Shown here: piece by piece, positions 1 to 64,000 of the stretch | How the letters are laid out: each line of letters begins with the position of its first letter | Position numbering within the stretch: position 1 is the first letter of the stretch | NCBI RefSeq assembly: GCF_021917145.1 | Contig: NW_025813728.1 | Coordinates: forward strand, 344,515-408,514 | Origin: Hypomesus transpacificus | Taxonomy: Eukaryota > Chordata > Actinopteri > Osmeriformes > Osmeridae | Length of the DNA stretch: 64,000 nucleotides | Direction: 5' to 3' | The notes under the pieces: generated by a model | Databases searched by the model: none | Told to the model about the DNA's origin: nothing | Seen by the model: only the letters and a program-made list of their open reading frames with translations | Made by a program: the position numbers and the translations under genes

Positions 1-180
1 TTAGCAGACACTCTTATCCAGAGCGACTTACAGTAAGTACAGGGACAGTCTCCCCTGAGGCAAGTAGGGTGAAGTGCCTAGCCCAAGGACACAACGTCAT
101 TTGGCGCAGCCAAGAATCGAACCGGCAACCTTCTGATTAATAGCCAGAGTCCCTAACCGCTCAGCCATCTGACTCCCCGT
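1..180 (-). repeat. tRNA-Leu-type SINE (cut by window start)
   Basis: Read on the - strand this has a tRNA-like head (GGCTGAGCGGTTAGGG A-box region and a GGTTCGATTC B-box), a body, and a tail ending in the TCGCTCTGGATAAGAGTGTC motif. The same element recurs at 11301-11490, 60113-60316 and 62297-62490. It lies in intron 1 of the C1q-like gene. It is a retroposon, not a tRNA gene. Confidence 0.85.
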
Positions 181-253
181 CATCATTACAATCATTACAA
201 TTAGCTTGTGTTGTCGAGAAACAATAACGTTTCCTTGAAATTATCCCTTTTAC

Positions 254-428
254 CTTTCTTTCGGAGATGATCAACTTGGCTTTCTAGAAGTTTCAGCCTG
301 TCTTCCAAGGTTGAGGAGGGAAGCTGTGTCGACTCTTGGTCTTCCTGAGCAGCAGACAGACCACAGAACAGCAACACCAGCAAACAGGACAAGTTCTTCA
401 TCTTCAGCACGATTCTGTTGGCTATCAA
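254..428 (-). CDS. C1q-like protein, first exon (copy 1; rest outside window)
   Basis: This is a duplicate of the first coding exon of the C1q-like gene at 11564-11738. The translated exons are the same. It encodes a hydrophobic signal peptide (MKNLSCLLVLLFCGLSAAQ from the second Met) followed by a short charged stretch rich in Leu, Glu and Lys that could form a brief coiled coil. It ends at a GT donor in phase 1 (base 254). Exons 2 and 3 would lie to the left of base 1, so whether this copy is complete cannot be judged. A TATA-like TTTATAAAATG lies about 35 bp upstream on the - strand. Confidence 0.75.
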
Positions 429-2427
429 ACACCTTCAATGGTTCCCCGAGAAGAAGTCTCTCATTTTATAAAGCAACTGGCAGTTTTTTTTTGTAAATTT
501 CTGGGATTTAGTCCAGGCATATAACTTATTGACAGAGCAGCATACATTCTCTACCAGTGTTTCTGTCATTTACGGGAAATACCTAGCAAAAACATGTGTT
601 AACCCTGAACATACAGATCACCGTCTGCAACCAGAGTTGATTGACCGAGTGTCTACACTTCAGGTTAAAGACATTTTTCTGTCCAATAAATCAACTGATG
701 AACAGCAATAGTTGAAGTTAATATCCACTAACTAGACATGGGACCCAATAAACAATAAAACATTGATTGTTCTATACCACATGAAAATAAGTAACAGCAA
801 TAGATTTATTCAGTAATAATTATTGAAACATTACTTGGCACTGGGCATTCAAAAATTGACAGAGCAGCATACTGTCTGGTTATGCCAGTTTAGCAGTCAT
901 TTCCCTCAAATGCTTGGCACAAATCATGTTGATCCTGAACTGACTGGTAAGACAATGAATCAACACAGCGTGTCCACACTGCAGGTTCATGTGGTCATTT
1001 ATGCGATAAATGAACTGACAAAGAGAAGTTAATACCCACTTGCTAGACATGGCTAAACCCAATCAACAATAAAATATAGCTTGTTCTATACCACAAGAAG
1101 AAAAGTAATAATAGTGGATATAAAAACTGAAAACAAACAAACACAAAACAAAAGACTACACTAATATTGTTTTCTTGCAAAACAATTACAATACTTAATA
1201 ATAATAACTACTGATATAATTCATTACATTAGTCATCAGTAGGCTATAATATTGAAAACCATTTAAAAATAGCAGTTGATCGAGGCTTTGGCTGTGCTCC
1301 AGATGTGGAAACTGTTCTGCCTGAAGTGCAACACAGCAGGGGTTTGAAAGTTGTATCGGTTAATTAGCACTAGAGGGCAGTAATGTACATCACTGACCAG
1401 TGACCATCCTGTGTACTTGTACATGATGATGGCTCGTTATGCTCATATCAGTTACAATGGGAAGTTCTGAAATTGTTCTTGCCCAGTGCCAAGTAATGTT
1501 TTAATAAATATTGTTGATCCTGAACTCTATTGACTGGTAAGACAATCAACACAGTGTATCCACACTGCAGGTTTTAGTGGTAATTTATGCGATAAATGAA
1601 CTGACAAAGAGAAGTTACGGTAATATCCACTGAATACAGGAGAGTATAAACCATAAGCTATTAAAGTGGTTAACTTGTGTACAGTAAATGCATTGTTTGC
1701 TGGTTTATTTTGCTACTTCTCAGTACACCACATTAAGTACACCCCTAAGTACTGTAAGACTTTGAATACTTAAAGTGCAAATCAACACCTCACCACTCTA
1801 GTGGGTTTGTTTCTGTTAAAATTTAAAACCGTATAAGAGGGTAAAAACATACCAGGCAAACATTGGTATGATGTAATAAAATTGCTATTTCGTGCATTAA
1901 ATTAATAGTGTGTATATGATCAGGGATTAATAATAATCAATTGTATTGGTGTCACCGAGTGGCCCCCAAATCATTTCTGCTTCAGGCCCCATAAAGGGTT
2001 AGAGCCGGCCCTGGCTTCAGCCATGTCCCGAAAAAGACACGGAAACACAAATTGTCCCAACCAAAAACTGCAGAGTGAAACATAACGTTGATAGTACATA
2101 AAGCTCAAAAAACTGTGTTTGCACTTAAATTAATGCCATTTTCTTTTATTTGGCTTCAACTTTTGATGTCTTTACCCACGCTGAAATCCAACCTACTCCC
2201 TTGGGTCTCATTGGCAATCATTAATTGTTGTGATCTTTCCACAGAAGTGTCCTTGGCTCGTTGGCAAACACGACACATGCTGGGACACCATGAGATACCT
2301 GCCCTTTAACTCTTTGTAGGCAGTGGCATGACCATTTAAAGCCCTGGCAACAGCAGGATAGGTGAATTTTATACAATGGTCTGGGTGAAAACTCGATTCT
2401 GATTGGCTGCAGGTGAATGGTGAGAGG
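429..2427. other. Gene-poor stretch, no supported gene
   Basis: The stretch is AT-rich with only short open frames. It contains internal partial repeats: 838-1030 and about 1490-1620 share the segment around the CAGGTT and GCGATAAATGAACTGACAAA motifs. There is also a remnant ending in GAGCCGGCCCTG near 1960-2015 that resembles hAT-type ends. The same content is repeated at 11739-13737. I see no exon with splice signals. Confidence 0.6.
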
Positions 2428-2510
2428 TTGGTATAGCCAGTGGGTAAAGAATTTGGTTTTGAGCATTTGACTGCAGATCTAGAGGTTGCTGTTCAAATCC
2501 CCCCTTGCAT
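2428..2510 (+). repeat. tRNA-Cys-derived SINE head
   Basis: The block from TATAGCCAGTGGGTAAAG through GCATTTGACTGCAGAT to GTTCAAATCC follows the order of a tRNA-Cys(GCA): A box, GCA anticodon loop, B box. A small internal insertion and the missing acceptor stem argue against a functional tRNA gene. Copies or relatives lie at 13738-13820, 10474-10532 and 62967-63025. Confidence 0.7.
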
Positions 2511-2908
2511 GTCACTTTGGATTGAAGGGTTTGCTTAGTGAGAACATAATTATCATTATATGATACTGAAATAGTATTTTGACATTAACACAGAAAGTGC
2601 TTAAAAGTCATCTAAACACATAAATAACCAGTGTAGTTATTGACATTGATTTGAATGGTCCTGCCTTAGAAAAGTTGGCCAAAGCCAGATATTTATGAAT
2701 ATTTGTTCTATGGTGTAAAAAAAACCTAACATCTGGAAATTGTTATCTTTTTCCTGTACTTTATCAGCATTTGGTGCTATATGGGGCAAATGTCCTCCTT
2801 GGGCTTGTGTGAAACTGATAAAAAATGACCCACATCAATGACTTCTGCCCTGAGAACTTCAGTTAAGTGACCAGATCCTCTCTTCTCAGTATAGCTGAAC
2901 ACCAAACC

Positions 2909-4251
2909 ATGAAGATCAACTGTTTATTTCTTCTAACTGTCCTCCTCGCTCCTCTTTCTCAAGGAGAAGTGACTTCTTTCAGTAAGTGCAAGCAGTTCTT
3001 TGTCAACGGAGTTGCTCCTACAATACTTGTGGACTTAAAAAACAACAACCGGTACCAGCAAATATGTCAGTGTCTCCTGGACCAGAACGACAGACCTGTT
3101 TACTACTATGCTACGCTGTACGATACCGCAAACAAGATTCCGGTGTATTCTGCCTATGAGTTTCAGCACCAAGACGTTGATCGGACGGACAAGTGGTACG
3201 TCGAACCCCAGGTACTCTTACTCAGTCATCTCTCCAAAACAGTTCTTCAAGATGCAGATCGAGAGTGCATGTCAGAGAGTTTTATGTAAAGAAATGGACA
3301 CAATTATGCTTTGTATGTGCAGTCTAGATATAACACAGGAGCTGTTAAGGGATAATGCATTAAATTGTTCAGCAATACCAATAGTATAGGTATATACCGT
3401 ATGCGTACTAATTAAAATGGACCAATATCTACTAATATCTCTATTTACATGATCATATTATTCCAGGTGTCTGAGTACATTCCCTACATTTTCATTTACT
3501 ACGTTATCTTTCTTCTTGTACTGCATTACCTGTATTTTCATAAACTACATTATCTACTTATTCATGCATGTCCAAGCAAGCGTTTGCAAACCTCAGCCAC
3601 CTCTCTGTAGCGTGAAACACAGTCTCGACACCCAATGATCCAATGAACTCTGTCCTTTCAAACACCCAATGATCCAATGAACTCTGTCCTTCCAAACACC
3701 CAATGATCAAATGACCTCTGTCTGTCCTGTACTTCCTGTAGCTGGACGGAGGTGTGCGCACATGCATGGGCGGCCTGAGCCACATTCCGTCCATAGACAG
3801 GGGTCGCCACCAGGCCGTGGGGAAGGACTACGACGGCTCAGGCTTCGACAAGGGCCACCTGTACCCGGTCCACCACACCTCCACCCAGGCCTCCATGTTG
3901 GCCACCTCCACCCTGACCAACGCTGCCCCCCAGGACCCGGGCTTCAACCGTGGCCAGTGGAGGAAGCATGAGGAGGGCCTGGCCCTTCACCTGGGGGTCA
4001 GGTGCTCCCGGGCCCACGTTGTCACCGGGGTCGTGCCTGGGAACACACAGATTGGGAATGGTGTCAGAGTGGCACGGTTCTACTGGAGGGCCTACTGTTG
4101 CTTGGAGACCGGTGTTTCGCTCACCTCGGAGGGTTATTTCGGTCCCGACAACAACGGCCGGGTGGAGACGCTCACTGTGAGGGACCTGGAGACCAGGCTG
4201 ACTGGGTATTATGGGATGCGGTTCTCTGTGTTTGGTGGGAAGTGTCGATGA
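2909..4251 (+). CDS. ENDOD1-like secreted DNA/RNA non-specific endonuclease (gene A)
   Basis: Two coding exons, 2909-3211 and 3742-4251, join in phase 0 (CAG|GTACTC donor, CTGTAG acceptor) into 270 residues. An upstream in-frame ATG at 2867 exists, but the second ATG starts a clean signal peptide (MKINCLFLLTVLLAPLSQG). Exon 1 carries the ENDOD1 N-terminal hallmarks ATLYDT and NKIPVYSAY. Exon 2 carries the Endonuclease_NS core: FDKGHLYPV (family motif D-R-G-H, here D-K-G-H, His kept), then STLTNAAPQ with the metal-ligand Asn region, VTGVVPG, and a C-terminal GPDNNGR and YGM-FSVFGGKC. Paired Cys residues fit a secreted protein. Family members cleave DNA and RNA without sequence preference; the role here is inferred. 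It is nearly identical to gene C. Confidence 0.88.
3629..3722. repeat. 34-bp tandem repeat, three copies, in the intron of gene A
   Basis: Three near-perfect copies of a unit containing CACCCAATGATCCAATGA and CTCTGTCC run up to the exon 2 acceptor. The same array is at 14939-15032 in gene C. Only the related single motif is present in genes B and D. Confidence 0.8.
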
Positions 4252-4316
4252 TTTCACAAGATCAGTAGAGAGGTCTAAGCTGACTCTCAAAAAAGTTGCT
4301 GACTAATAAAAACTGT

Positions 4317-5890
4317 GACCATCTCGGAACAAAGTCTTGTGGCCTTCATTTTTCTCCCATCAATGAAATAAAATGTGTGCAGTAAAAGCCTCCCACAGGC
4401 TTAAAACTTCAATTATTATATCAGATAAATTATATATATATTTTTTTTATATTATCACTTAGGTACTGTACACAGTGTGTGAAATAATGCAATATCTGTA
4501 AGTTGTTTAAGTGATAAGCCAGGCAGAAGTAACTGTATGCTGTTAATCAGACAGGCAAACAAGTTATGATACTGCTTTTTAGACATGTTAAATGTCTGTT
4601 AAATCTACAGGAATTATACACTTTACATATGCATATGGTTTATATTTCTGGTCGATGATAAAGTGTTCTAAAATCGAAAACCCTAACCCTGTGTTTACAT
4701 AAATACATTAAACATAAATAAAGACATACACATTGACATTCTGTAAGTCTGTACAGGCATACAGGCGTACATTACCAGACAGAGGGAGAATTCATTTAAG
4801 TATAAAAGTATTTAAGTATAAAACATGAACAAGCCAGTTCTACTGATGACCAGAGAGTTCGACTGTGTTCTTATTGATCATTTAAGAAGTATAGTCAGGA
4901 AGTAAGGCAAATCCTTGAAACAGTCTCACATGTAAACCCATCAGAGACACATACAACGTAATCAGAAGAGCGATATAGACCAGAGCCAGCATATCTAGAG
5001 AGCCCTTGAGACACAAGTCATTACACGTGTACTCTCCCACTGCAGTGCCCACGGCCACACTGTGATTTATGCCCCTGTTGGGCTCCCCCGACTGTAGACA
5101 TGCAGAACATGGTTTCTTTTTTTTTCATTCATGAAACTAGTTGTAGTGACATTTTTGGGGAGGGGAATTGGAAACTAAAAGCTACTTTATTTGGATTATC
5201 ATTACGATTCCACTTGCCCACCATGGTGTTTGATGAAAGATTAAACAATAACAGGCATGTTTGGTCATGGTTTGGTAATAATAATAATATAATATTGATA
5301 ATAATAATGATGTCATATTGTTCTGCATGGCAAAACATGACATTTTGTTGATTCTGGTTTCATGTTTGTACAGGCTGTAATCAGAGAGTTTTTTCCTCAT
5401 CACAAATACTGTTAATTTCCTCATCATGAATCCTAGATTTGGCCATTTTGCTGGTAGATAGAGTCAGCCACCATGTATTGTAAGACACAATTTAAATGAT
5501 TAAATATCAACTTCAGAAACCTCCACATTGGCTAACTTCAGCATTGATTGATGAAAGCATTTTTTTTTTTTGCAAGTGTAAGGTAGGAGATAAGTCAAAT
5601 TATTTTAAAGGGGGTACCATTAAGATTCTGAAATATTTCGTTTTTATTGGAAATGTAGTTTAACTCCTTTGTCTAGATATTTTAAATTTAAATATTGACA
5701 TTGAATGCACTTTGTTGTTTGTTTTAGTTTTTATAGTCAAATGAACAAGAAAGAATAAAACCTTGTATTGAAAGCTGCTCTTATAACTGTAATGACATTA
5801 TGTTACTCGTGGAGTAAATTCCTTCAGATTAATGCAGAGTGTGAAGGCTGTAACGTTTGTGAAAAGATTATACAGTAAACTTAAGTAAAC
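4317..5890. other. Intergenic stretch between genes A and B
   Basis: There is no supported gene. It contains the gene A 3' flank, with an AATAAA signal just after 4300. A conserved intergenic block (CCTAACCCTGTGTTTACATAAATACATT type) is also found after genes B, C and D. From about 5450 to 6060 it matches the region upstream of the butyrophilin-like gene (about 22070-22710). Confidence 0.6.
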
Positions 5891-5908
5891 AACAGAAGAT
5901 TTTCAACC

Positions 5909-5918
5909 GAAACGGAAA
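5909..5918 (+). promoter_or_regulatory. ISRE-like site GAAACGGAAA
   Basis: The site is a perfect match to the GAAANNGAAA interferon-stimulated response element consensus, about 350 bp upstream of the gene B start codon. The homologous position before the butyrophilin-like gene (about 22560) lacks the match. A 10-bp match can occur by chance, so function is only suggested by the immune-type setting. Confidence 0.35.
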
Positions 5919-6007
5919 AGTCAGCACAGACAAGATTGCATTCAAATGTTCCATGACATGAAGAAGACATAAAGACGCTCGTTTTAATGTTTACTCTCAG
6001 GTGCATT

Positions 6008-6079
6008 ATGGGACGTTTGATCAAAGACATCCGCTTCCAAACCATCCTCGTGCTTCTCACCTATCTGCCACGTATATAA
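6008..6079 (+). pseudogene. Relic of a butyrophilin-like signal-peptide exon
   Basis: The frame begins MGRLIKDIRFQTILVLLTYL and stops in the next TATATAA. It matches the signal-peptide exon of the butyrophilin-like gene at 22650-22719 (MGPLIQDVRFQTILVLLTCL), and the flanking sequence upstream is homologous for about 500 bp. Homology ends where the TATA-bearing repeat begins, so the exon is dead and now forms part of the upstream region of nuclease gene B. Confidence 0.8.
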
Positions 6080-6200
6080 ACAATATCTACATGTCTGCCA
6101 CGTATATAAACAATATCTACATGTCTGCCACGTATATAAACAATATCTACATGTCTGCCACGTATATAAACAATATCTACGTGTCTGCCACGTATATAAG
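6061..6200 (+). promoter_or_regulatory. Five tandem 30-bp units, each with a TATA box, before gene B
   Basis: Five head-to-tail units have an exact 30-bp period (units start at 6061, 6091, 6121, 6151 and 6181). Each carries TGCCACGTATATAA. The last unit diverges after TATATAAGG and leads into a leader and the start codon at 6264, about 75 bp on, so its TATA sits at a plausible core-promoter distance. Gene D has a single such unit at about 18553-18580. The four extra TATA copies are upstream. Whether they fire is not shown. Confidence 0.75.
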
Positions 6201-6263
6201 GTGAAAAGGACAGTGAACACAATATTGAGTTCTCGTTTCCTCTCAGCACAGCAGACTACAACC

Positions 6264-7517
6264 ATGAAGATCCACTGTTTGTTTCTTCTGACTTTACTCA
6301 TCCCTCTTCCTTCTCAAGGAGAAGTGACTCCTTTCAGTACCTGCCCGCGGTTCTTCTTCAATGGAGCCCCCCCTACAATACTCCCAGACCAAAACCGGTA
6401 CAAGCAAATATGTCAGTGTCTACAGGACCAGAACAAAAAACTTAATTACTTCTATGCTACGCTGTACGATACCACAAACAAGATTCCGGTGTATTCTGCC
6501 TATGTGTTGGGGGACGGACAAGGAGCTAAGCATAGGGAGGACAAGTGGTTTTCCGAACCTGAGGTACTGTATTATCAGTTGAATAGAACAGATCTAAAAG
6601 ACCTTGCACTCTCATTTCTCCAATACAGTTGACTAAAATGCCATTTGAGAGGTGATTTTCACAACACTGTTAATGTCTGCATTATCCTACACCTAGGGCT
6701 AGTACAGAAATACTTTAATTCATGTTCATTGACTTAATCTCTATCTACACTATCATATGTTTGGGGTGTCTCATTTATGCGATGATTGAATTAATACTAT
6801 TGACTGTAAATATAAATATTGATATTAAATTGACTTTTAGTAAGGGCCAGTCAGAAAGCACCATATAAACTACATGATATAATTATTCATGCACTACCAA
6901 GCAGGCGTTTGTAAACCTCAGTCAGCTAAGCATAGCGATGTCACTGCAGTGTGAAGCTCAATTTCAACACCCAGCCAATCATCTCTCTCCTTTCCTAGCT
7001 TGATGGAGGTGACCATTTTTGTATGGACAAGATGAGTGATACCATTCCGCAAAGGAACTGGGGTGTACACCAGGCCAAGAACACAGACTACATAGGCACA
7101 CGACAGACAGGCTGTGTGAAAGGCCACCTGTACCCCGTTCAGCACACCTCGGACAAGGACACTGCGCTGGCCACCTCCACCCTGACCAACGCAGCCCCAC
7201 AGGACAAGGACTTCAACAACCGTGCATGGAAGACACACGAAGGGGTAATGCGCAATCTGTATACACCTTGTAACACAGTCTACATTGTCACAGGGGTGGT
7301 GCCAGGGCAAAGAACGATTGGGACTGGTCGTGTCAGAGTGGCACAGTTCTACTGGAGTGCCTACTGTTGCTTGAGTCCAGGTTGTACACCCAGGTCGGAG
7401 GGTTACTGGGGTCCTGACAACAATGGTCGGGTGGTGAGGCGCACTGTGCAGGAGCTGGAGGCCTGGCTGACAGTTCAATATAATACAATGTTCTCTGTGT
7501 TTAATGGACAATGTTGA
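6264..7517 (+). CDS. ENDOD1-like secreted endonuclease (gene B)
   Basis: Exons 6264-6563 and 6999-7517 (phase 0 join, GAG|GTACTG donor, TTCCTAG acceptor) give 272 residues. A signal peptide (MKIHCLFLLTLLIPLPSQG) is followed by the ATLYDT and NKIPVYSAY hallmarks. Exon 2 keeps the Endonuclease_NS order: GHLYPVQHTS, STLTNAAPQDKDFNN, VTGVVPGQ, GPDNNGR, MFSVFNGQC. The catalytic motif reads V-K-G-H, so the usual Asp before the basic residue is lost while His remains; weakened or altered activity is possible. It is closest to gene D in its N-terminus and promoter. The promoter is the TATA-repeat block at 6061-6200. Confidence 0.85.
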
Positions 7518-7539
7518 TAATTTAACAAGTTCAGTAGGG

Positions 7540-9280
7540 AGGCCTGAGAATACACTCATACATTTTTTACAATTATTATTAATCAACAATAAAATACAAA
7601 CTAAGTAAAGATCTTGGAACCAACTAAATGTCTGTTTGTAGTAATTAAAAGAAATGATTCACATTATGCATTTGTATTCGGATAGTATTTCTTGTAGATA
7701 AAAGCATTTAATAAAGAAGTAATCTCAAATGAAAACCTGTGAAACCCTGTGTTTATATAAATACATTTAAATGTAAATAACATATGTCTGTACAGTAAGT
7801 CTGCACAACACAACTTGATTCAAAGAATACACTTATTTATTTATTTTTACAATGTCCACAAATGTGAATAAGCAAGCCCTGCCTGATCAGAGACACATGC
7901 TACCTAATCAGAACAGCGATGTAGACCAGAGCCAGCATATCCAGAGAGCCCTTGAGACACGAGTCATTGTACGTTAAATGACAGACAAGAGTTCTACTGT
8001 GTTTCTCATCCATGTTTACAGTGACTCTTAAGTAGTTAGGCAAATCTCTCATGCAAGTGTTTAACTGCCAGTCACACTTCGTGACAACACACCCATGCGC
8101 ACACACATATTCACGCACACATTCACATACACACTCACACACATTCACACAGTCAGCAGAAAGAGGGCGTGGCTGAAACAGCGAGAGCTCTCATTGAAAC
8201 AAGGCCTCGGTTGTTCCCTCGTACTTCACATGGCGATCGTCGTCGGATCCTACGTACCCCTCACCTGGAAAGAAAGAGAGAGAGACAAAGATGGAAAGAG
8301 AAAGAGAGTCTGTACATGACTTTTAACTCATGTCCTAGTCTAAAGAAGATGTGCATACGTATTCAACATTTAAACGTTTTACAACTAACAATTTAATTCC
8401 AGAATATCCACCAGAAGCACAGGGATATGCCCCCATATGGTACCTGCAGAGTAGAATAACAATCTATCAAAACAGTTCAGTGGGCAGGTCCTTGGCCTGG
8501 GTGTTGTCCAAACTGGATCACAGATGAGTGTGAAAGGGATGTAACTTTTGGATGGTGTCCTTTAAATGTTCATACATTGCATATACTTAATATGTCTACA
8601 CAACATTTATAAATGGTTTGGTTCGTAGATTTAAATCATTTTGACACCAAGGTTGACCGACTTATCATACTGTAATTTCTTCATCATGAATCCTAGATTT
8701 GGCCATTTTGCTGCTAGAGGGAGTCAGCCACCTTGTATTGTAAGACACACTTCAAATTATTAAATATCAACTTCAGAAACCTCCCCATTTGCTGACAGAC
8801 ACACAACTCATATTTCCTGGTGGAGGAGGAAGAGACTGATTAGTAACCTGTGGCTCCTCTGGGGGGGGCCTGGTCTGTGTGTTGATGTGTTTGGAGGTTT
8901 GACTTTGAGTTGTTGTGTGGGTTAGTTACCACTAGAGGGCAGTGACACACTGTATTGTAGTGATGGGTCTTTCGCGAATGATTATCTTTTTTTAATAGAT
9001 TAATATAGTCTATAAAAAATGTAATGATTATGAAACAATGAATTTTAATTGTGCTTAAAATAATTGACTAATTCAAAGAACAACAAAAAAATACTTGAAG
9101 GCCTACAGGCGCACACGATCATCCTCACATTCTGTTCCTGTCAATCATACACGCGGTGTCAACCAATCATACTGCATGAGGGAGGGCCGAGCTAACTCAC
9201 ACACACTCAGTAGATGAGTAGTCGAAACTCGGAGGAGAACCATAACAAATCAATGCATTTTTAAAGACATTGTGGTTAAG
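7540..9280. other. Intergenic stretch after gene B
   Basis: It holds the gene B polyadenylation region (AATAAA near 7590), the conserved cluster intergenic block, a CA-rich patch at 8096-8150, and at 8680-8800 a truncated copy of the segment that lies upstream of gene B and of the butyrophilin-like gene. The one possible exon is listed separately. Confidence 0.5.
8191..8264 (-). other. Possible orphan terminal exon
   Basis: On the - strand a CTTTCCAG acceptor is followed by 23 codons and a TGA, in the phase-1 frame used by neighbouring receptor genes. The peptide ends DRHVKYEGTTEALFQ and looks like a short cytoplasmic tail with one Tyr. No upstream exon is recognised nearby and I do not recognise the sequence. 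It may be a stranded last exon of a lost receptor gene or chance. Confidence 0.25.
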
Positions 9281-9282
9281 GT

Positions 9283-9418
9283 CAGGGGCGTGTTCAGGGA
9301 GTGGCCTAGGGTGGCACGGGCCACCCCTGAAATCTGATTGGCCGCCCCAATATATGATTGGCTATATGCCCAGTCAGAGGCGGGCCACCCCTATCAAAAA
9401 TGTCTGGACACGCCCCTG
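9283..9418. mobile_element. hAT-type MITE, 136 bp
   Basis: The ends are CAGGGGCGTG and CACGCCCCTG, flanked by an exact 8-bp target duplication GTTAAGGT (9275-9282 and 9419-9426). There is no coding capacity. Terminal sequence and 8-bp duplication are those of the hAT superfamily. Confidence 0.85.
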
Positions 9419-9668
9419 GTTAAGGTAGAGTATGATTTCATATAATAATTGAATTCAAATTGTTTTCACACCTATCATAGTCAAATTCATAGTTAAAACT
9501 TGTATTTTTTCAAGAGTCGTTCGAGAGCATTTCAGTGAGCTGAGCCAAACAAGCCGGCTCACGAAAAAGAGCCGGAATGCCCATCACTACTGCATTGACC
9601 CTAATGTCCCTAAAAATGACAATTGGCTCGTTCAGTTCATTTCAGTTCCAGTGGGAAGTTCTGAATAG

Positions 9669-9827
9669 CAGTGCCGGTCCTTCGTCCCGTGGGGGGGGGG
9701 GGGAGTGGGGGGGGGGGGGAGTAGGGGGGGGGGGGAGTGGGGGGGGGGGGGGGGAGTGTGGGGGGGGGGGGAGTGTGGGGGGGGGGGGACCTTGCTTAGG
9801 GCACCAAAGGTGCTAGGACTGGCACTG
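9669..9827. mobile_element. Short inverted-repeat element with G-rich core
   Basis: The ends CAGTGCCGGTCCT and AGGACTGGCACTG are inverted repeats. The flanks CTGAATAG and CTAAGTAG agree at 6 of 8 bases, as expected for an aged hAT duplication. The interior (about 9690-9789) is runs of 9 to 13 G separated by AGT or AGTGT, a strong G-quadruplex candidate on the + strand. Confidence 0.6.
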
Positions 9828-9938
9828 CTAAGTAGTTCTATATTATTGGGGTACAAGTTGGTTGCGTGAAGCTCAGTCCAGCTTGAGAGTCCAATTCACT
9901 CAATAATGTGTTCATTTTCCTTCTGACACCTATCAGAC

Positions 9939-10067
9939 ATGGCCTCCGCTCTCTTCACCCCCTCCACCTACTCGACGGCGTTCTCCTGCACGCCCGTCCT
10001 GATTGGAGACCACCTGCTGTGTTCCATCTGCATGGACCTGTTCCAGGACCCCGTCACGACAACAGAG
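9939..10067 (+). pseudogene. TRIM-type RING exon, N-terminal half only
   Basis: An ATG opens 43 codons ending in LLCSICMDLFQDPVTTTE, the start of a RING finger as in fish TRIM E3 ligases (first C-x2-C and the hydrophobic-DP motif). The next element expected, the CGH-x-FC core, is missing: the frame runs into GAG|GTGAGC, a perfect splice donor, and then non-coding DNA. No B-box, coiled coil or remaining RING is found before the convergent C1q gene at 10648. It is either a broken gene or a first exon whose partners are gone. Confidence 0.65.
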
Positions 10068-10473
10068 GTGAGCTCTGTTACTGATTGGCTGATTGATCAA
10101 AACTAAATAACCTGAACGAAATGTAATGTTATTAGCCTATGTGATGGCATGATTGATATGTTTTTGGTTTACTTTGTATGGTGAAAGTTTTACACTTGAA
10201 CACTTGGCATTCATGCCCTTTTATATATATTTTTTGTATAAAGAGTTAAGATTCTGCTGATATTGTATAATGAAGATATATGCCAAAAAAAATGAAATTA
10301 CGTTTTATAGTTAAGTGCATTTGTGTTTCAGTTTTTCAATGAATTATTGATTCTCATAAAAATCATGTGACTTTTAGGTATCACTGAATTAAACATACTT
10401 GCTGTACGCAAGGTGGAATAACACATCATTGAAACAAAAGCTAAGAAAATATTGAGCGTGTACTGTTAACTAA

Positions 10474-10532
10474 GGGATTGTATGTCTCAGTGGTTAAAGC
10501 ATTTGACTGCAGATTAAGACGTTGCAGGTCCA
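10474..10532 (+). repeat. tRNA-Cys-derived SINE head
   Basis: The sequence from TCAGTGGTTAAAGCATTTG through ACTGCAGATTAAGA to GTTGCAGGTCC has the A-box and GCA anticodon layout of tRNA-Cys. The 3' half is degraded. Confidence 0.6.
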
Positions 10533-10647
10533 TCATGAATACAAACAACATCAATGTATTTGTATGGAGACTTTATTCTTTAAAAGATGCATGATTGTCA
10601 GTTAGGCAAGAAGTTTATGCATTCTGAAATAAACAAACAGCTGTATC

Positions 10648-11738
10648 CTAGTCAGCACTGAGGAGGAAGCCACTGAAAGTGGTATGACCAAAGTCATCCC
10701 CCCAAACGTGAGTTTGAGAGCGCATGATCACATAGACCGGGTCCCCCTCGTTCAGCTCCAGGGTCACTGCGTTGCCCCCGTTGTCGGCCTTATCCTCAGC
10801 TTTGTGATCCGACGTGGTGACGATTCGTTTTCCATTCTTGAGCAGTAATAACACTACTCCCTCTTCGCCTCCTGCATGATAGAAGTAGCAGAAATAGTAC
10901 ACCCCTTTCATTGGGGCGGTAAAGACTCCTGTGGAGAGAGAGAGAGTTTTTTGTGGTAATCTGTACAGTCCATTTAAAAGGTTAAATATGAGGTTGTCTC
11001 GATCTGAAACCCTTCTGCTGTTCCTACTAGTCTAAAACTGATTTCTTTCAAAGCTGGTTCGTAAATTGTTCAGTTTTTTCCTACTATTTTGTTTACTTAG
11101 GGAAAAAGTGAACAATTGTGTAGATATAATTAGATCAAATGTACCTGTATTTGAATTGTAGGCATTGCCAATGTTAGTGATGACGGTTTTGTAAATCATT
11201 GTGGTGTCAACATTGAAAGGACCAATTGTTCCAGTTCCTCCTGCTGCAGCAGAGAAGATGACCTGTGTTCTCTCTGTGTAAAACAAAACCACATCATTAC
11301 ATTTACATATTTAGCAGACACTCTTATCCAGAGCGACTTACATTAAGTACAGGGACAGTCTCCCCTGAGGCAAGTAGGGTGAAGTGCCTAGCCCAAGGAC
11401 ACAACGTCATTTGGCGCAGCCAAGAATCGAACCGGCAACCTTCTGATTAATAGCCAGAGTCCCTAACCGCTCAGCCATCTGACTCCCCGTCATCATTACA
11501 ATCATTACAATTAGCTTGTGTTGTCGAGAAACAATAACGTTTCCTTGAAATTATCCCTTTTACCTTTCTTTCGGAGATGATCAACTTGGCTTTCTAGAAG
11601 TTTCAGCCTGTCTTCCAAGGTTGAGGAGGGAAGCTGTGTCGACTCTTGGTCTTCCTGAGCAGCAGACAGACCACAGAACAGCAACACCAGCAAACAGGAC
11701 AAGTTCTTCATCTTCAGCACGATTCTGTTGGCTATCAA
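10648..11738 (-). CDS. Secreted C1q-domain protein (C1q-like)
   Basis: Three exons on the - strand, 11564-11738, 11145-11273 and 10648-10928, join in phase 1 to 194 residues (185 from the second Met, which starts the signal peptide MKNLSCLLVLLFCG). After the signal comes a short charged, Leu-spaced stretch with no collagen repeats. A full C1q domain follows: VIFSA near its start, the IGPFNVDTTMIY region, then NTGVFTAPMKGVYYFCYF, and the closing FGHTTFSGFLLS. Such short C1q proteins trimerise and are secreted; immune or synaptic roles occur in the family, and none can be assigned here. Intron 1 holds a SINE (11301-11490). A TATA-like TTTATAAAATG lies about 35 bp upstream of 11738. Confidence 0.88.
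11301..11490 (-). repeat. tRNA-Leu-type SINE in C1q intron 1
   Basis: A full-length copy flanked by a direct repeat CATCATTAC (11292-11300 and 11491-11499) that marks its insertion. Head, body and LINE-like tail are as at 60113-60316. The identical insertion is in copy 1 (1-180), so it predates the segmental duplication. Confidence 0.88.
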
Positions 11739-14700
11739 ACACCTTCAATGGTTCCCCGAGAAGAAGTCTCTCATTTTATAAAGCAACTGGCAGTTTTTTT
11801 TTGTAAATTTCTGGGATTTAGTCCAGGCATATAACTTATTGACAGAGCAGCATACATTCTCTACCAGTGTTTCTGTCATTTACGGGAAATACCTAGCAAA
11901 AACATGTGTTAACCCTGAACATACAGATCACCGTCTGCAACCAGAGTTGATTGACCGAGTGTCTACACTTCAGGTTAAAGACATTTTTCTGTCCAATAAA
12001 TCAACTGATGAACAGCAATAGTTGAAGTTAATATCCACTAACTAGACATGGGACCCAATAAACAATAAAACATTGATTGTTCTATACCACATGAAAATAA
12101 GTAACAGCAATAGATTTATTCAGTAATAATTATTGAAACATTACTTGGCACTGGGCATTCAAACATTGACAGAGCAGCATACTGTCTGGTTATGCCAGTT
12201 TAGCAGTCATTTCCCTCAAATGCTTGGCACAAATCATGTTGATCCTGAACTGACTGGTAAGACAATGAATCAACACAGCGTGTCCACACTGCAGGTTCAT
12301 GTGGTCATTTATGCGATAAATGAACTGACAAAGAGAAGTTAATACCCACTTGCTAGACATGGCTAAACCCAATCAACAATAAAATATAGCTTGTTCTATA
12401 CCACAAGAAGAAAAGTAATAATAGTGGATATAAAAACTGAAAACAAACAAACACAAAACAAAAGACTACACTAATATTGTTTTCTTGCAAAACAATTACA
12501 ATACTTAATAATAATAACTACTGATATAATTCATTACATTAGTCATCAGTAGGCTATAATATTGAAAACCATTTAAAAATAGCAGTTGATCGAGGCTTTG
12601 GCTGTGCTCCAGATGTGGAAACTGTTCTGCCTGAAGTGCAACACAGCAGGGGTTTGAAAGTTGTATCGGTTAATTAGCACTAGAGGGCAGTAATGTACAT
12701 CACTGACCAGTGACCATCCTGTGTGCTTGTACATGATGATGGCTCGTTATGCTCATATCAGTTACAATGGGAAGTTCTGAAATTGTTCTTGCCCAGTGCC
12801 AAGTAATGTTTTAATAAATATTGTTGATCCTGAACTCTATTGACTGGTAAGACAATCAACACAGTGTATCCACACTGCAGGTTTTAGTGGTAATTTATGC
12901 GATAAATGAACTGACAAAGAGAAGTTACGGTAATATCCACTGAATACAGGAGAGTATAAACCATAAGCTATTAAAGTGGTTAACTTGTGTACAGTAAATG
13001 CATTGTTTGCTGGTTTATTTTGCTACTTCTCAGTACACCACATTAAGTACACCCCTAAGTACTGTAAGACTTTGAATACTTAAAGTGCAAATCAACACCT
13101 CACCACTCTAGTGGGTTTGTTTCTGTTAAAATTTAAAACCGTATAAGAGGGTAAAAACATACCAGGCAAACATTGGTATGATGTAATAAAATTGCTATTT
13201 CGTGCATTAAATTAATAGTGTGTATATGATCAGGGATTAATAATAATCAATTGTATTGGTGTCACCGAGTGGCCCCCAAATCATTTCTGCTTCAGGCCCC
13301 ATAAAGGGTTAGAGCCGGCCCTGGCTTCAGCCATGTCCCGAAAAAGACACGGAAACACAAATTGTCCCAACCAAAAACTGCAGAGTGAAACATAACGTTG
13401 ATAGTACATAAAGCTCAAAAAACTGTGTTTGCACTTAAATTAATGCCATTTTCTTTTATTTGGCTTCAACTTTTGATGTCTTTACCCACGCTGAAATCCA
13501 ACCTACTCCCTTGGGTCTCATTGGCAATCATTAATTGTTGTGATCTTTCCACAGAAGTGTCCTTGGCTCGTTGGCAAACACGACACATGCTGGGACACCA
13601 TGAGATACCTGCCCTTTAACTCTTTGTAGGCAGTGGCATGACCATTTAAAGCCCTGGCAACAGCAGCATAGGTGAATTTTATACCATGGTCTGGGTGAAA
13701 ACTCGATTCTGATTGGCTGCAGGTGAATGATAAGAGGTTGGTATAGCCAGTGGGTAGAGAATTTGGTTTTGAGCATTTGACTGCAGATCTAGAGGTTGCT
13801 GTTCAAATCCCCCCTTGCATGTCACTTTGGATTGAAGGGTTTGCTTAGTGAGAACATAATTATCATTATATGATACTGAAATAGTATTTTGACATTAACA
13901 CAGAAAGTGCTTAAAAGTCATCTAAACACATAAATAACCAGTGTAGTTATTGACATTGATTTGAATGGTCCTGCCTTAGAAAAGTTGGCCAAAGCCAGAT
14001 ATTTATGAATATTTGTTCTATGGTGTAAAAAAAACCTAACATCTGGAAATTGTTATCTTTTTCCTGTACTTTATCAGCATTTGGTGCTATATGGGGCAAA
14101 TGTCCTCCTTGGGCTTGTGTGAAACTGATAAAAAATGACACACATCAATGACTTCTCCCCTGAGAACTTCAGTTAAGTGACCAGATCCTCTCTTCTCAGT
14201 ATAGCTGAACACCAAACCATGAAGATCAACTGTTTATTTCTTCTAATTGTCCTCCTCGCTCCTCTTTCTCAAGGAGAAGTGACTTCTTTCAGTAAGTGCA
14301 AGCAGTTCTTTGTCAACGGAGTTGCTCCTACAATACTTGTGGACTTAAAAAACAACAACCGGTACCAGCAAATATGTCAGTGTCTCCTGGACCAGAACGA
14401 CAGACCTGTTTACTACTATGCTACGCTGTACGATACCGCAAACAAGATTCCGGTGTATTCTGCCTATGAGTTTCAGCACAAAGACGTTGATCGGACGGAC
14501 AAGTGGTACGTCGAACCCCAGGTACTCTTACTCAGTCATCTCTCCAAAACAGTTCTTTAAGATGCAGATCGAGAGTGCATGTCAGAGAGTTTTACGTAAA
14601 GAAATGGACACAATTATGCTTTGTATGTGCAGTCTAGATATAACACAGGAGCTGTTAAGGGATAATGCATTAAATTGTTCAGCAATACCAATAGTATAGG

Positions 14701-15626
14701 TATATACCGTATGCGTACTAATTAAAATGGACCAATATCTACTAATATCTCTATTTACATGATCATATTATTCCAGGTGTCTGAGTACATTCCCTACATT
14801 TTCATTTACTACGTTATCTTTCTTCTTGTACTGCATTACCTGTATTTTCATAAACTACATTATCTACTTATTCATGCATGTCCAAGCAAGCGTTTGCAAA
14901 CCTCAGCCACCTCTCTGTAGCGTGAAACACAGTCTCGACACCCAATGATCCAATGAACTCTGTCCTTCCAAACACCCAATGATCCAATGAACTCTGTCCT
15001 TCCAAACACCCAATGATCAAATGACCTCTGTCTGTCCTGTACTTCCTGTAGCTGGACGGAGGTGTGCGCACATGCATGGGCGGCCTGAGCCACATTCCGT
15101 CCATAGACAGGGGTCGCCACCAGGCCGTGGGGAAGGACTACGACGGCTCAGGCTTCGACAAGGGCCACCTGTACCCGGTCCACCACACCTCCACCCAGGC
15201 CTCCATGTTGGCCACCTCCACCCTGACCAACGCTGCCCCCCAGGACCCGGGCTTCAACCGTGGCCAGTGGAGGAAGCATGAGGAGGGCCTGGCCCTTCAC
15301 CTGGGGGTCAGGTGCTCCCGGGCCCACGTTGTCACCGGGGTCGTGCCTGGGAACACACAGATTGGGAATGGTGTCAGAGTGGCACGGTTCTACTGGAGGG
15401 CCTACTGTTGCTTGGAGACCGGTGTTTCGCTCACCTCGGAGGGTTATTTCGGTCCCGACAACAACGGCCGGGTGGAGACGCTCACTGTGAGGGACCTGGA
15501 GACCAGGCTGACTGGGTATTATGGGATGCCGTTCTCTGTGTTTGGTGCGAAGTGTCGATGATTTCACAAGATCAGTAGAGAGGTCTAAGCTGACTCTCAA
15601 AAAAGTTGCTGACTAATAAAAACGGT
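11311..15626. repeat. Segmental duplication, copy 2 (partner 1-4316)
   Basis: This is the same order as copy 1: SINE, C1q exon 1, gene-poor stretch, tRNA-Cys SINE (13738-13820), ENDOD1-like gene C. The few differences are mostly single bases. Near 15626 the match degrades abruptly to the background level of the older cluster duplication. Confidence 0.95.
14219..15561 (+). CDS. ENDOD1-like secreted endonuclease (gene C)
   Basis: Exons 14219-14521 and 15052-15561 give 270 residues, almost the same as gene A. I see four amino-acid changes: Thr to Ile in the signal peptide, Gln to Lys in the FQHKDVD stretch of exon 1, and Arg to Pro and Gly to Ala in the C-terminal MPFSVFGAKC. All nuclease motifs of A are kept (FDKGHLYPV, STLTNAAPQ, VTGVVPG, GPDNNGR). 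Upstream and intron sequences are also duplicated, so regulation was probably copied with the gene. Confidence 0.88.
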
Positions 15627-16891
15627 TAAAATCTCTTGTGGTCTTCATTTTTCTCCCATCAATCAAATAAAATGTGTGCAGTAAAAGACTCCCACAGACT
15701 TAAAACTTATATTTATCAGATACATTATATATTTGTTATATTATCATTTAGAATGGAAAGCCCTAACCCTGTGTTTACATAAATACATTTAAACATAAAT
15801 AAAGACATACACATTGACATTCTTTAAGTCTGTACAGGCAAGCATTACAAGACAGAGGGAGAATGTATTTAAGTATAAAACATGAACAAGCGAGCTGTAC
15901 TGATGACCAGACAGGTCTACTGGGTTCTGATCGATCATTTAAGAAGGATAGTCAAGAAGGTAGGAAGGCAAATCCTTGAAACAGACTCACATGTAAACCC
16001 ATCAGAGACACATACTTCCTTATCAGAACAGCGATATAGACCAGAGTCAGTGTGTCTAGACAGCCCTTGAGACACAAGTCTTTGTACGTTAAATGACAGA
16101 CAAGAGTTCTACTGTGTTTCTTATCCATTTTTACAGTGACTCCCAGGTAGTTAGGCAAATATCTCATGCCAGTTTCTAACTGGCAGTCACACATCGTAAA
16201 CACACCCATGCGCGCACACACTTATTCATGCACACTCTCACACCCTTGTACACACACAGCAGAAAGAGGGCGTGGCTCCAAATGGTTTACTTTACTTTAT
16301 AAGAAAAATATAAATATTTAAACTTGCCCATGTACATGAGTTTGAAAACTGTTCTCATTGTCAATAACATGCTAAAATTGAGTTGAAGAGGGTTACACTG
16401 CCTTTTTCACTGCAAATTTGTTGAGCACAGTGGGCCTTGTCACCTTATAGTGGGGAATATTTCATGTCAGTGAGACAGTCAAACTTATGTTGCCATTTCC
16501 TTGATTATTAGTGTTACTTGATTATTAGTGTTACTTGATTATTAGTGTACTATTAAGAGTCGCCATCCAATCAAACAAAACACAAGGTATTTTGCCACTT
16601 GAAGAGAAACTTAAAATAAATGAAAAGTTATAGAATAGTTGACCCCTATCATGGACACACATTGCTGACACACATGTAAGGGGTTAAATATTTGGCCAAA
16701 CAAACCGATTCCTCTAGGTTTATAAAGGAAGAGTGTATTAACATTAACCAAGAATGGTTAAATTGAGGTTAAATAAAATGTATATTTAATAACATTGCAA
16801 ATGAAGGAAATCAATTATAAGGTAAGCATGTTACAAAGTAAAGGTTTTAAATCTGACCTACTCTACCTTATTATTATAAATCAGAGAGAGC

Positions 16892-16980
<89 letters not shown>

Positions 16981-18027
16981 GTGAGCAGGGACAAGGAGTA
17001 GGACAAGCCAGAGCTGAGGAGAAGCCCTCAGGAGATCAATAATCTACAGAACAATGCTTCATAATTCCCTTCATACCCACGAACAGCCAAACAGACAACA
17101 TCTTGACCCTTACTTACGACTAGCAATGCTACAGCTAAGCTACACAATGAGGTGTGAGGGCCCTCAGGCAGAGACTCTGTCCAGCAACTTCAGATTTGAG
17201 CATATGAGAGGTGGAAGCAGGGTGACACCCAGCCTTACTCACATGCATACTCACACACAGCTATCGTAACAGACTCACATGATGATGCAACCCCATCAGA
17301 GACAGACACTTTCTGTTCTCCTGTGCTCTTATCTGTTGTTACGGTGACCATCAGGTAGTAAGGCAAATCTCTCAGGCCAGTGTCCAAATGCTTGTTTCAC
17401 ATTGTAGACACACACACACATATTTGTAGTTCTAAACATACAATTCTCTACACTTGGCACAGTCTTTATTGAGAAAATGTATTTATTGTGTCAACTAAGG
17501 AAACACGATCATCACAGTAGTGTTTTCCACTCATCGAGATGATTTTCACTTTCTTACAAACGATCATCCCATTGATGGTGTGTTTGTGTGTCTATGAGAA
17601 ATGTTCATTTACAGCCCAGTTTTAAGACAGTGTTTGCTTTTGCAAAACTGGAGTCGTGGAGTTTGGAGTTATGCGTTAGCTTTTTGGGATTTGTGTTAAG
17701 AATGTTGAGAATAACAACCATGCTTTTTAGAAAATGTGAGTAAGCAATTGAGACAAACATTTATCAGACTGCTTTAGTCCAAACATGTCCTACTGGATGG
17801 AGGTTCCCTTCGGACGACTCCAGGTTCGATTCCCACTCGAGGCCTATTGGTGCTCAGGTGGTCTATCACCCGGGGCCTTTCTGTGTGGAGTTTGCCTGTT
17901 CTCCCTGTGCTCACATGGATTCCTCCGCTAAGAACCCCAATGTAAGACCATGCAAAACAGATCACTCTCCTGTCCCTGGACAGGACATGGACAGGCGCTT
18001 GACCATGGCCCCAAATTGCACTTCAAT
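15627..18027. other. Intergenic stretch between genes C and D
   Basis: No gene is supported. It holds the conserved cluster intergenic block (about 15760-16270), a GA microsatellite at 16883-16980, and at about 17790-18020 a degraded fish SINE-like repeat (GTTCGATTCCCACTCGAGG, then GTGTGGAGTTTGCCTGTTCT). Confidence 0.5.
16883..16980 (+). repeat. GA microsatellite
   Basis: An almost pure AG dinucleotide run of about 95 bp. The open frame of alternating Arg and Glu across it is an artefact of the repeat. Confidence 0.9.
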
Positions 18028-18550
18028 GTCTACCCACTGCTCCTAGCTGGTACCTGCCTGCTGCTCCTAGCTGGTCTCTACCCACTGCTCCTAGCTGGTA
18101 CCTGCCTGCTGCTCCTAGCTGGTCTCTGCCCACTGCTCCTAGCTGGTCTCTGCCCACTGCTCCTAGCTGGTCTCTGTCCACTGCTCCTAGCTGGTCGCTG
18201 TCCACTGCTCCTAGCTGGTCTCTACCCACTGCTCGTAGCTGGTCTCTACCCACTGCTCCTAGCTGGTCTCTGCCCACTGCTCCTAGCTGGTCTCTACCCA
18301 CTGCTCCTAGCTGGTCTCTACCCACTGCTCCTAGCTGGTCTCTACCCACTGCTCCTAGCTGGTCTCTACCCACTGCTCCTAGCTGGTCTCTTTCCAATGC
18401 TCCTAGCTGGTCTCTACCCACTGCTCCTAGCTGGTCGCTGTCAACTGCTCCTAGCTGGTCTCTGTCCACTGCTCCTAGCTGGTCTCTGCCCACTGCTCCT
18501 AGCTGGTCTCTACCCACTGCTCCTAGCTGGTCTCTACCCACTGCTCCTAG
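18028..18550. repeat. 24-bp minisatellite, about 22 copies, upstream of gene D
   Basis: The unit CTGCTCCTAGCTGGTCTCT plus a short variable piece repeats with an exact 24-bp period. The period is a multiple of three, so it leaves long stop-free frames on both strands (LLLAGLYP on +, QLGAVGRD on -). No start context, splice signal or conserved use supports coding. It ends directly at the single TATA-bearing unit of the gene D promoter. Confidence 0.9.
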
Positions 18551-18590
18551 CAATATCTACATGTCTGCCCCGTATATAAGGAGAAAAAGA
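18551..18590 (+). promoter_or_regulatory. Core promoter of gene D (single TATA unit)
   Basis: CAATATCTACATGTCTGCC followed by CGTATATAAGGAG matches one of the 30-bp units in front of gene B, with the start codon about 70 bp on. The butyrophilin-derived DNA that precedes the units in gene B is replaced here by the minisatellite. Confidence 0.6.
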
Positions 18591-19618
18591 CAGTGAACAC
18601 AATATTGAGTTCTCGTTTCCTCTCAGCACAGCAGACTACAACCATGAAGATCCACTGTTTGTTTCTTCTGACTTTACTCATCCCTCTTCCTTCTCAAGGA
18701 CACGTGACTCCTTTCAGTACCTGCCTGCGGTTCTTCGTCAATGGAGCCCCCCCTACAATACTCAGAGACCAGAATAAACCAGACCGGTACCAGCAAATAT
18801 GTCAGTGTCTACTGGACCAGGCCGGCTCAACTGTTTACTTCTATGCTACGCTGTACGATACCAAAAACAAGATTCCGGTGTATTCTGCCTATTTGTTGGG
18901 GACTGGACGTGGAACTACTAATAGGAGGAACCCATGGTATTCCGAACCTGAGGTACTGTATTTTCAGTTGAATAGAACAGATCTAAAACACCTTGCACTC
19001 TCATTTCGCCAATACAGTTGACTAAAATGCCATTTGAGAGGTGATTTTCACAACAATGTTAATGTCTGAATGATCCTACACCTAGCTAGGGCTAGTACAA
19101 AAGTTTGGGGGTGTCTCATGCGATGATTGAATTCATACATTATTTATTTATTATATAAATAATAATGTTAAATTTACTTTTAGTTAGGTCCAGTCAGAGA
19201 GCACCATATAAACTATGTGGTATACTCATTCATGCACTACCACACAGGCGTTTGTAAACCTCAGTCAGCTAGGCATAACAATGTCAACACAGTGTGAAGC
19301 TCAATTTCCGAGCCAATCAACTCTGTCCTTTCCTAGCTGGATGGAGGTACCGGTTTGTGTATTAACGAGATGAAAACAGACACTAATAATCAGGCCATGA
19401 ACAATGACTACTATGAATCAACCTACGACAGAGGCCACCTGTACCCCGTTCAGCACACCTCGACCTATGAAGCTATGCTGGCCACCTCCACCCTGACCAA
19501 CGCAGACCCGCAGACCTGCCACTTCAACCGAGATGTATGGAGGGCACAAGAAACGAAAATTTGCAAACTGTATACACCTGGTAACCCAGTCTACATTGTC
19601 ACAGGGGTGGTGCCTGAT

Positions 19619-20950
19619 CAGCGGCGTAACAAGGACTTGGCAGGCCCGAGTGCAGATCTCACCAACGGGCCCCTTACCGACCTATCGTCAGGCGAAATTA
19701 TTGAGTTTTCAGTTTAGCAATGCGCAAGGAAATTTAGGCTACTCATGATGTACAATTAAGGGTAACGACTGCTCCTTCTATGTGAAGATAGATTACGGTT
19801 TTCAAAGATGAACGGCTCAGACTCGCGAGTCTCTGGCTCTAGATTATGCTTGCTACAACACGGAATGAGCATAATGGAACAGTCAGTCATGAGCCGACGT
19901 ATCTGAGACGTTTGAAATAGAGCACGGAGATGAGAAGAAAATCTGATCATTTACCGAGGCTTATCCGACGTTATGAATGACGTTTCGATCTGTCATGTGT
20001 GCTATCTGGGTACTAGTAAAAAAAAAACAGTCACTTCGATGGTGAATATTTGATTTTATGTTCGTTAGATATGCTAGTTTACATTTAGTCTATCTAGCTT
20101 TAGCTATTTTCCGACTACATCCTGCACATAGTTTACTATATCTAACCTGGCCGCTGCCTGGTAGCCTAGGCCTATATGTGCATTTTTATGACGTTTAATA
20201 GCCATGTCAACTGCATACACCAGACCGTAAACGTTATATAATTATTAGCCTACCCTGGTGGCTGAGTTTCACACTCATTGCTGTTGCCGGGCTGGGGGTC
20301 AGACGTAGCGTCCTCTTCAACACGCTTCGCCACAATCCAAATGAGCATAGTTTTGACAGCTTTGCCACCCTTACATCTTGCTCTTTTCGTTCCTGCCGCT
20401 TTCTGGAGCCACTATTATGTTAAAGGGCATGGCATGGGGTAGCCTAATTCGCTTCAAAACACTAATGCAACACAACTGTAGTATCCCAACAACAACTGTC
20501 TGTGGTATTCCAACAACTGGATGGGAACAATCGTGTGTGGGTGGGCGGGAATCTTTGACAACAATATTACCCAGACATCCTTGCTATTTTTCGAGGGCAA
20601 TATTACTTAATAAAAACGACATTTGTTTCATTCAGCAAAAGGCAAATTAGGAAAAATTAATTATTTGCTGTTGTTAACACTGACTGTTTTTAAAATGTTT
20701 ATTGGGCAGGTGATAGCTCATAATTCTGAATAACTGACACCATAATTGAGAAATGTTTGCGAATTGATAACACTGGATCATATGTGATCCTCAACTTGCG
20801 GTATTACAGCGGTGCAAGGGGCCCGGTCAGATTGCTTTAAGGGGCCCGGTCAGGTTGTCTCACTTTTACGATGAGATCGAGGACGGGCCCCCTTTCGCCA
20901 CGGGCCCTAGTGCAGCTGCACTCCTTGCACTCCCTATAGTTACGCCACTG
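19619..20950 (+). mobile_element. Non-autonomous hAT element, 1332 bp (copy 1)
   Basis: The ends are CAGCGGCGTAAC and GTTACGCCACTG. An exact 8-bp target duplication TGCCTGAT lies on both sides (19611-19618 and 20951-20958). Only short open frames occur inside, so no transposase. A second copy of exactly 1332 bp lies inverted at 40927-42258 with the same short frames. The length of target duplication and the CAGNGGCGTAAC end identify the hAT superfamily. Confidence 0.93.
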
Positions 20951-20970
20951 TGCCTGATTACATTGTTGCT

Positions 20971-21561
20971 CTGTCAGGCCAAATAGTGTCCTAGGGCCAA
21001 ATAGTGTCCTACCTGACGTCACAATGCCGTTCCGAAGCGAGGACGCGTCCGTCGCTATGCCGACCTTAAATTCCTGAGATTTCTATGCGTGCTAGCAGGA
21101 AACTGTCATGGTTGCTATACTGGTTACTAGGTAGGAAGTTTTGTATTTAGGCTTATTTAAACCAGTTTATTCTACTCTACTATATAAAGTTTTGACTCGT
21201 TTGATAGCTGGTGCTAGCTGGCTAGTTGTTTTCGTCAAAATAATTCACTTAGTTAGCATAAATTTTAACAGACCGGGAAGGCAACACGTATAGTATTCTA
21301 CCTGCGCGTGTTGCTGTCTTGGGAATGTCGAACAAGTCAAAACTTTAAATAGTAGAGTAGAATAAACTGGTTTAAATAAGCCTAAATACAAAACTTCCTA
21401 CCTAGTAACCAGTATTGCAACCATGACAGTTTCCTGCTAGCACGCGTAGATATCTCAGGAATTTAAGGTCGGCATAGCGACGGACGCGTCCTTGCTTCGG
21501 AACGGCATAGTGACGTCAGGTGGGACACTATTTGGCCCTAGGACACTATTTGGCCTGACAG
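20971..21561. mobile_element. Foldback element with about 225-bp inverted arms, 591 bp
   Basis: The arms (about 20971-21200 and 21335-21561) are inverted copies with few mismatches, beginning CTGTCAGGCCAAATAGTGTC on each side. The tip also has a direct repeat of GGCCAAATAGTGTCCTA. There is no transposase frame. The exon frame is restored if the element plus one copy of the flanking CT is removed, which suggests a 2-bp target duplication. The superfamily is unclear. Confidence 0.85.
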
Positions 21562-21779
21562 CTCCAATTAATAATAGGGTACGTGTGGCTAAGTACTACT
21601 GGAGTGTCTACTGCTGCTTGAAACCAGGTTGTACACCCAGGTCGCAGGGTTACTGGGGTCCTGACAACAATGGCCGGGTGGTGACGCTCACTGTGCCGCA
21701 GCTGGAGGTCTGGCTGACTGAGTATTATGGGATGCAGTTCTCTGTGTTTGGTGGGCAATGTTGATGATTTAACAAGTTC

Positions 21780-22645
21780 AGTAGAGAGGCTTAAGCATAC
21801 ACTCATATATTTTTGACTATTGTTATTACTCAACAATAAAATTAAAACAAAGTAAAAATCTTGGAACCAATTAAATGTCTGTTTAATACAAATGTATTTG
21901 GATAGTATTCCTGGTGGATAAAACATTTGAATAAAGAAGTCGTCTAAAATGAAAACCTGAACCCTGTGTTTATATTACTACATTTAAATGTAATCAAAGA
22001 CAAACATATGGAGACTGGCACTCTATCATAACCAAGTCTGTACAGCCACACAACACCACGTGATTTCGCCACGAGAGGGAGTCAGCCACCATGTATTGTA
22101 AGACACAATAAAAATGATTAAATATCAACTTCAGAAACCTTCCCATTTGCTGACAGAGTGAAAACGGAAGCATTTTTTTAAATCTTTAACATAGCACACT
22201 GTTTTACATACACGTCCTGCCAGTGTAAGGTAGGATATCAGCATTTTTATTTTGAAAAGTAGTACCATTAAGATTCTGAAATATTTAGTTCCTATTGGAA
22301 ATGTAGTTTAACTCCTTTGTGTAGATATGTTTAATTTAAACATTGACATTGAATGCACTTTGTTGGTTGTTTTAGTTTTTACAGTGAAACGAACAAGAAA
22401 GAATGAAACCTTGTAGCCAAAGCTGCTTCTATAACTGTAATGACATTATGTTACTTGTGGAGTAAATTCTTTCAGATTAATGCAGATTGTGAAGGCTGTA
22501 ACGTTTGTGGAAAAATAATACGGTAAACTTAAGTAAACAAAAGAAAATGTTTAACCAAAAGACGAAACGTCAGCCTAGATAGGATTGCGTTCGAATGTTC
22601 CATGGTCATAAAGACGCCTCTCGGTTAAATTTTTTCACTCAGGTG
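21780..22645. other. Intergenic stretch between gene D and the butyrophilin-like gene
   Basis: It holds the gene D AATAAA region and the conserved cluster intergenic block. From about 22070 it has the segment that also lies upstream of gene B (5450-6060). No exon is seen. Confidence 0.5.
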
Positions 22646-22649
22646 CATT

Positions 22650-25600
22650 ATGGGACCTTTGATCCAAGATGTCCGCTTCCAAACAATCCTCGTGCTTCTC
22701 ACCTGCCTGCCCGTTCCAAGTACTACAACATTCTCACACGCACAGTTTACCGATGCATGAAGGCGCCTATGCTGATTTGAGTTTTTAACACTTATAATCG
22801 CAACTGTGGTTGAAGCCACAGTTTAACTTTGACTTATTTTAAATATTGTGCTACGTGTGTATTCTCACGAGTGGGAAATTCCAAACAGTAAAATATAACA
22901 GACGCAACTTTGTTTCCCCACTAGATAACGCCGCCTTCAACCTCGTCGTCCCTTCGGAGCCTGTGATTGGTTTTGAGGGCGATGACATCATCCTTCCCTG
23001 TCGCCTGTCTCCCCAAAACAGCGCAGCTCACATGCGGGTCACATGGTTCAGGCAGGGGCAGTTTGATTCCCCCCTGTATGGGATTGACAACGGGAGGGTG
23101 ACTGTGAGACAGGACTACCTGGGCAGAGTGAACATGTCCACCCAGGGGCTGGAGAAGGGCGATGTGTCTCTGGGGCTGAAGGGAGTCCTGCTGGCTGACA
23201 GAGGAGAGTACAGGTGCCAGGTCTTCTACCAGGATTGGATTAAGGAACAAGTTGTCAACGTCCAGATTAAAAGTAAGTCAATGTTTTTAGTGAAGGGTAA
23301 TAAGTGTAAGTAATTATGGAAAGTTATTCTGAACTTATTCAGGTCAATGTGAAGTCAATTTTCTGCAAATTTCTTCCCAATTTCTTTCCTCTTTATTGGG
23401 ACCAGGGAGGGGAAGTGTCCCTAAGATCTCCATAGCAACACGCAACAAAACCTTCATCCAGCTGAGCTGCAGCTCTGAATTCTGGTACCCTGAACCTCAC
23501 ATGCTGTGGCTGGACCACCTTGGAAAGGAAGTGACATCAGCACAGACGGAGGAAGCGAGACAGTCTCGTGACCTGTTCTCCATCAGCAGTCGAGTCAAAC
23601 TGGGGAAGGAGCGACTCCAGGGCATCTCGTGTGTGGCGATGTCACATGACAGGAAGTCCAGGCTGGAGTCTGCTATGAAGGTGACGGGTGAGTTTGGGGG
23701 TGAGAAGGTTAAGTGGTTGCAGATTCCTAGTTACAGGAATAGCACAGTACTGCATGTGTGTAGGCCTACATCTCTCTCTCTCCTTGTTTAATTACACGGT
23801 TAACTGAAATACTACTGGTGCTCCAATGATAGACTTCATCTGACCTCTGCTTCCTACCCCTCGACTTCCTACTGCTTTTGTGTGTCACCTGCATTAAATT
23901 GTTTTGTCCACATGCGCACTACTCACCTGTGATTTAACCCTGAGTTTAACCCCATGAACAGCCTTGTGTGTTCTTTTGTTAACCTGTCTCAGTTTTTAAT
24001 TTTTTTAATGAATGTTTCACGTTGCCTGATGTAACGTTGCAATTTCCCCCAAGGGATTAATTAAGTCCCTGCCAACTTCTCTGCCTTCCAGTTTCCCATA
24101 ATCCTCCCTCCCTCTCTCCTTGTTGGTTCTAAGATGACGATCTGTAGGCCAATATATCTGTCCCTGTTATAAAGGACAGTATTTTTGAACAAACGTTCTC
24201 TCTCCTGTAACAGAGGGGTTTTACCTCGGTAGCGTGGAGGACCGCGGCTACGTCTACGCCAGTCTGATTCCCTTCTTCCTGACCCTGGTGTCCATCTCGG
24301 CGTCCACTGTCTACACCCTCTTTCAGGGACAACGTGAGTCTCTAACATTCCATTTTGCATTTAGTCATTTAGAGAGGGAGTCAGGTAGCTGAGCGGTTAG
24401 GGATACGGGTTAGTAATCTGAAGGTTACTGGTACCAATTTGGGAATCGAACTGGCAACCTTAAGATTACCAGCCCGCTCAGCCATCTGACATCTGACAGC
24501 CGGCTTGTCAGCTGGTATTGTGTCGTGCATCGGCCTGGTTCACCTTTGTGGACGACGCAGTCAGATTTCTAATTCATGCTTTCAATGTTGTTGTCACGGA
24601 ACATCTTTGTTGACAAGTCCTCACCAGATTGTTTTTCCTCCTGTTTTCAGATGTTAAGAAAAGACTTAATAGTTTGGGTAAGTTTACTGGTAGTAATACT
24701 ACTGGTACTACAATGACTTCAATTTCTACCACTACGACTACTACATTTACATTTAGTCACTAGTTCTACTACTAAGTCACTAGTTCTACTACTATTGATA
24801 TTGCTATTATTGCTACCAGTATTACTAATACTACCAAAACTAGTTCAAGTACTACCAATGTTACTATTAATAGCACTACTACTATTGGTAATACTACAAT
24901 TACTGCTAATGCACTATTGCTAGTTATACTACTATTATACTACTACTAGTATATTTTACTGTTGATTGTTCTTCTACAGGTACACTCTTGCACTTTTTGA
25001 GTTTCATGTTATTTAATTGTAACTTGTTTAACTGCATGCTCTTATGGTTCTTCCCTTTGGCACTTATTTGGTTTTTCACAATTTATGCTTCATGTTTTGG
25101 CTGCTTATAATATTTGGGGCAACCTCGTTGTTATGATCAGTGACCTATGCTCTTTTGTAAAACTCTCTTTTGGAAGTCGCTTTGGATAAAAGCATCTGCT
25201 AAATGCATAAATGTAAATGTACTACTATTACAAGTACTACCACTACTGTTAGTACTACTACTACATTTAGTATAGAATATTTTACTTGTAACAAAAATGT
25301 GTTTTACTGCTCTAAAAGTGTTAAACATATTAACAAATATCTTTCAATTATCAATGCAGATGACACACAAACAGAGATAGATAAAGCCGAAAAAGGTAAA
25401 AAGAAAAGTGTATTTTTTTATATAAGAAATATTTATGGTAAATCGAATGTTAAACTCTACATATGTAATTGTAAATTATGGTTCTATATTTCACAGAAAG
25501 ACGTGACTATTTTAACAGTATAAAGAAAAATGAAGAGTTGTTTGGTAAGTGTTCTTCTGTTGAAAGATAAATCCATGGTTAGATTGACAGTAAAAGTACC

Positions 25601-26551
25601 ATTGTTGAGATTAGACAGAATGTATACATGTGAAAATTACACACAGCTTGATATACATTGATGAAAGAACATATTTTTACTCAATAGAAATCACTGGCAA
25701 AATCCCTGACTCTGGTAACTATGACAACCACCTTTAATTATCAAGTCACTATAAGATACCCTCATGCACATGGGGATCATCTGCAAACGCAAAAATAAGT
25801 TTACCTTTTGTCTTCTTCTCTAGTTTGGAACTTAATGGTGGAGTGCGCAGGTAATTGTTATTCTCAAATTATAATACTATCACCGCAACAGTGTAGCTGA
25901 ATGAACATCTATTGGGCTTATAAACAGAATAATTATAGATGGAACATTTGTAGAGAGGTGGTGTACTATAAGGTGTGCAGCATTGCAAGTATTGACAATC
26001 ATCCTCTCCTTACAGAGGAGGTGACGTTTGACCCTGACACGGCACATAACTGCCTGCACGTATCAGAAGAGCACACATCTATCAAGTGTGGACAGGTCGG
26101 TACAGGACAATGTACAAACCAAAGGTTTGGAAAGGTTCAGTGTGTCTTGGGAAGGACAGGGTACGCTTCAGGTAGACATTACTGGGCGGTTGATCTGGGG
26201 AACAACAGTCAGTGGAGTGTGGGAGTCGCCCAAGACCCTGAGAACAGGGGGTCGGATATCTCCATCCGCCCAGACAACGGCTACTGGAGTATCTGTGTAA
26301 AGGGAGGAATGCTGCAGACTGTTGAGGAATCACCTACTGTTCTGCCTTCAGAACTGACGCCTGCTACTCTGGGAGTGTTTCTGGACATTGAGAGTCAGAG
26401 AGTCACTTTCTTCAACGTGAAGAAGAGGTGTCACATCCACTCCTTCTCTTTCTCTGAGAGATCTACCAAGGAACTGTTTCCTTTCTTTGGACCTTTGACT
26501 GGGTGTAAAGAGGAGCTCAGAATTACCCCCACCCACTCAAGCTTAGAGTGA
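22650..26551 (+). CDS. Butyrophilin-like receptor (IgV-IgC-TM-mini-exons-B30.2)
   Basis: Ten exons, all phase 1 joins, 506 residues: 22650-22719 signal peptide; 22925-23272 IgV (LPCRL, VTWFRQG, DRGEYRCQV); 23406-23687 IgC (LSCSSEFWYPEP, ISCVAM); 24214-24333 TM (IPFFLTLVSISASTVYTLF); mini-exons 24651-24677, 25360-25395, 25497-25544, 25688-25714 and 25824-25850 (27, 36, 48, 27 and 27 bp); 26016-26551 PRY-SPRY (TFDPDTAHNCL, YWAVDLG, WSVGVAQ, LGVFLDI, VTFFNV). This is the butyrophilin architecture: an extracellular Ig pair and a cytosolic B30.2 sensor joined by small symmetric exons. Every exon has GT-AG sites and stays in frame, so the gene looks intact. The ligand and role in T-cell or innate regulation cannot be read from sequence. 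Confidence 0.9.
24370..24490. repeat. Two SINE fragments head to head
   Basis: A + strand SINE head (GTCAGGTAGCTGAGCGGTTA, to about 24432) is followed at once by an inverted fragment (GAATCGAACTGGCAACCTTA to GCCATCTGAC), forming an imperfect palindrome in the intron after the TM exon. Confidence 0.7.
24686..24955. repeat. Degenerate ACT trinucleotide repeat
   Basis: A long irregular run of ACTACT, ATTACT and related triplets lies in the mini-exon region of the butyrophilin-like gene. A homologous run is at 39470-39745 next to the pseudogene copy. Confidence 0.8.
24958..25216 (+). repeat. L2-like LINE 3' end fragment
   Basis: It matches the 3' end of the L2-like units at 34619-34880 (TTCTACAGGTACAC..., TTTAATTGTAACTTG, ending GTCGCTTTGGATAAAAGC). 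It is inserted in the ACT repeat and absent at the homologous place in the pseudogene block (about 39710), where the repeat is uninterrupted. Confidence 0.75.
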
Positions 26552-26559
26552 ACGATGAG

Positions 26560-28040
26560 ATATTATTGGGTAGATGGGTCTCATAAAAATCAGATTTATT
26601 GTATAAAAAGCCTTTTAAGCAATGCGAATTGTCAAGCACAGGTATAAACAAAGTAGAGTTTCAAGTTTGGTATGATAGCACCACAGTAGTTTTCTTACAG
26701 TGACTTAAGTCTATGCCAAACACAATTGGTTTCAAGATCAGATTAATCAATTTACAATACATCATTGCACATTTTGGATAATACAAATATTAAATCATGT
26801 AAGATTTTGTTTTCAAACAATGTTAAATTTGTATTTGAATGGGCTTTATGTTTTAATTTGTAAGTAAGTCTATCTGAACATATTATAGACTATAATAGCA
26901 ATGAAAACAATGTAAAAACAATGATAATACATGCAATGTAAATGATGTCCCTCAATTCTCATAAAACTGATGACAAACATGTGAATCGGTTGTTTTTCTT
27001 CACACAGGCTGATCTACAGGGGGGGCAAGGGGGGCAGCTGCCCCCCCACTCTAGAGCCTTGAACCCCCAGCTGCCCCCCTAACTTTGATGATCCAAAAAC
27101 TGTACTTGTAAAAAACAAAAAGCCACTATGTCCACAAGCTTATCAAAACATTGAACTGAACAATACATTTACTGAAAGTGAACAATTATAAAAAAAAGTA
27201 TTTTAAATGTATTCTTAGCCCCTCAAATAGCTACGTCCCTGCATCAAACGTGCAGAGCGGCGTTCACACAGTCTGGCTCGCACACAGGGAGTCTGCTGCG
27301 ATGCGGTGGCACTGCATCCCGGCAAAGAATGGAGACACACGTTTAACTTAAAGTTACATTGGTAATGAATGTAATGTATGCTAAAAACGATTCAGCATCA
27401 GCAAAAACAGCGAGTCTATTACGTTAGCCAAAAGTCAAATTGCTTCATTTTTAGGAGCACATTGATTAGTTTTGATTTTAGTAAAGACATGAACAGCTTA
27501 ATATATAATATAAACTCTTGTTTGTATCCATAACGTTTACGATGGTCGCTGTTTCGCCAATGTTACGTTACAACACACAATAATACAGGGCCAGTTGGGG
27601 GATTTTTATATGACTAGCTAAGCAGTCTTCAATTCACTCATGCTCCCATATCGTTTGTGAAAGTAGAGTGAAGTGCCTTGCCCAAGGACACAACGTAATT
27701 TTTGCACGGCCGGGAATCAAACTGGCAACCTTCAGATTACTAGCCTGCCACCCCATGTAAAATGTTCTAGATCCATCACTGACGAAAGAAATGTAGGCTA
27801 CAGCAACATCGACGATGTTTTGTGTCCGAGTTCTTTCTTTGATGTGTCATCGGACGTGAAAAGTAATTATTTATTCCACTTCCACAGGTGTCGTTTTGGT
27901 TAAGACAGCCATGTCCTTAGATACCAATGTCAAGATACAATCGAAACATCAATGAACACGTTGGTGGTTTCCTCACACAGTGTGCTGGTACAGGAAGGTA
28001 GTATATGTTAACTCCAGTGTTGTTCAACAGTTTTATCTAT
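26560..28040. other. Intergenic stretch, 3' flank of the butyrophilin-like gene
   Basis: Conserved flank (26560-26990) matches 40350-40800. An hAT-like remnant lies at about 27014-27241 (GGGGGGCAGCTGCCCCCC at one end, GCTACGTCCCTG at the other). A SINE fragment on the - strand lies at 27656-27760. From 27770 to 28040 it matches 40810-40925 plus 42259-42355 in the second block. Confidence 0.6.
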
Positions 28041-28044
28041 GCAG

Positions 28045-28809
28045 TTGTAACCGGGTAGTTTTAGGACCCAGGAGCCCACAGCTTCTTACTTTTTAAATCT
28101 ATTTTATTACAGTTTGTTTTTAACTATGTTTTACTATGGACTGTGGCACTCTGAGATTCAGAATGTAGAGTGCGTTATAAATTAAATTAATTATTATTTT
28201 TATGTATGCACTGCTGCTGTTGTTTATTACTAATACAAGTATTTTCTACTACAGGTGTTTAGGTCTGCCACTGTTTTTTCCAGTATTAGTTTCTTACAGT
28301 TTTGTTTTGCTTAAAGGGCTGGTTTTCTGTGCTTATTGTTTTGGGGGTTTACTTCTATTTTTGAGCCTTGGTTGTGTTGGGCTGGCTAACCTGGTGATGG
28401 TGTTTGCAGTCAGTGTGTTTTATCCTACAATGTCTAAATGGTTGCTATGATATGTAGATGTGATGTGAAGATAATATTTAGTGTGGCTCTTTATATATGC
28501 ATCCCTAGTCACGTGTGTTGTAGCCTTCCCCAAGTTATGAGTTCCCTCAACCATATGTACGCTGTTTTAGGCCCAAGTAATGTAGGCCTACAGTCACACC
28601 TGCTCTTAAGTGTTTGTTATTATTGCAGCATGTGCCGTCTGATTTTAAAACTGTGGCCATAATAAACTTAGTATATATGTTTGATACCACCTCCTCTGTG
28701 ATAGTTCATTTGATTGGTCAGGACACTAGTCAGAGTTATAGTATTTCCAATTGAGGATCTTTCGCCCGATCTGTGAGAGTGGCGTAGTCGAGCACCCCGC
28801 CACACAGTT
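28045..28809. other. Insertion of about 760 bp absent from the second block
   Basis: In the duplicated block the flanks meet directly (near 42350-42362). Here they are separated by this stretch, bounded by CAGTTGTAA and CAGTTATAA, a possible target duplication. It contains a hydrophobic 82-codon frame (28202-28450) without homology I recognise. The type of element is unknown. Confidence 0.5.
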
Positions 28810-31800
28810 ATAATTGGTTTTGTCCTTCTGGTTCGATTGACAGAATCCTGATAGGGTGTTGATTATTATTCCTTGGGGAGAACAAGGGCCGAACCACATC
28901 CTTGTATTCGGGCCCATCATCAAACATGTGAAGAACAGAACCAGTTACAGCGTTGTAGAAAGTCACCTTCTTGTTGCAATAATCCAGATCGACGCCAACC
29001 TTTTCTGGAATATCTTTACCAGACAGACAATCATCATCATCGGGGGTTGTAGGAGACTTTGCTTTCAGTGTTTCTCCATTAGACAGCCTGATGAACCAAT
29101 AACCACGACGAGGCCTACTTAAATCCAACTTTCCGCCGCTAACCGCTGTTTCCCGGGCAACGCCCAGCACCCAGTCAACCTTGTCCTTAACGTCCACCTC
29201 CCAGTAGGATCTCCAAGCACGACCTATAGTACCCAACACGTAGGGCTCATCGGTACCGACGCCCGTCCATTGCATCGTTTTCTCGTCGATCTCCAGGTTA
29301 GGGTGGGCTGTGTCCACATCCAGAGTGACGTTAACTGTGGAGAAAAAGGAGGAAAGACAAGTCAGACAATTGTGAATTTGGTATTCTTTTTTATGGATGA
29401 AAATGTTGTTATTGTGAATGATGTGACGTACAAACACTTACCGCCAAACACACGTGAAAAATCTGAAATGATTTGAGAAAAAACGCATAAAAGATTTGTA
29501 GATTAATATATTAACTTAATTACAAATTAATTACATAATTACAAAAACTAAATGTATTACTAACTATGACAAACCCATGTCCGAAGTCCTACTTTGACGT
29601 GATGTTTGTGTTGGACCATCTTTAACACCTGTACCAGTAAACAATACACCAGAAGATCCACATTTTGTTAAAGGTAATGATGATTGCAAATTACATTATT
29701 TACTTACATGTGTTGTGTACAGTTTGTCTATACTGTTCTTTTTAAGTGACATTGGCGTTGTATGTTATAGACTATAATGTAATGTGTAGTTGAGTACTGT
29801 GCTAAATTCTTAAGCACCCACGAAAGAATGACATGAATATTGTCTTAACAATGTTTTGTCTTCTGTATTTGTGTGGCAAAATAAACGTACAATGTTATGA
29901 TTAAAATTGAAGTGAAAAAGTAGATTCAATGCAAAACATCTGAAAGAATTTTTGAAACACGCACAAACGATTTTTTTACAAATTAATTACATAATTACAA
30001 AAACGAAATACTATTACTAACTATGACAAACCCATGTCCGAAATCCTACCTTGACGTGATGTTTGTGTGAAACCATCTTTGACAGCTGTTCCAGTAAACA
30101 ATACATCAGCAGATCCACGTTGTGTTAAAAGTAATGATGAATGCAAATTACATTATTTACTTACATAGGTTGTGTACAGTTTGTCTATAAAGTTCATTTT
30201 AAGAGGCAATAGCGTTGATGTTATAGAATGGAATCGAATATGTAGTTTCTTCAATTTTCTAACTATAAGTTTATATGTTGTTCATTCCTACTTTGATGTA
30301 AGCTTGTTTTTAGTAAGTGTGTACAGCCTTTTTTACTCCAGAAGGTACCATTTAAAGTAAAGAAAATTTTTTGTAATTACAAAAAGAAAATACTATTACA
30401 AACTATGACAAACCTATCGTTAAAGTCCTACCTTGATGTGATGTTTGTGTCGAATCATCAACACCTGTACCTGTAAAAAATGTATCCGCAGATCCACATG
30501 AACATTCTTTCAGTAGAGGTAATGGTGATTGCAAATTACATTATTTATTTATTTACGTGTTGTTTACAGTTTGTCTAAACTGTTCATTTTTAAAGACATT
30601 CAACTTATCTTCATGTTCATGAAATCATATAGTATCGACTAGTGTAAACCACCTTTTTTAACCTTTTTTACACCATGAAATACAATTTAAAGTAAAGAAA
30701 ATGTTTATAATTACAAACAAAAAAATACTTTGACAAACTATCTTAAAATCCTACCTTGACGTAATGTTTGTGTAAATTCATCAACTCCTGTAAACAGTTA
30801 ATCAGCAGATCCACATGAACATTCTTTCATTAGAGGTAATGGTGATTGCAAATTACATTATTTATTTAAATGTTGTTTACAGTTTGTCTAGACTGTTAAT
30901 TTTTAAAAACATTCAATTCAGCTTCATGTTTCATGAAATCATAGTATCGACTAAAAGTGTAAACCACTTTTTATTTTTTTTATTTTACACCATAAAGTAC
31001 AATTTAAAGTAAAGAAAATGTTTATAATTACAAACAAAAAAATACTATTACTAACTATGACAAACCCATGTACAAAGTCCTACCTTGACGTGATGTTTGT
31101 GTGAAACCATCTTTAACAGCTGTACCTGTAAACAATAAATCAGCAGATCCACATTTTGTTAAAGGTAATGATGAATGCAAATTACACTATTTACTTACAT
31201 GTGTTGTTTACAGTTTGTCTATACTGTTCATTTTAAGAGGCAATAGCATTGATGTTATAAAATGGAATCGAATATGTAGTTTCTTCAATTTCTAACTATA
31301 AGTTTATATGTTGTTCATTCCTACTTTGATGTAAGCTTGTTTTTAGTAAGTGTGTACAGCCTTTTTTACTCCAGAAGGTACCATTTAAAGTAAAGAAAAT
31401 TTTTTGTAATTACAAAAAGAAAATACTATTACAAACTATGACAAACCTATCGTTAAAGTCCTACCTTGATGTGATGTTTGTGTCGAATCATCAACACCTG
31501 TACCTGTAAAAAATGTATCCGCAGATCCACATGAACATTCTTTCAGTAGAGGTAATGGTGATTGCAAATTACATTATTTATTTATTTACGTGTTGTTTAC
31601 AGTTTGTCTAAACTGTTCATTTTTAAAGACATTCAACTTATCTTCATGTTTCATGAAATCATATAGTATCGACTAGTGTAAACCACCTTTTTTAACCTTT
31701 TTTACACCATGAAATACATTTTAAAGTAAAGAAAATGTTTATAATTACAAACAAAAATATACTATTTTTATAGTATTATTAGTAGTACTATTTCTATACT

Positions 31801-34800
31801 GTTCATTTTAAGAGGCAATAGCATTGATGTTATAAAATGGAATCGAATATGTAGTTTCTTCAATTTCTAACTATAAGTTTATATGTTGTTCATTCCTACT
31901 TTGATGTAAGCTTGTTTTTAGTAAGTGTGTACAGCCTTTTTTACTCCAGAAAGTACCATTTAAAGTAAAGAAAAATGTTTGTAATTACAAAAAGAAAATA
32001 CTATTACAAACTATGACAAACCTATCGTTAAAGTCCTACCTTGACGTGGTGTTTGTGTAGAATCATCAACACCTGTACCTGTAAAAAATTAATCAGCAGA
32101 TCCACATGAACATTCTTTCAGTAGAGGTAATGGTGATTGCAAATTACATTATTTATTTATTTACGTGTTGTTTACAGTTTGTCTAAACTGTTCATTTTTA
32201 AAGACAGTCAACTTATTTTCATGTTTCATGAAATCATAGTTGGCTAAGACTGTAAAGCACTTTTTATTAACCTTTTTTACACCAGAAAGTACAATGAAAG
32301 TAAAGAAAAATGTTTATAATTACAAAAACAAAATACTTTGACAAACTATCGTTAAAATCCTACCTTGACGTAATGTTTGTGTAAATTCATCAACTCCTGT
32401 AAACAATTAATCAGCATATCCACATGAACATTCTTTCATTAGAGGTAATGGTGATTGCAAATTACATTATTTATTTAAATGTTGTTTACAGTTTGTCTAG
32501 ACTGTTAATTTTTACAGACATTCAACTTATCTTCATGTTTCATGAAATCATAGTATCGGCTAAGAGTGTAAACCACTTTTTTAAAATATTTTTTACACCA
32601 TAAAGTACAATTTAAAGTAAAGAAAATGTTTATAATTACAAAAACAAATACTATTACTAACTATGACAAACCCATGTGCAAAGTCCTACCTTGATGTGAT
32701 GTTTGTGTGAAACCATCTTTAACACCTGTACCTGTAAACAATTAATCAGCAGATCCACATTTTGTTAAAGGTAATGATGAATGCTAATTACATTATTTAC
32801 TTACGTGTGTTGTTTACAGTTTGTTTATACTATTCATTCTCAGTGGCATTAGCATTGTATGTTATAGAATGTAATGTGTTGTTTATTTAATTTCCAAATA
32901 TAGGCTATTTATATGTTGTTCATTCCTACTTTGATGTAAGCTTGTTTTTAGTATGAGTGTAAAGCCTTTTTTTACACCAGAAAGTACCATTTATAGTACA
33001 GATTTTTTTTATAATTACAAAAAGAAAATACCATTACAAACTATGACAAACCTATCGTTAAAGTCCTACCTTTATGTGATGTTTGTGTAGAATCATCAAC
33101 ACCTGTACCTGTAAAAAATGTATCCGCAGATCCACATGAACATTCTTTTATTAGAGGTAATGGTGAGTTGAGTGTAATAGTGATTGCAAATGAAATATTT
33201 ATTTATAGGTGTTGTTTACAGTTTGTCTAGACTGTTCATTTTAAGTATTTAACTTGTCTTTGTGTTTCATGAAATCACAGTATCAGCTAAGAGTTTTAAG
33301 CACTTTTTTTTACCTTTTTTACAACACCAAGAATACCGAAAACGATAACAGATATTACCGCAGATACCTGACACCGTAACCACTGCTAAAAACAGGACCA
33401 ATAAGACCCACTGGCTCATAATTAAGTGCAAACCCAACCACACTCCTGAACTACACTAAACTAGCAGGGGTGCCTACAGCTGCCTGAAGGGGGTGCCAAT
33501 ATGCCAATTCTCCACAAACTGAAATGATAGATGAAAACCGCGCAGAGATTTCTTTTTTTAAAATTCTCGTGCGCCCCCCACTTGACATGAAAAAATGCCG
33601 CCCCGGGCGGCTGCCCGGTTTGCCCGTGCCTAAAACCGCCCCTGGCTGATGACACGCAGCTGTACCTGTCGTTCCCCCCCACCGATCCGGGGATCTCAGC
33701 TAGGATTGAGGCCTGCCTTGCAGACATCTCCGCCTGGATGACCGAGCACCACCTCAAGCTGAACCTCGCCAAAACAGAACTTCTCATCATCCCAACCAAA
33801 CCCTCCATCTCCAACAACCTCTCAATCACCCTGGGATCTGCGACGGTGACCCCTTCATCCTATGCCGGGAACCTTGGGGTTACCATGGATGACGAGCTCT
33901 TCCTCACGGCCCACATTGCTGCGGTCTCCCAGTCGTGTAGATTCACCCTCTACAACATCCGGAAGATCAGGAGATACCTGTTTGAGCACTCCACCCAGCT
34001 GCTTGTCCAAGCAATGGTCCTCTCCAAGTTGGACTACTGCAACTCGCTGCTCGCCGGTCTCCCAGCATGCGCAACCCGCCTTCTCCAGAGGATTCAGAAC
34101 GCAGCGGCCCGCCTGGTCTACAATCTACCCAGACGCTCCCACGTTACCCCGCTCCTCATCTCCCTCCACTGGCTACCCATAACGGCCCGCATCTGATTCA
34201 AGACCCTGGTACTGACCTTCCGAGCAGTCAACGGGACTGCACCCGACTACATCAAGTCTCTCCTGCAGCCTTACACCCCCACCCGCCACCTACGGTCTTC
34301 TTCAGACAACCGTCTGGTGGTCCCACCGCTCAAGACCGCCCGGTCCCAACACAAGCTCTTCTCCTGCCTGGCACCCCAGTGGTGGAATCAACTCCCCACC
34401 TCCATCAGAGACACCGACTGTCTCTCCACCTTCAAGAGAAGGCTCAAGACGCACTTGTTCCGGGAGTACAACGGTACTTAGGAATGGTTTGCTGAACTCA
34501 ATGCTAGTTTCCTCAAGGATCAGAATGACTCTTGCTTAGAGACTGTTGCTCTTGTTGGTTAGTGGTACCTGATTTAAACTGTTGTTTTCTATTTTAGTTA
34601 ATCTTATTTTTATTTTACTGTTGCTTGCTTTTCTACAGGTACACTTGCACTTAGAGATTCATGTTGTTTAATTGTAACTTGCTTAACAACATGCTCTTAT
34701 GGTTTTTCCCTTTGGCACTTACTTTTTGGTTGTTCACAATGTGTGCTTCTTGTTTTGGCTACCCGCAATGCTTTATGCTTCTATCTTGTTGTTATTATCA

Positions 34801-37800
34801 GTGACCTATGCACTTTGTAAAGCTCTCTCTTGGAAGTCGCTTTGGATAAAAGCGTCTGTTAAATGAATAAATGTAACTATGACAAACCTTTCGGTGAAAT
34901 CAGACTTCGACGTGATGTTCGTGTAGAATCACCTGTACCTGTAAATAATGAATCAGCAGATCCACATGAAAATTATTTCGTTAGAGATAATGATGATTGC
35001 AAATAAAATTATTTATTTACATGTTGTTTACAGTTTGTCTATACTGTTCATTTATTTTCATTTCATATTTCTTCAAGACTTTTCTGTTGTTTTTTGTACC
35101 TAAGACTTTTGTGCTTCTGGTTCAGTTCTGTGACTGCACCTTATCAAATATAATGAGCCAAGTAGTTATGTATCCTAGCTCTAAATGTTTAACTGGAAAG
35201 TGCCTAAATAACTACACTGCTCAAAAAAATAAAGGGAACACTAAAATAACACACCTAGATCTGAATGAATGAAATAATCTCATTAAATACTTTTTTTATT
35301 GTTCCATTGATAATTACTGTGTTATTTTGTTATCAGCACATGCAACTATGTAAAGAAAAAAGTATTTAATGAGATTATTTCATTCATTCAGATCTAGGAG
35401 TGTTATTTTAGTGTTCCTTTTATTTTTTGAGGTGTATACTTTGAGCTAAGAGTTGCCACCATTATCTTCCAAGTAAGTAAAAGATATTCAATTTATCTTC
35501 ATGTTTCAGAAAGCATATTATCACCTAAGAGTTTTAAGAACTTTTTTTGTACCTTTTTTATACCCCAAACAATAGAAGAAGATAGCAACGCAGATAACCA
35601 CTGCTATAAACACGATCCACTGGTTCATAATTAAGTGCAAACCCAACCACACTCCTGAACTACACTAAACTAGCAGGGGTGCCTACAGCTGCCTGAAGGG
35701 GGTGCCAATATGCCAATTCTCCACAAACTGAAATGATAGATGAAAACCGCGCAGAGATTTCTTTTTTTAAAATTCTCGTGCGCCCCCCACTTGACATGAA
35801 AAAATGCCGCCCCGGGCGGCTGCCCGGTTTGCCCGTGCCTAAAACCGCCCCTGGCTGATGACACGCAGCTGTACCTGTCGTTCCCCCCCACCGATCCGGG
35901 GATCTCAGCTAGGATTGAGGCCTGCCTTGCAGACATCTCCGCCTGGATGACCGAGCACCACCTCAAGCTGAACCTCGCCAAAACAGAACTTCTCATCATC
36001 CCAACCAAACCCTCCATCTCCAACAACCTCTCAATCACCCTGGGATCTGCGACGGTGACCCCTTCATCCTATGCCGGGAACCTTGGGGTTACCATGGATG
36101 ACGAGCTCTTCCTCACGGCCCACATTGCTGCGGTCTCCCAGTCGTGTAGATTCACCCTCTACAACATCCGGAAGATCAGGAGATACCTGTTTGAGCACTC
36201 CACCCAGCTGCTTGTCCAAGCAATGGTCCTCTCCAAGTTGGACTACTGCAACTCGCTGCTCGCCGGTCTCCCAGCATGCGCAACCCGCCTTCTCCAGAGG
36301 ATTCAGAACGCAGCGGCCCGCCTGGTCTACAATCTACCCAGACGCTCCCACGTTACCCCGCTCCTCATCTCCCTCCACTGGCTACCCATAACGGCCCGCA
36401 TCTGATTCAAGACCCTGGTACTGACCTTCCGAGCAGTCAACGGGACTGCACCCGACTACATCAAGTCTCTCCTGCAGCCTTACACCCCCACCCGCCACCT
36501 ACGGTCTTCTTCAGACAACCGTCTGGTGGTCCCACCGCTCAAGACCGCCCGGTCCCAACACAAGCTCTTCTCCTGCCTGGCACCCCAGTGGTGGAATCAA
36601 CTCCCCACCTCCATCAGAGACACCGACTGTCTCTCCACCTTCAAGAGAAGGCTCAAGACGCACTTGTTCCGGGAGTACAACGGTACTTAGGAATGGTTTG
36701 CTGAACTCAATGCTAGTTTCCTCAAGGATCAGAATGACTCTTGCTTAGAGACTGTTGCTCTTGTTGGTTAGTGGTACCTGATTTAAACTGTTGTTTTCTA
36801 TTTTAGTTAATCTTATTTTTATTTTACTGTTGCTTGCTTTTCTACAGGTACACTTGCACTTAGAGATTCATGTTGTTTAATTGTAACTTGCTTAACAACA
36901 TGCTCTTATGGTTTTTCCCTTTGGCACTTACTTTTTGGTTGTTCACAATGTGTGCTTCTTGTTTTGGCTACCCGCAATGCTTTATGCTTCTATCTTGTTG
37001 TTATTATCAGTGACCTATGCACTTTGTAAAGCTCTCTCTTGGAAGTCGCTTTGGATAAAAGCGTCTGTTAAATGAATAAATGTAACTATGACAAACCTTT
37101 CGGTGAAATCAGACTTCGACGTGATGTTCGTGTAGAATCACCTGTACCTGTAAATAATGAATCAGCAGATCCACATGAAAATTATTTCGTTAGAGATAAT
37201 GATGATTGCAAATAAAATTATTTATTTACATGTTGTTTACAGTTTGTCTATACTGTTCATTTATTTTCATTTCATATTTCTTCAAGACTTTTCTGTTGTT
37301 TTTTGTACCTAAGACTTTTGTGCTTCTGGTTCAGTTCTGTGACTGCACCTTATCAAATATAATGAGCCAAGTAGTTATGTATCCTAGCTCTAAATGTTTA
37401 ACTGGAAAGTGCCTAAATAACTACACTGCTCAAAAAAATAAAGGGAACACTAAAATAACACACCTAGATCTGAATGAATGAAATAATCTCATTAAATACT
37501 TTTTTTATTGTTCCATTGATAATTACTGTGTTATTTTGTTATCAGCACATGCAACTATGTAAAGAAAAAAGTATTTAATGAGATTATTTCATTCATTCAG
37601 ATCTAGGAGTGTTATTTTAGTGTTCCTTTTATTTTTTGAGGTGTATACTTTGAGCTAAGAGTTGCCACCATTATCTTCCAAGTAAGTAAAAGATATTCAA
37701 TTTATCTTCATGTTTCAGAAAGCATATTATCACCTAAGAGTTTTAAGAACTTTTTTTGTACCTTTTTTATACCCCAAACAATAGAAGAAGATAGCAACGC

Positions 37801-37984
37801 AGATAACCACTGCTATAAACACGATCCACTGGTTCATAATTAAGTGTGAATCCAACCACAGTCCTGAACTACACTGGTCCATCGCTGAGGCCAATGTGCT
37901 CTGCTCCATAACCGAATATAGGAGAAACAGGAGAATCAGCAGCAGCAGCAGGGCTGCTGTTGTAGTCCGTTTGATGACTCTCAT
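28808..37984 (-). CDS. Membrane-anchored B30.2 protein with mini-exon array (gene X)
   Basis: The 5' exon 37762-37984 encodes 74 residues with two hydrophobic spans (ALLLLLILLFLLY and WIVFIAVVICVAIFFY) and ends in phase 1 at AAAG|GTACAA. Extra Met-TM exons with the same phase and donor lie at 35553-35628 and 33314-33419. Mini-exons with both splice sites: 33070-33108, 32690-32731, 32364-32396, 32040-32078, 31465-31503, 31084-31125, 30755-30787 and 30432-30470 (33, 39 or 42 bp). A 21-bp exon (29442-29462) follows, then PRY-SPRY 28808-29334 (LDVDTAHPNL, SYWEVDV, WVLGVA, VGVDLDY, VTFYNA). No Ig exon is seen. The likely product is a short membrane anchor, a variable stalk of TQTSRQ-type repeats, and a cytosolic B30.2 domain. 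Start choice is inferred from conservation with gene Y. Exon use is inferred from splice signals and phase. Confidence 0.7.
29560..33260 (-). repeat. Tandem array of mini-exon units in gene X
   Basis: About ten units of roughly 300-450 bp repeat here, each with a mini-exon flanked by TTTACAG and GTAGGA. Exon types alternate: 42 bp (peptide core VKDGFTQTSRQ), 39 bp (VDDSTQTSHQ) and 33 bp (VDEFTQTLRQ). Each unit also carries GGTGTAAAAAAGGT, the 3' end and donor of the Met-TM exon, so the amplified unit included the tail of that exon. Two units (exons at 29593-29634 and 30050-30091) have lost the usual acceptor AG; an AG 6 bp further in would still keep frame. Confidence 0.85.
33466..33645. mobile_element. 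hAT-like remnant (second copy 35675-35854)
   Basis: The right end reads CCTAAAACCGCCCCTG, an inverted CAGGGGCGGTTTTAGG terminus of hAT type, with a CAGGGGTGCC at the left. No clear target duplication is seen; it abuts the L2-like sequence. Confidence 0.5.
33646..34880 (+). mobile_element. L2-like LINE fragment, 3' end of ORF2 (copy 1)
   Basis: The frame from 33738 encodes the C-terminal part of a non-LTR reverse-transcriptase polyprotein: LAKTELLIIP, the LGVTMDDELF stretch, DYCNSLLAGLP, LQRIQNAAARLV and LHWLPITARI, then a stop at 34194 where the family normally continues. The frame after it (for example LRSSSDNRLVVP, WWNQLP, FKRRLKTHLF) is preserved. The 3' tail ends GTCGCTTTGGATAAAAGC. It is a 5'-truncated, dead copy. 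Copy 2 is at 35855-37089. Confidence 0.88.
35215..35434. mobile_element. Tc1/mariner-type MITE (second copy 37424-37643)
   Basis: The inverted ends CACTGCTCAAAAAAATAAAG and CTTTTATTTTTTGAGGTG lie at a TA target. The arms extend inward with matching segments (GATCTGAATGAATGAAATAA and its complement). The homologous site in gene Y (about 44455-44472) is empty, reading straight through ACTACTTTGAGC, so insertion followed the block duplication. Confidence 0.88.
35629..37837. repeat. 2209-bp tandem duplication, copy 2
   Basis: The head-to-tail partner of 33420-35628, with the same contents in the same order. The TM part of the gene X 5' exon (37769-37837) forms its end, so copy 1 created a further Met-TM exon at 35553-35628. 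Confidence 0.93.
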
Positions 37985-37999
37985 TTCTGAAGCAGGTAC

Positions 38000-39410
38000 G
38001 TTAGGCTGGACAGTTAGCAGCACCTGCATGTTTATGGGAATAAACATAATTTTTTTTTCACCCCTGATTGAAATACACGGACATGGCCTCTCAAGAGCTA
38101 CAAACACACAGGAAAAACTGAACATCTATCAGAGCGTGATCATTTTGTTTTTAAACTTTACAGTGAATAGATATACAACATTCTGCAATCTAGATGACTG
38201 AAAGAATTTGAGAATTCACTTAAAAACACGGATGTGTTATAATCCCAAACACTATCTCCTTGTGTCAGTACACATGTTTAATTTAGCAGTATATTTCGAT
38301 TTTAAGGACGGGCAAAAAGACTTAAAAGGTTTGGGAAGCCTCTGGTATAGTAAAAGTTATTAAGCCATACCTTCCTTTTCCAGTGACTGCTTGTTCAGTT
38401 GTTGCCTTTCAGTATCTTGCTTTTGGACCTTGCACGTATACCTGAAGTTAATGTTTAACAACTGATCAAAAAAATGTATTTTATCCAGGAAACAGCAGCG
38501 TCTGCAGTTATGCAAGAGAGTGAGTGAGAGCAAGAGTAACAAAGTTTGTGACATGGAGGAAGATAAAGTGAGGAGAAGTTACTGAACTTCTGTGTTATTC
38601 AGGGCTACAAGGGTTTACTAAACCTGACTGCAGGAATCATCACTCTGGTTATAACTGAAAAAAAGTAAAATGTCAATTACCGGTTGTAAATTGGAAAAAA
38701 TATTTTGTTACACACAATACAATATAGTAGAAGTTCCACCGTTGCCTAGAGAACAAAATGGAGCAGAATGCTGAGGACGGGTGACCTTTGACCCAGTCAT
38801 GAGACAGATGAAGTACTATAATCCCCTGCCCTTGGCCTCAATATGGATTGGTTTTATTACCGGATGTAGTGATCCTGTGATATTTCCGACGAGAGATTAG
38901 AGCATGAGAAAAAATTAGAATAAATTTGATTGAGGTGTTTCATTAGTTGATAGGCATCTTTACAGAGTATGTGGGTCAGTGGTCTGTGAGTGTCAGTAGA
39001 TGTGCTACAGCAGTGAGTGATGCTTGCAATTTAAGCACACACGCACACACATTTGCACACATGCACACATTTGCACACATACATACACAGTTGCAAACAA
39101 AGAACGAAATAACATTCTTCTAGAACGACAAGATACTTTTTTTTTTTTCAGTATTGTACAAGAAACTGTCAATTTCGTCTTTTTGTGAATTTCAAGATCT
39201 TTACTTCATAAAACAGCTGATATTCTTAAGACTTTCCAGTGAGGTTAGGTTACCTTCTCTTAAAATTTTCACAGTAAGGGTATTAATTTCTTCTTAGTTA
39301 ACCAGAGGACATCGTGGTTGTCAGTTGAAGAAGAACAGGGACACGACAAGGAGTCTGAAGGTTGATCCAGGTGTGTGTGACAGGAGGAAGAACAACAAGA
39401 AGATATAGAG
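38000..39410. other. 5' flank of gene X
   Basis: It matches 44690-46260 upstream of gene Y closely, apart from a MITE present only there. No further coding exon could be supported on either strand, including no Ig-type or long signal-peptide exon. A CA-rich stretch lies at about 39034-39090. Confidence 0.5.
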
Positions 39411-39469
39411 AACCGGCAACCTTCTGATTAATAGCCCGATTCCCTAACCGCTCAGCCATCTGACTCCCA
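39411..39469 (-). repeat. SINE fragment at the block junction
   Basis: AACCGGCAACCTTCTGATTA to CAGCCATCTGACTCCC is a truncated tRNA-Leu-type SINE. It lies exactly where sequence homologous to the gene X/Y upstream flank ends and sequence homologous to the butyrophilin-like gene begins. Confidence 0.75.
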
Positions 39470-40303
39470 GTACCAGTAATAATACTACTGGTACTACTAT
39501 GACTTAAATTTCTACTACTACGACTATTAGTTCTACTAGTATTACTATTGCTACTATTACCACTATTACCACTACTTTTACTATTACTACTAGTGTTACA
39601 AATACTACCACAACTAGTTCAAGTACTATCAATGTTACTATTACTAGCACTACTACTATTGGTAATACTACGATTACTACTAATGCACTACTGCTAGTTA
39701 TACTACTATAACTAGTACTACCACTACTGTTAGTACTACTACGACATTCAGTGTAGAATATTTTACTTGTAACAAAGCTTTACTGCTCTAAAAGTGTTTA
39801 ACGTATTAACAAATATTTTTCAATTATCATTACAGGTGACACACAAACTTAGAAAAGTTAGAAAATGCAGAAAAAAAGTGTATAACATTATTTATATAAG
39901 AAATATTTATGTTAAATCGAATGTTAAACTTTACATGTGTCATTTTAAACTCTGGTTCACAGAAGGACCTGATTTATATTAACAGTATAAAGTAAAATGA
40001 AGAATTGATAATACAAACATATTTTTAATCAATAGAAATCACTGGCAAAATCCCTGACTCTGGTAACTAATCATTCTTAATTTTTAATAATCAATTTAAA
40101 CCCAGACAACAGCTACCGGAGTATTTGTTTTGAGGATGCAACGCTGCGGACTGTTGAGTTGCCCATGGAACTGAAGCCTGATACTCTGGGAGTGTTTCTG
40201 GACATTGAGAATCAGAGAGTCACTTTCTTCAACGTGGAGATCTACCAACGAACTGTTTCCTTTCTTTGGACCTTTGAATGGGTGTAAAGAGGAAATCAGA
40301 ATT

Positions 40304-40338
<35 letters not shown>

Positions 40339-40345
40339 TTCTCAA
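39470..40345 (+). pseudogene. Decayed 3' part of a butyrophilin-like gene
   Basis: The stretch aligns with 24686-26551. It has the ACT repeat, a mini-exon relic (GTGACACACAAAC near 39837), the exon pair near 39960-40060, and a B30.2 remnant from 40096 (NPDNSYRSICF, LKPDTLGVFLDIENQRVTFF). The first half of the B30.2 exon is gone, about 38 bp are missing after 40233, and a run of 34 C (40305-40338) interrupts the end. Signal, Ig and TM exons are absent. The 3' flank up to 40800 is also conserved. Confidence 0.85.
40305..40338. repeat. Run of 34 C
   Basis: A pure homopolymer inside the pseudogene B30.2 end, at the place where the intact gene reads ACCCCCACCCAC. Such runs are unstable and often mis-sized in assemblies. 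Confidence 0.9.
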
Positions 40346-40926
40346 GCTTAGCGTGAACAATGAGATATTACTGAGTAGACAGGTCTCATAAAAATCACAT
40401 TTATTGTTTAAAAAGCCTTTTATGCAATGCGAATTGTCAAGCACAGGTATAAACAAAGTAGAGTTTCAAGTTCGGTATGATAGCACCACAGTAGTTTTCT
40501 TACAGTGACTTAAGTCTATGCCAAACACAATTTGTTTCAAGATCAGATTAATTATATCATAAGCAAAAATTCTAATACATCATTTAAAATTTAGGATAGT
40601 AAAAATATAAAATCATGTAAGATATTGTTTTAAAACAATATTGAATTTGTATTTGAATGGGATTTCTGTAATGATTAGTAAGTAAGTCTACTATAGCCTA
40701 TAATAGCAATGAAAACAATGTAAAAACAATGACATCACGGTACGCAATTGTATGTCCCTCAATTCTCATAAAACTCTGGCAGATAAACGTGTGAATCGGT
40801 TGTTTTCCTTCATTTACATGGAAGAAATGTACAGCAACACTGACGATGTTGTATGTCCGAGTTCTTTCTTTGATGTGTCATCAGACGTGAAAAGTATTTC
40901 TTTCTTTCCACAGGTGTAGGTTTAGG

Positions 40927-42258
40927 CAGTGGCGTAACTATAGGGAGTGCAAGGAGTGCAGCTGCACTAGGGCCCGTGGCGAAAGGGGGCCCGTCCTCGA
41001 TCTCATCGTAAAAGTGAGACAACCTGACCGGGCCCCTTAAAGCAATCTGACCGGGCCCCTTGCACCGCTGTAATACCGCAAGTTGAGGATCACATATGAT
41101 CCAGTGTTATCAATTCGCAAACATTTCTCAATTATGGTGTCAGTTATTCAGAATTATGAGCTATCACCTGCCCAATAAACATTTTAAAAACAGTCAGTGT
41201 TAACAACAGCAAATAATTAATTTTTCCTAATTTGCCTTTTGCTGAATGAAACAAATGTCGTTTTTATTAAGTAATATTGCCCTCGAAAAATAGCAAGGAT
41301 GTCTGGGTAATATTGTTGTCAAAGATTCCCGCCCACCCACACACGATTGTTCCCATCCAGTTGTTGGAATACCACAGACAGTTGTTGTTGGGATACTACA
41401 GTTGTGTTGCATTAGTGTTTTGAAGCGAATTAGGCTACCCCATGCCATGCCCTTTAACATAATAGTGGCTCCAGAAAGCGGCAGGAACGAAAAGAGCAAG
41501 ATGTAAGGGTGGCAAAGCTGTCAAAACTATGCTCATTTGGATTGTGGCGAAGCGTGTTGAAGAGGACGCTACGTCTGACCCCCAGCCCGGCAACAGCAAT
41601 GAGTGTGAAACTCAGCCACCAGGGTAGGCTAATAATTATATAACGTTTACGGTCTGGTGTATGCAGTTGACATGGCTATTAAACGTCATAAAAATGCACA
41701 TATAGGCCTAGGCTACCAGGCAGCGGCCAGGTTAGATATAGTAAACTATGTGCAGGATGTAGTCGGAAAATAGCTAAAGCTAGATAGACTAAATGTAAAC
41801 TAGCATATCTAACGAACATAAAATCAAATATTCACCATCGAAGTGACTGTTTTTTTTTTACTAGTACCCAGATAGCACACATGACAGATCGAAACGTCAT
41901 TCATAACGTCGGATAAGCCTCGGTAAATGATCAGATTTTCTTCTCATCTCCGTGCTCTATTTCAAACGTCTCAGATACGTCGGCTCATGACTGACTGTTC
42001 CATTATGCTCATTCCGTGTTGTAGCAAGCATAATCTAGAGCCAGAGACTCGCGAGTCTGAGCCGTTCATCTTTGAAAACCGTAATCTATCTTCACATAGA
42101 AGGAGCAGTCGTTACCCTTAATTGTACATCATGAGTAGCCTAAATTTCCTTGCGCATTGCTAAACTGAAAACTCAATAATTTCGCCTGACGATAGGTCGG
42201 TAAGGGGCCCGTTGGTGAGATCTGCACTCGGGCCTGCCAAGTCCTTGTTACGCCGCTG
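40927..42258 (-). mobile_element. Non-autonomous hAT element, 1332 bp (copy 2, inverted)
   Basis: The ends are CAGTGGCGTAAC and GTTACGCCGCTG, with an exact target duplication GGTTTAGG (40919-40926 and 42259-42266). The length equals copy 1 at 19619-20950, and the internal short frames translate to the same peptides. The homologous site in the first block (about 27897) is empty. Confidence 0.93.
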
Positions 42259-42323
42259 GGTTTAGGTGAAGACAGCCAGACACCTGACACAGTGTGCTGG
42301 TACAGGAAGGTGGTAGGCCTACT

Positions 42324-44671
42324 CTAGTGCTGTTCAACTGTTTCATCTATGACGTTATAATTGGTGTTTCTATCTGGGTCAATTGACAGAATCCTGATAG
42401 GGTGTTGATTATTATTCCTTGGGGAGAACAAGGGCCGAACCACATCCTTGTATTCGGGCCCATCATCAAACATGTGAAGAACAGAACCAGTTACAGCGTT
42501 GTAGAAAGTCACCTTCTTGTTGCAATAATCCAGATCGACGCCAACCTTTTCTGGAATATCTTTATCAGACAGACAATCATCATCATCGGGGGTTGTAGGA
42601 GACTTCGCTTTCAGTGTTTCTCCATTAGACAGCCTGATGAACCAATAACCACGACGAGGCCTACTTAAATCCAACTTTCCGCCGCTAACCGCTGTTTCCT
42701 GGGCAACGCCCAGCACCCAGTCAACCTTGTCCTTAACGTCCACCTCCCAGTAGGATCTCCAAGCACGACCTATAGTACCCAACACGTAGGGCTCATCGGT
42801 ACCGACGCCCGTCCATTGCAGTTTTCTCGTCGATCTCCAGGTTAGGGTGAGCTGTGTCCACATCCAGAGTGACGTTAACTGTGGAGAAAAAGGAGGAAAG
42901 ACAAGTCAGACAATTGTGAATTTGGTATTCTTTTTTATGGATAAAAATGTTGTTATTGTGAATGATGTGACGTACAAACACTTACCGCCAAACACACGTG
43001 AAAAATCTGAAAGGATTTTAGAAACACGCATAAAAAATGTGTATTCATTTTGTATAAATGTATTTATAAATTAATTTAAGACATTCAACTTATCTTCATG
43101 TTTCATTAAATCATAGGATGTAAAGCACTTTTTTAAAACCTTTTTTAAACCAGAAAGTACAATTTAATGTAAAGAAAATGTTTATAATTACAAACATTAA
43201 AATACTATTACTAACTATGACAAACCCATGTACAAAGTCCTACCTTGACGTGATGTTTGTGTGAAACCATCTTTAACAGCTGTATCTGTAAACAATAAAT
43301 CAGCAGATCCACATTTTGTTAAAGGTAATGATGAATGCAAATTACATTATTTACTTACATGTGTTTGTCTATACTGTTCATTTTAAGTGGCAATAGCATT
43401 GTATTATATAGAATGTAATGTAACGTAGTTTAATTAATTTCTAACTATAGGCTATTAATATGTTGTTCATTTCTACTTTGATGTAAGCTTGTTTTTAGTA
43501 AGAGTGTACAGCCTTTTTTACACCAGAAAGTACCATTTAAAGTAAAGAAACATGTTTATAATTACAAAAACAAAATACTATTACAAACTATGACAAACCT
43601 ATCGTTAAAGTCCTACCTTGACGTGGTGTTGGTGTAGAATCATCAACACCTGTACCTGTAAAAAAGTAATCAGCAGATCCACATGAACATTCTTTCATTA
43701 GAGGTAAAGGTGATTGCAAATTACATTATTTATTTACATGTGTTTGTCTATACTGTTCATTTTAAGTGGCAATAGCATTGTATTATATAGAATGTAATGT
43801 AACGTAGTTTAATTAATTTCTAACTATAGGCTATTAATATGTTGTTCATTCCTACTTTGATGTAAGCTTGTTTTTAGTAAGAGTGTACAGCCTTTTTTAC
43901 ACCAGAAAGTACCATTTAAAGTAAAGAAACATGTTTATAATTACAAAAACAAAATACTATTACAAACTATGACAAACCTATCGTTAAAGTCCTACCTTGA
44001 CGTGATGTTTGTGTTGGACCATCTTTAACACCTGTATCTGTAAACAATACACCAGAAGATCCACATTTTGTTAAAGGTAATGATGATTGCAAATTACATT
44101 ATTTACTTACATGTGTTTGTCTATACTGTTCATTATAAGTGGCAATAATATTGTATATTGTAGAATGTAATGTAATGTGTAGTTGGGTACAGTCATAAAT
44201 TCTTATGCACCCACAAAGGAATGACATGAATATTGTCTTAACTCTTTTTTTGGCCTCTGTTTTTGTGTGGCAAAATAAAAGTGCAATTTTAAGAGTAAAA
44301 TTGAAATGAAAAAGTATTTTCATTTCATTATTTCTTAAAGACCTTTCTGTTGATTTTTGTACCAAAGACTTTGGCTCAGTTCTGTGATTGGACCTTATCA
44401 AATATAAGTACGTACGTATGTATCATTGCTCTAAATGTTTAACTGGAAAGTGCCTAAATAACTACTTTGAGCTAAGAGTTGCCACCATTATCTTCCAAGA
44501 AAGTCAAAGATATTCAACTTATCATGTATATGAAATCATAGTATCAGCTAGAGTTTTATGCACGTTTTTGGTACCATTTTTACACCACGAACAACAGCTG
44601 ATAGCAACGAAGGAAGCTAACACCCCAGCCAGTAAAACCAGGACCCACAACGCTGTCTCAATGACAGTCAT
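42324..44671 (-). pseudogene. Membrane-anchored B30.2 gene Y, frameshifted
   Basis: A compact sister of gene X. The 5' exon 44575-44671 has 32 codons with one TM span (ALWVLVLLAGVLASFVAI) and ends in phase 1. Mini-exons 43996-44037 (42 bp), 43617-43655 (39) and 43244-43285 (42) follow, then the 21-bp exon 42986-43006 and B30.2 exon 42324-42878. All joins are phase 1 with GT-AG sites. Compared with X, two bases are missing at about 42820 (DEKT then shifted), which breaks the PRY frame early while the rest of the domain stays open in another frame. Either a recent pseudogene or a sequence error; the otherwise clean domain makes both possible. Confidence 0.75.
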
Positions 44672-45584
44672 TTCTGAAGCAGCTACGTTAGGCTGGACAG
44701 TTAGCAGCACCTGTTTGTTTAGGGAAATAAATGGACGTAAGAAAATTAACTCCTGAATGAAACACACGGACGTGGTCTCTCAAGAGCTAAACACAAAGGA
44801 AAAACTGAACATCGGTCAGAGCTTGATAATCTTGTTTTCAGATTTTACACTGAATAGATGTAGGCCTACAATCTGAAATCTAGATTACTGAAAGAATTTG
44901 AAAATTCACTTAAAAACACCGATGTGTTTAAATCCCAAACACTATCTCCTTGTGTCAGTACATTAGTTTAATTTAGCAGTAAATTTCGATTTAAGGACGG
45001 GCAAAAAGACTATACCTTCCTTTTCCAGTGACTTCTTGTTCAGTTGTTGCCTTTCAGTATCTTGCTCTTGGACCTTGCACGCATATAAATACATGAAAGT
45101 AATGTTTAACAGTTGATCATAACGTTTTTTTTTTATCCAGGAAACAGCAGCGTCTGCAGTTATGCGAGAGATTGAGTGAGAGCAAAAGTAACAAATTTAA
45201 GTTTCAATGTCGCAAACTTAAGAAGATGTAGCGAAGATAAGACACTGAACTTCTGTATTAGTCAGGGACCAAAGGGTTTACTGAACCACCTATCATCACT
45301 CTGGTTATAACTAACAAAATTGAAATGTCAAAAACGATTTGTTATACACAATATATTACAGTAGAGCTGCCACCGTTGCCTAGAGAACAAGAGGAAGGGA
45401 GGGAGAATGCTGAGGATGGGCGATCTTTGATCCAGTCATGAGACAGATGAAGTACTATACTCCCCTGGCTTTGGCCTCAATATGGATTGGTTTCATAGCC
45501 TGAGGTAGTGTTCCTGTAATATTTCAGACGTGAGACGAGAGCATGAGTTAGAATAAATCATTTGATTCACCGGTTTAATTTGTT

Positions 45585-45771
45585 CAGGGCTGGCCCAAGC
45601 TTTAATGGGGCTAAGCAGAATTGATTTTGGGGCCCTCAGCCTCGCCCTTTATATACACAAAAATATTATTAATTACATTAACCTGTAATTTCATGTGCTC
45701 CTGGGGGCCCTCTGGTGGCCACGGTGGCCCTAAGCAGCCACTTAGTTCGCTTATGCTTTGGGCCGGCCCTG
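45585..45771. mobile_element. hAT-type MITE, 187 bp
   Basis: The ends are CAGGGCTGGCCC and GGGCCGGCCCTG. An exact 8-bp duplication AATTTGTT lies at 45577-45584 and 45772-45779. The equivalent place upstream of gene X (about 38945) lacks it. Confidence 0.88.
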
Positions 45772-46671
45772 AATTTGTTGATGGGCATCTTTACAGAGTA
45801 TGTAGGTCAGTGGTCTGTAAGTGTCAGTAGATGTGCTACAGCAGTGAGTGATGCTTGCAATTTAAGCACACACACACACACACATGCACACATTTGCACA
45901 CACACACATTTGCACACACGCACAGTTGCAAACAAAGAACGGAATAATGACAAGCAACATTCATTGGTTTTTAAATTCTTTTTTTTTTCCTTCAGTTTTG
46001 GACAAGAAACATTCAATTTAGTCTTTTTGTGAATTTCAAGATCTTAATTACTTCCCAAACAGCTGATATTCTTAAGACTTTCCAGTGAGGTTAGGTTACT
46101 TTCTCTTAAAAAAATAGCACAATAAGGGTATTAATTTCTTCTTAGTTAACCAGAGGACAGCGTAGTTGTCGGTTGAAGAAGAACAGGGGACACGACAAGG
46201 AGTGTGAAGGTCGATCCAGGTGTGTGTGACAGGAGGAAGAACAACAAGAAGATATAGAGAACTGACAAATCTTCCCCTTCTTTAGATAGATACACCCTTG
46301 TCCTCCCTCACACTCACAGACGGCCAGTAAGGAGTGAGACGCAACACCATGAACAAGGAAGACACCGCTGAAGAACACAAGGTGGACAATGTTCAACTGT
46401 GAATTCTGGGGGGTTTTTTCGGTCGTTTTTTTCCGGCGAGGAAACACACCTTTCCTCCGTGCCTTACTCTGCGCCCTGACTCTCAGCTGTTGGACGTCAT
46501 CACTAGATTGTCTGACTAGAGCTTACAAGGGATGCGGTACGGGGAGGAAATGGAAGGTGACATCACAATGCGTTTATGAAAATATGTTAGGAATCAGAAT
46601 ATTGGTGTAGTAAAGGAGCTTCAGACCACTGTCGGCCAGAGCAGAGCAAAACCCCAAACGGTTGTAAACAT

Positions 46672-49600
46672 TTATTCGTCGTCGTCATCGTCCTCGTCAT
46701 CATCATCATCCTCATCATCCTCATCATCCTCGTCATCTTCCTCATCATCCTCGTCATCATCCTCATCGTCTTCATCATCGTCTTCATCATCCTCGTCGTC
46801 CTCGTCATCATCCTCGTCGTCATTATCCTCGTCATCGTTGTCAGGGTCGATCTTCCCAGACAGGACGTCCTCGACCCAGGTCTCCAGCTCGTCAGCAGTG
46901 GGCATGTCCTCGTCATCGTCCATCTCCAACCACACACTGTCGGCCTGTGGGAACGAGACACACAGAGTAGGGATATGGGCTTTCTAGCACGTTCCCACGC
47001 TGCTCCTACGACGCTCCTCGTCTGAAATCGATACCCAGACTGGGTTTGGCGGCGAAAGGTGTTATTCGCTGCGGAGCCACGCTAAACTAAGCTGCTTCTT
47101 TCAACCTTTTCTTCACTTCACTCCACAGACAAGGTAGACGTTGAAACTGTGTTAGGCCTGAAGACTTCCAAGCTGACTCTAACTGTATTCACATGCGCTG
47201 ACAGTCTAACAGTATGACAATCTTTTTTTTTGGTCTAGTTCGACTTGTTTCTAGTTTAACTGTAAATCTAGTGACTTGCTTTAACAAACAAAAACATTTA
47301 AATCCTTTCAAGGGAAATGTTCTTACTGCCAAATGTAATTGTTTCAAGCGGAAGCAAGCTCATTACTAAAAACTGTGTTTTTAATCTGAGAGGAAATGTT
47401 TGCAGCGCGATAGAGTTGTCCTTACATCCTCAACATCCACCACTCCGATCTGAGGAGAGGACAGGTCGATACCGAAGGTCTTCTCCCAGTAGGGCACGAG
47501 CTACAGGAGGACAGAGAAGGACGACACAGAAAGAGGACGTTTTGACAGTTATTCCTCACAGACAGAAACGTATATATTTCTAAGTCCAGCATTGTGCCCA
47601 TCCTGCTACTTCCCCAACAGACACAAACTGGAAAGATCCGGGTCTGTAAAAAACTTTTTTTTTTTTTTTCTACAGTGTCGATCGTTAAATCAATGGGCTG
47701 GTTCCCCCTCACCAGAGGGAAATCATCAGGGTCGATCCAGATGATGCTGAGGTCGGGGTTGTCCGTGTTCTCGCGGGCCACCTCCTTCAGGATCTCCAGG
47801 AACTCAAAACCATCTTGAGGAAAGGACAAAGGTGAGCTTATTACCAAATGCCTGATCGACCCTGAATGGAGCAACCGATTTTTGCCACCAGTAGCATGCC
47901 ATGTCAAAAACAGACAATAATCACAATGATAACAATAATGCTAACCAACAGTATCAAGACATAGTCAACTGCAGCTGCATCACACAAAACGACCACCACG
48001 CTACACCAGCCGTTAAGACGGTGCCTGTGATGGACGTGCTGTGAGGGGAGAAGCCACATTACCTGGGTCGTCCTCCTCAGCGAAGGCAACAATGTGCTCG
48101 CCGTCGATGTCATCCTCCTGTGAGAACAAGAGAACATCACATTTGTTCTCTTTGGGCCTTGCATTTACAGAGAACATCACATTTGTTCTCTTGGGCCATT
48201 GACTCAAAGTTTATTCAGTATTCTTTCTGAAGGTTCCAGATCTAATGATCTTTTAGCACAGGACAGGCAGGAAGTCACCCCAGTACTAGAGCTCAGTCTA
48301 CCTCAGTGTTGTCAGGTGACTGCAGATCAAAACACCCAGTACAGATCAAGAGGTTGTACGTTTAAATCCTAAGAATGAATGCTGCTTTGGGTAAAAAGCT
48401 CCTGCTAAATGAAGCAGATCGACTGTCTGAACCCAGTGTGATGTGGGTCGATATGTTCAGTTGGAGGCGTTCAGCAATCTTACCCAGACCTCGTACATGC
48501 TGTGAGGCTCCAGCTTCCTCAGGGTAGGCCTGTAAAGGAGAACAGCATGAACAAACCACAGAGTATCTGCTGAGGGGCTCTCTCCTCCTCTCTCTCCTCC
48601 TCTCTCCTCCTCCTTTCTCTCCTCCTCCTCTCTCTCCTTCTCCTCTCTCTCCTCCTCTCCCTCCTCCTCTCTTTCCTCTCTCCTCCTCTCTCTCCTCCTT
48701 CTCTCTCTCCTCTCTCCTACTCCTCTCTCTCCTCCTCCTCTCTCCTCCTCTCTCTCCTCCTCCTCTCTCTCCTCCTCTTCTCTCTCTTCTCTCTCCTCCT
48801 CTCCCTCCTCCTTCTCTACAGACAGGGATCTCAGGAGGAGCGGTTGTCTACCCTCCGCCCCTCCCCAGTCCTGCCGAGGGCGTGGCGCCCATGCCCCGCC
48901 CACCTGTCGTGCTCCTCGATGTAGTCCACAAGCTCCGCCTCCATGTAGGGCTTCCCTGGGATGGTGTCGGGCTCGTCCATGAAGGGCTCGTAGAAGTCCA
49001 CCTCGTTCAGCTTCAGCTTCAGTCTCTTGGCAATCTGGGAGGGGAACAATTCAAAAAGAGCTTTTCAAACAGTCCTTTTCTGTGGGAAACACTGGTATTC
49101 CCCCTAAGCAGCAGGCAGATCTACAGTCATGGGAATGCTTCTCATCCGGCAAAAGACGAATTTGGAGGTGGGGTCCTTTAACCTTGCACCTGGCCTCTAG
49201 ATGTCACTTGGACTTTCGGGTTAGGGTTAGGGTACCTTGGGGTCAAAGGTGGCGTAGAACTTGATGAAGGGGGTGAAACTCCTCGGCCGCGTCGTCGTAC
49301 TCGATGAAGTCTGGGGACAGAGGAACAGGGGATAATCCGTTTCTTCCCAGCGCCGAGAGATTCCAATCAGTCTTTGCCCTTGACTGCGTTGCCGCGGTAA
49401 CTTACGAGGAGACTTCTCGCTCTTGAAGTAGCCCACCAGCTTGATGTCCTCGTCGATGTTGAAGAAGCCCTTCAGCTCCCGCTCGTTGTCGATGATCTCC
49501 ACGGGGTCCTCGATCACCTGCGGGGGACAAAGATGGAAGGAGGGGAGGAGAGGAGGAGAGGAAGAGGGGAGGAGAGGAGGAGGGGAGGAGGAGAGGAGGA

Positions 49601-50869
49601 GGGGAGGGGGGGAGGAGGGGAGGAGAGGAGGAGGGGAGGAGGGGAGGAGAGGAGGAGAGGAGGAGAGGGGAGGAGAAGAGGAGAGGAGGAGGGGAGGAGG
49701 GGAGGAGAGGAGGAGGGGAGGAGAAGAGGAGGGGAGGAGGGGAAGAGAGGAGGAGGGGAGGAGGGGAAGAGAGGAGGAGGGGAGGAGGGGAGGAGGGGAG
49801 GAGAGGAGGAGAGGAGGAGGGGAGGAGGGGAGGAGGGGAGGAGAAGAGGAGGGGAGGAGGGGAAGAGAGGAGGAGGGGAAGAGAGGAGGAGGGGAAGAGA
49901 GGAGGAGGGGGAGGAGGAGTGAAGAAGGGGGGATGAGAGGTAAAGAGGTGGAGACAGTTCTGTGGCCTTCAGTTGGTCTCCGTCCACCCTTGAAATGTAG
50001 CGTGCGTTCCAGTTATCGACTTTTGACGTCGCATTTTTGTCCGCGATGGAAATGATCTGTCTTAAACCTACGTCGTACAAGAACTCCACCAGGGTGTCTG
50101 CAGCAAGCTCGCCATCGTACTCGATGATCTCGTTGTCGGAGAAAATGTATATGCTCTCCACTTCATCCAGACCTGAGGAGGCAGAGGGGGAGGGGCAGAC
50201 CAAGTTTAGGGGGTTGTGTAAAGATCTCTTAAAGATATACAGTCTGACACAGTCTCCGATTAGTGGTTGCATATGAGTATTAAAGGAAGCAGTTTTGCAA
50301 GGATTTTTTTCTGTAGAGATCTTTGGTGTTGTGAAACCCTCTTGTGCCCCTGCTGGCTTGTGTTCAGGTCATGAAGACGTTATACCTCCCGCAAACACTA
50401 GAGGGCAGAGCTCCATGTGATTTCTCATTAGAGAACTTTTTTGAGGGTGTGAAGGAAGTTTGCTGGTTATGTCATGCTTGATGCATGTGATTAAATTGGG
50501 TCGAACAAGTAAAACGCCTGCTTCCCTTTAAGAGAGTTCAATTTTAAGTACCTTTGCACATTTTCTTAGTGCAATTTGGTGGGTTAGTGGCCTTTTAGTA
50601 CTGATTTAGTACAAAAAGTGCCTTTTTAAATGGATTTATGTTACTAATGTTGACTGTTTTTCCACTGCAATTCTGCTACAACTGTGCAGATTTCACATCA
50701 GTGATATCCATCCTATCTGTGTGTAGATATATAGTACATATAAATACAGTAACTGTATATCTGAGTCAGGGCGAGGCCTCACCCAGCTTCTTGGCCACGG
50801 CTGAGTCCTTTTTCTCATCGACCAGAGCAAACCCAATGTCCTCGTCGTCCAGATCATCCAGCACCTGAG
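46672..50869 (-). CDS. casq1: Calsequestrin (casq1/casq2 family), 5' exon missing, one frameshift
   Basis: Ten exons on the - strand: 50783-50869, 50072-50172, 49406-49517, 49236-49310, 48904-49034, 48484-48529, 48063-48117, 47713-47813, 47426-47500 and 46672-46944. Motifs follow calsequestrin in order: [99 protein letters not shown], and the long Asp/Glu tail that binds calcium in the sarcoplasmic reticulum lumen. Features are mixed between casq1 and casq2, so the paralogue is uncertain. Exon 49236-49310 has 75 bp where phase demands 74: a run of five G (49269-49273, + strand) has one too many and shifts the frame. The signal-peptide exon is not seen in the window. Confidence 0.85.
48571..48819. 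repeat. Homopyrimidine tract (CTCCTC) in a calsequestrin intron
   Basis: About 250 bp of almost only C and T on the + strand, so purine in the calsequestrin transcript. It fills most of the intron between exons 48484-48529 and 48904-49034. Confidence 0.9.
49530..49921. repeat. Homopurine tract (GAGGAGGGGAG) in a calsequestrin intron
   Basis: About 390 bp of only G and A on the + strand, built of GGAGGAGGGGAG-type units, in the intron between 49406-49517 and 50072-50172. The strand bias is opposite to that at 48571-48819. The long Glu-Gly-Arg frames across it are repeat artefacts. Confidence 0.92.
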
Positions 50870-50879
50870 CTGCAAGCTG

Positions 50880-53570
50880 GAGGTGGGGAGGGAGGGAGGG
50901 CATTTAGTAAGTGCATACAATGAAAATATGTGGTACGTAAAAGCCAAAGTATTCTGGGTCTAAGTGTGAATGTTATGGTTTGCCATCTTGCAGTGACTGC
51001 CTCAGCCAACAAGCAGGTTATATTGGCTCAGCTCATTCATGTGTTTATGTTTAGAAATGCCTTCGTTTCAGATAGAACGATTCAGAACTTCCATAGCAGA
51101 CACACAGACATGGTCACACACACACACACACACAGACATGGTCACACACACACACAGGCATGGTCACACACACACACACGATCACACGCACACACACACA
51201 CGATCACACACACACAAGCTCTATGCATGGCATGAAACATATTTCCACCATACACCCACTGCCCACGGCATTTCCTCTCTGTTTCAAGGCCTTAAAAGCA
51301 AAAGCCTTAGATTGCTGCCTTGCACTTTCTAATTCTGTGCGAAACTGGAGCCATTGACAGACAGCCGCCGCCAGCCAATGGGAGTGCGGCAGAGGCAGCC
51401 AGGCGGGTAAAAAGGAGGGGCGGGACTTGGTCCAACTGTGTCAAAGGGTGGAGACGCCACAACAGGTGCAGAGAGAAGGAGCAGGGGGCTCACGCTCAGT
51501 ATAAGGGAACTCACTCAGCTCCAACACACACAGACACACACACATACACACACACATACACACACACATACACACACAGCCTCCCATACTTCCTAATTAC
51601 TGCTTAACTTACCTTTTATTACTTTTAACATCCCTGTAATTTCTGGCTAACGTTCTGTAACTGATAACATCTACCATACTCAAGCAGACAGTTGAAAATG
51701 ATCCATTATTTCGAAGGAGAAAAGTTCCCATTCAACCAGCGTCGGAAATGCTCAATACCTAGACAGAAGTAATCCAGCTCAGATAGCATTCACACAGGAA
51801 AACCATCTGCCAAGAATCTACAGTTCAACAGCATCGTGAGCGGCTAGTTATGTCTGCACACAAGCATGGCGCAGCAGCTATGAGATCTTGTCCCATCAGT
51901 GATTGATGACCACCACCACCATCCCTTCTACACGCTGTAGGAAGCTGATGGGACGAGTTGACAACTCTCATAGCAAGGCCTGCCTTGCTGTTTGCTTGAA
52001 AATGTTCCTAGATTGATGGATGAATGGATGAATGGATGAATGGATGATTGGATGGATGAATGAATGAATGAATGAATGGATGGGTGGATGGATGGATGGA
52101 TGAATGGGTGGATGGATGGATGAATGAATGGGTGGATGGATCATACTAATGTGTATTGTCTTTGCTTGAGAGAGAAAAGGATTCTAAACAGAATACATCA
52201 TTTGCCAGACAGACTGTAGACCAGAAACTCTGAGATGCACACAGCCCCAGCCTCAAACCCAGCCTCAGCCCCAGCCTCAGCCCCAGCCTCAGAGTCAGTT
52301 TGTGCAGAGAAGGGGGTCACAGAACACTATCTACACATCTACTGGATGTTCTCTCACTCCACTTGATTGGGCTTTCTTTGATTTCTTAATTTTGACTTCA
52401 AATCGCTTTGATTTCGTTCATGACAAACGTCACAGTTCTGTCAAAACGGAACTATGAAACACGTTTAGGCCTGTCAGAATGAAACATGAATCATCCAAAC
52501 GTCCAAGTGAGAGATAGAACCACCAGTAGCTACAGCGACCCCCATCTGGAAGCCCGTGGTGTTGCGTGGCCAGCGGACACAGCTGGAGCAGAGATGGTCC
52601 TAGACGTACCTGGTAGGTCACAGCAGCAGGGCTCGTGAGCAGCTGCAGAGAGAAGTCATGCTTTAGGGCACAGGACCACATAAGTCATTCACCAGCTGTG
52701 TGGGACAAAGGTTTGGGCATTTCAAGCCGCCATACTCAGGTCAGCACAGCAACAAGGTCATAGAGCCCCCAGCGGGTCATGGAGGACATCATTGTCATTC
52801 ACCTTGTCAGGTTCTGTAGGACAAAGACTTCAACACAGGCTGTGATTATCAGGTCAACACTGCAAGGGCATTCATTTCCAGCAGGTACTTTGGGACATCA
52901 CTGTCATTCACCTTTTTTGAGGTACTGTAGGACAAAAACTGTCATTATCAGGTCAAAAACTGCAAGGTCATCCACGATTCACCTTCTCCACAAGACAAGG
53001 TCATTCATCTACAAAGGTTGTTCACCTCCTAAGCTGGGGTCGAGATCCATGCTACCACGCTGATGGACCAGCACATGCAGGGATGATGAACTACAAACAT
53101 GGAGGCAGAGTGACCTTAGGACTACAAAAGACACACCCCACAACTTGGTATCAACGTTTGAGACCCTAGATTGCGACAAGGATGAGGATTTTGTCAATAT
53201 TTTTGGGGACGTATACAGATGCCATCTCCACAACCCTGTAGTCTAACCCAAACCCCTGACCTCAACACTGAAGACTCCCTCCCATCCTTTCTGCTACGTA
53301 GCCCCCCCCCTCCCCCCCAGGGCTGCCTATATTAGCTTCCCATGGGTACGTATGTATATATGGCTGTGAGGCTAACGGCAGGTCAGAAGGAGGGGGGGGG
53401 GGGGGTGTTAGGCTATATCACAACTATATAAGGAGTCTGGTGAGAAGTCTTGTCTACCTCAGACAGGACTGACGGGGGCGGGGGGGCAGGGGGCGGGGTG
53501 GCAGGGGGCGGGGGGGCAGGGGCTGGGGGGGCAGGGGGGTGGGGGGGATTTGAGGAGGAGAGGGTAAAGA
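50880..53570. other. No supported gene; CA and GATG repeats
   Basis: CA microsatellites lie at 51107-51218 and 51526-51580, and a GATG/GAATG repeat at 52016-52140. Between them, 51360-51510 is GC-rich with CCAATGGGAG, a GC box (GGGGCGGGAC) and TATAAGG, promoter-like elements with no coding exon next to them. A G-rich stretch (53470-53550) has repeated GGGG runs. Confidence 0.5.
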
Positions 53571-54473
53571 AGTGGCCTGCCAGACACCTTATCCCCGAGC
53601 GAACACTTGCTTGAAGTCTGTCACACCATCAATCATGTTCTCCCTCTTGCACACGCAGACCCTTCTCCCCAATGTTCTCAAATGTGTCTGTCTTGCTCTT
53701 GCTCTTCTTACTTTCCTTCTTTTTCTTTCTCTCAGCCGTCAATTTTCCCTGTACTTTCTTAAACACATGTTACTCTCTCTCTCTCTCTGTCTCTCTCTCT
53801 CACTCTTTACCTCTCTGTCCTCTCCAACTCTTGACCTGACCCTGCTGGAATGAGAGCCAAATAAAAGTGGGAGGTCTTGGCACCTGTTCCCCCGAGCAGT
53901 CTTGCCACAGTCATTAGGGCAAAGTGTGACTAGTTAGCCCACTTTGGAACAGAGCGAACAGAGACAGAGAGAACAGAGACAGAGAGAAAGGCAGAGAGAA
54001 CAGGAGAGAGGGAAAAGTATAAACTGTGTGAACGTGATTCGGTAACACTTTAGATCCTTCAATCTCCATCCCTCTGTCCGACTCTCTCCTCCTCCTCCCT
54101 ACATCTTCCCCTCTCGTCCCTTCATCCATCCTTCTGTCCAACTCTCTCCATTTCCTCCCTTCATCTTCCCTTCTCGTCCCTTCATCCATCCCTCCCTGTT
54201 CTGTCACGGTAGCTTCACCGGGTAGCCTCCACAATCTGTGTCTCTGTCTGTCTGCGACTCTCCATTTCCTCAGTGTTTGGTGGGTCCTAAGTGAATCAAC
54301 GCATGTCATGCGATGAGTCACACGTCTTTCACAGTGTTTGTGTATATGTGTGTGTGCGTTTGATTCATCACCGCGTGTCTGTGTGTACAAGTGTGTGTGA
54401 CTGCACGGGGATCTGCGTGTGTTTCTCTGTGTGTGTGTGTGTGTGTGTGTACAGAGATCTGTGTGTGTTTCTC

Positions 54474-54513
<40 letters not shown>

Positions 54514-55480
54514 CAGTGATCTGTGTGTGTGTGGATCTGTATGTGTGTACGGAGATCTGTGTGTGTGTGTGTGTACAGAGATCTGTGTGTGTGTGGATCT
54601 GTATGTGTGTACGGAGATCTGTGTGTGTGTGTGTTTGTCAGTGGATCAATATGTGTGTGTGCACAGTTGTGAAGTGAGTGTGCTGAGTGAGAGCTGGGCT
54701 GGCAGTGCAGGAGGCCTCTTGGTCATGTGCTCTCTAGCTGCACAACTGTTGTTGTTCTGCTCGTGCCACTCAACAGCAGTGGGGATGTCGTTGAAATGTA
54801 ATTATCAGAGGTATGGAGAACGAAATGTGTGTGTGTGAGTCCATAGGCAGGTTGAATCCAATTCAATTCCAACCCAGATGTAGGTTCAAACATCATTTGA
54901 ATAATCCATCTAAATTGCAAAACGCATACTTTAAAGTCTTCAAAATGGTTTGCCGTGTTGCTTCCCCATTCAGCACTATGCTGAACATGAATACTGACCA
55001 AGAATGTGATGGGGACACGGCATGTGTCACTTTGGGACCAATATGGCCGTGTTTGGTTACCATGACTCGGGAGCTGGGACTCCTCCCTCCACACAGTCCA
55101 CACCTTCAGCAGATTCCCTCTCCTCTTCTCCTACCTCTTTTCCTTCCTCTCAAACTCTCTCCTGCTCTTCTCTTCATCCTCTCCTCCTTGTCAATTCCTC
55201 CCTCCCCTCCCTTCCTTCCCTCCTCCCTCCCCCCTCCCTGTGTGTGTTAGTGATGTCCTAGAGCCGTTGGGTTACCTAACAGCCAGCTAGCAGCCTATGA
55301 AAGATTCAGGTACAGAGGCAAACGAAACCAGGAAAACACACTTGGCTGTGCTGGAGGCATAGACTGAGGCATGACAACACACACACACACACACACATCC
55401 CAACTCACACTGTACTTCTTTGTGCTCGAAGCAGATTTCAAAACATGGCAAACACACACACACACTCCATCATGTTATGT
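53571..55480. other. No supported gene; GT repeats
   Basis: A CT-rich patch lies at 53771-53825 and an interrupted GT microsatellite at 54340-54660 with ACAGAGATCTGTGTG spacers. Frames of alternating Val and Cys there are repeat artefacts. No exon-like segment with splice signals was found. Confidence 0.5.
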
Positions 55481-55482
55481 GA

Positions 55483-55615
55483 AGGCATACACACTGGTTA
55501 CTTGCACACACACTAGTCACTTGCATACACACTAGTCACTTGCATACACACTAGTCACATGCCTACACACTAGTCACTTGCATACACATTAGTCACTTGC
55601 TCATACACTAGTGAC
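55483..55615. repeat. Tandem repeat of ACTAGTCACTTGCATACAC type
   Basis: About six copies of a unit near 21 bp with small variation. Confidence 0.8.
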
Positions 55616-55816
55616 TAAGTATTGTAGCACAAAAACAGTCAGAAAAAAATCTTTAGGAATGGTTTGAGATGAAGGGTTCTTGGACCAAACAAATGTACCC
55701 AAACTACCAAGGACTCTGGCAGGGGAACAGGCTTAGTGAGACACTCATGGACAGCACAGAGATCCACCACCATCTGTTCATGACTCATGTTGACAAAATA
55801 AGCACCGCCTAATAAA

Positions 55817-56108
55817 TATCAGACATCTAACCAACCGACCAATGCCCTCGCATCTTGCCGATCAGACATCTAACCAACCGACCAATGCCCTCGCATCTTG
55901 CCGATCAGACATCTAACCAACCGACCAATGCCCTCGCATCTGGCTGATCAGACATCTAACCAACCGACCAATGCCCTCACATCTGGCCGATCAGACATCT
56001 AACCAACCGACCAATGCCCTCGCATCTTGCCGATCAGACATCTAACCAACCGACCAATGCCCTCGCATCTTGCCGATCAGACATCTAACCAACCGACCAA
56101 TGCCCTCG
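55817..56108. repeat. 43-bp minisatellite, about seven copies
   Basis: Exact 43-bp units begin ATCAGACATCTAACCAACCG and contain ACCAATGCCCTCGCATCT, with very few differences among copies. The array runs straight into a SINE. Confidence 0.9.
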
Positions 56109-56225
56109 CAAGCAGGGTGAAGTGCCTTGCCCAAGGACACAACGTCATTTGGCTCAGCCAGGAATCGACCTGGCAACCTTCAGATTACTAGCCCGATTCC
56201 CTAACTCAGCCACCAGACTCCCACA
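56109..56225 (-). repeat. tRNA-Leu-type SINE fragment
   Basis: Reading the - strand: GGCTGAGTTAGGGAATCGGG head and GTGTCCTTGGGCAAGGCACT body. The tail end is replaced by the 43-bp minisatellite. Confidence 0.8.
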
Positions 56226-56585
56226 TGTCTTTGCCTGTCACACACACAAGGCCGTCACTTTGGATAAGTGCTAAATGAACACATTTATTTTATTCCGTTC
56301 TTGTCTATGGCCACACGGTGCTCAGATGGGCAGAAGTGGATCAGTGTAGTGACACATACTTGGCACGGTTCTGCAACGCTTTTGAACATGTACCTGAACA
56401 CTGAGGTTACTGAACGCTGCCTTGCTGCTGCTGCGACTCCCGCCGGCTTTTCAGGAGGTAAAACAAGGGAATAACAAGGGAACAGGTTTTTCAGTTCACT
56501 CGTTTTAAAGATTAATGATGCACTTTGCTCAACTGTCTTCTCCCACTGTTTCTTCCCATGAATAAGAGATAGAGTTACGGCAGAC

Positions 56586-56812
<227 letters not shown>

Positions 56813-57135
56813 AGACTGAACATGCCGACCTCAGGAAATCGCCCTCGCCCCTCCTGTGGTCATGGACGGAGCTAGACATTGGGTTTGTGCTGAACGACCA
56901 AAGGGGTTACGATGGAGTCAATTATTTCTCTGTTCTCTCAACGACAGTATTAGCCAGTGAACACGTAACAAGATTACACGTGGCACCATCTTCCAGTAAC
57001 AGGCAGACCCATTGCAAACTGATACACTGTCGATCAGGCGACAGACAGACAGACAGACAAAGAGAGAGAGAGTTGAGAGGAGGAGGTCAGTGACAGGGTT
57101 AAGCTTGGGAACGGAAGGTTTATAATAGACCCACA

Positions 57136-57828
57136 CAGCCAGCCAGTCCAGCAGTCAGCCAGCCCAGCAGTCAGCCAGCCCAGCAGTCAGTCAGCCCAGC
57201 AGTCAGCCAGCCCAGCAGTCAGTCAGCCCAGCAGTCAGTCAGCCAGCCAGCAGTCAGCCAGCCAGCAGTCAGCCAGCCCAGCAGTCAGCCAGCCCAGCAG
57301 TCAGTCAGCCCAGCAGTCAGCCAGCCCAGCAGTCAGCCAGCCCAGCAGTCAGTCAGCCAGCCAGCAGTCAGCCCAGCAGTCAGTCAGCCCAGCAGTCAGT
57401 CAGCCAGCCAGCAGTCAGCCAGCCCAGCAGTCAGCCAGCCCAGCAGTCAGCCAGCCAGCAGTCAGCCAGCCAGTCCAGCAGTCAGCCAGCCCAGCAGTCA
57501 GCCAGCCCAGCAGTCAGTCAGCCAGCCAGCAGTCAGCCAGCCCAGCAGTCAGCCAGTCAGCCCAGCAGTCAGTCAGCCCAGCAGTCAGCCAGCCAGCCCA
57601 GCAGTCAGCCAGCCATCCCAGCAGTCAGCCAGCCCAGCAGTCAGCCAGCCCAGCAGTCAGTCAGCCCAGCAGTCAGTCAGGCCAGCAGTCAGTCAGGCCA
57701 GCAGTCAGTCAGTCAGCCCAGCAGTCAGCCAGTCAGCCCAGCAGTCAGCTAGCCAACAGCCAGCCAGTCCAGCAGTCAGCCAGCCAGCCCAGCAGTCAGC
57801 CAGCCCAGCAGTCAGTCAGCCAGCCCTC
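57136..57828. repeat. CAGCCAGCCCAGCAGTCAG minisatellite, about 690 bp
   Basis: A shuffled array of CAGTCAGTCAG, CAGCCAGCC and CAGCAGTCAG blocks without a fixed period. It is bounded by unique sequence at both ends. Confidence 0.9.
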
Positions 57829-57839
57829 AGCATACTGAC

Positions 57840-60112
57840 GCTGGGTCTCCACAGAAACTATTTTGTCCCTTCAAAGGGACTCGCTGACAGCTTCCACAGG
57901 TTGCAGCCCCAGGCTGGCCCTCTCAGCTCAGCCTTGGTGCCCACCAACCATGTGGAACTTAGGACCCAGCGGAGTAGCTGTCAATACCCCGCCCCTCACT
58001 GCAGTTCCTGTGGTCAGCGACTGCACTTTCATGCCCTTTGGAGCGGTGGTCTTCAACCCTGGTCCACAGGGTCCACTGTCCTGAATGCTTTGGATGGTCA
58101 GATGTTGGAATATGCAATGTGATGATTTGAGGCAATAAACACGTGATGAAGTACAGATGAAATAGTTTATGTACAAAACAATGAATGGTAGCGCAATAAA
58201 ATTTGGATGCATGGTCATGCTGGAATAGAAATGTCTTTCTAACTGACTTAACCTTCCATAATGGTTGTCATGGTGTCGGTTGTAGATAGACCGGTGAGGT
58301 GGAACTGGAGAGATGTAACACCACAACACACATCGCCCAGAAACACACACTCTACTGAGAGTGCAAAGACAGATACCGTATCCCATCTCACATCACACCA
58401 CAGGCCTCATGGATGCACAGTCATCCTTGTGATTGATGTCAGTACTTAGTCTGTCTCTCTCTACCTTTTTTTTCTGCTTGTCCCTCAGTGTTTAATGCTT
58501 GGCACTTTTGCCTCACCACAAGGAGGTCCTGGGTTGGATTTCAACTTCGGGCACTGTAGACATCTCCTGGGCATATCTGTGCAGTTGGTTTGATATCAGC
58601 TGTCAGTTATTGTTATTTGTGTTGGAAATACAAATATGAATGTGTTATTAATATGTTACTAATTTGCTACTGATATAGTCACAACAGGTGTGCTGCTCCT
58701 AAAGTACATTCTCCTAATGAAGAAATCCTAAAAAGCAACCTGATACTGATAAATATATACACACACACACACGGACACACACGCACATACACATGCATAT
58801 ACACACACACACAACACACAAACAAAGACACACGCAAACACATGCAAACACACGCACACACAAACACAGACATACGCACACAGCCACATACACACACAAA
58901 AACAGACACACGCACCCACAGTCTCCCCAGCCCCATTTAGCAGACTCAAGTCTGCCATGGTTGCCCTCTGAGGCACCCGTTAGGACGGTGTGGTTTTCAG
59001 AGAGGCGTGAAGGCCGGACGTTCCGACAACGACTCGGTGGAACCTAAGGAAGGCCCAAGTGGAACACACCGACCAACCCACTCCCTTACGTGAGGCCCGG
59101 CGCTAACCAAGGAACGCTGGCCCGTCTAACTGGGGAAGGAGAAGGAGGCCGATGGCAGCGTTCCAATACAGTATTGGAACGCTGCCATCGGCTCTCCCTT
59201 TAGACGTGTGAGCAGAGAGTCAAGGAATGACACGAGGCTCTGTCGGTGTGTTGGAACTCTCTGGGCTTGCTGGATGCTAGAATATAACTAGATCGGGCCT
59301 TAAAGAAGCTAAGCTCAAAGTCGTGTTGATAAGTGCCGACGATCACATTTGTCCTGCACAAACAGACGGCCAATGCTGGAAGATGGATAGTCTGTTTGCT
59401 GTCCACGGTGTTTGACATTGACATTACACACTGCTGCTGACACACACTCACACGCATTCTACTGAAAGCATGTTCCAAAAGAAAACGTCGAGTGCAACGT
59501 ATTTGAATCAACCTTTCAGGTTTGCGAATATTCCTAGGTCAAGACCCAAATCCAGGTTGACTAAAACCCACATCTCTTCCCTGGCTTTGGATTCTCTGTT
59601 GTTTTCCAGCTCGATCGTGTGAGAACACCGAACCACGGCAGACGAAGCCTGTTGAAGCCTAATGAGGACATATCCCTGTTATTATTTCCCTTTAACAGCT
59701 GCCCAGTGACGCGGTGGCTGTGATTACAGGCTGACCTTTCAGAGCCAGACACTACCGCGGTCAACACTAATGCCCGAGCATGTGACGTAGCATGGATGAA
59801 TGACAAAGTCAAATCACATCAATTTGCATTTGTAACTAGCTCCCAGTTCCGCTTCGAACAAAAGGTTATATGAACATACACAATGTGACTCTGCATTAGT
59901 GGATTTACTCTGACAAAACGTGCATTGATATATAACTTTAAATAGGAATGAAACGAGGATAATGATGTGTGTTCCGTCCGTAGATAGCTATAGTTCTACG
60001 GAGGATGGGGGTGGTGGTGATGTGTTCTGATTTACCATTTACCAGAACTCTGTATAACTCGATACAACTATAATCTCAGGAAGCCGGCCCTCGTCTGTTA
60101 ATATTCTACTGC
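57840..60112. other. No supported gene
   Basis: Mostly unique sequence with a CA-rich patch (58757-58920) and a perfect hairpin (59148-59192). I found no exon with recognisable homology. Confidence 0.45.
59148..59192. repeat. Perfect 45-nt inverted repeat (22-bp arms, 1-nt centre)
   Basis: GCCGATGGCAGCGTTCCAAT runs to a central A at 59170 and is mirrored exactly to GGAACGCTGCCATCGGC. No transposon-like flank is evident. Confidence 0.9.
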
Positions 60113-60316
60113 AAGAGGGGGTCAGATGGCTGAGCGGTTAGGGAATCGGGCTATTAATCAAAAGGTTGCCAGTTTGATTCCCGGCTGTGCCACATGACGT
60201 TGTGTCCTTGGGCTAGGCACTTCACCCTACTTGCCTCGGGGGGGAATGTCCCTGTACTTACTGTAGGTCGCTCTGGATAAGAGTGTCTGCTAAATGACTA
60301 AATGTAATGTAAATGT
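60113..60316 (+). repeat. tRNA-Leu-type SINE, full length
   Basis: Head GTCAGATGGCTGAGCGGTTA with B-box GTTTGATTCC, body GTGTCCTTGGGCTAGGCACT, tail GTCGCTCTGGATAAGAGTGT ending AAATGTAATGTAAATG. The tail resembles the 3' end of the L2-like LINE in this window. Confidence 0.9.
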
Positions 60317-60693
60317 ACTGTGTGAGACTTGAGAGCCCTGATAGAAGCATTTAGCAAGGTGGTCTTTAGCCCGCTAGCCTACAGCAAGCCAGCCAGCAAG
60401 CTAGTCTGTAGAGAGCTAGCCTGTAGCAAGCTCACCTACAGAGAACTAGAGTCTAGCAAGCTAGCCTGTAGCATGATCTGTCTCTGCAGCATGGGTACGT
60501 GGGAAAGGAGTGAGGGTATGAAGGAGGCAGGTGGGGTGGAGGGTGCTGTGGGATGACTGTAACCTGAACCGTGTGGAGCTCAGTGATTTATGCTTATCGG
60601 AATGTACTGTAAGACAAAGGTCAGGGGTCAACCTCACTGAACGGGATACTAGCCGGCGCTGCGGGCCACATGGACACACGACAGTGAGAGGTG

Positions 60694-60880
<187 letters not shown>

Positions 60881-61814
60881 AAGATGGTGTCATCTGTATA
60901 AGTGAATTTGATGCTGAGTCCACACACGATGACTTAGGCAAATGCACCTGAAATAGACGGGTGTCACTGTCTGGCTCTGGACATTAAACTCAAGCCAAAT
61001 AGCCAACACTTTATACCCCCCACCTCTTGCCAAGAATTTCATAGACTCACTGGCATCCTAAACTACGTTCTAGACATCGTGCATGGATACACCAGTTACC
61101 GTGGCACAAAAGGTTTCTTGCAACTGACGTCTACTGTAGGCACGGTCCTTGCCGTGTTTCTGAAAGCCGATTTTCCAATTGAGCTCCGTCCAACTTGAAG
61201 ATGTCACGCTTTGATCTGAGCAGGTGAAGACGCCCCACTGCTGCCGTGACAGTATTTCAAGGAGGACGATAAAAAGCTTGTCGAATCGAGGCGCGGCAAT
61301 GCGCAACCGAAACATTTCTGAAAAGCGTGTTGATGGCACGTGGTCGTCCTGGTTACCACCGACTGGAGAGAAGCCGCGCCGCGCCTGTTACCTGATAGTA
61401 AAAATAGATTAAAAACCCCACGACTGAGCAACTTCCTCGGACCGAACCAAAGTGTCTATCCAACAGAAACTGATCTGAGAGGCTCTTACGGAGGCCCGCA
61501 CATTCCCCCGTGCCAGGCCGATCTCAGTGGATCCTGTTTAGCCGAAGAGTTTGAAGCTGACTCCCCCTGAGGTCAGAGGTGACGCGTCGGAGATGGTTCA
61601 GGTGCGACAAGCGCTTGACCTCCGCAGGAAGAAGATGCCTAAGTCGCCAGTCGAGCGAGTGAGAGGGTGTCGTTGCACGGCCATGAGAGGGATGGATGAA
61701 GGTGGGAGGGGGGGGGGGTTGGATTCAGCATGCGGGGGGAATGGGGAGGGGGGGGTTGCTTGCCCTAGATGACAGATTTTTTTGGCGCACCTGCAGTTTT
61801 TTTCTCCCGCTCCT

Positions 61815-61869
<55 letters not shown>

Positions 61870-61872
61870 TCT

Positions 61873-61906
<34 letters not shown>

Positions 61907-62296
61907 TCCATCCCAACTCAAACACAATGTTCGGACACCGAAACATCTTCTGGTTTACGGCACTCGCGTGGAAAACGTCAAACTCAGCCGTCATGGCGAT
62001 GCTTCATGGCACTGTCACAGTTTCAATCAATTCCATTCATGCTGTCCCTATTTAAAGGACGTTGGCAGCCGCTCCAAACGTCTCACTAGGTACTGGAACA
62101 TTAGATGACATGTCCTGTGCTACACATTATACCTGCAATACACTGTCCATCCTTCATATCTGTGGGGAGATCCATGCAGACACACTCAAACCTTTCTCAG
62201 CCTTGATCACAGCAATCTCATTTAACACTACACTGTGGCCCATAACAGTTCCTCTTCATAAACGGGGTCTTTGACAACAGGAGACCAGTTAAGATC
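60881..62296. other. No supported gene; CT microsatellite
   Basis: A CT run occupies 61815-61910. G-rich runs lie near 61704-61755. The rest is unique without recognisable exons. Confidence 0.45.
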
Positions 62297-62490
62297 AGTA
62301 GGGAGTCAGATGGCTGAGCGGTGAGGGAGTCGGGTTAGTAATCAGAAGGTTGCCGGATCGATTCCCCGCCGTGCAAAAATGACATTGTGTCCTTGGGCAA
62401 GGCACTTCACCTTACTTGCCTCGGGGGGAATGTCCCTGTACTTACTGTAAGTCGCTTTGGATAAGAGCGTCTGCTAAATGTAAATGTAAG
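62297..62490 (+). repeat. tRNA-Leu-type SINE, full length
   Basis: The same family as 60113-60316, with B-box GATCGATTCCC and tail GTCGCTTTGGATAAGAGCGT. It is closer to the L2-like tail than the 60 kb copy. Confidence 0.9.
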
Positions 62491-62966
62491 ATCAGATAGA
62501 CTAAACTGTCCCAAAGGAAATTTGTCTTGGACTAATAAGGTTTCTGCTGTTGAAATACAAACAACGGAATGTATACATAAAATAAATGTTCCAGTCAAGT
62601 TTTTACCCCTATGATCCATCCTGATCCGGTGTGTTTACCTGTTGTTTTACAGTATAAGTGCCTCAGGGCTTAAACCTGATTGGCTGACTCAAACGCCAGG
62701 ACAGGAAGTGTGCTGTGCGACCTCACAGGGTGTAATTAGCAGCTCCCCCTGGATCGACGCAGCATCTTCAATTAGCCCAGCTCAGCACGCGCCCGATCGA
62801 TCTCGAAAACGCGGCCTCATGAAGTCGCGCTGGACGAAAGCGAAATGACTAAATGTGAACGATGATTTGTCGCAGGGCCCGCGACCTGGGGACTGGTAAC
62901 AGTTGTAACACACTATGCAGTGTGTTGAGAACAGCTCTGGCTCTCACTGGCCCAGAACAGGAGTAT

Positions 62967-63025
62967 TGGTACAGCTCAGAGGTAAAGAACTGGACTGCAA
63001 ATCAAGAAATTGCAGGTTTAAACCC
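62967..63025 (+). repeat. tRNA-Cys-derived SINE head
   Basis: GTACAGCTCAGAGGTAAAGA, then GGACTGCAAATCAAGA and GCAGGTTTAAACC preserve the tRNA-Cys layout. A C run (63024-63042) follows. Confidence 0.65.
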
Positions 63026-63307
63026 CCCCCCCCCCCCCCCCCACCGCCTCTGCATCGCCTTGGAAGAAAGCGTCAGCTGGCTGGACCACATGATAACAGC
63101 GTGGTGGAGCAATAGAGAAAAGGAAAGTGTAGAGTATGACAGCAGTGAGAAATAGATGCCGGCTCCCTGGTCTCTCCCATGAGAGCTGTTAGTCTTCCTT
63201 GCTAAGCACAGAGAGCTGTCTGGGGCTGGTTACAGAGGTGACTTACAGCCTCCAGTGCAGCCCTGTAAGAGGACACAACCGCCCCCGGGGAATGCAGAGA
63301 GCAGCCA

Positions 63308-63440
63308 GTCTGAGGGGCATACAGTACAGGGAGCGGAGGTCGTGCCAGCAGTCTGAGGGGCATACAGTACAGGGAGCGGAGGTCGTGCCAGCAGTCTGAG
63401 GGGCATACAGTACAGGGAGCGGAGGTCGTGCCAGCAGTCT
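63308..63440. repeat. 43-bp tandem repeat, three copies
   Basis: Three identical copies of AGTCTGAGGGGCATACAGTA followed by CAGGGAGCGGAGGTCGTGCC and a short joint, with an exact 43-bp period. Confidence 0.9.
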
Positions 63441-64000
63441 GGGGGGAGGGGGGGGGTACAGGCAGGCAGGTACAGGAGGATGGGAGGGCTGAGAAGGGAT
63501 GTGTGAGGTGGAAGGGTTTGGTCATTAGGGGTGTGTTGGGTCTGTGGAGGCTTTGGAGGGAGGAAGGCTAGAGGAAAAAAGACTAACGGGAAAACATTTG
63601 GGGGTGAATGACTAGGGACTTGTAAAGTTCTAGAACTTTGTAAAGTTCTAGAAATTCTAAAGAAGGAGAGTTAGAGGTGGGTTGGAATGTGAAGAGTTGG
63701 AGGTGAGAGTTTGGGCTGTGGTTTTGATCATGTTTCATGATCATGATCATCAAAGTTTGGAGAAAGATGTGAGAACAAATGGAAAGATCTACGTTGAGTC
63801 AACTTAGTTCTTAGAATACTTCAGACCAAGGAGGAACAACTATTTTAGTGAGGGTTAAGGGGGTGGATGGGGGGGGGGGGGCAAGGGGTGTGTAGGGGTC
63901 TAAATCAGACGTCATGCCGAACTCAGCAGTTCTCTGTTTGTCCACACACACACACACACACACGCTAGCTTGTGAGTACACAGAAGCTAGTTCAAGACAC
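63441..64000. other. No supported gene; G-rich and CA-rich patches
   Basis: Purine-rich unique sequence with a G run near 63868, a TCATGATCATGATCATCA palindrome near 63734, and a CA run at 63945-63963. Confidence 0.45.

Follow-up and report, generated by a model that had tools for sequence, protein, structure and literature searches.

We wanted to know what kind of protein, if any, could be made from a locus of the fish Hypomesus transpacificus in which very short exons are repeated in tandem before an exon for a B30.2 domain. The locus, gene 1, lies on the minus strand (28808..37984) of the 64-kb stretch of contig NW_025813728.1 that was analysed (the window; 64,000 nucleotides), and Table 1 lists its features with those of a sister gene, gene 2. 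In gene 1, Met-TM exons are followed by ten tandem mini-exons and, after a 21-nt exon, an intact B30.2 exon, and the borders of these predicted exons show that all can be joined in phase 1. We put the chances at about even that gene 1 encodes a membrane-anchored B30.2 protein, lacks Ig exons, exists as a single locus, and follows an exon plan like that of butyrophilins.

Table 1. Features of gene 1 and gene 2, by position in the window
Feature	Position	Strand	Properties and evidence
TM_c, 5′ coding exon of gene 1	37762..37984	-	open frame, donor GTACAA, phase-1 end, hydropathy
Mini-exon D (degenerate)	37115..37147	-	33 nt, TRT instead of TQT, donor GTCTGA
TM_b, second half of TM_c exon copied	35553..35628	-	within 2209-bp tandem copy
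Mini-exon D, second identical copy	34906..34938	-	unit alignment
TM_a, Met-TM exon	33314..33419	-	MSQWVLLVLFLAVVTVSGICGNICYRFRYSWCCKK, phase-1 end, donor GTAAAA
Array exon 1, type A	33070..33108	-	39 nt, GTGVDDSTQTSHK
Array exon 2, type B	32690..32731	-	42 nt, GTGVKDGFTQTSHQ
Array exon 3, type C	32364..32396	-	33 nt, GVDEFTQTLRQ
Array exon 4, type A	32040..32078	-	39 nt, GTGVDDSTQTPRQ
Array exon 5, type A	31465..31503	-	39 nt, GTGVDDSTQTSHQ
Array exon 6, type B	31084..31125	-	42 nt, GTAVKDGFTQTSRQ
Array exon 7, type C	30755..30787	-	33 nt, GVDEFTQTLRQ
Array exon 8, type A	30432..30470	-	39 nt, GTGVDDSTQTSHQ
Array exon 9, type B′	30050..30085	-	36 nt, AVKDGFTQTSRQ; second AG serves as acceptor, the upstream one being lost
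Array exon 10, type P	29593..29628	-	36 nt, GVKDGPTQTSRQ; second AG serves as acceptor, the upstream one being lost
21-nt exon, DFSRVFG	29442..29462	-	phase 1 to 1
B30.2 (PRY-SPRY) exon with stop	28808..29334	-	527 nt, phase-1 start, Pfam SPRY E 1.8e-11
Sister gene 2	42327..44671	-	one TM exon, three mini-exons, 21-nt exon, frameshifted B30.2 exon
Gene-2 mini-exons	44037-43996, 43655-43617, 43285-43244	-	
Gene-2 21-nt exon	43006-42986	-	same as that of gene 1

The original prediction of 33-, 39-, and 42-bp exons with AG and GT borders in phase 1, followed by a 21-bp exon and a B30.2 exon, was right: all ten sound array exons are multiples of three, run from phase 1 to phase 1, and have AG before and GT after them. 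Two of the ten, those nearest the B30.2 exon, measure 36 nt because their first acceptor AG has become TG and a second AG, 6 bases further on, replaces it. When 15 repeat units were aligned (12 from gene 1 and three from gene 2), the donor was GTAGGA in 13 and the poor GTCTGA in two (37147-37115 and 34938-34906), and exon length was a multiple of three in all 15 despite the indels that separate the types, a count that, the units being copies, reflects few independent events. Likewise, the exons share their phase and splice sites because one ancestral unit was copied and do not amount to ten independent observations. As a tandem repeat, the array is far beyond chance (one stretch was called, with a 317-bp period); its units start 317 to 575 bp apart. 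At most 1024 exon subsets were computed to stay in frame, giving 67 distinct stalk lengths. The array unit had no match elsewhere in the fish's own 437-Mb assembly, every match falling within the window; nor was a match found elsewhere in this genome to the 5′ region, which is conserved before gene 1 and gene 2 (76% over 1008 columns), and no relatives were found in bacterial genomes. The gene class that had been proposed is unsupported within the H. transpacificus genome, which holds one locus and one broken copy.

The three Met-TM exons of gene 1 are TM_c, a perfect partial copy of it (TM_b), and the diverged TM_a, a possible alternative start. The TM_c translation begins with MRVIKR and has a hydrophobic stretch, ~25 aa, and then the TM MNQWIVFIAVVICVAIFFYCLGYKK; a second hydrophobic stretch or a signal peptide may be present. 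TM_b, whose end coordinate is that of TM_c minus 2209, belongs to a 2209-bp tandem copy that has zero mismatches past its first 16 bases and may be an assembly error. Gene 1 also contains a retroelement-like fragment. Hydropathy exceeded 2.4 over 19 residues in each of the four TM exons of the two genes. In all four (TM_b and TM_c having the same sequence there), the residues after the hydrophobic stretch carry positive charge, which would put the short N-terminus on the outside and leave the stalk and the B30.2 domain cytosolic. In a tree of the units, type B of gene 2 joined the B, B′, and P units of gene 1 (99/99), and type A of gene 2 joined its A, C, and D units (97/97). At least two unit types shared by both genes, A and B, would have been the starting point, each mini-exon probably being copied along with its intron by unequal crossing over; ten predicted units in gene 1 versus three in gene 2 show expansion or loss.

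It had been expected that any subset of the mini-exons could be spliced without loss of frame. Between units, exons diverged by 15.8%, compared with 14.0% for upstream and 15.9% for downstream intron sequence, and exon-over-intron conservation was therefore rejected as proof of use. Among the ten gene-1 exons, no differences were seen in the 9 nt encoding TQT (0 of 405 comparisons) or in the donor hexamer (0 of 270); of the intron windows, 2 of the 136 with nine columns and 8 of the 142 with six were as invariant. Between copies, pN was 0.19 and pS 0.04 (last eight codons; the pairs are not independent), which fits relaxed as well as diversifying change. The expectation stands as regards the frame, all exons being multiples of three in phase 1, but because exon and intron divergence are equal, alternative use of the exons is possible and unproven.

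The predicted lack of an Ig ectodomain was upheld. A Pfam search (E up to 0.1), which within 28808-37984 covered the TM_c and B30.2 exons, found no Ig in 18 minus-strand open frames of at least 55 aa in 37985-42320 and 44700-46500. When the whole window was scanned in six frames for an Ig-V signature, only the neighbouring plus-strand gene was detected. This neighbour (22.8-26.5 kb, 2.3 kb away) is a butyrophilin with, like human BTN2A1 and BTN3A1, a TM, several small phase-1 exons, and a single B30.2 exon, here in phase 1. Gene 1 likewise has a single TM followed by small symmetric phase-1 exons, and its B30.2 domain in one exon, cytosolic as judged from charge only; it differs from butyrophilins, which have Ig-V and Ig-C (Ig-C2) exons, in having no Ig part and in its ten-fold, 33- to 42-nt, Gly/Thr/Gln-rich stalk exons. 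When the four array exon types were compared with the 36-nt exon of the neighbour, 16, 3, 14, and 38 of 2000 shuffles did as well, and at least 490 of 2000 reached the score with three other neighbour exons (the comparison covered four of its five small exons, the fifth being a 27-nt exon, EITGKIPDS, 25688-25714, read by eye). Because the equivalent exon of the paralogue L046, read by eye as DDIEAELKRRRE, does not keep TQT, homology between the array and the 36-nt exon remains a hint. Across the genome, 34 places had a butyrophilin Ig-C match, and eight of them were read because a B30.2 exon is nearby. Self-comparison revealed that three of the eight repeat, in tandem, a unit containing a 21-nt stalk exon in phase 1: L054 has two copies (83%), L057 three (75 to 79%; third exon 15 nt), and L058 two (83%; TG in place of AG at one acceptor). 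In L052, a pattern scan found no plausible stalk exon. We therefore rejected the idea that stalk exons are amplified in gene 1 alone; its predicted array takes to an extreme a process already known, stalk-exon duplication.

We also compared the B30.2 domain of gene 1, in which PRY fell below the Pfam cut-off, with other such domains. The best solved relatives of the whole domain were TRIM11 and pyrin (63 bits), with BTN3A1 at 58 bits, and the SPRY part aligned best to BTN3A1 (56 bits); in the aligned stretch, two basic residues of BTN3A1, which we take to line the phosphoantigen pocket, oppose Asp in gene 1. In a tree of 26 rows, restricted to matches of at least 110 profile positions, the gene-1/gene-2 pair formed a long branch (1.95) as weak sister to L047 (82/86), and the domains nearest by path were TRIM, a label for which RING was checked in L009 to L012, L036, and L040. 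The best-scoring other domain in the genome (L036, 45%) is that of a TRIM with RING, B-box, and TRIM coiled coil in Pfam; the second-best (42%), at most a putative TRIM, adjoins an AIG1-family frame. Fish TRIM genes, here presumably finTRIM-like, share with gene 1 the B30.2 exon and its phase-1 start and are nearest to it by score in the genome, but they have RING, B-box, and coiled coil, none of which was found at gene 1, which has a TM and a mini-exon array instead. In the window, a search for a TRIM N-terminus matched only at 9984 (E 0.003) and 17836 (E 0.54) and thus found no RING and B-box N-terminal to the B30.2 domain of gene 1 (positive control L012, E 2e-30). The weakly supported tree does not decide between butyrophilin and TRIM descent. 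The proposed butyrophilin origin keeps the exon plan and the stalk-unit copies of three loci in its favour; descent by loss of Ig exons is not shown, given the long branch near TRIM, the phase-1 start in TRIM too, and a 5′ region and array unit that match nothing else in the genome.

The stalk of gene 1 has 21 Gly/Pro in 133 residues, that of the neighbour 2 in 55, one Gly and one Pro that both lie in its 27-nt exon. Being Gly/Thr/Gln-rich, it is unlikely to be a rigid ruler, and the tunable distance between membrane and B30.2 domain that had been suggested is, by means of a stiff stalk, likewise unlikely. Chicken BG genes resemble gene 1 in that their TM is followed by many small symmetric exons in a long array, which expands and contracts in copy number (PMC4046983, PMC5938342); the tail has a variable 13 to 36 small exons (PMC4046983). 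They have an Ig-V, 21-nt heptad exons, and a presumed coiled coil but no B30.2, whereas gene 1 has a B30.2, array exons of 33 to 42 nt with one of 21 nt, and no Ig that was found; by exon length and Gly/Pro content, its array does not consist of 21-nt heptad exons forming a coiled coil. Schistosome micro-exon genes (MEG), whose exons are symmetric, also have many short exons, as far as the sources used describe them, but encode unrelated secreted parasite proteins. Among the titles listed, in literature drawn largely from outside subscription journals and seen in part, none concerned an Ig-less B30.2 butyrophilin in which stalk exons are amplified.

That gene 1 is a butyrophilin minus its Ig exons, and that its stalk serves as a ruler in the manner of the chicken BG coiled-coil tail, seems to us distinctly unlikely: the exon plan of the nearby butyrophilin, the tandem units in three of eight Ig-butyrophilin loci, the BG tails themselves (PMC4046983), and the one neighbour exon that resembles the array (3 to 38 of 2000 shuffles as good) speak for it, but the B30.2 tree does not group gene 1 with Ig-butyrophilins, the resemblance is not conserved in L046, the stalk has 21 Gly/Pro among its 133 residues, and a search for an Ig remnant found none. 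A B30.2 exon taken from the upstream TRIM cluster and joined to a new TM and stalk, which we hold to be unlikely, would agree with L036 as the best-scoring other domain and a TRIM as nearest by tree path, with TRIM11 as best solved relative, with the shared start phase, and with RING exons found next to B30.2 exons further upstream in this contig (L009 to L012). Against this origin, RING or B-box was not convincingly found near gene 1, this genome's butyrophilins have duplicated stalk units, the tree is weakly supported with a long branch, and the second-best domain lies beside an AIG1-family frame; to our knowledge, a TM with symmetric mini-exons is not a TRIM plan.

Gene 1 could also be an Ig-less B30.2 remnant in which an intron plus mini-exon unit spreads by unequal crossing over unselected and little or no functional protein is made. 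We regard such a neutral, decaying array as doubtful but worth serious consideration, since exons diverge as introns do, gene 2 is frameshifted, the D exons have decayed, a retroelement-like fragment and an exact 2.2-kb copy lie within gene 1, the locus is single in the genome, and the ordinary butyrophilin L058 also has a stalk-unit duplication with a lost acceptor; yet the B30.2 frame, the 21-nt exon, and ten GTAGGA donors of gene 1 are all intact, and exon length is a multiple of three in 15 of 15 units. Alternatively, each mini-exon might contribute a TQT anchor to be bound by the dimeric hub LC8 (DYNLL), zipping two disordered stalks together as a beaded rod. The number of LC8 dimers that pair two chains, and hence the strength of B30.2 pairing, would then be set by splicing and unequal crossing over. 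TQT and Asp at -4 are fixed in all ten array exons at a spacing of 11 to 14 residues, and LC8 motifs, in the portion of PMC10046861 used, are TQT-anchored, span 8 residues, and form homogeneous complexes with 6- and 9-residue linkers; a 3-residue linker there gives heterogeneous ones, however, and the putative linkers of gene 1 have 3 to 6 residues. Published rules (PMC6607443, section 9) disfavour an aromatic or Pro at -2, a small residue at -3, and a hydrophobic one at +2, and the flanks are mostly unfavourable (aromatic at -2 in five of ten exons, Pro in one), the four A-type exons breaching them by Asp at -3 only. A home-made score was built from Table 1 of PMC6607443 with 18 of its 31 non-binders, 4 weak binders, and 11 of its 12 binders, the other one being a duplicate. 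Peptides that lack a TQT-like anchor, one duplicate, and the shifted bassoon peptide, which begins with TQT, were omitted, and one non-binder, KCNQ2, was anchored at the wrong place. This score put types B and P above all 18 non-binders, but it ranked highest the types that the published rules disfavour and, with a leave-one-out AUC of 0.6, barely separated binders; we rejected it as uninformative. In the same largely non-subscription literature, seen in part, no paper covered both LC8 and butyrophilin. We consider this use of the stalk very unlikely; if true, it would be an exon-counting device for membrane-sensor valency that replaces the butyrophilin coiled coil.

Overall, for an Ig-less gene for a membrane-anchored B30.2 protein, the product would keep a protein-binding B30.2 domain at a membrane by means of a flexible tether that varies in length and in number of repeats, and the ordinary Ig-butyrophilins of H. 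transpacificus would undergo the same copying process at a small scale. If expressed, gene 1 would be a fish counterpart to the symmetric stalk exons amplified in chicken BG, one that differs in stalk chemistry and lacks the Ig ectodomain, and a B30.2 domain would be tethered to the membrane with almost no outside part to signal through. Sister genes with ten and three sound units, together with three of eight butyrophilin loci with two or three, make it possible to test directly whether the number of stalk exons is under selection, polymorphic, or neutral.

The focal membrane B30.2 gene (gene 1) occupies the minus strand, and its parts are listed in 5' to 3' order in the table below, together with its sister, gene 2, and the surrounding features. 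All ten sound mini-exons and the 21-nt exon of gene 1 are symmetric, phase 1 to 1, and the B30.2 exon matched SPRY in Pfam (E 1.8e-11), with PRY under its cut-off. The symmetric phase-1 array in front of a B30.2 exon described in the original prediction is real, its B30.2 gene model is sound, and no Ig domain was found in it. In the 5' part of the gene, the retroelement-like fragment was recognised by eye as a reverse-transcriptase-like frame. All 4 mismatches of the 2209-bp tandem copy fall within its first 16 bases, and the copy is either very recent or an assembly error. The inverted repeats there resemble a small DNA transposon.

Features of gene 1, gene 2 and their surroundings (window coordinates unless a locus or contig is named)
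Feature	Position	Strand	Description
TM_c, 5' Met-TM exon	37984-37762	-	hydrophobic start MRVIKRTTTAALLLLLILLFLLYSV, ~25 more residues, TM MNQWIVFIAVVICVAIFFYCLGYKK
Decayed mini-exon D, then retroelement-like fragment			3' of TM_c
TM_b, partial copy of TM exon	35628-35553		
Second D, identical to the first, then fragment again			3' of TM_b
TM_a, diverged Met-TM exon	33419-33314	-	3' of second retroelement-like fragment
Ten sound mini-exons		-	between TM_a and 21-nt exon
21-nt exon		-	DFSRVFG; between mini-exons and B30.2 exon
B30.2 exon	end at 28808	-	527 nt
2209-bp tandem copy	33400-37817		part of TM exon, D mini-exon, retroelement-like fragment
Inverted repeats	35224-35428, 37433-37637		arms 73 bp, 59 nt apart, 97% complementary
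Gene 2	44.7-42.3 kb	-	one TM exon, three mini-exons, 21-nt exon as in gene 1, frameshifted B30.2 exon
Near-identical B30.2 exons, genes 1 and 2	~29468-28836, about 43012-42382	-	sharp divergence beyond
Ig-butyrophilin neighbour	22.8-26.5 kb	+	convergent with gene 1 (tail to tail)
Butyrophilin tail	24376-27897		partly copied beside gene 2
Partial copy of that tail	39412-40923	+	Ig exons absent
Stalk units, L054	L054:1105-1759		two units, 83% over 320 bp; candidate exons ASIIHEK, DKIIKKN
Stalk units, L057	2947-4279 (reverse-strand count)		three units, 75 to 79%; candidate exons ETVNFMI, VKLEGEK, ETLIK
Stalk units, L058	2832-3194 (reverse-strand count)		two units, 83%; candidate exon ENLKKQL plus a copy whose acceptor reads TG instead of AG
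L044	C17:6008500-6014300	one strand	AIG1-family frame, then B30.2 exon
L009 to L012	C60:295000-334999		TRIM-like cluster of RING and B30.2 frames, same contig, upstream of the window
Endonuclease-like gene, tandem copies	2867-4251, 6021-7517, 14177-15561, 18551-21764	+	DNA/RNA non-specific endonuclease-like (Pfam PF01223 in the single frame tested); L012 and L013, upstream, hold similar frames
C1q-domain gene	10648-11310	-	Pfam E 8.7e-18
Tandem repeat	18029-18551		24 nt x 21.8 copies, open on both strands
Acidic-tailed gene	46500-50400	-	presumably a calsequestrin look-alike (from translations)
UnaL2 LINE 3' element	60250-60303	+	Rfam RF00436

The mini-exon array exceeds chance as a tandem array. 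Because its units are copies, phase and splice sites are common to them, and "all phase 1" is therefore one ancestral fact. Units of types A, B, C and P follow one another as A B C A A B C A B' P, with start-to-start spacings of 377, 335, 318, 575, 378, 338, 317, 385 and 457 bp; this succession, together with units 5 and 8 being identical across 238 columns, shows block duplication. Between pairs of the ten units, the exons diverge by 15.8%, the 60 columns preceding them by 14.0% and the downstream columns by 15.9%. Invariant within the ten exons are the 9 nt encoding TQT and the donor hexamer, and the introns also hold invariant windows (2 of the 136 that span nine columns and 8 of the 142 that span six). 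In the last eight codons, copies differ mainly by amino-acid changes (pN 0.19, pS 0.04, from pairs that are not independent and with codons holding several changes scored as amino-acid changes). Constraint tests on the array exons are weak.

We searched the 437-Mb assembly, in which the window is C60:344515-408514; "unique" here means unique at the sensitivity of a loose first search. All matches listed for the array unit (17) and for the 5' region of gene 1 (four) fall inside the window, as do three of the four listed at E up to 1 for the TM-plus-stalk protein, the other lying elsewhere (E 0.5). Among the 75 listed matches to the B30.2 domain, gene 1 scored 100%, gene 2 95% and all others 45% or less. 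At this sensitivity, the gene 1/gene 2 type is a single locus in the genome. Both L036, which gives the best B30.2 match beyond these two genes, and L040 are TRIMs (RING, B-box, TRIM coiled coil); the second-best match, at L044, adjoins an AIG1-family frame, and the two are perhaps one gene.

The neighbouring Ig-butyrophilin has V-set (E 1.4e-10), C2-set_3 (E 2.6e-16) and SPRY (E 1.6e-18) domains in Pfam and small phase-1 exons of 27, 36, 48 and 27 nt, with a further 27-nt exon read by eye. As the partial copy of its tail adjoins gene 2, the sister gene probably arose by a segmental duplication including gene 1 and this neighbour. The near-identity of the two B30.2 exons and its sharp edges suggest gene conversion between them.

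The butyrophilin Ig-C family has 34 matches listed in the genome, and we examined eight of these places (L046 and L052 to L058), selected for a nearby B30.2 exon. A pattern scan gave candidate phase-1 small exons in seven of the eight loci and no TQT among the candidates listed. Self-comparison revealed tandem stalk-exon units in three (L054, L057 and L058), with candidate exons of 15 to 21 nt, phase 1; the remaining five loci and the plus-strand neighbour showed no such units. The gene 1 array therefore departs from ordinary butyrophilins mainly in degree, with ten units, larger exons and another stalk chemistry, and less in the process behind it. A B30.2 tree of 26 rows unites genes 1 and 2 on a long branch (1.95), with L047, another of its rows, as a weakly supported neighbour; the TRIMs are nearest to the pair by path, and the start phase of the gene 1 B30.2 exon is common to TRIMs. 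Against solved structures, the whole domain matched TRIM11 and pyrin best (63 bits), then BTN3A1 (58 bits), and the SPRY part alone matched BTN3A1 best. Butyrophilin descent has in its favour the exon plan and the tendency to duplicate stalk units, and Ig exons may have been lost from a butyrophilin ancestor.

TQT occurs in all ten sound exons, 11 to 14 residues apart and with an Asp four residues before the Gln. LC8 motifs are anchored by TQT and are arrayed in ASCIZ like beads on a string (portions of PMC5963919 and PMC10046861), and on this reading each mini-exon would add one LC8 anchor. TQT is missing from three copies: two are the D copies, whose donor is lost as well, and the third is an exon of frameshifted gene 2. 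With the D pair counting as a single event, this pattern is no more than suggestive. In six of the ten exons, the flanks run against published LC8 preferences (as given in part of PMC6607443): the three B and two C exons have Phe at -2, and the P exon has Pro there. A home-made LC8 score (B 4.8, P 5.8, A 1.2 to 2.0, C -0.3) was without power, separating binders from non-binders with an AUC of 0.6. We regard LC8 anchoring as improbable.

In all four TM exons, positive charge follows the hydrophobic stretch, with little before it except in TM_c, whose N-terminus is basic and which may carry a signal peptide. This charge pattern would place the stalk and B30.2 on the cytosolic side. Two basic BTN3A1 residues, which we take to form the phosphoantigen pocket, are Asp in the aligned stretch of the gene 1 B30.2, so phosphoantigen sensing appears unlikely. 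The BTN3A1 pocket is basic, and BTN2A1 is without one (excerpts of PMC10533412). At its full length of 133 residues, the stalk is rich in Thr (19.5%), Gly (14.3%) and Gln (14.3%), with 21 Gly/Pro and a mean hydropathy of -1.14. This composition is unlike both the modelled juxtamembrane coiled coil that controls pairing of BTN3A chains (part of PMC10665462) and the coiled coil proposed for the chicken BG tail (part of PMC5938342), and a flexible tether seems likelier than a rod. The original prediction had proposed a tunable distance between membrane and B30.2; subsets of the ten exons compute to 1024 possible forms of 67 lengths. Overall, gene 1 combines a butyrophilin-like plan and a BG-like exon amplification with a different stalk.
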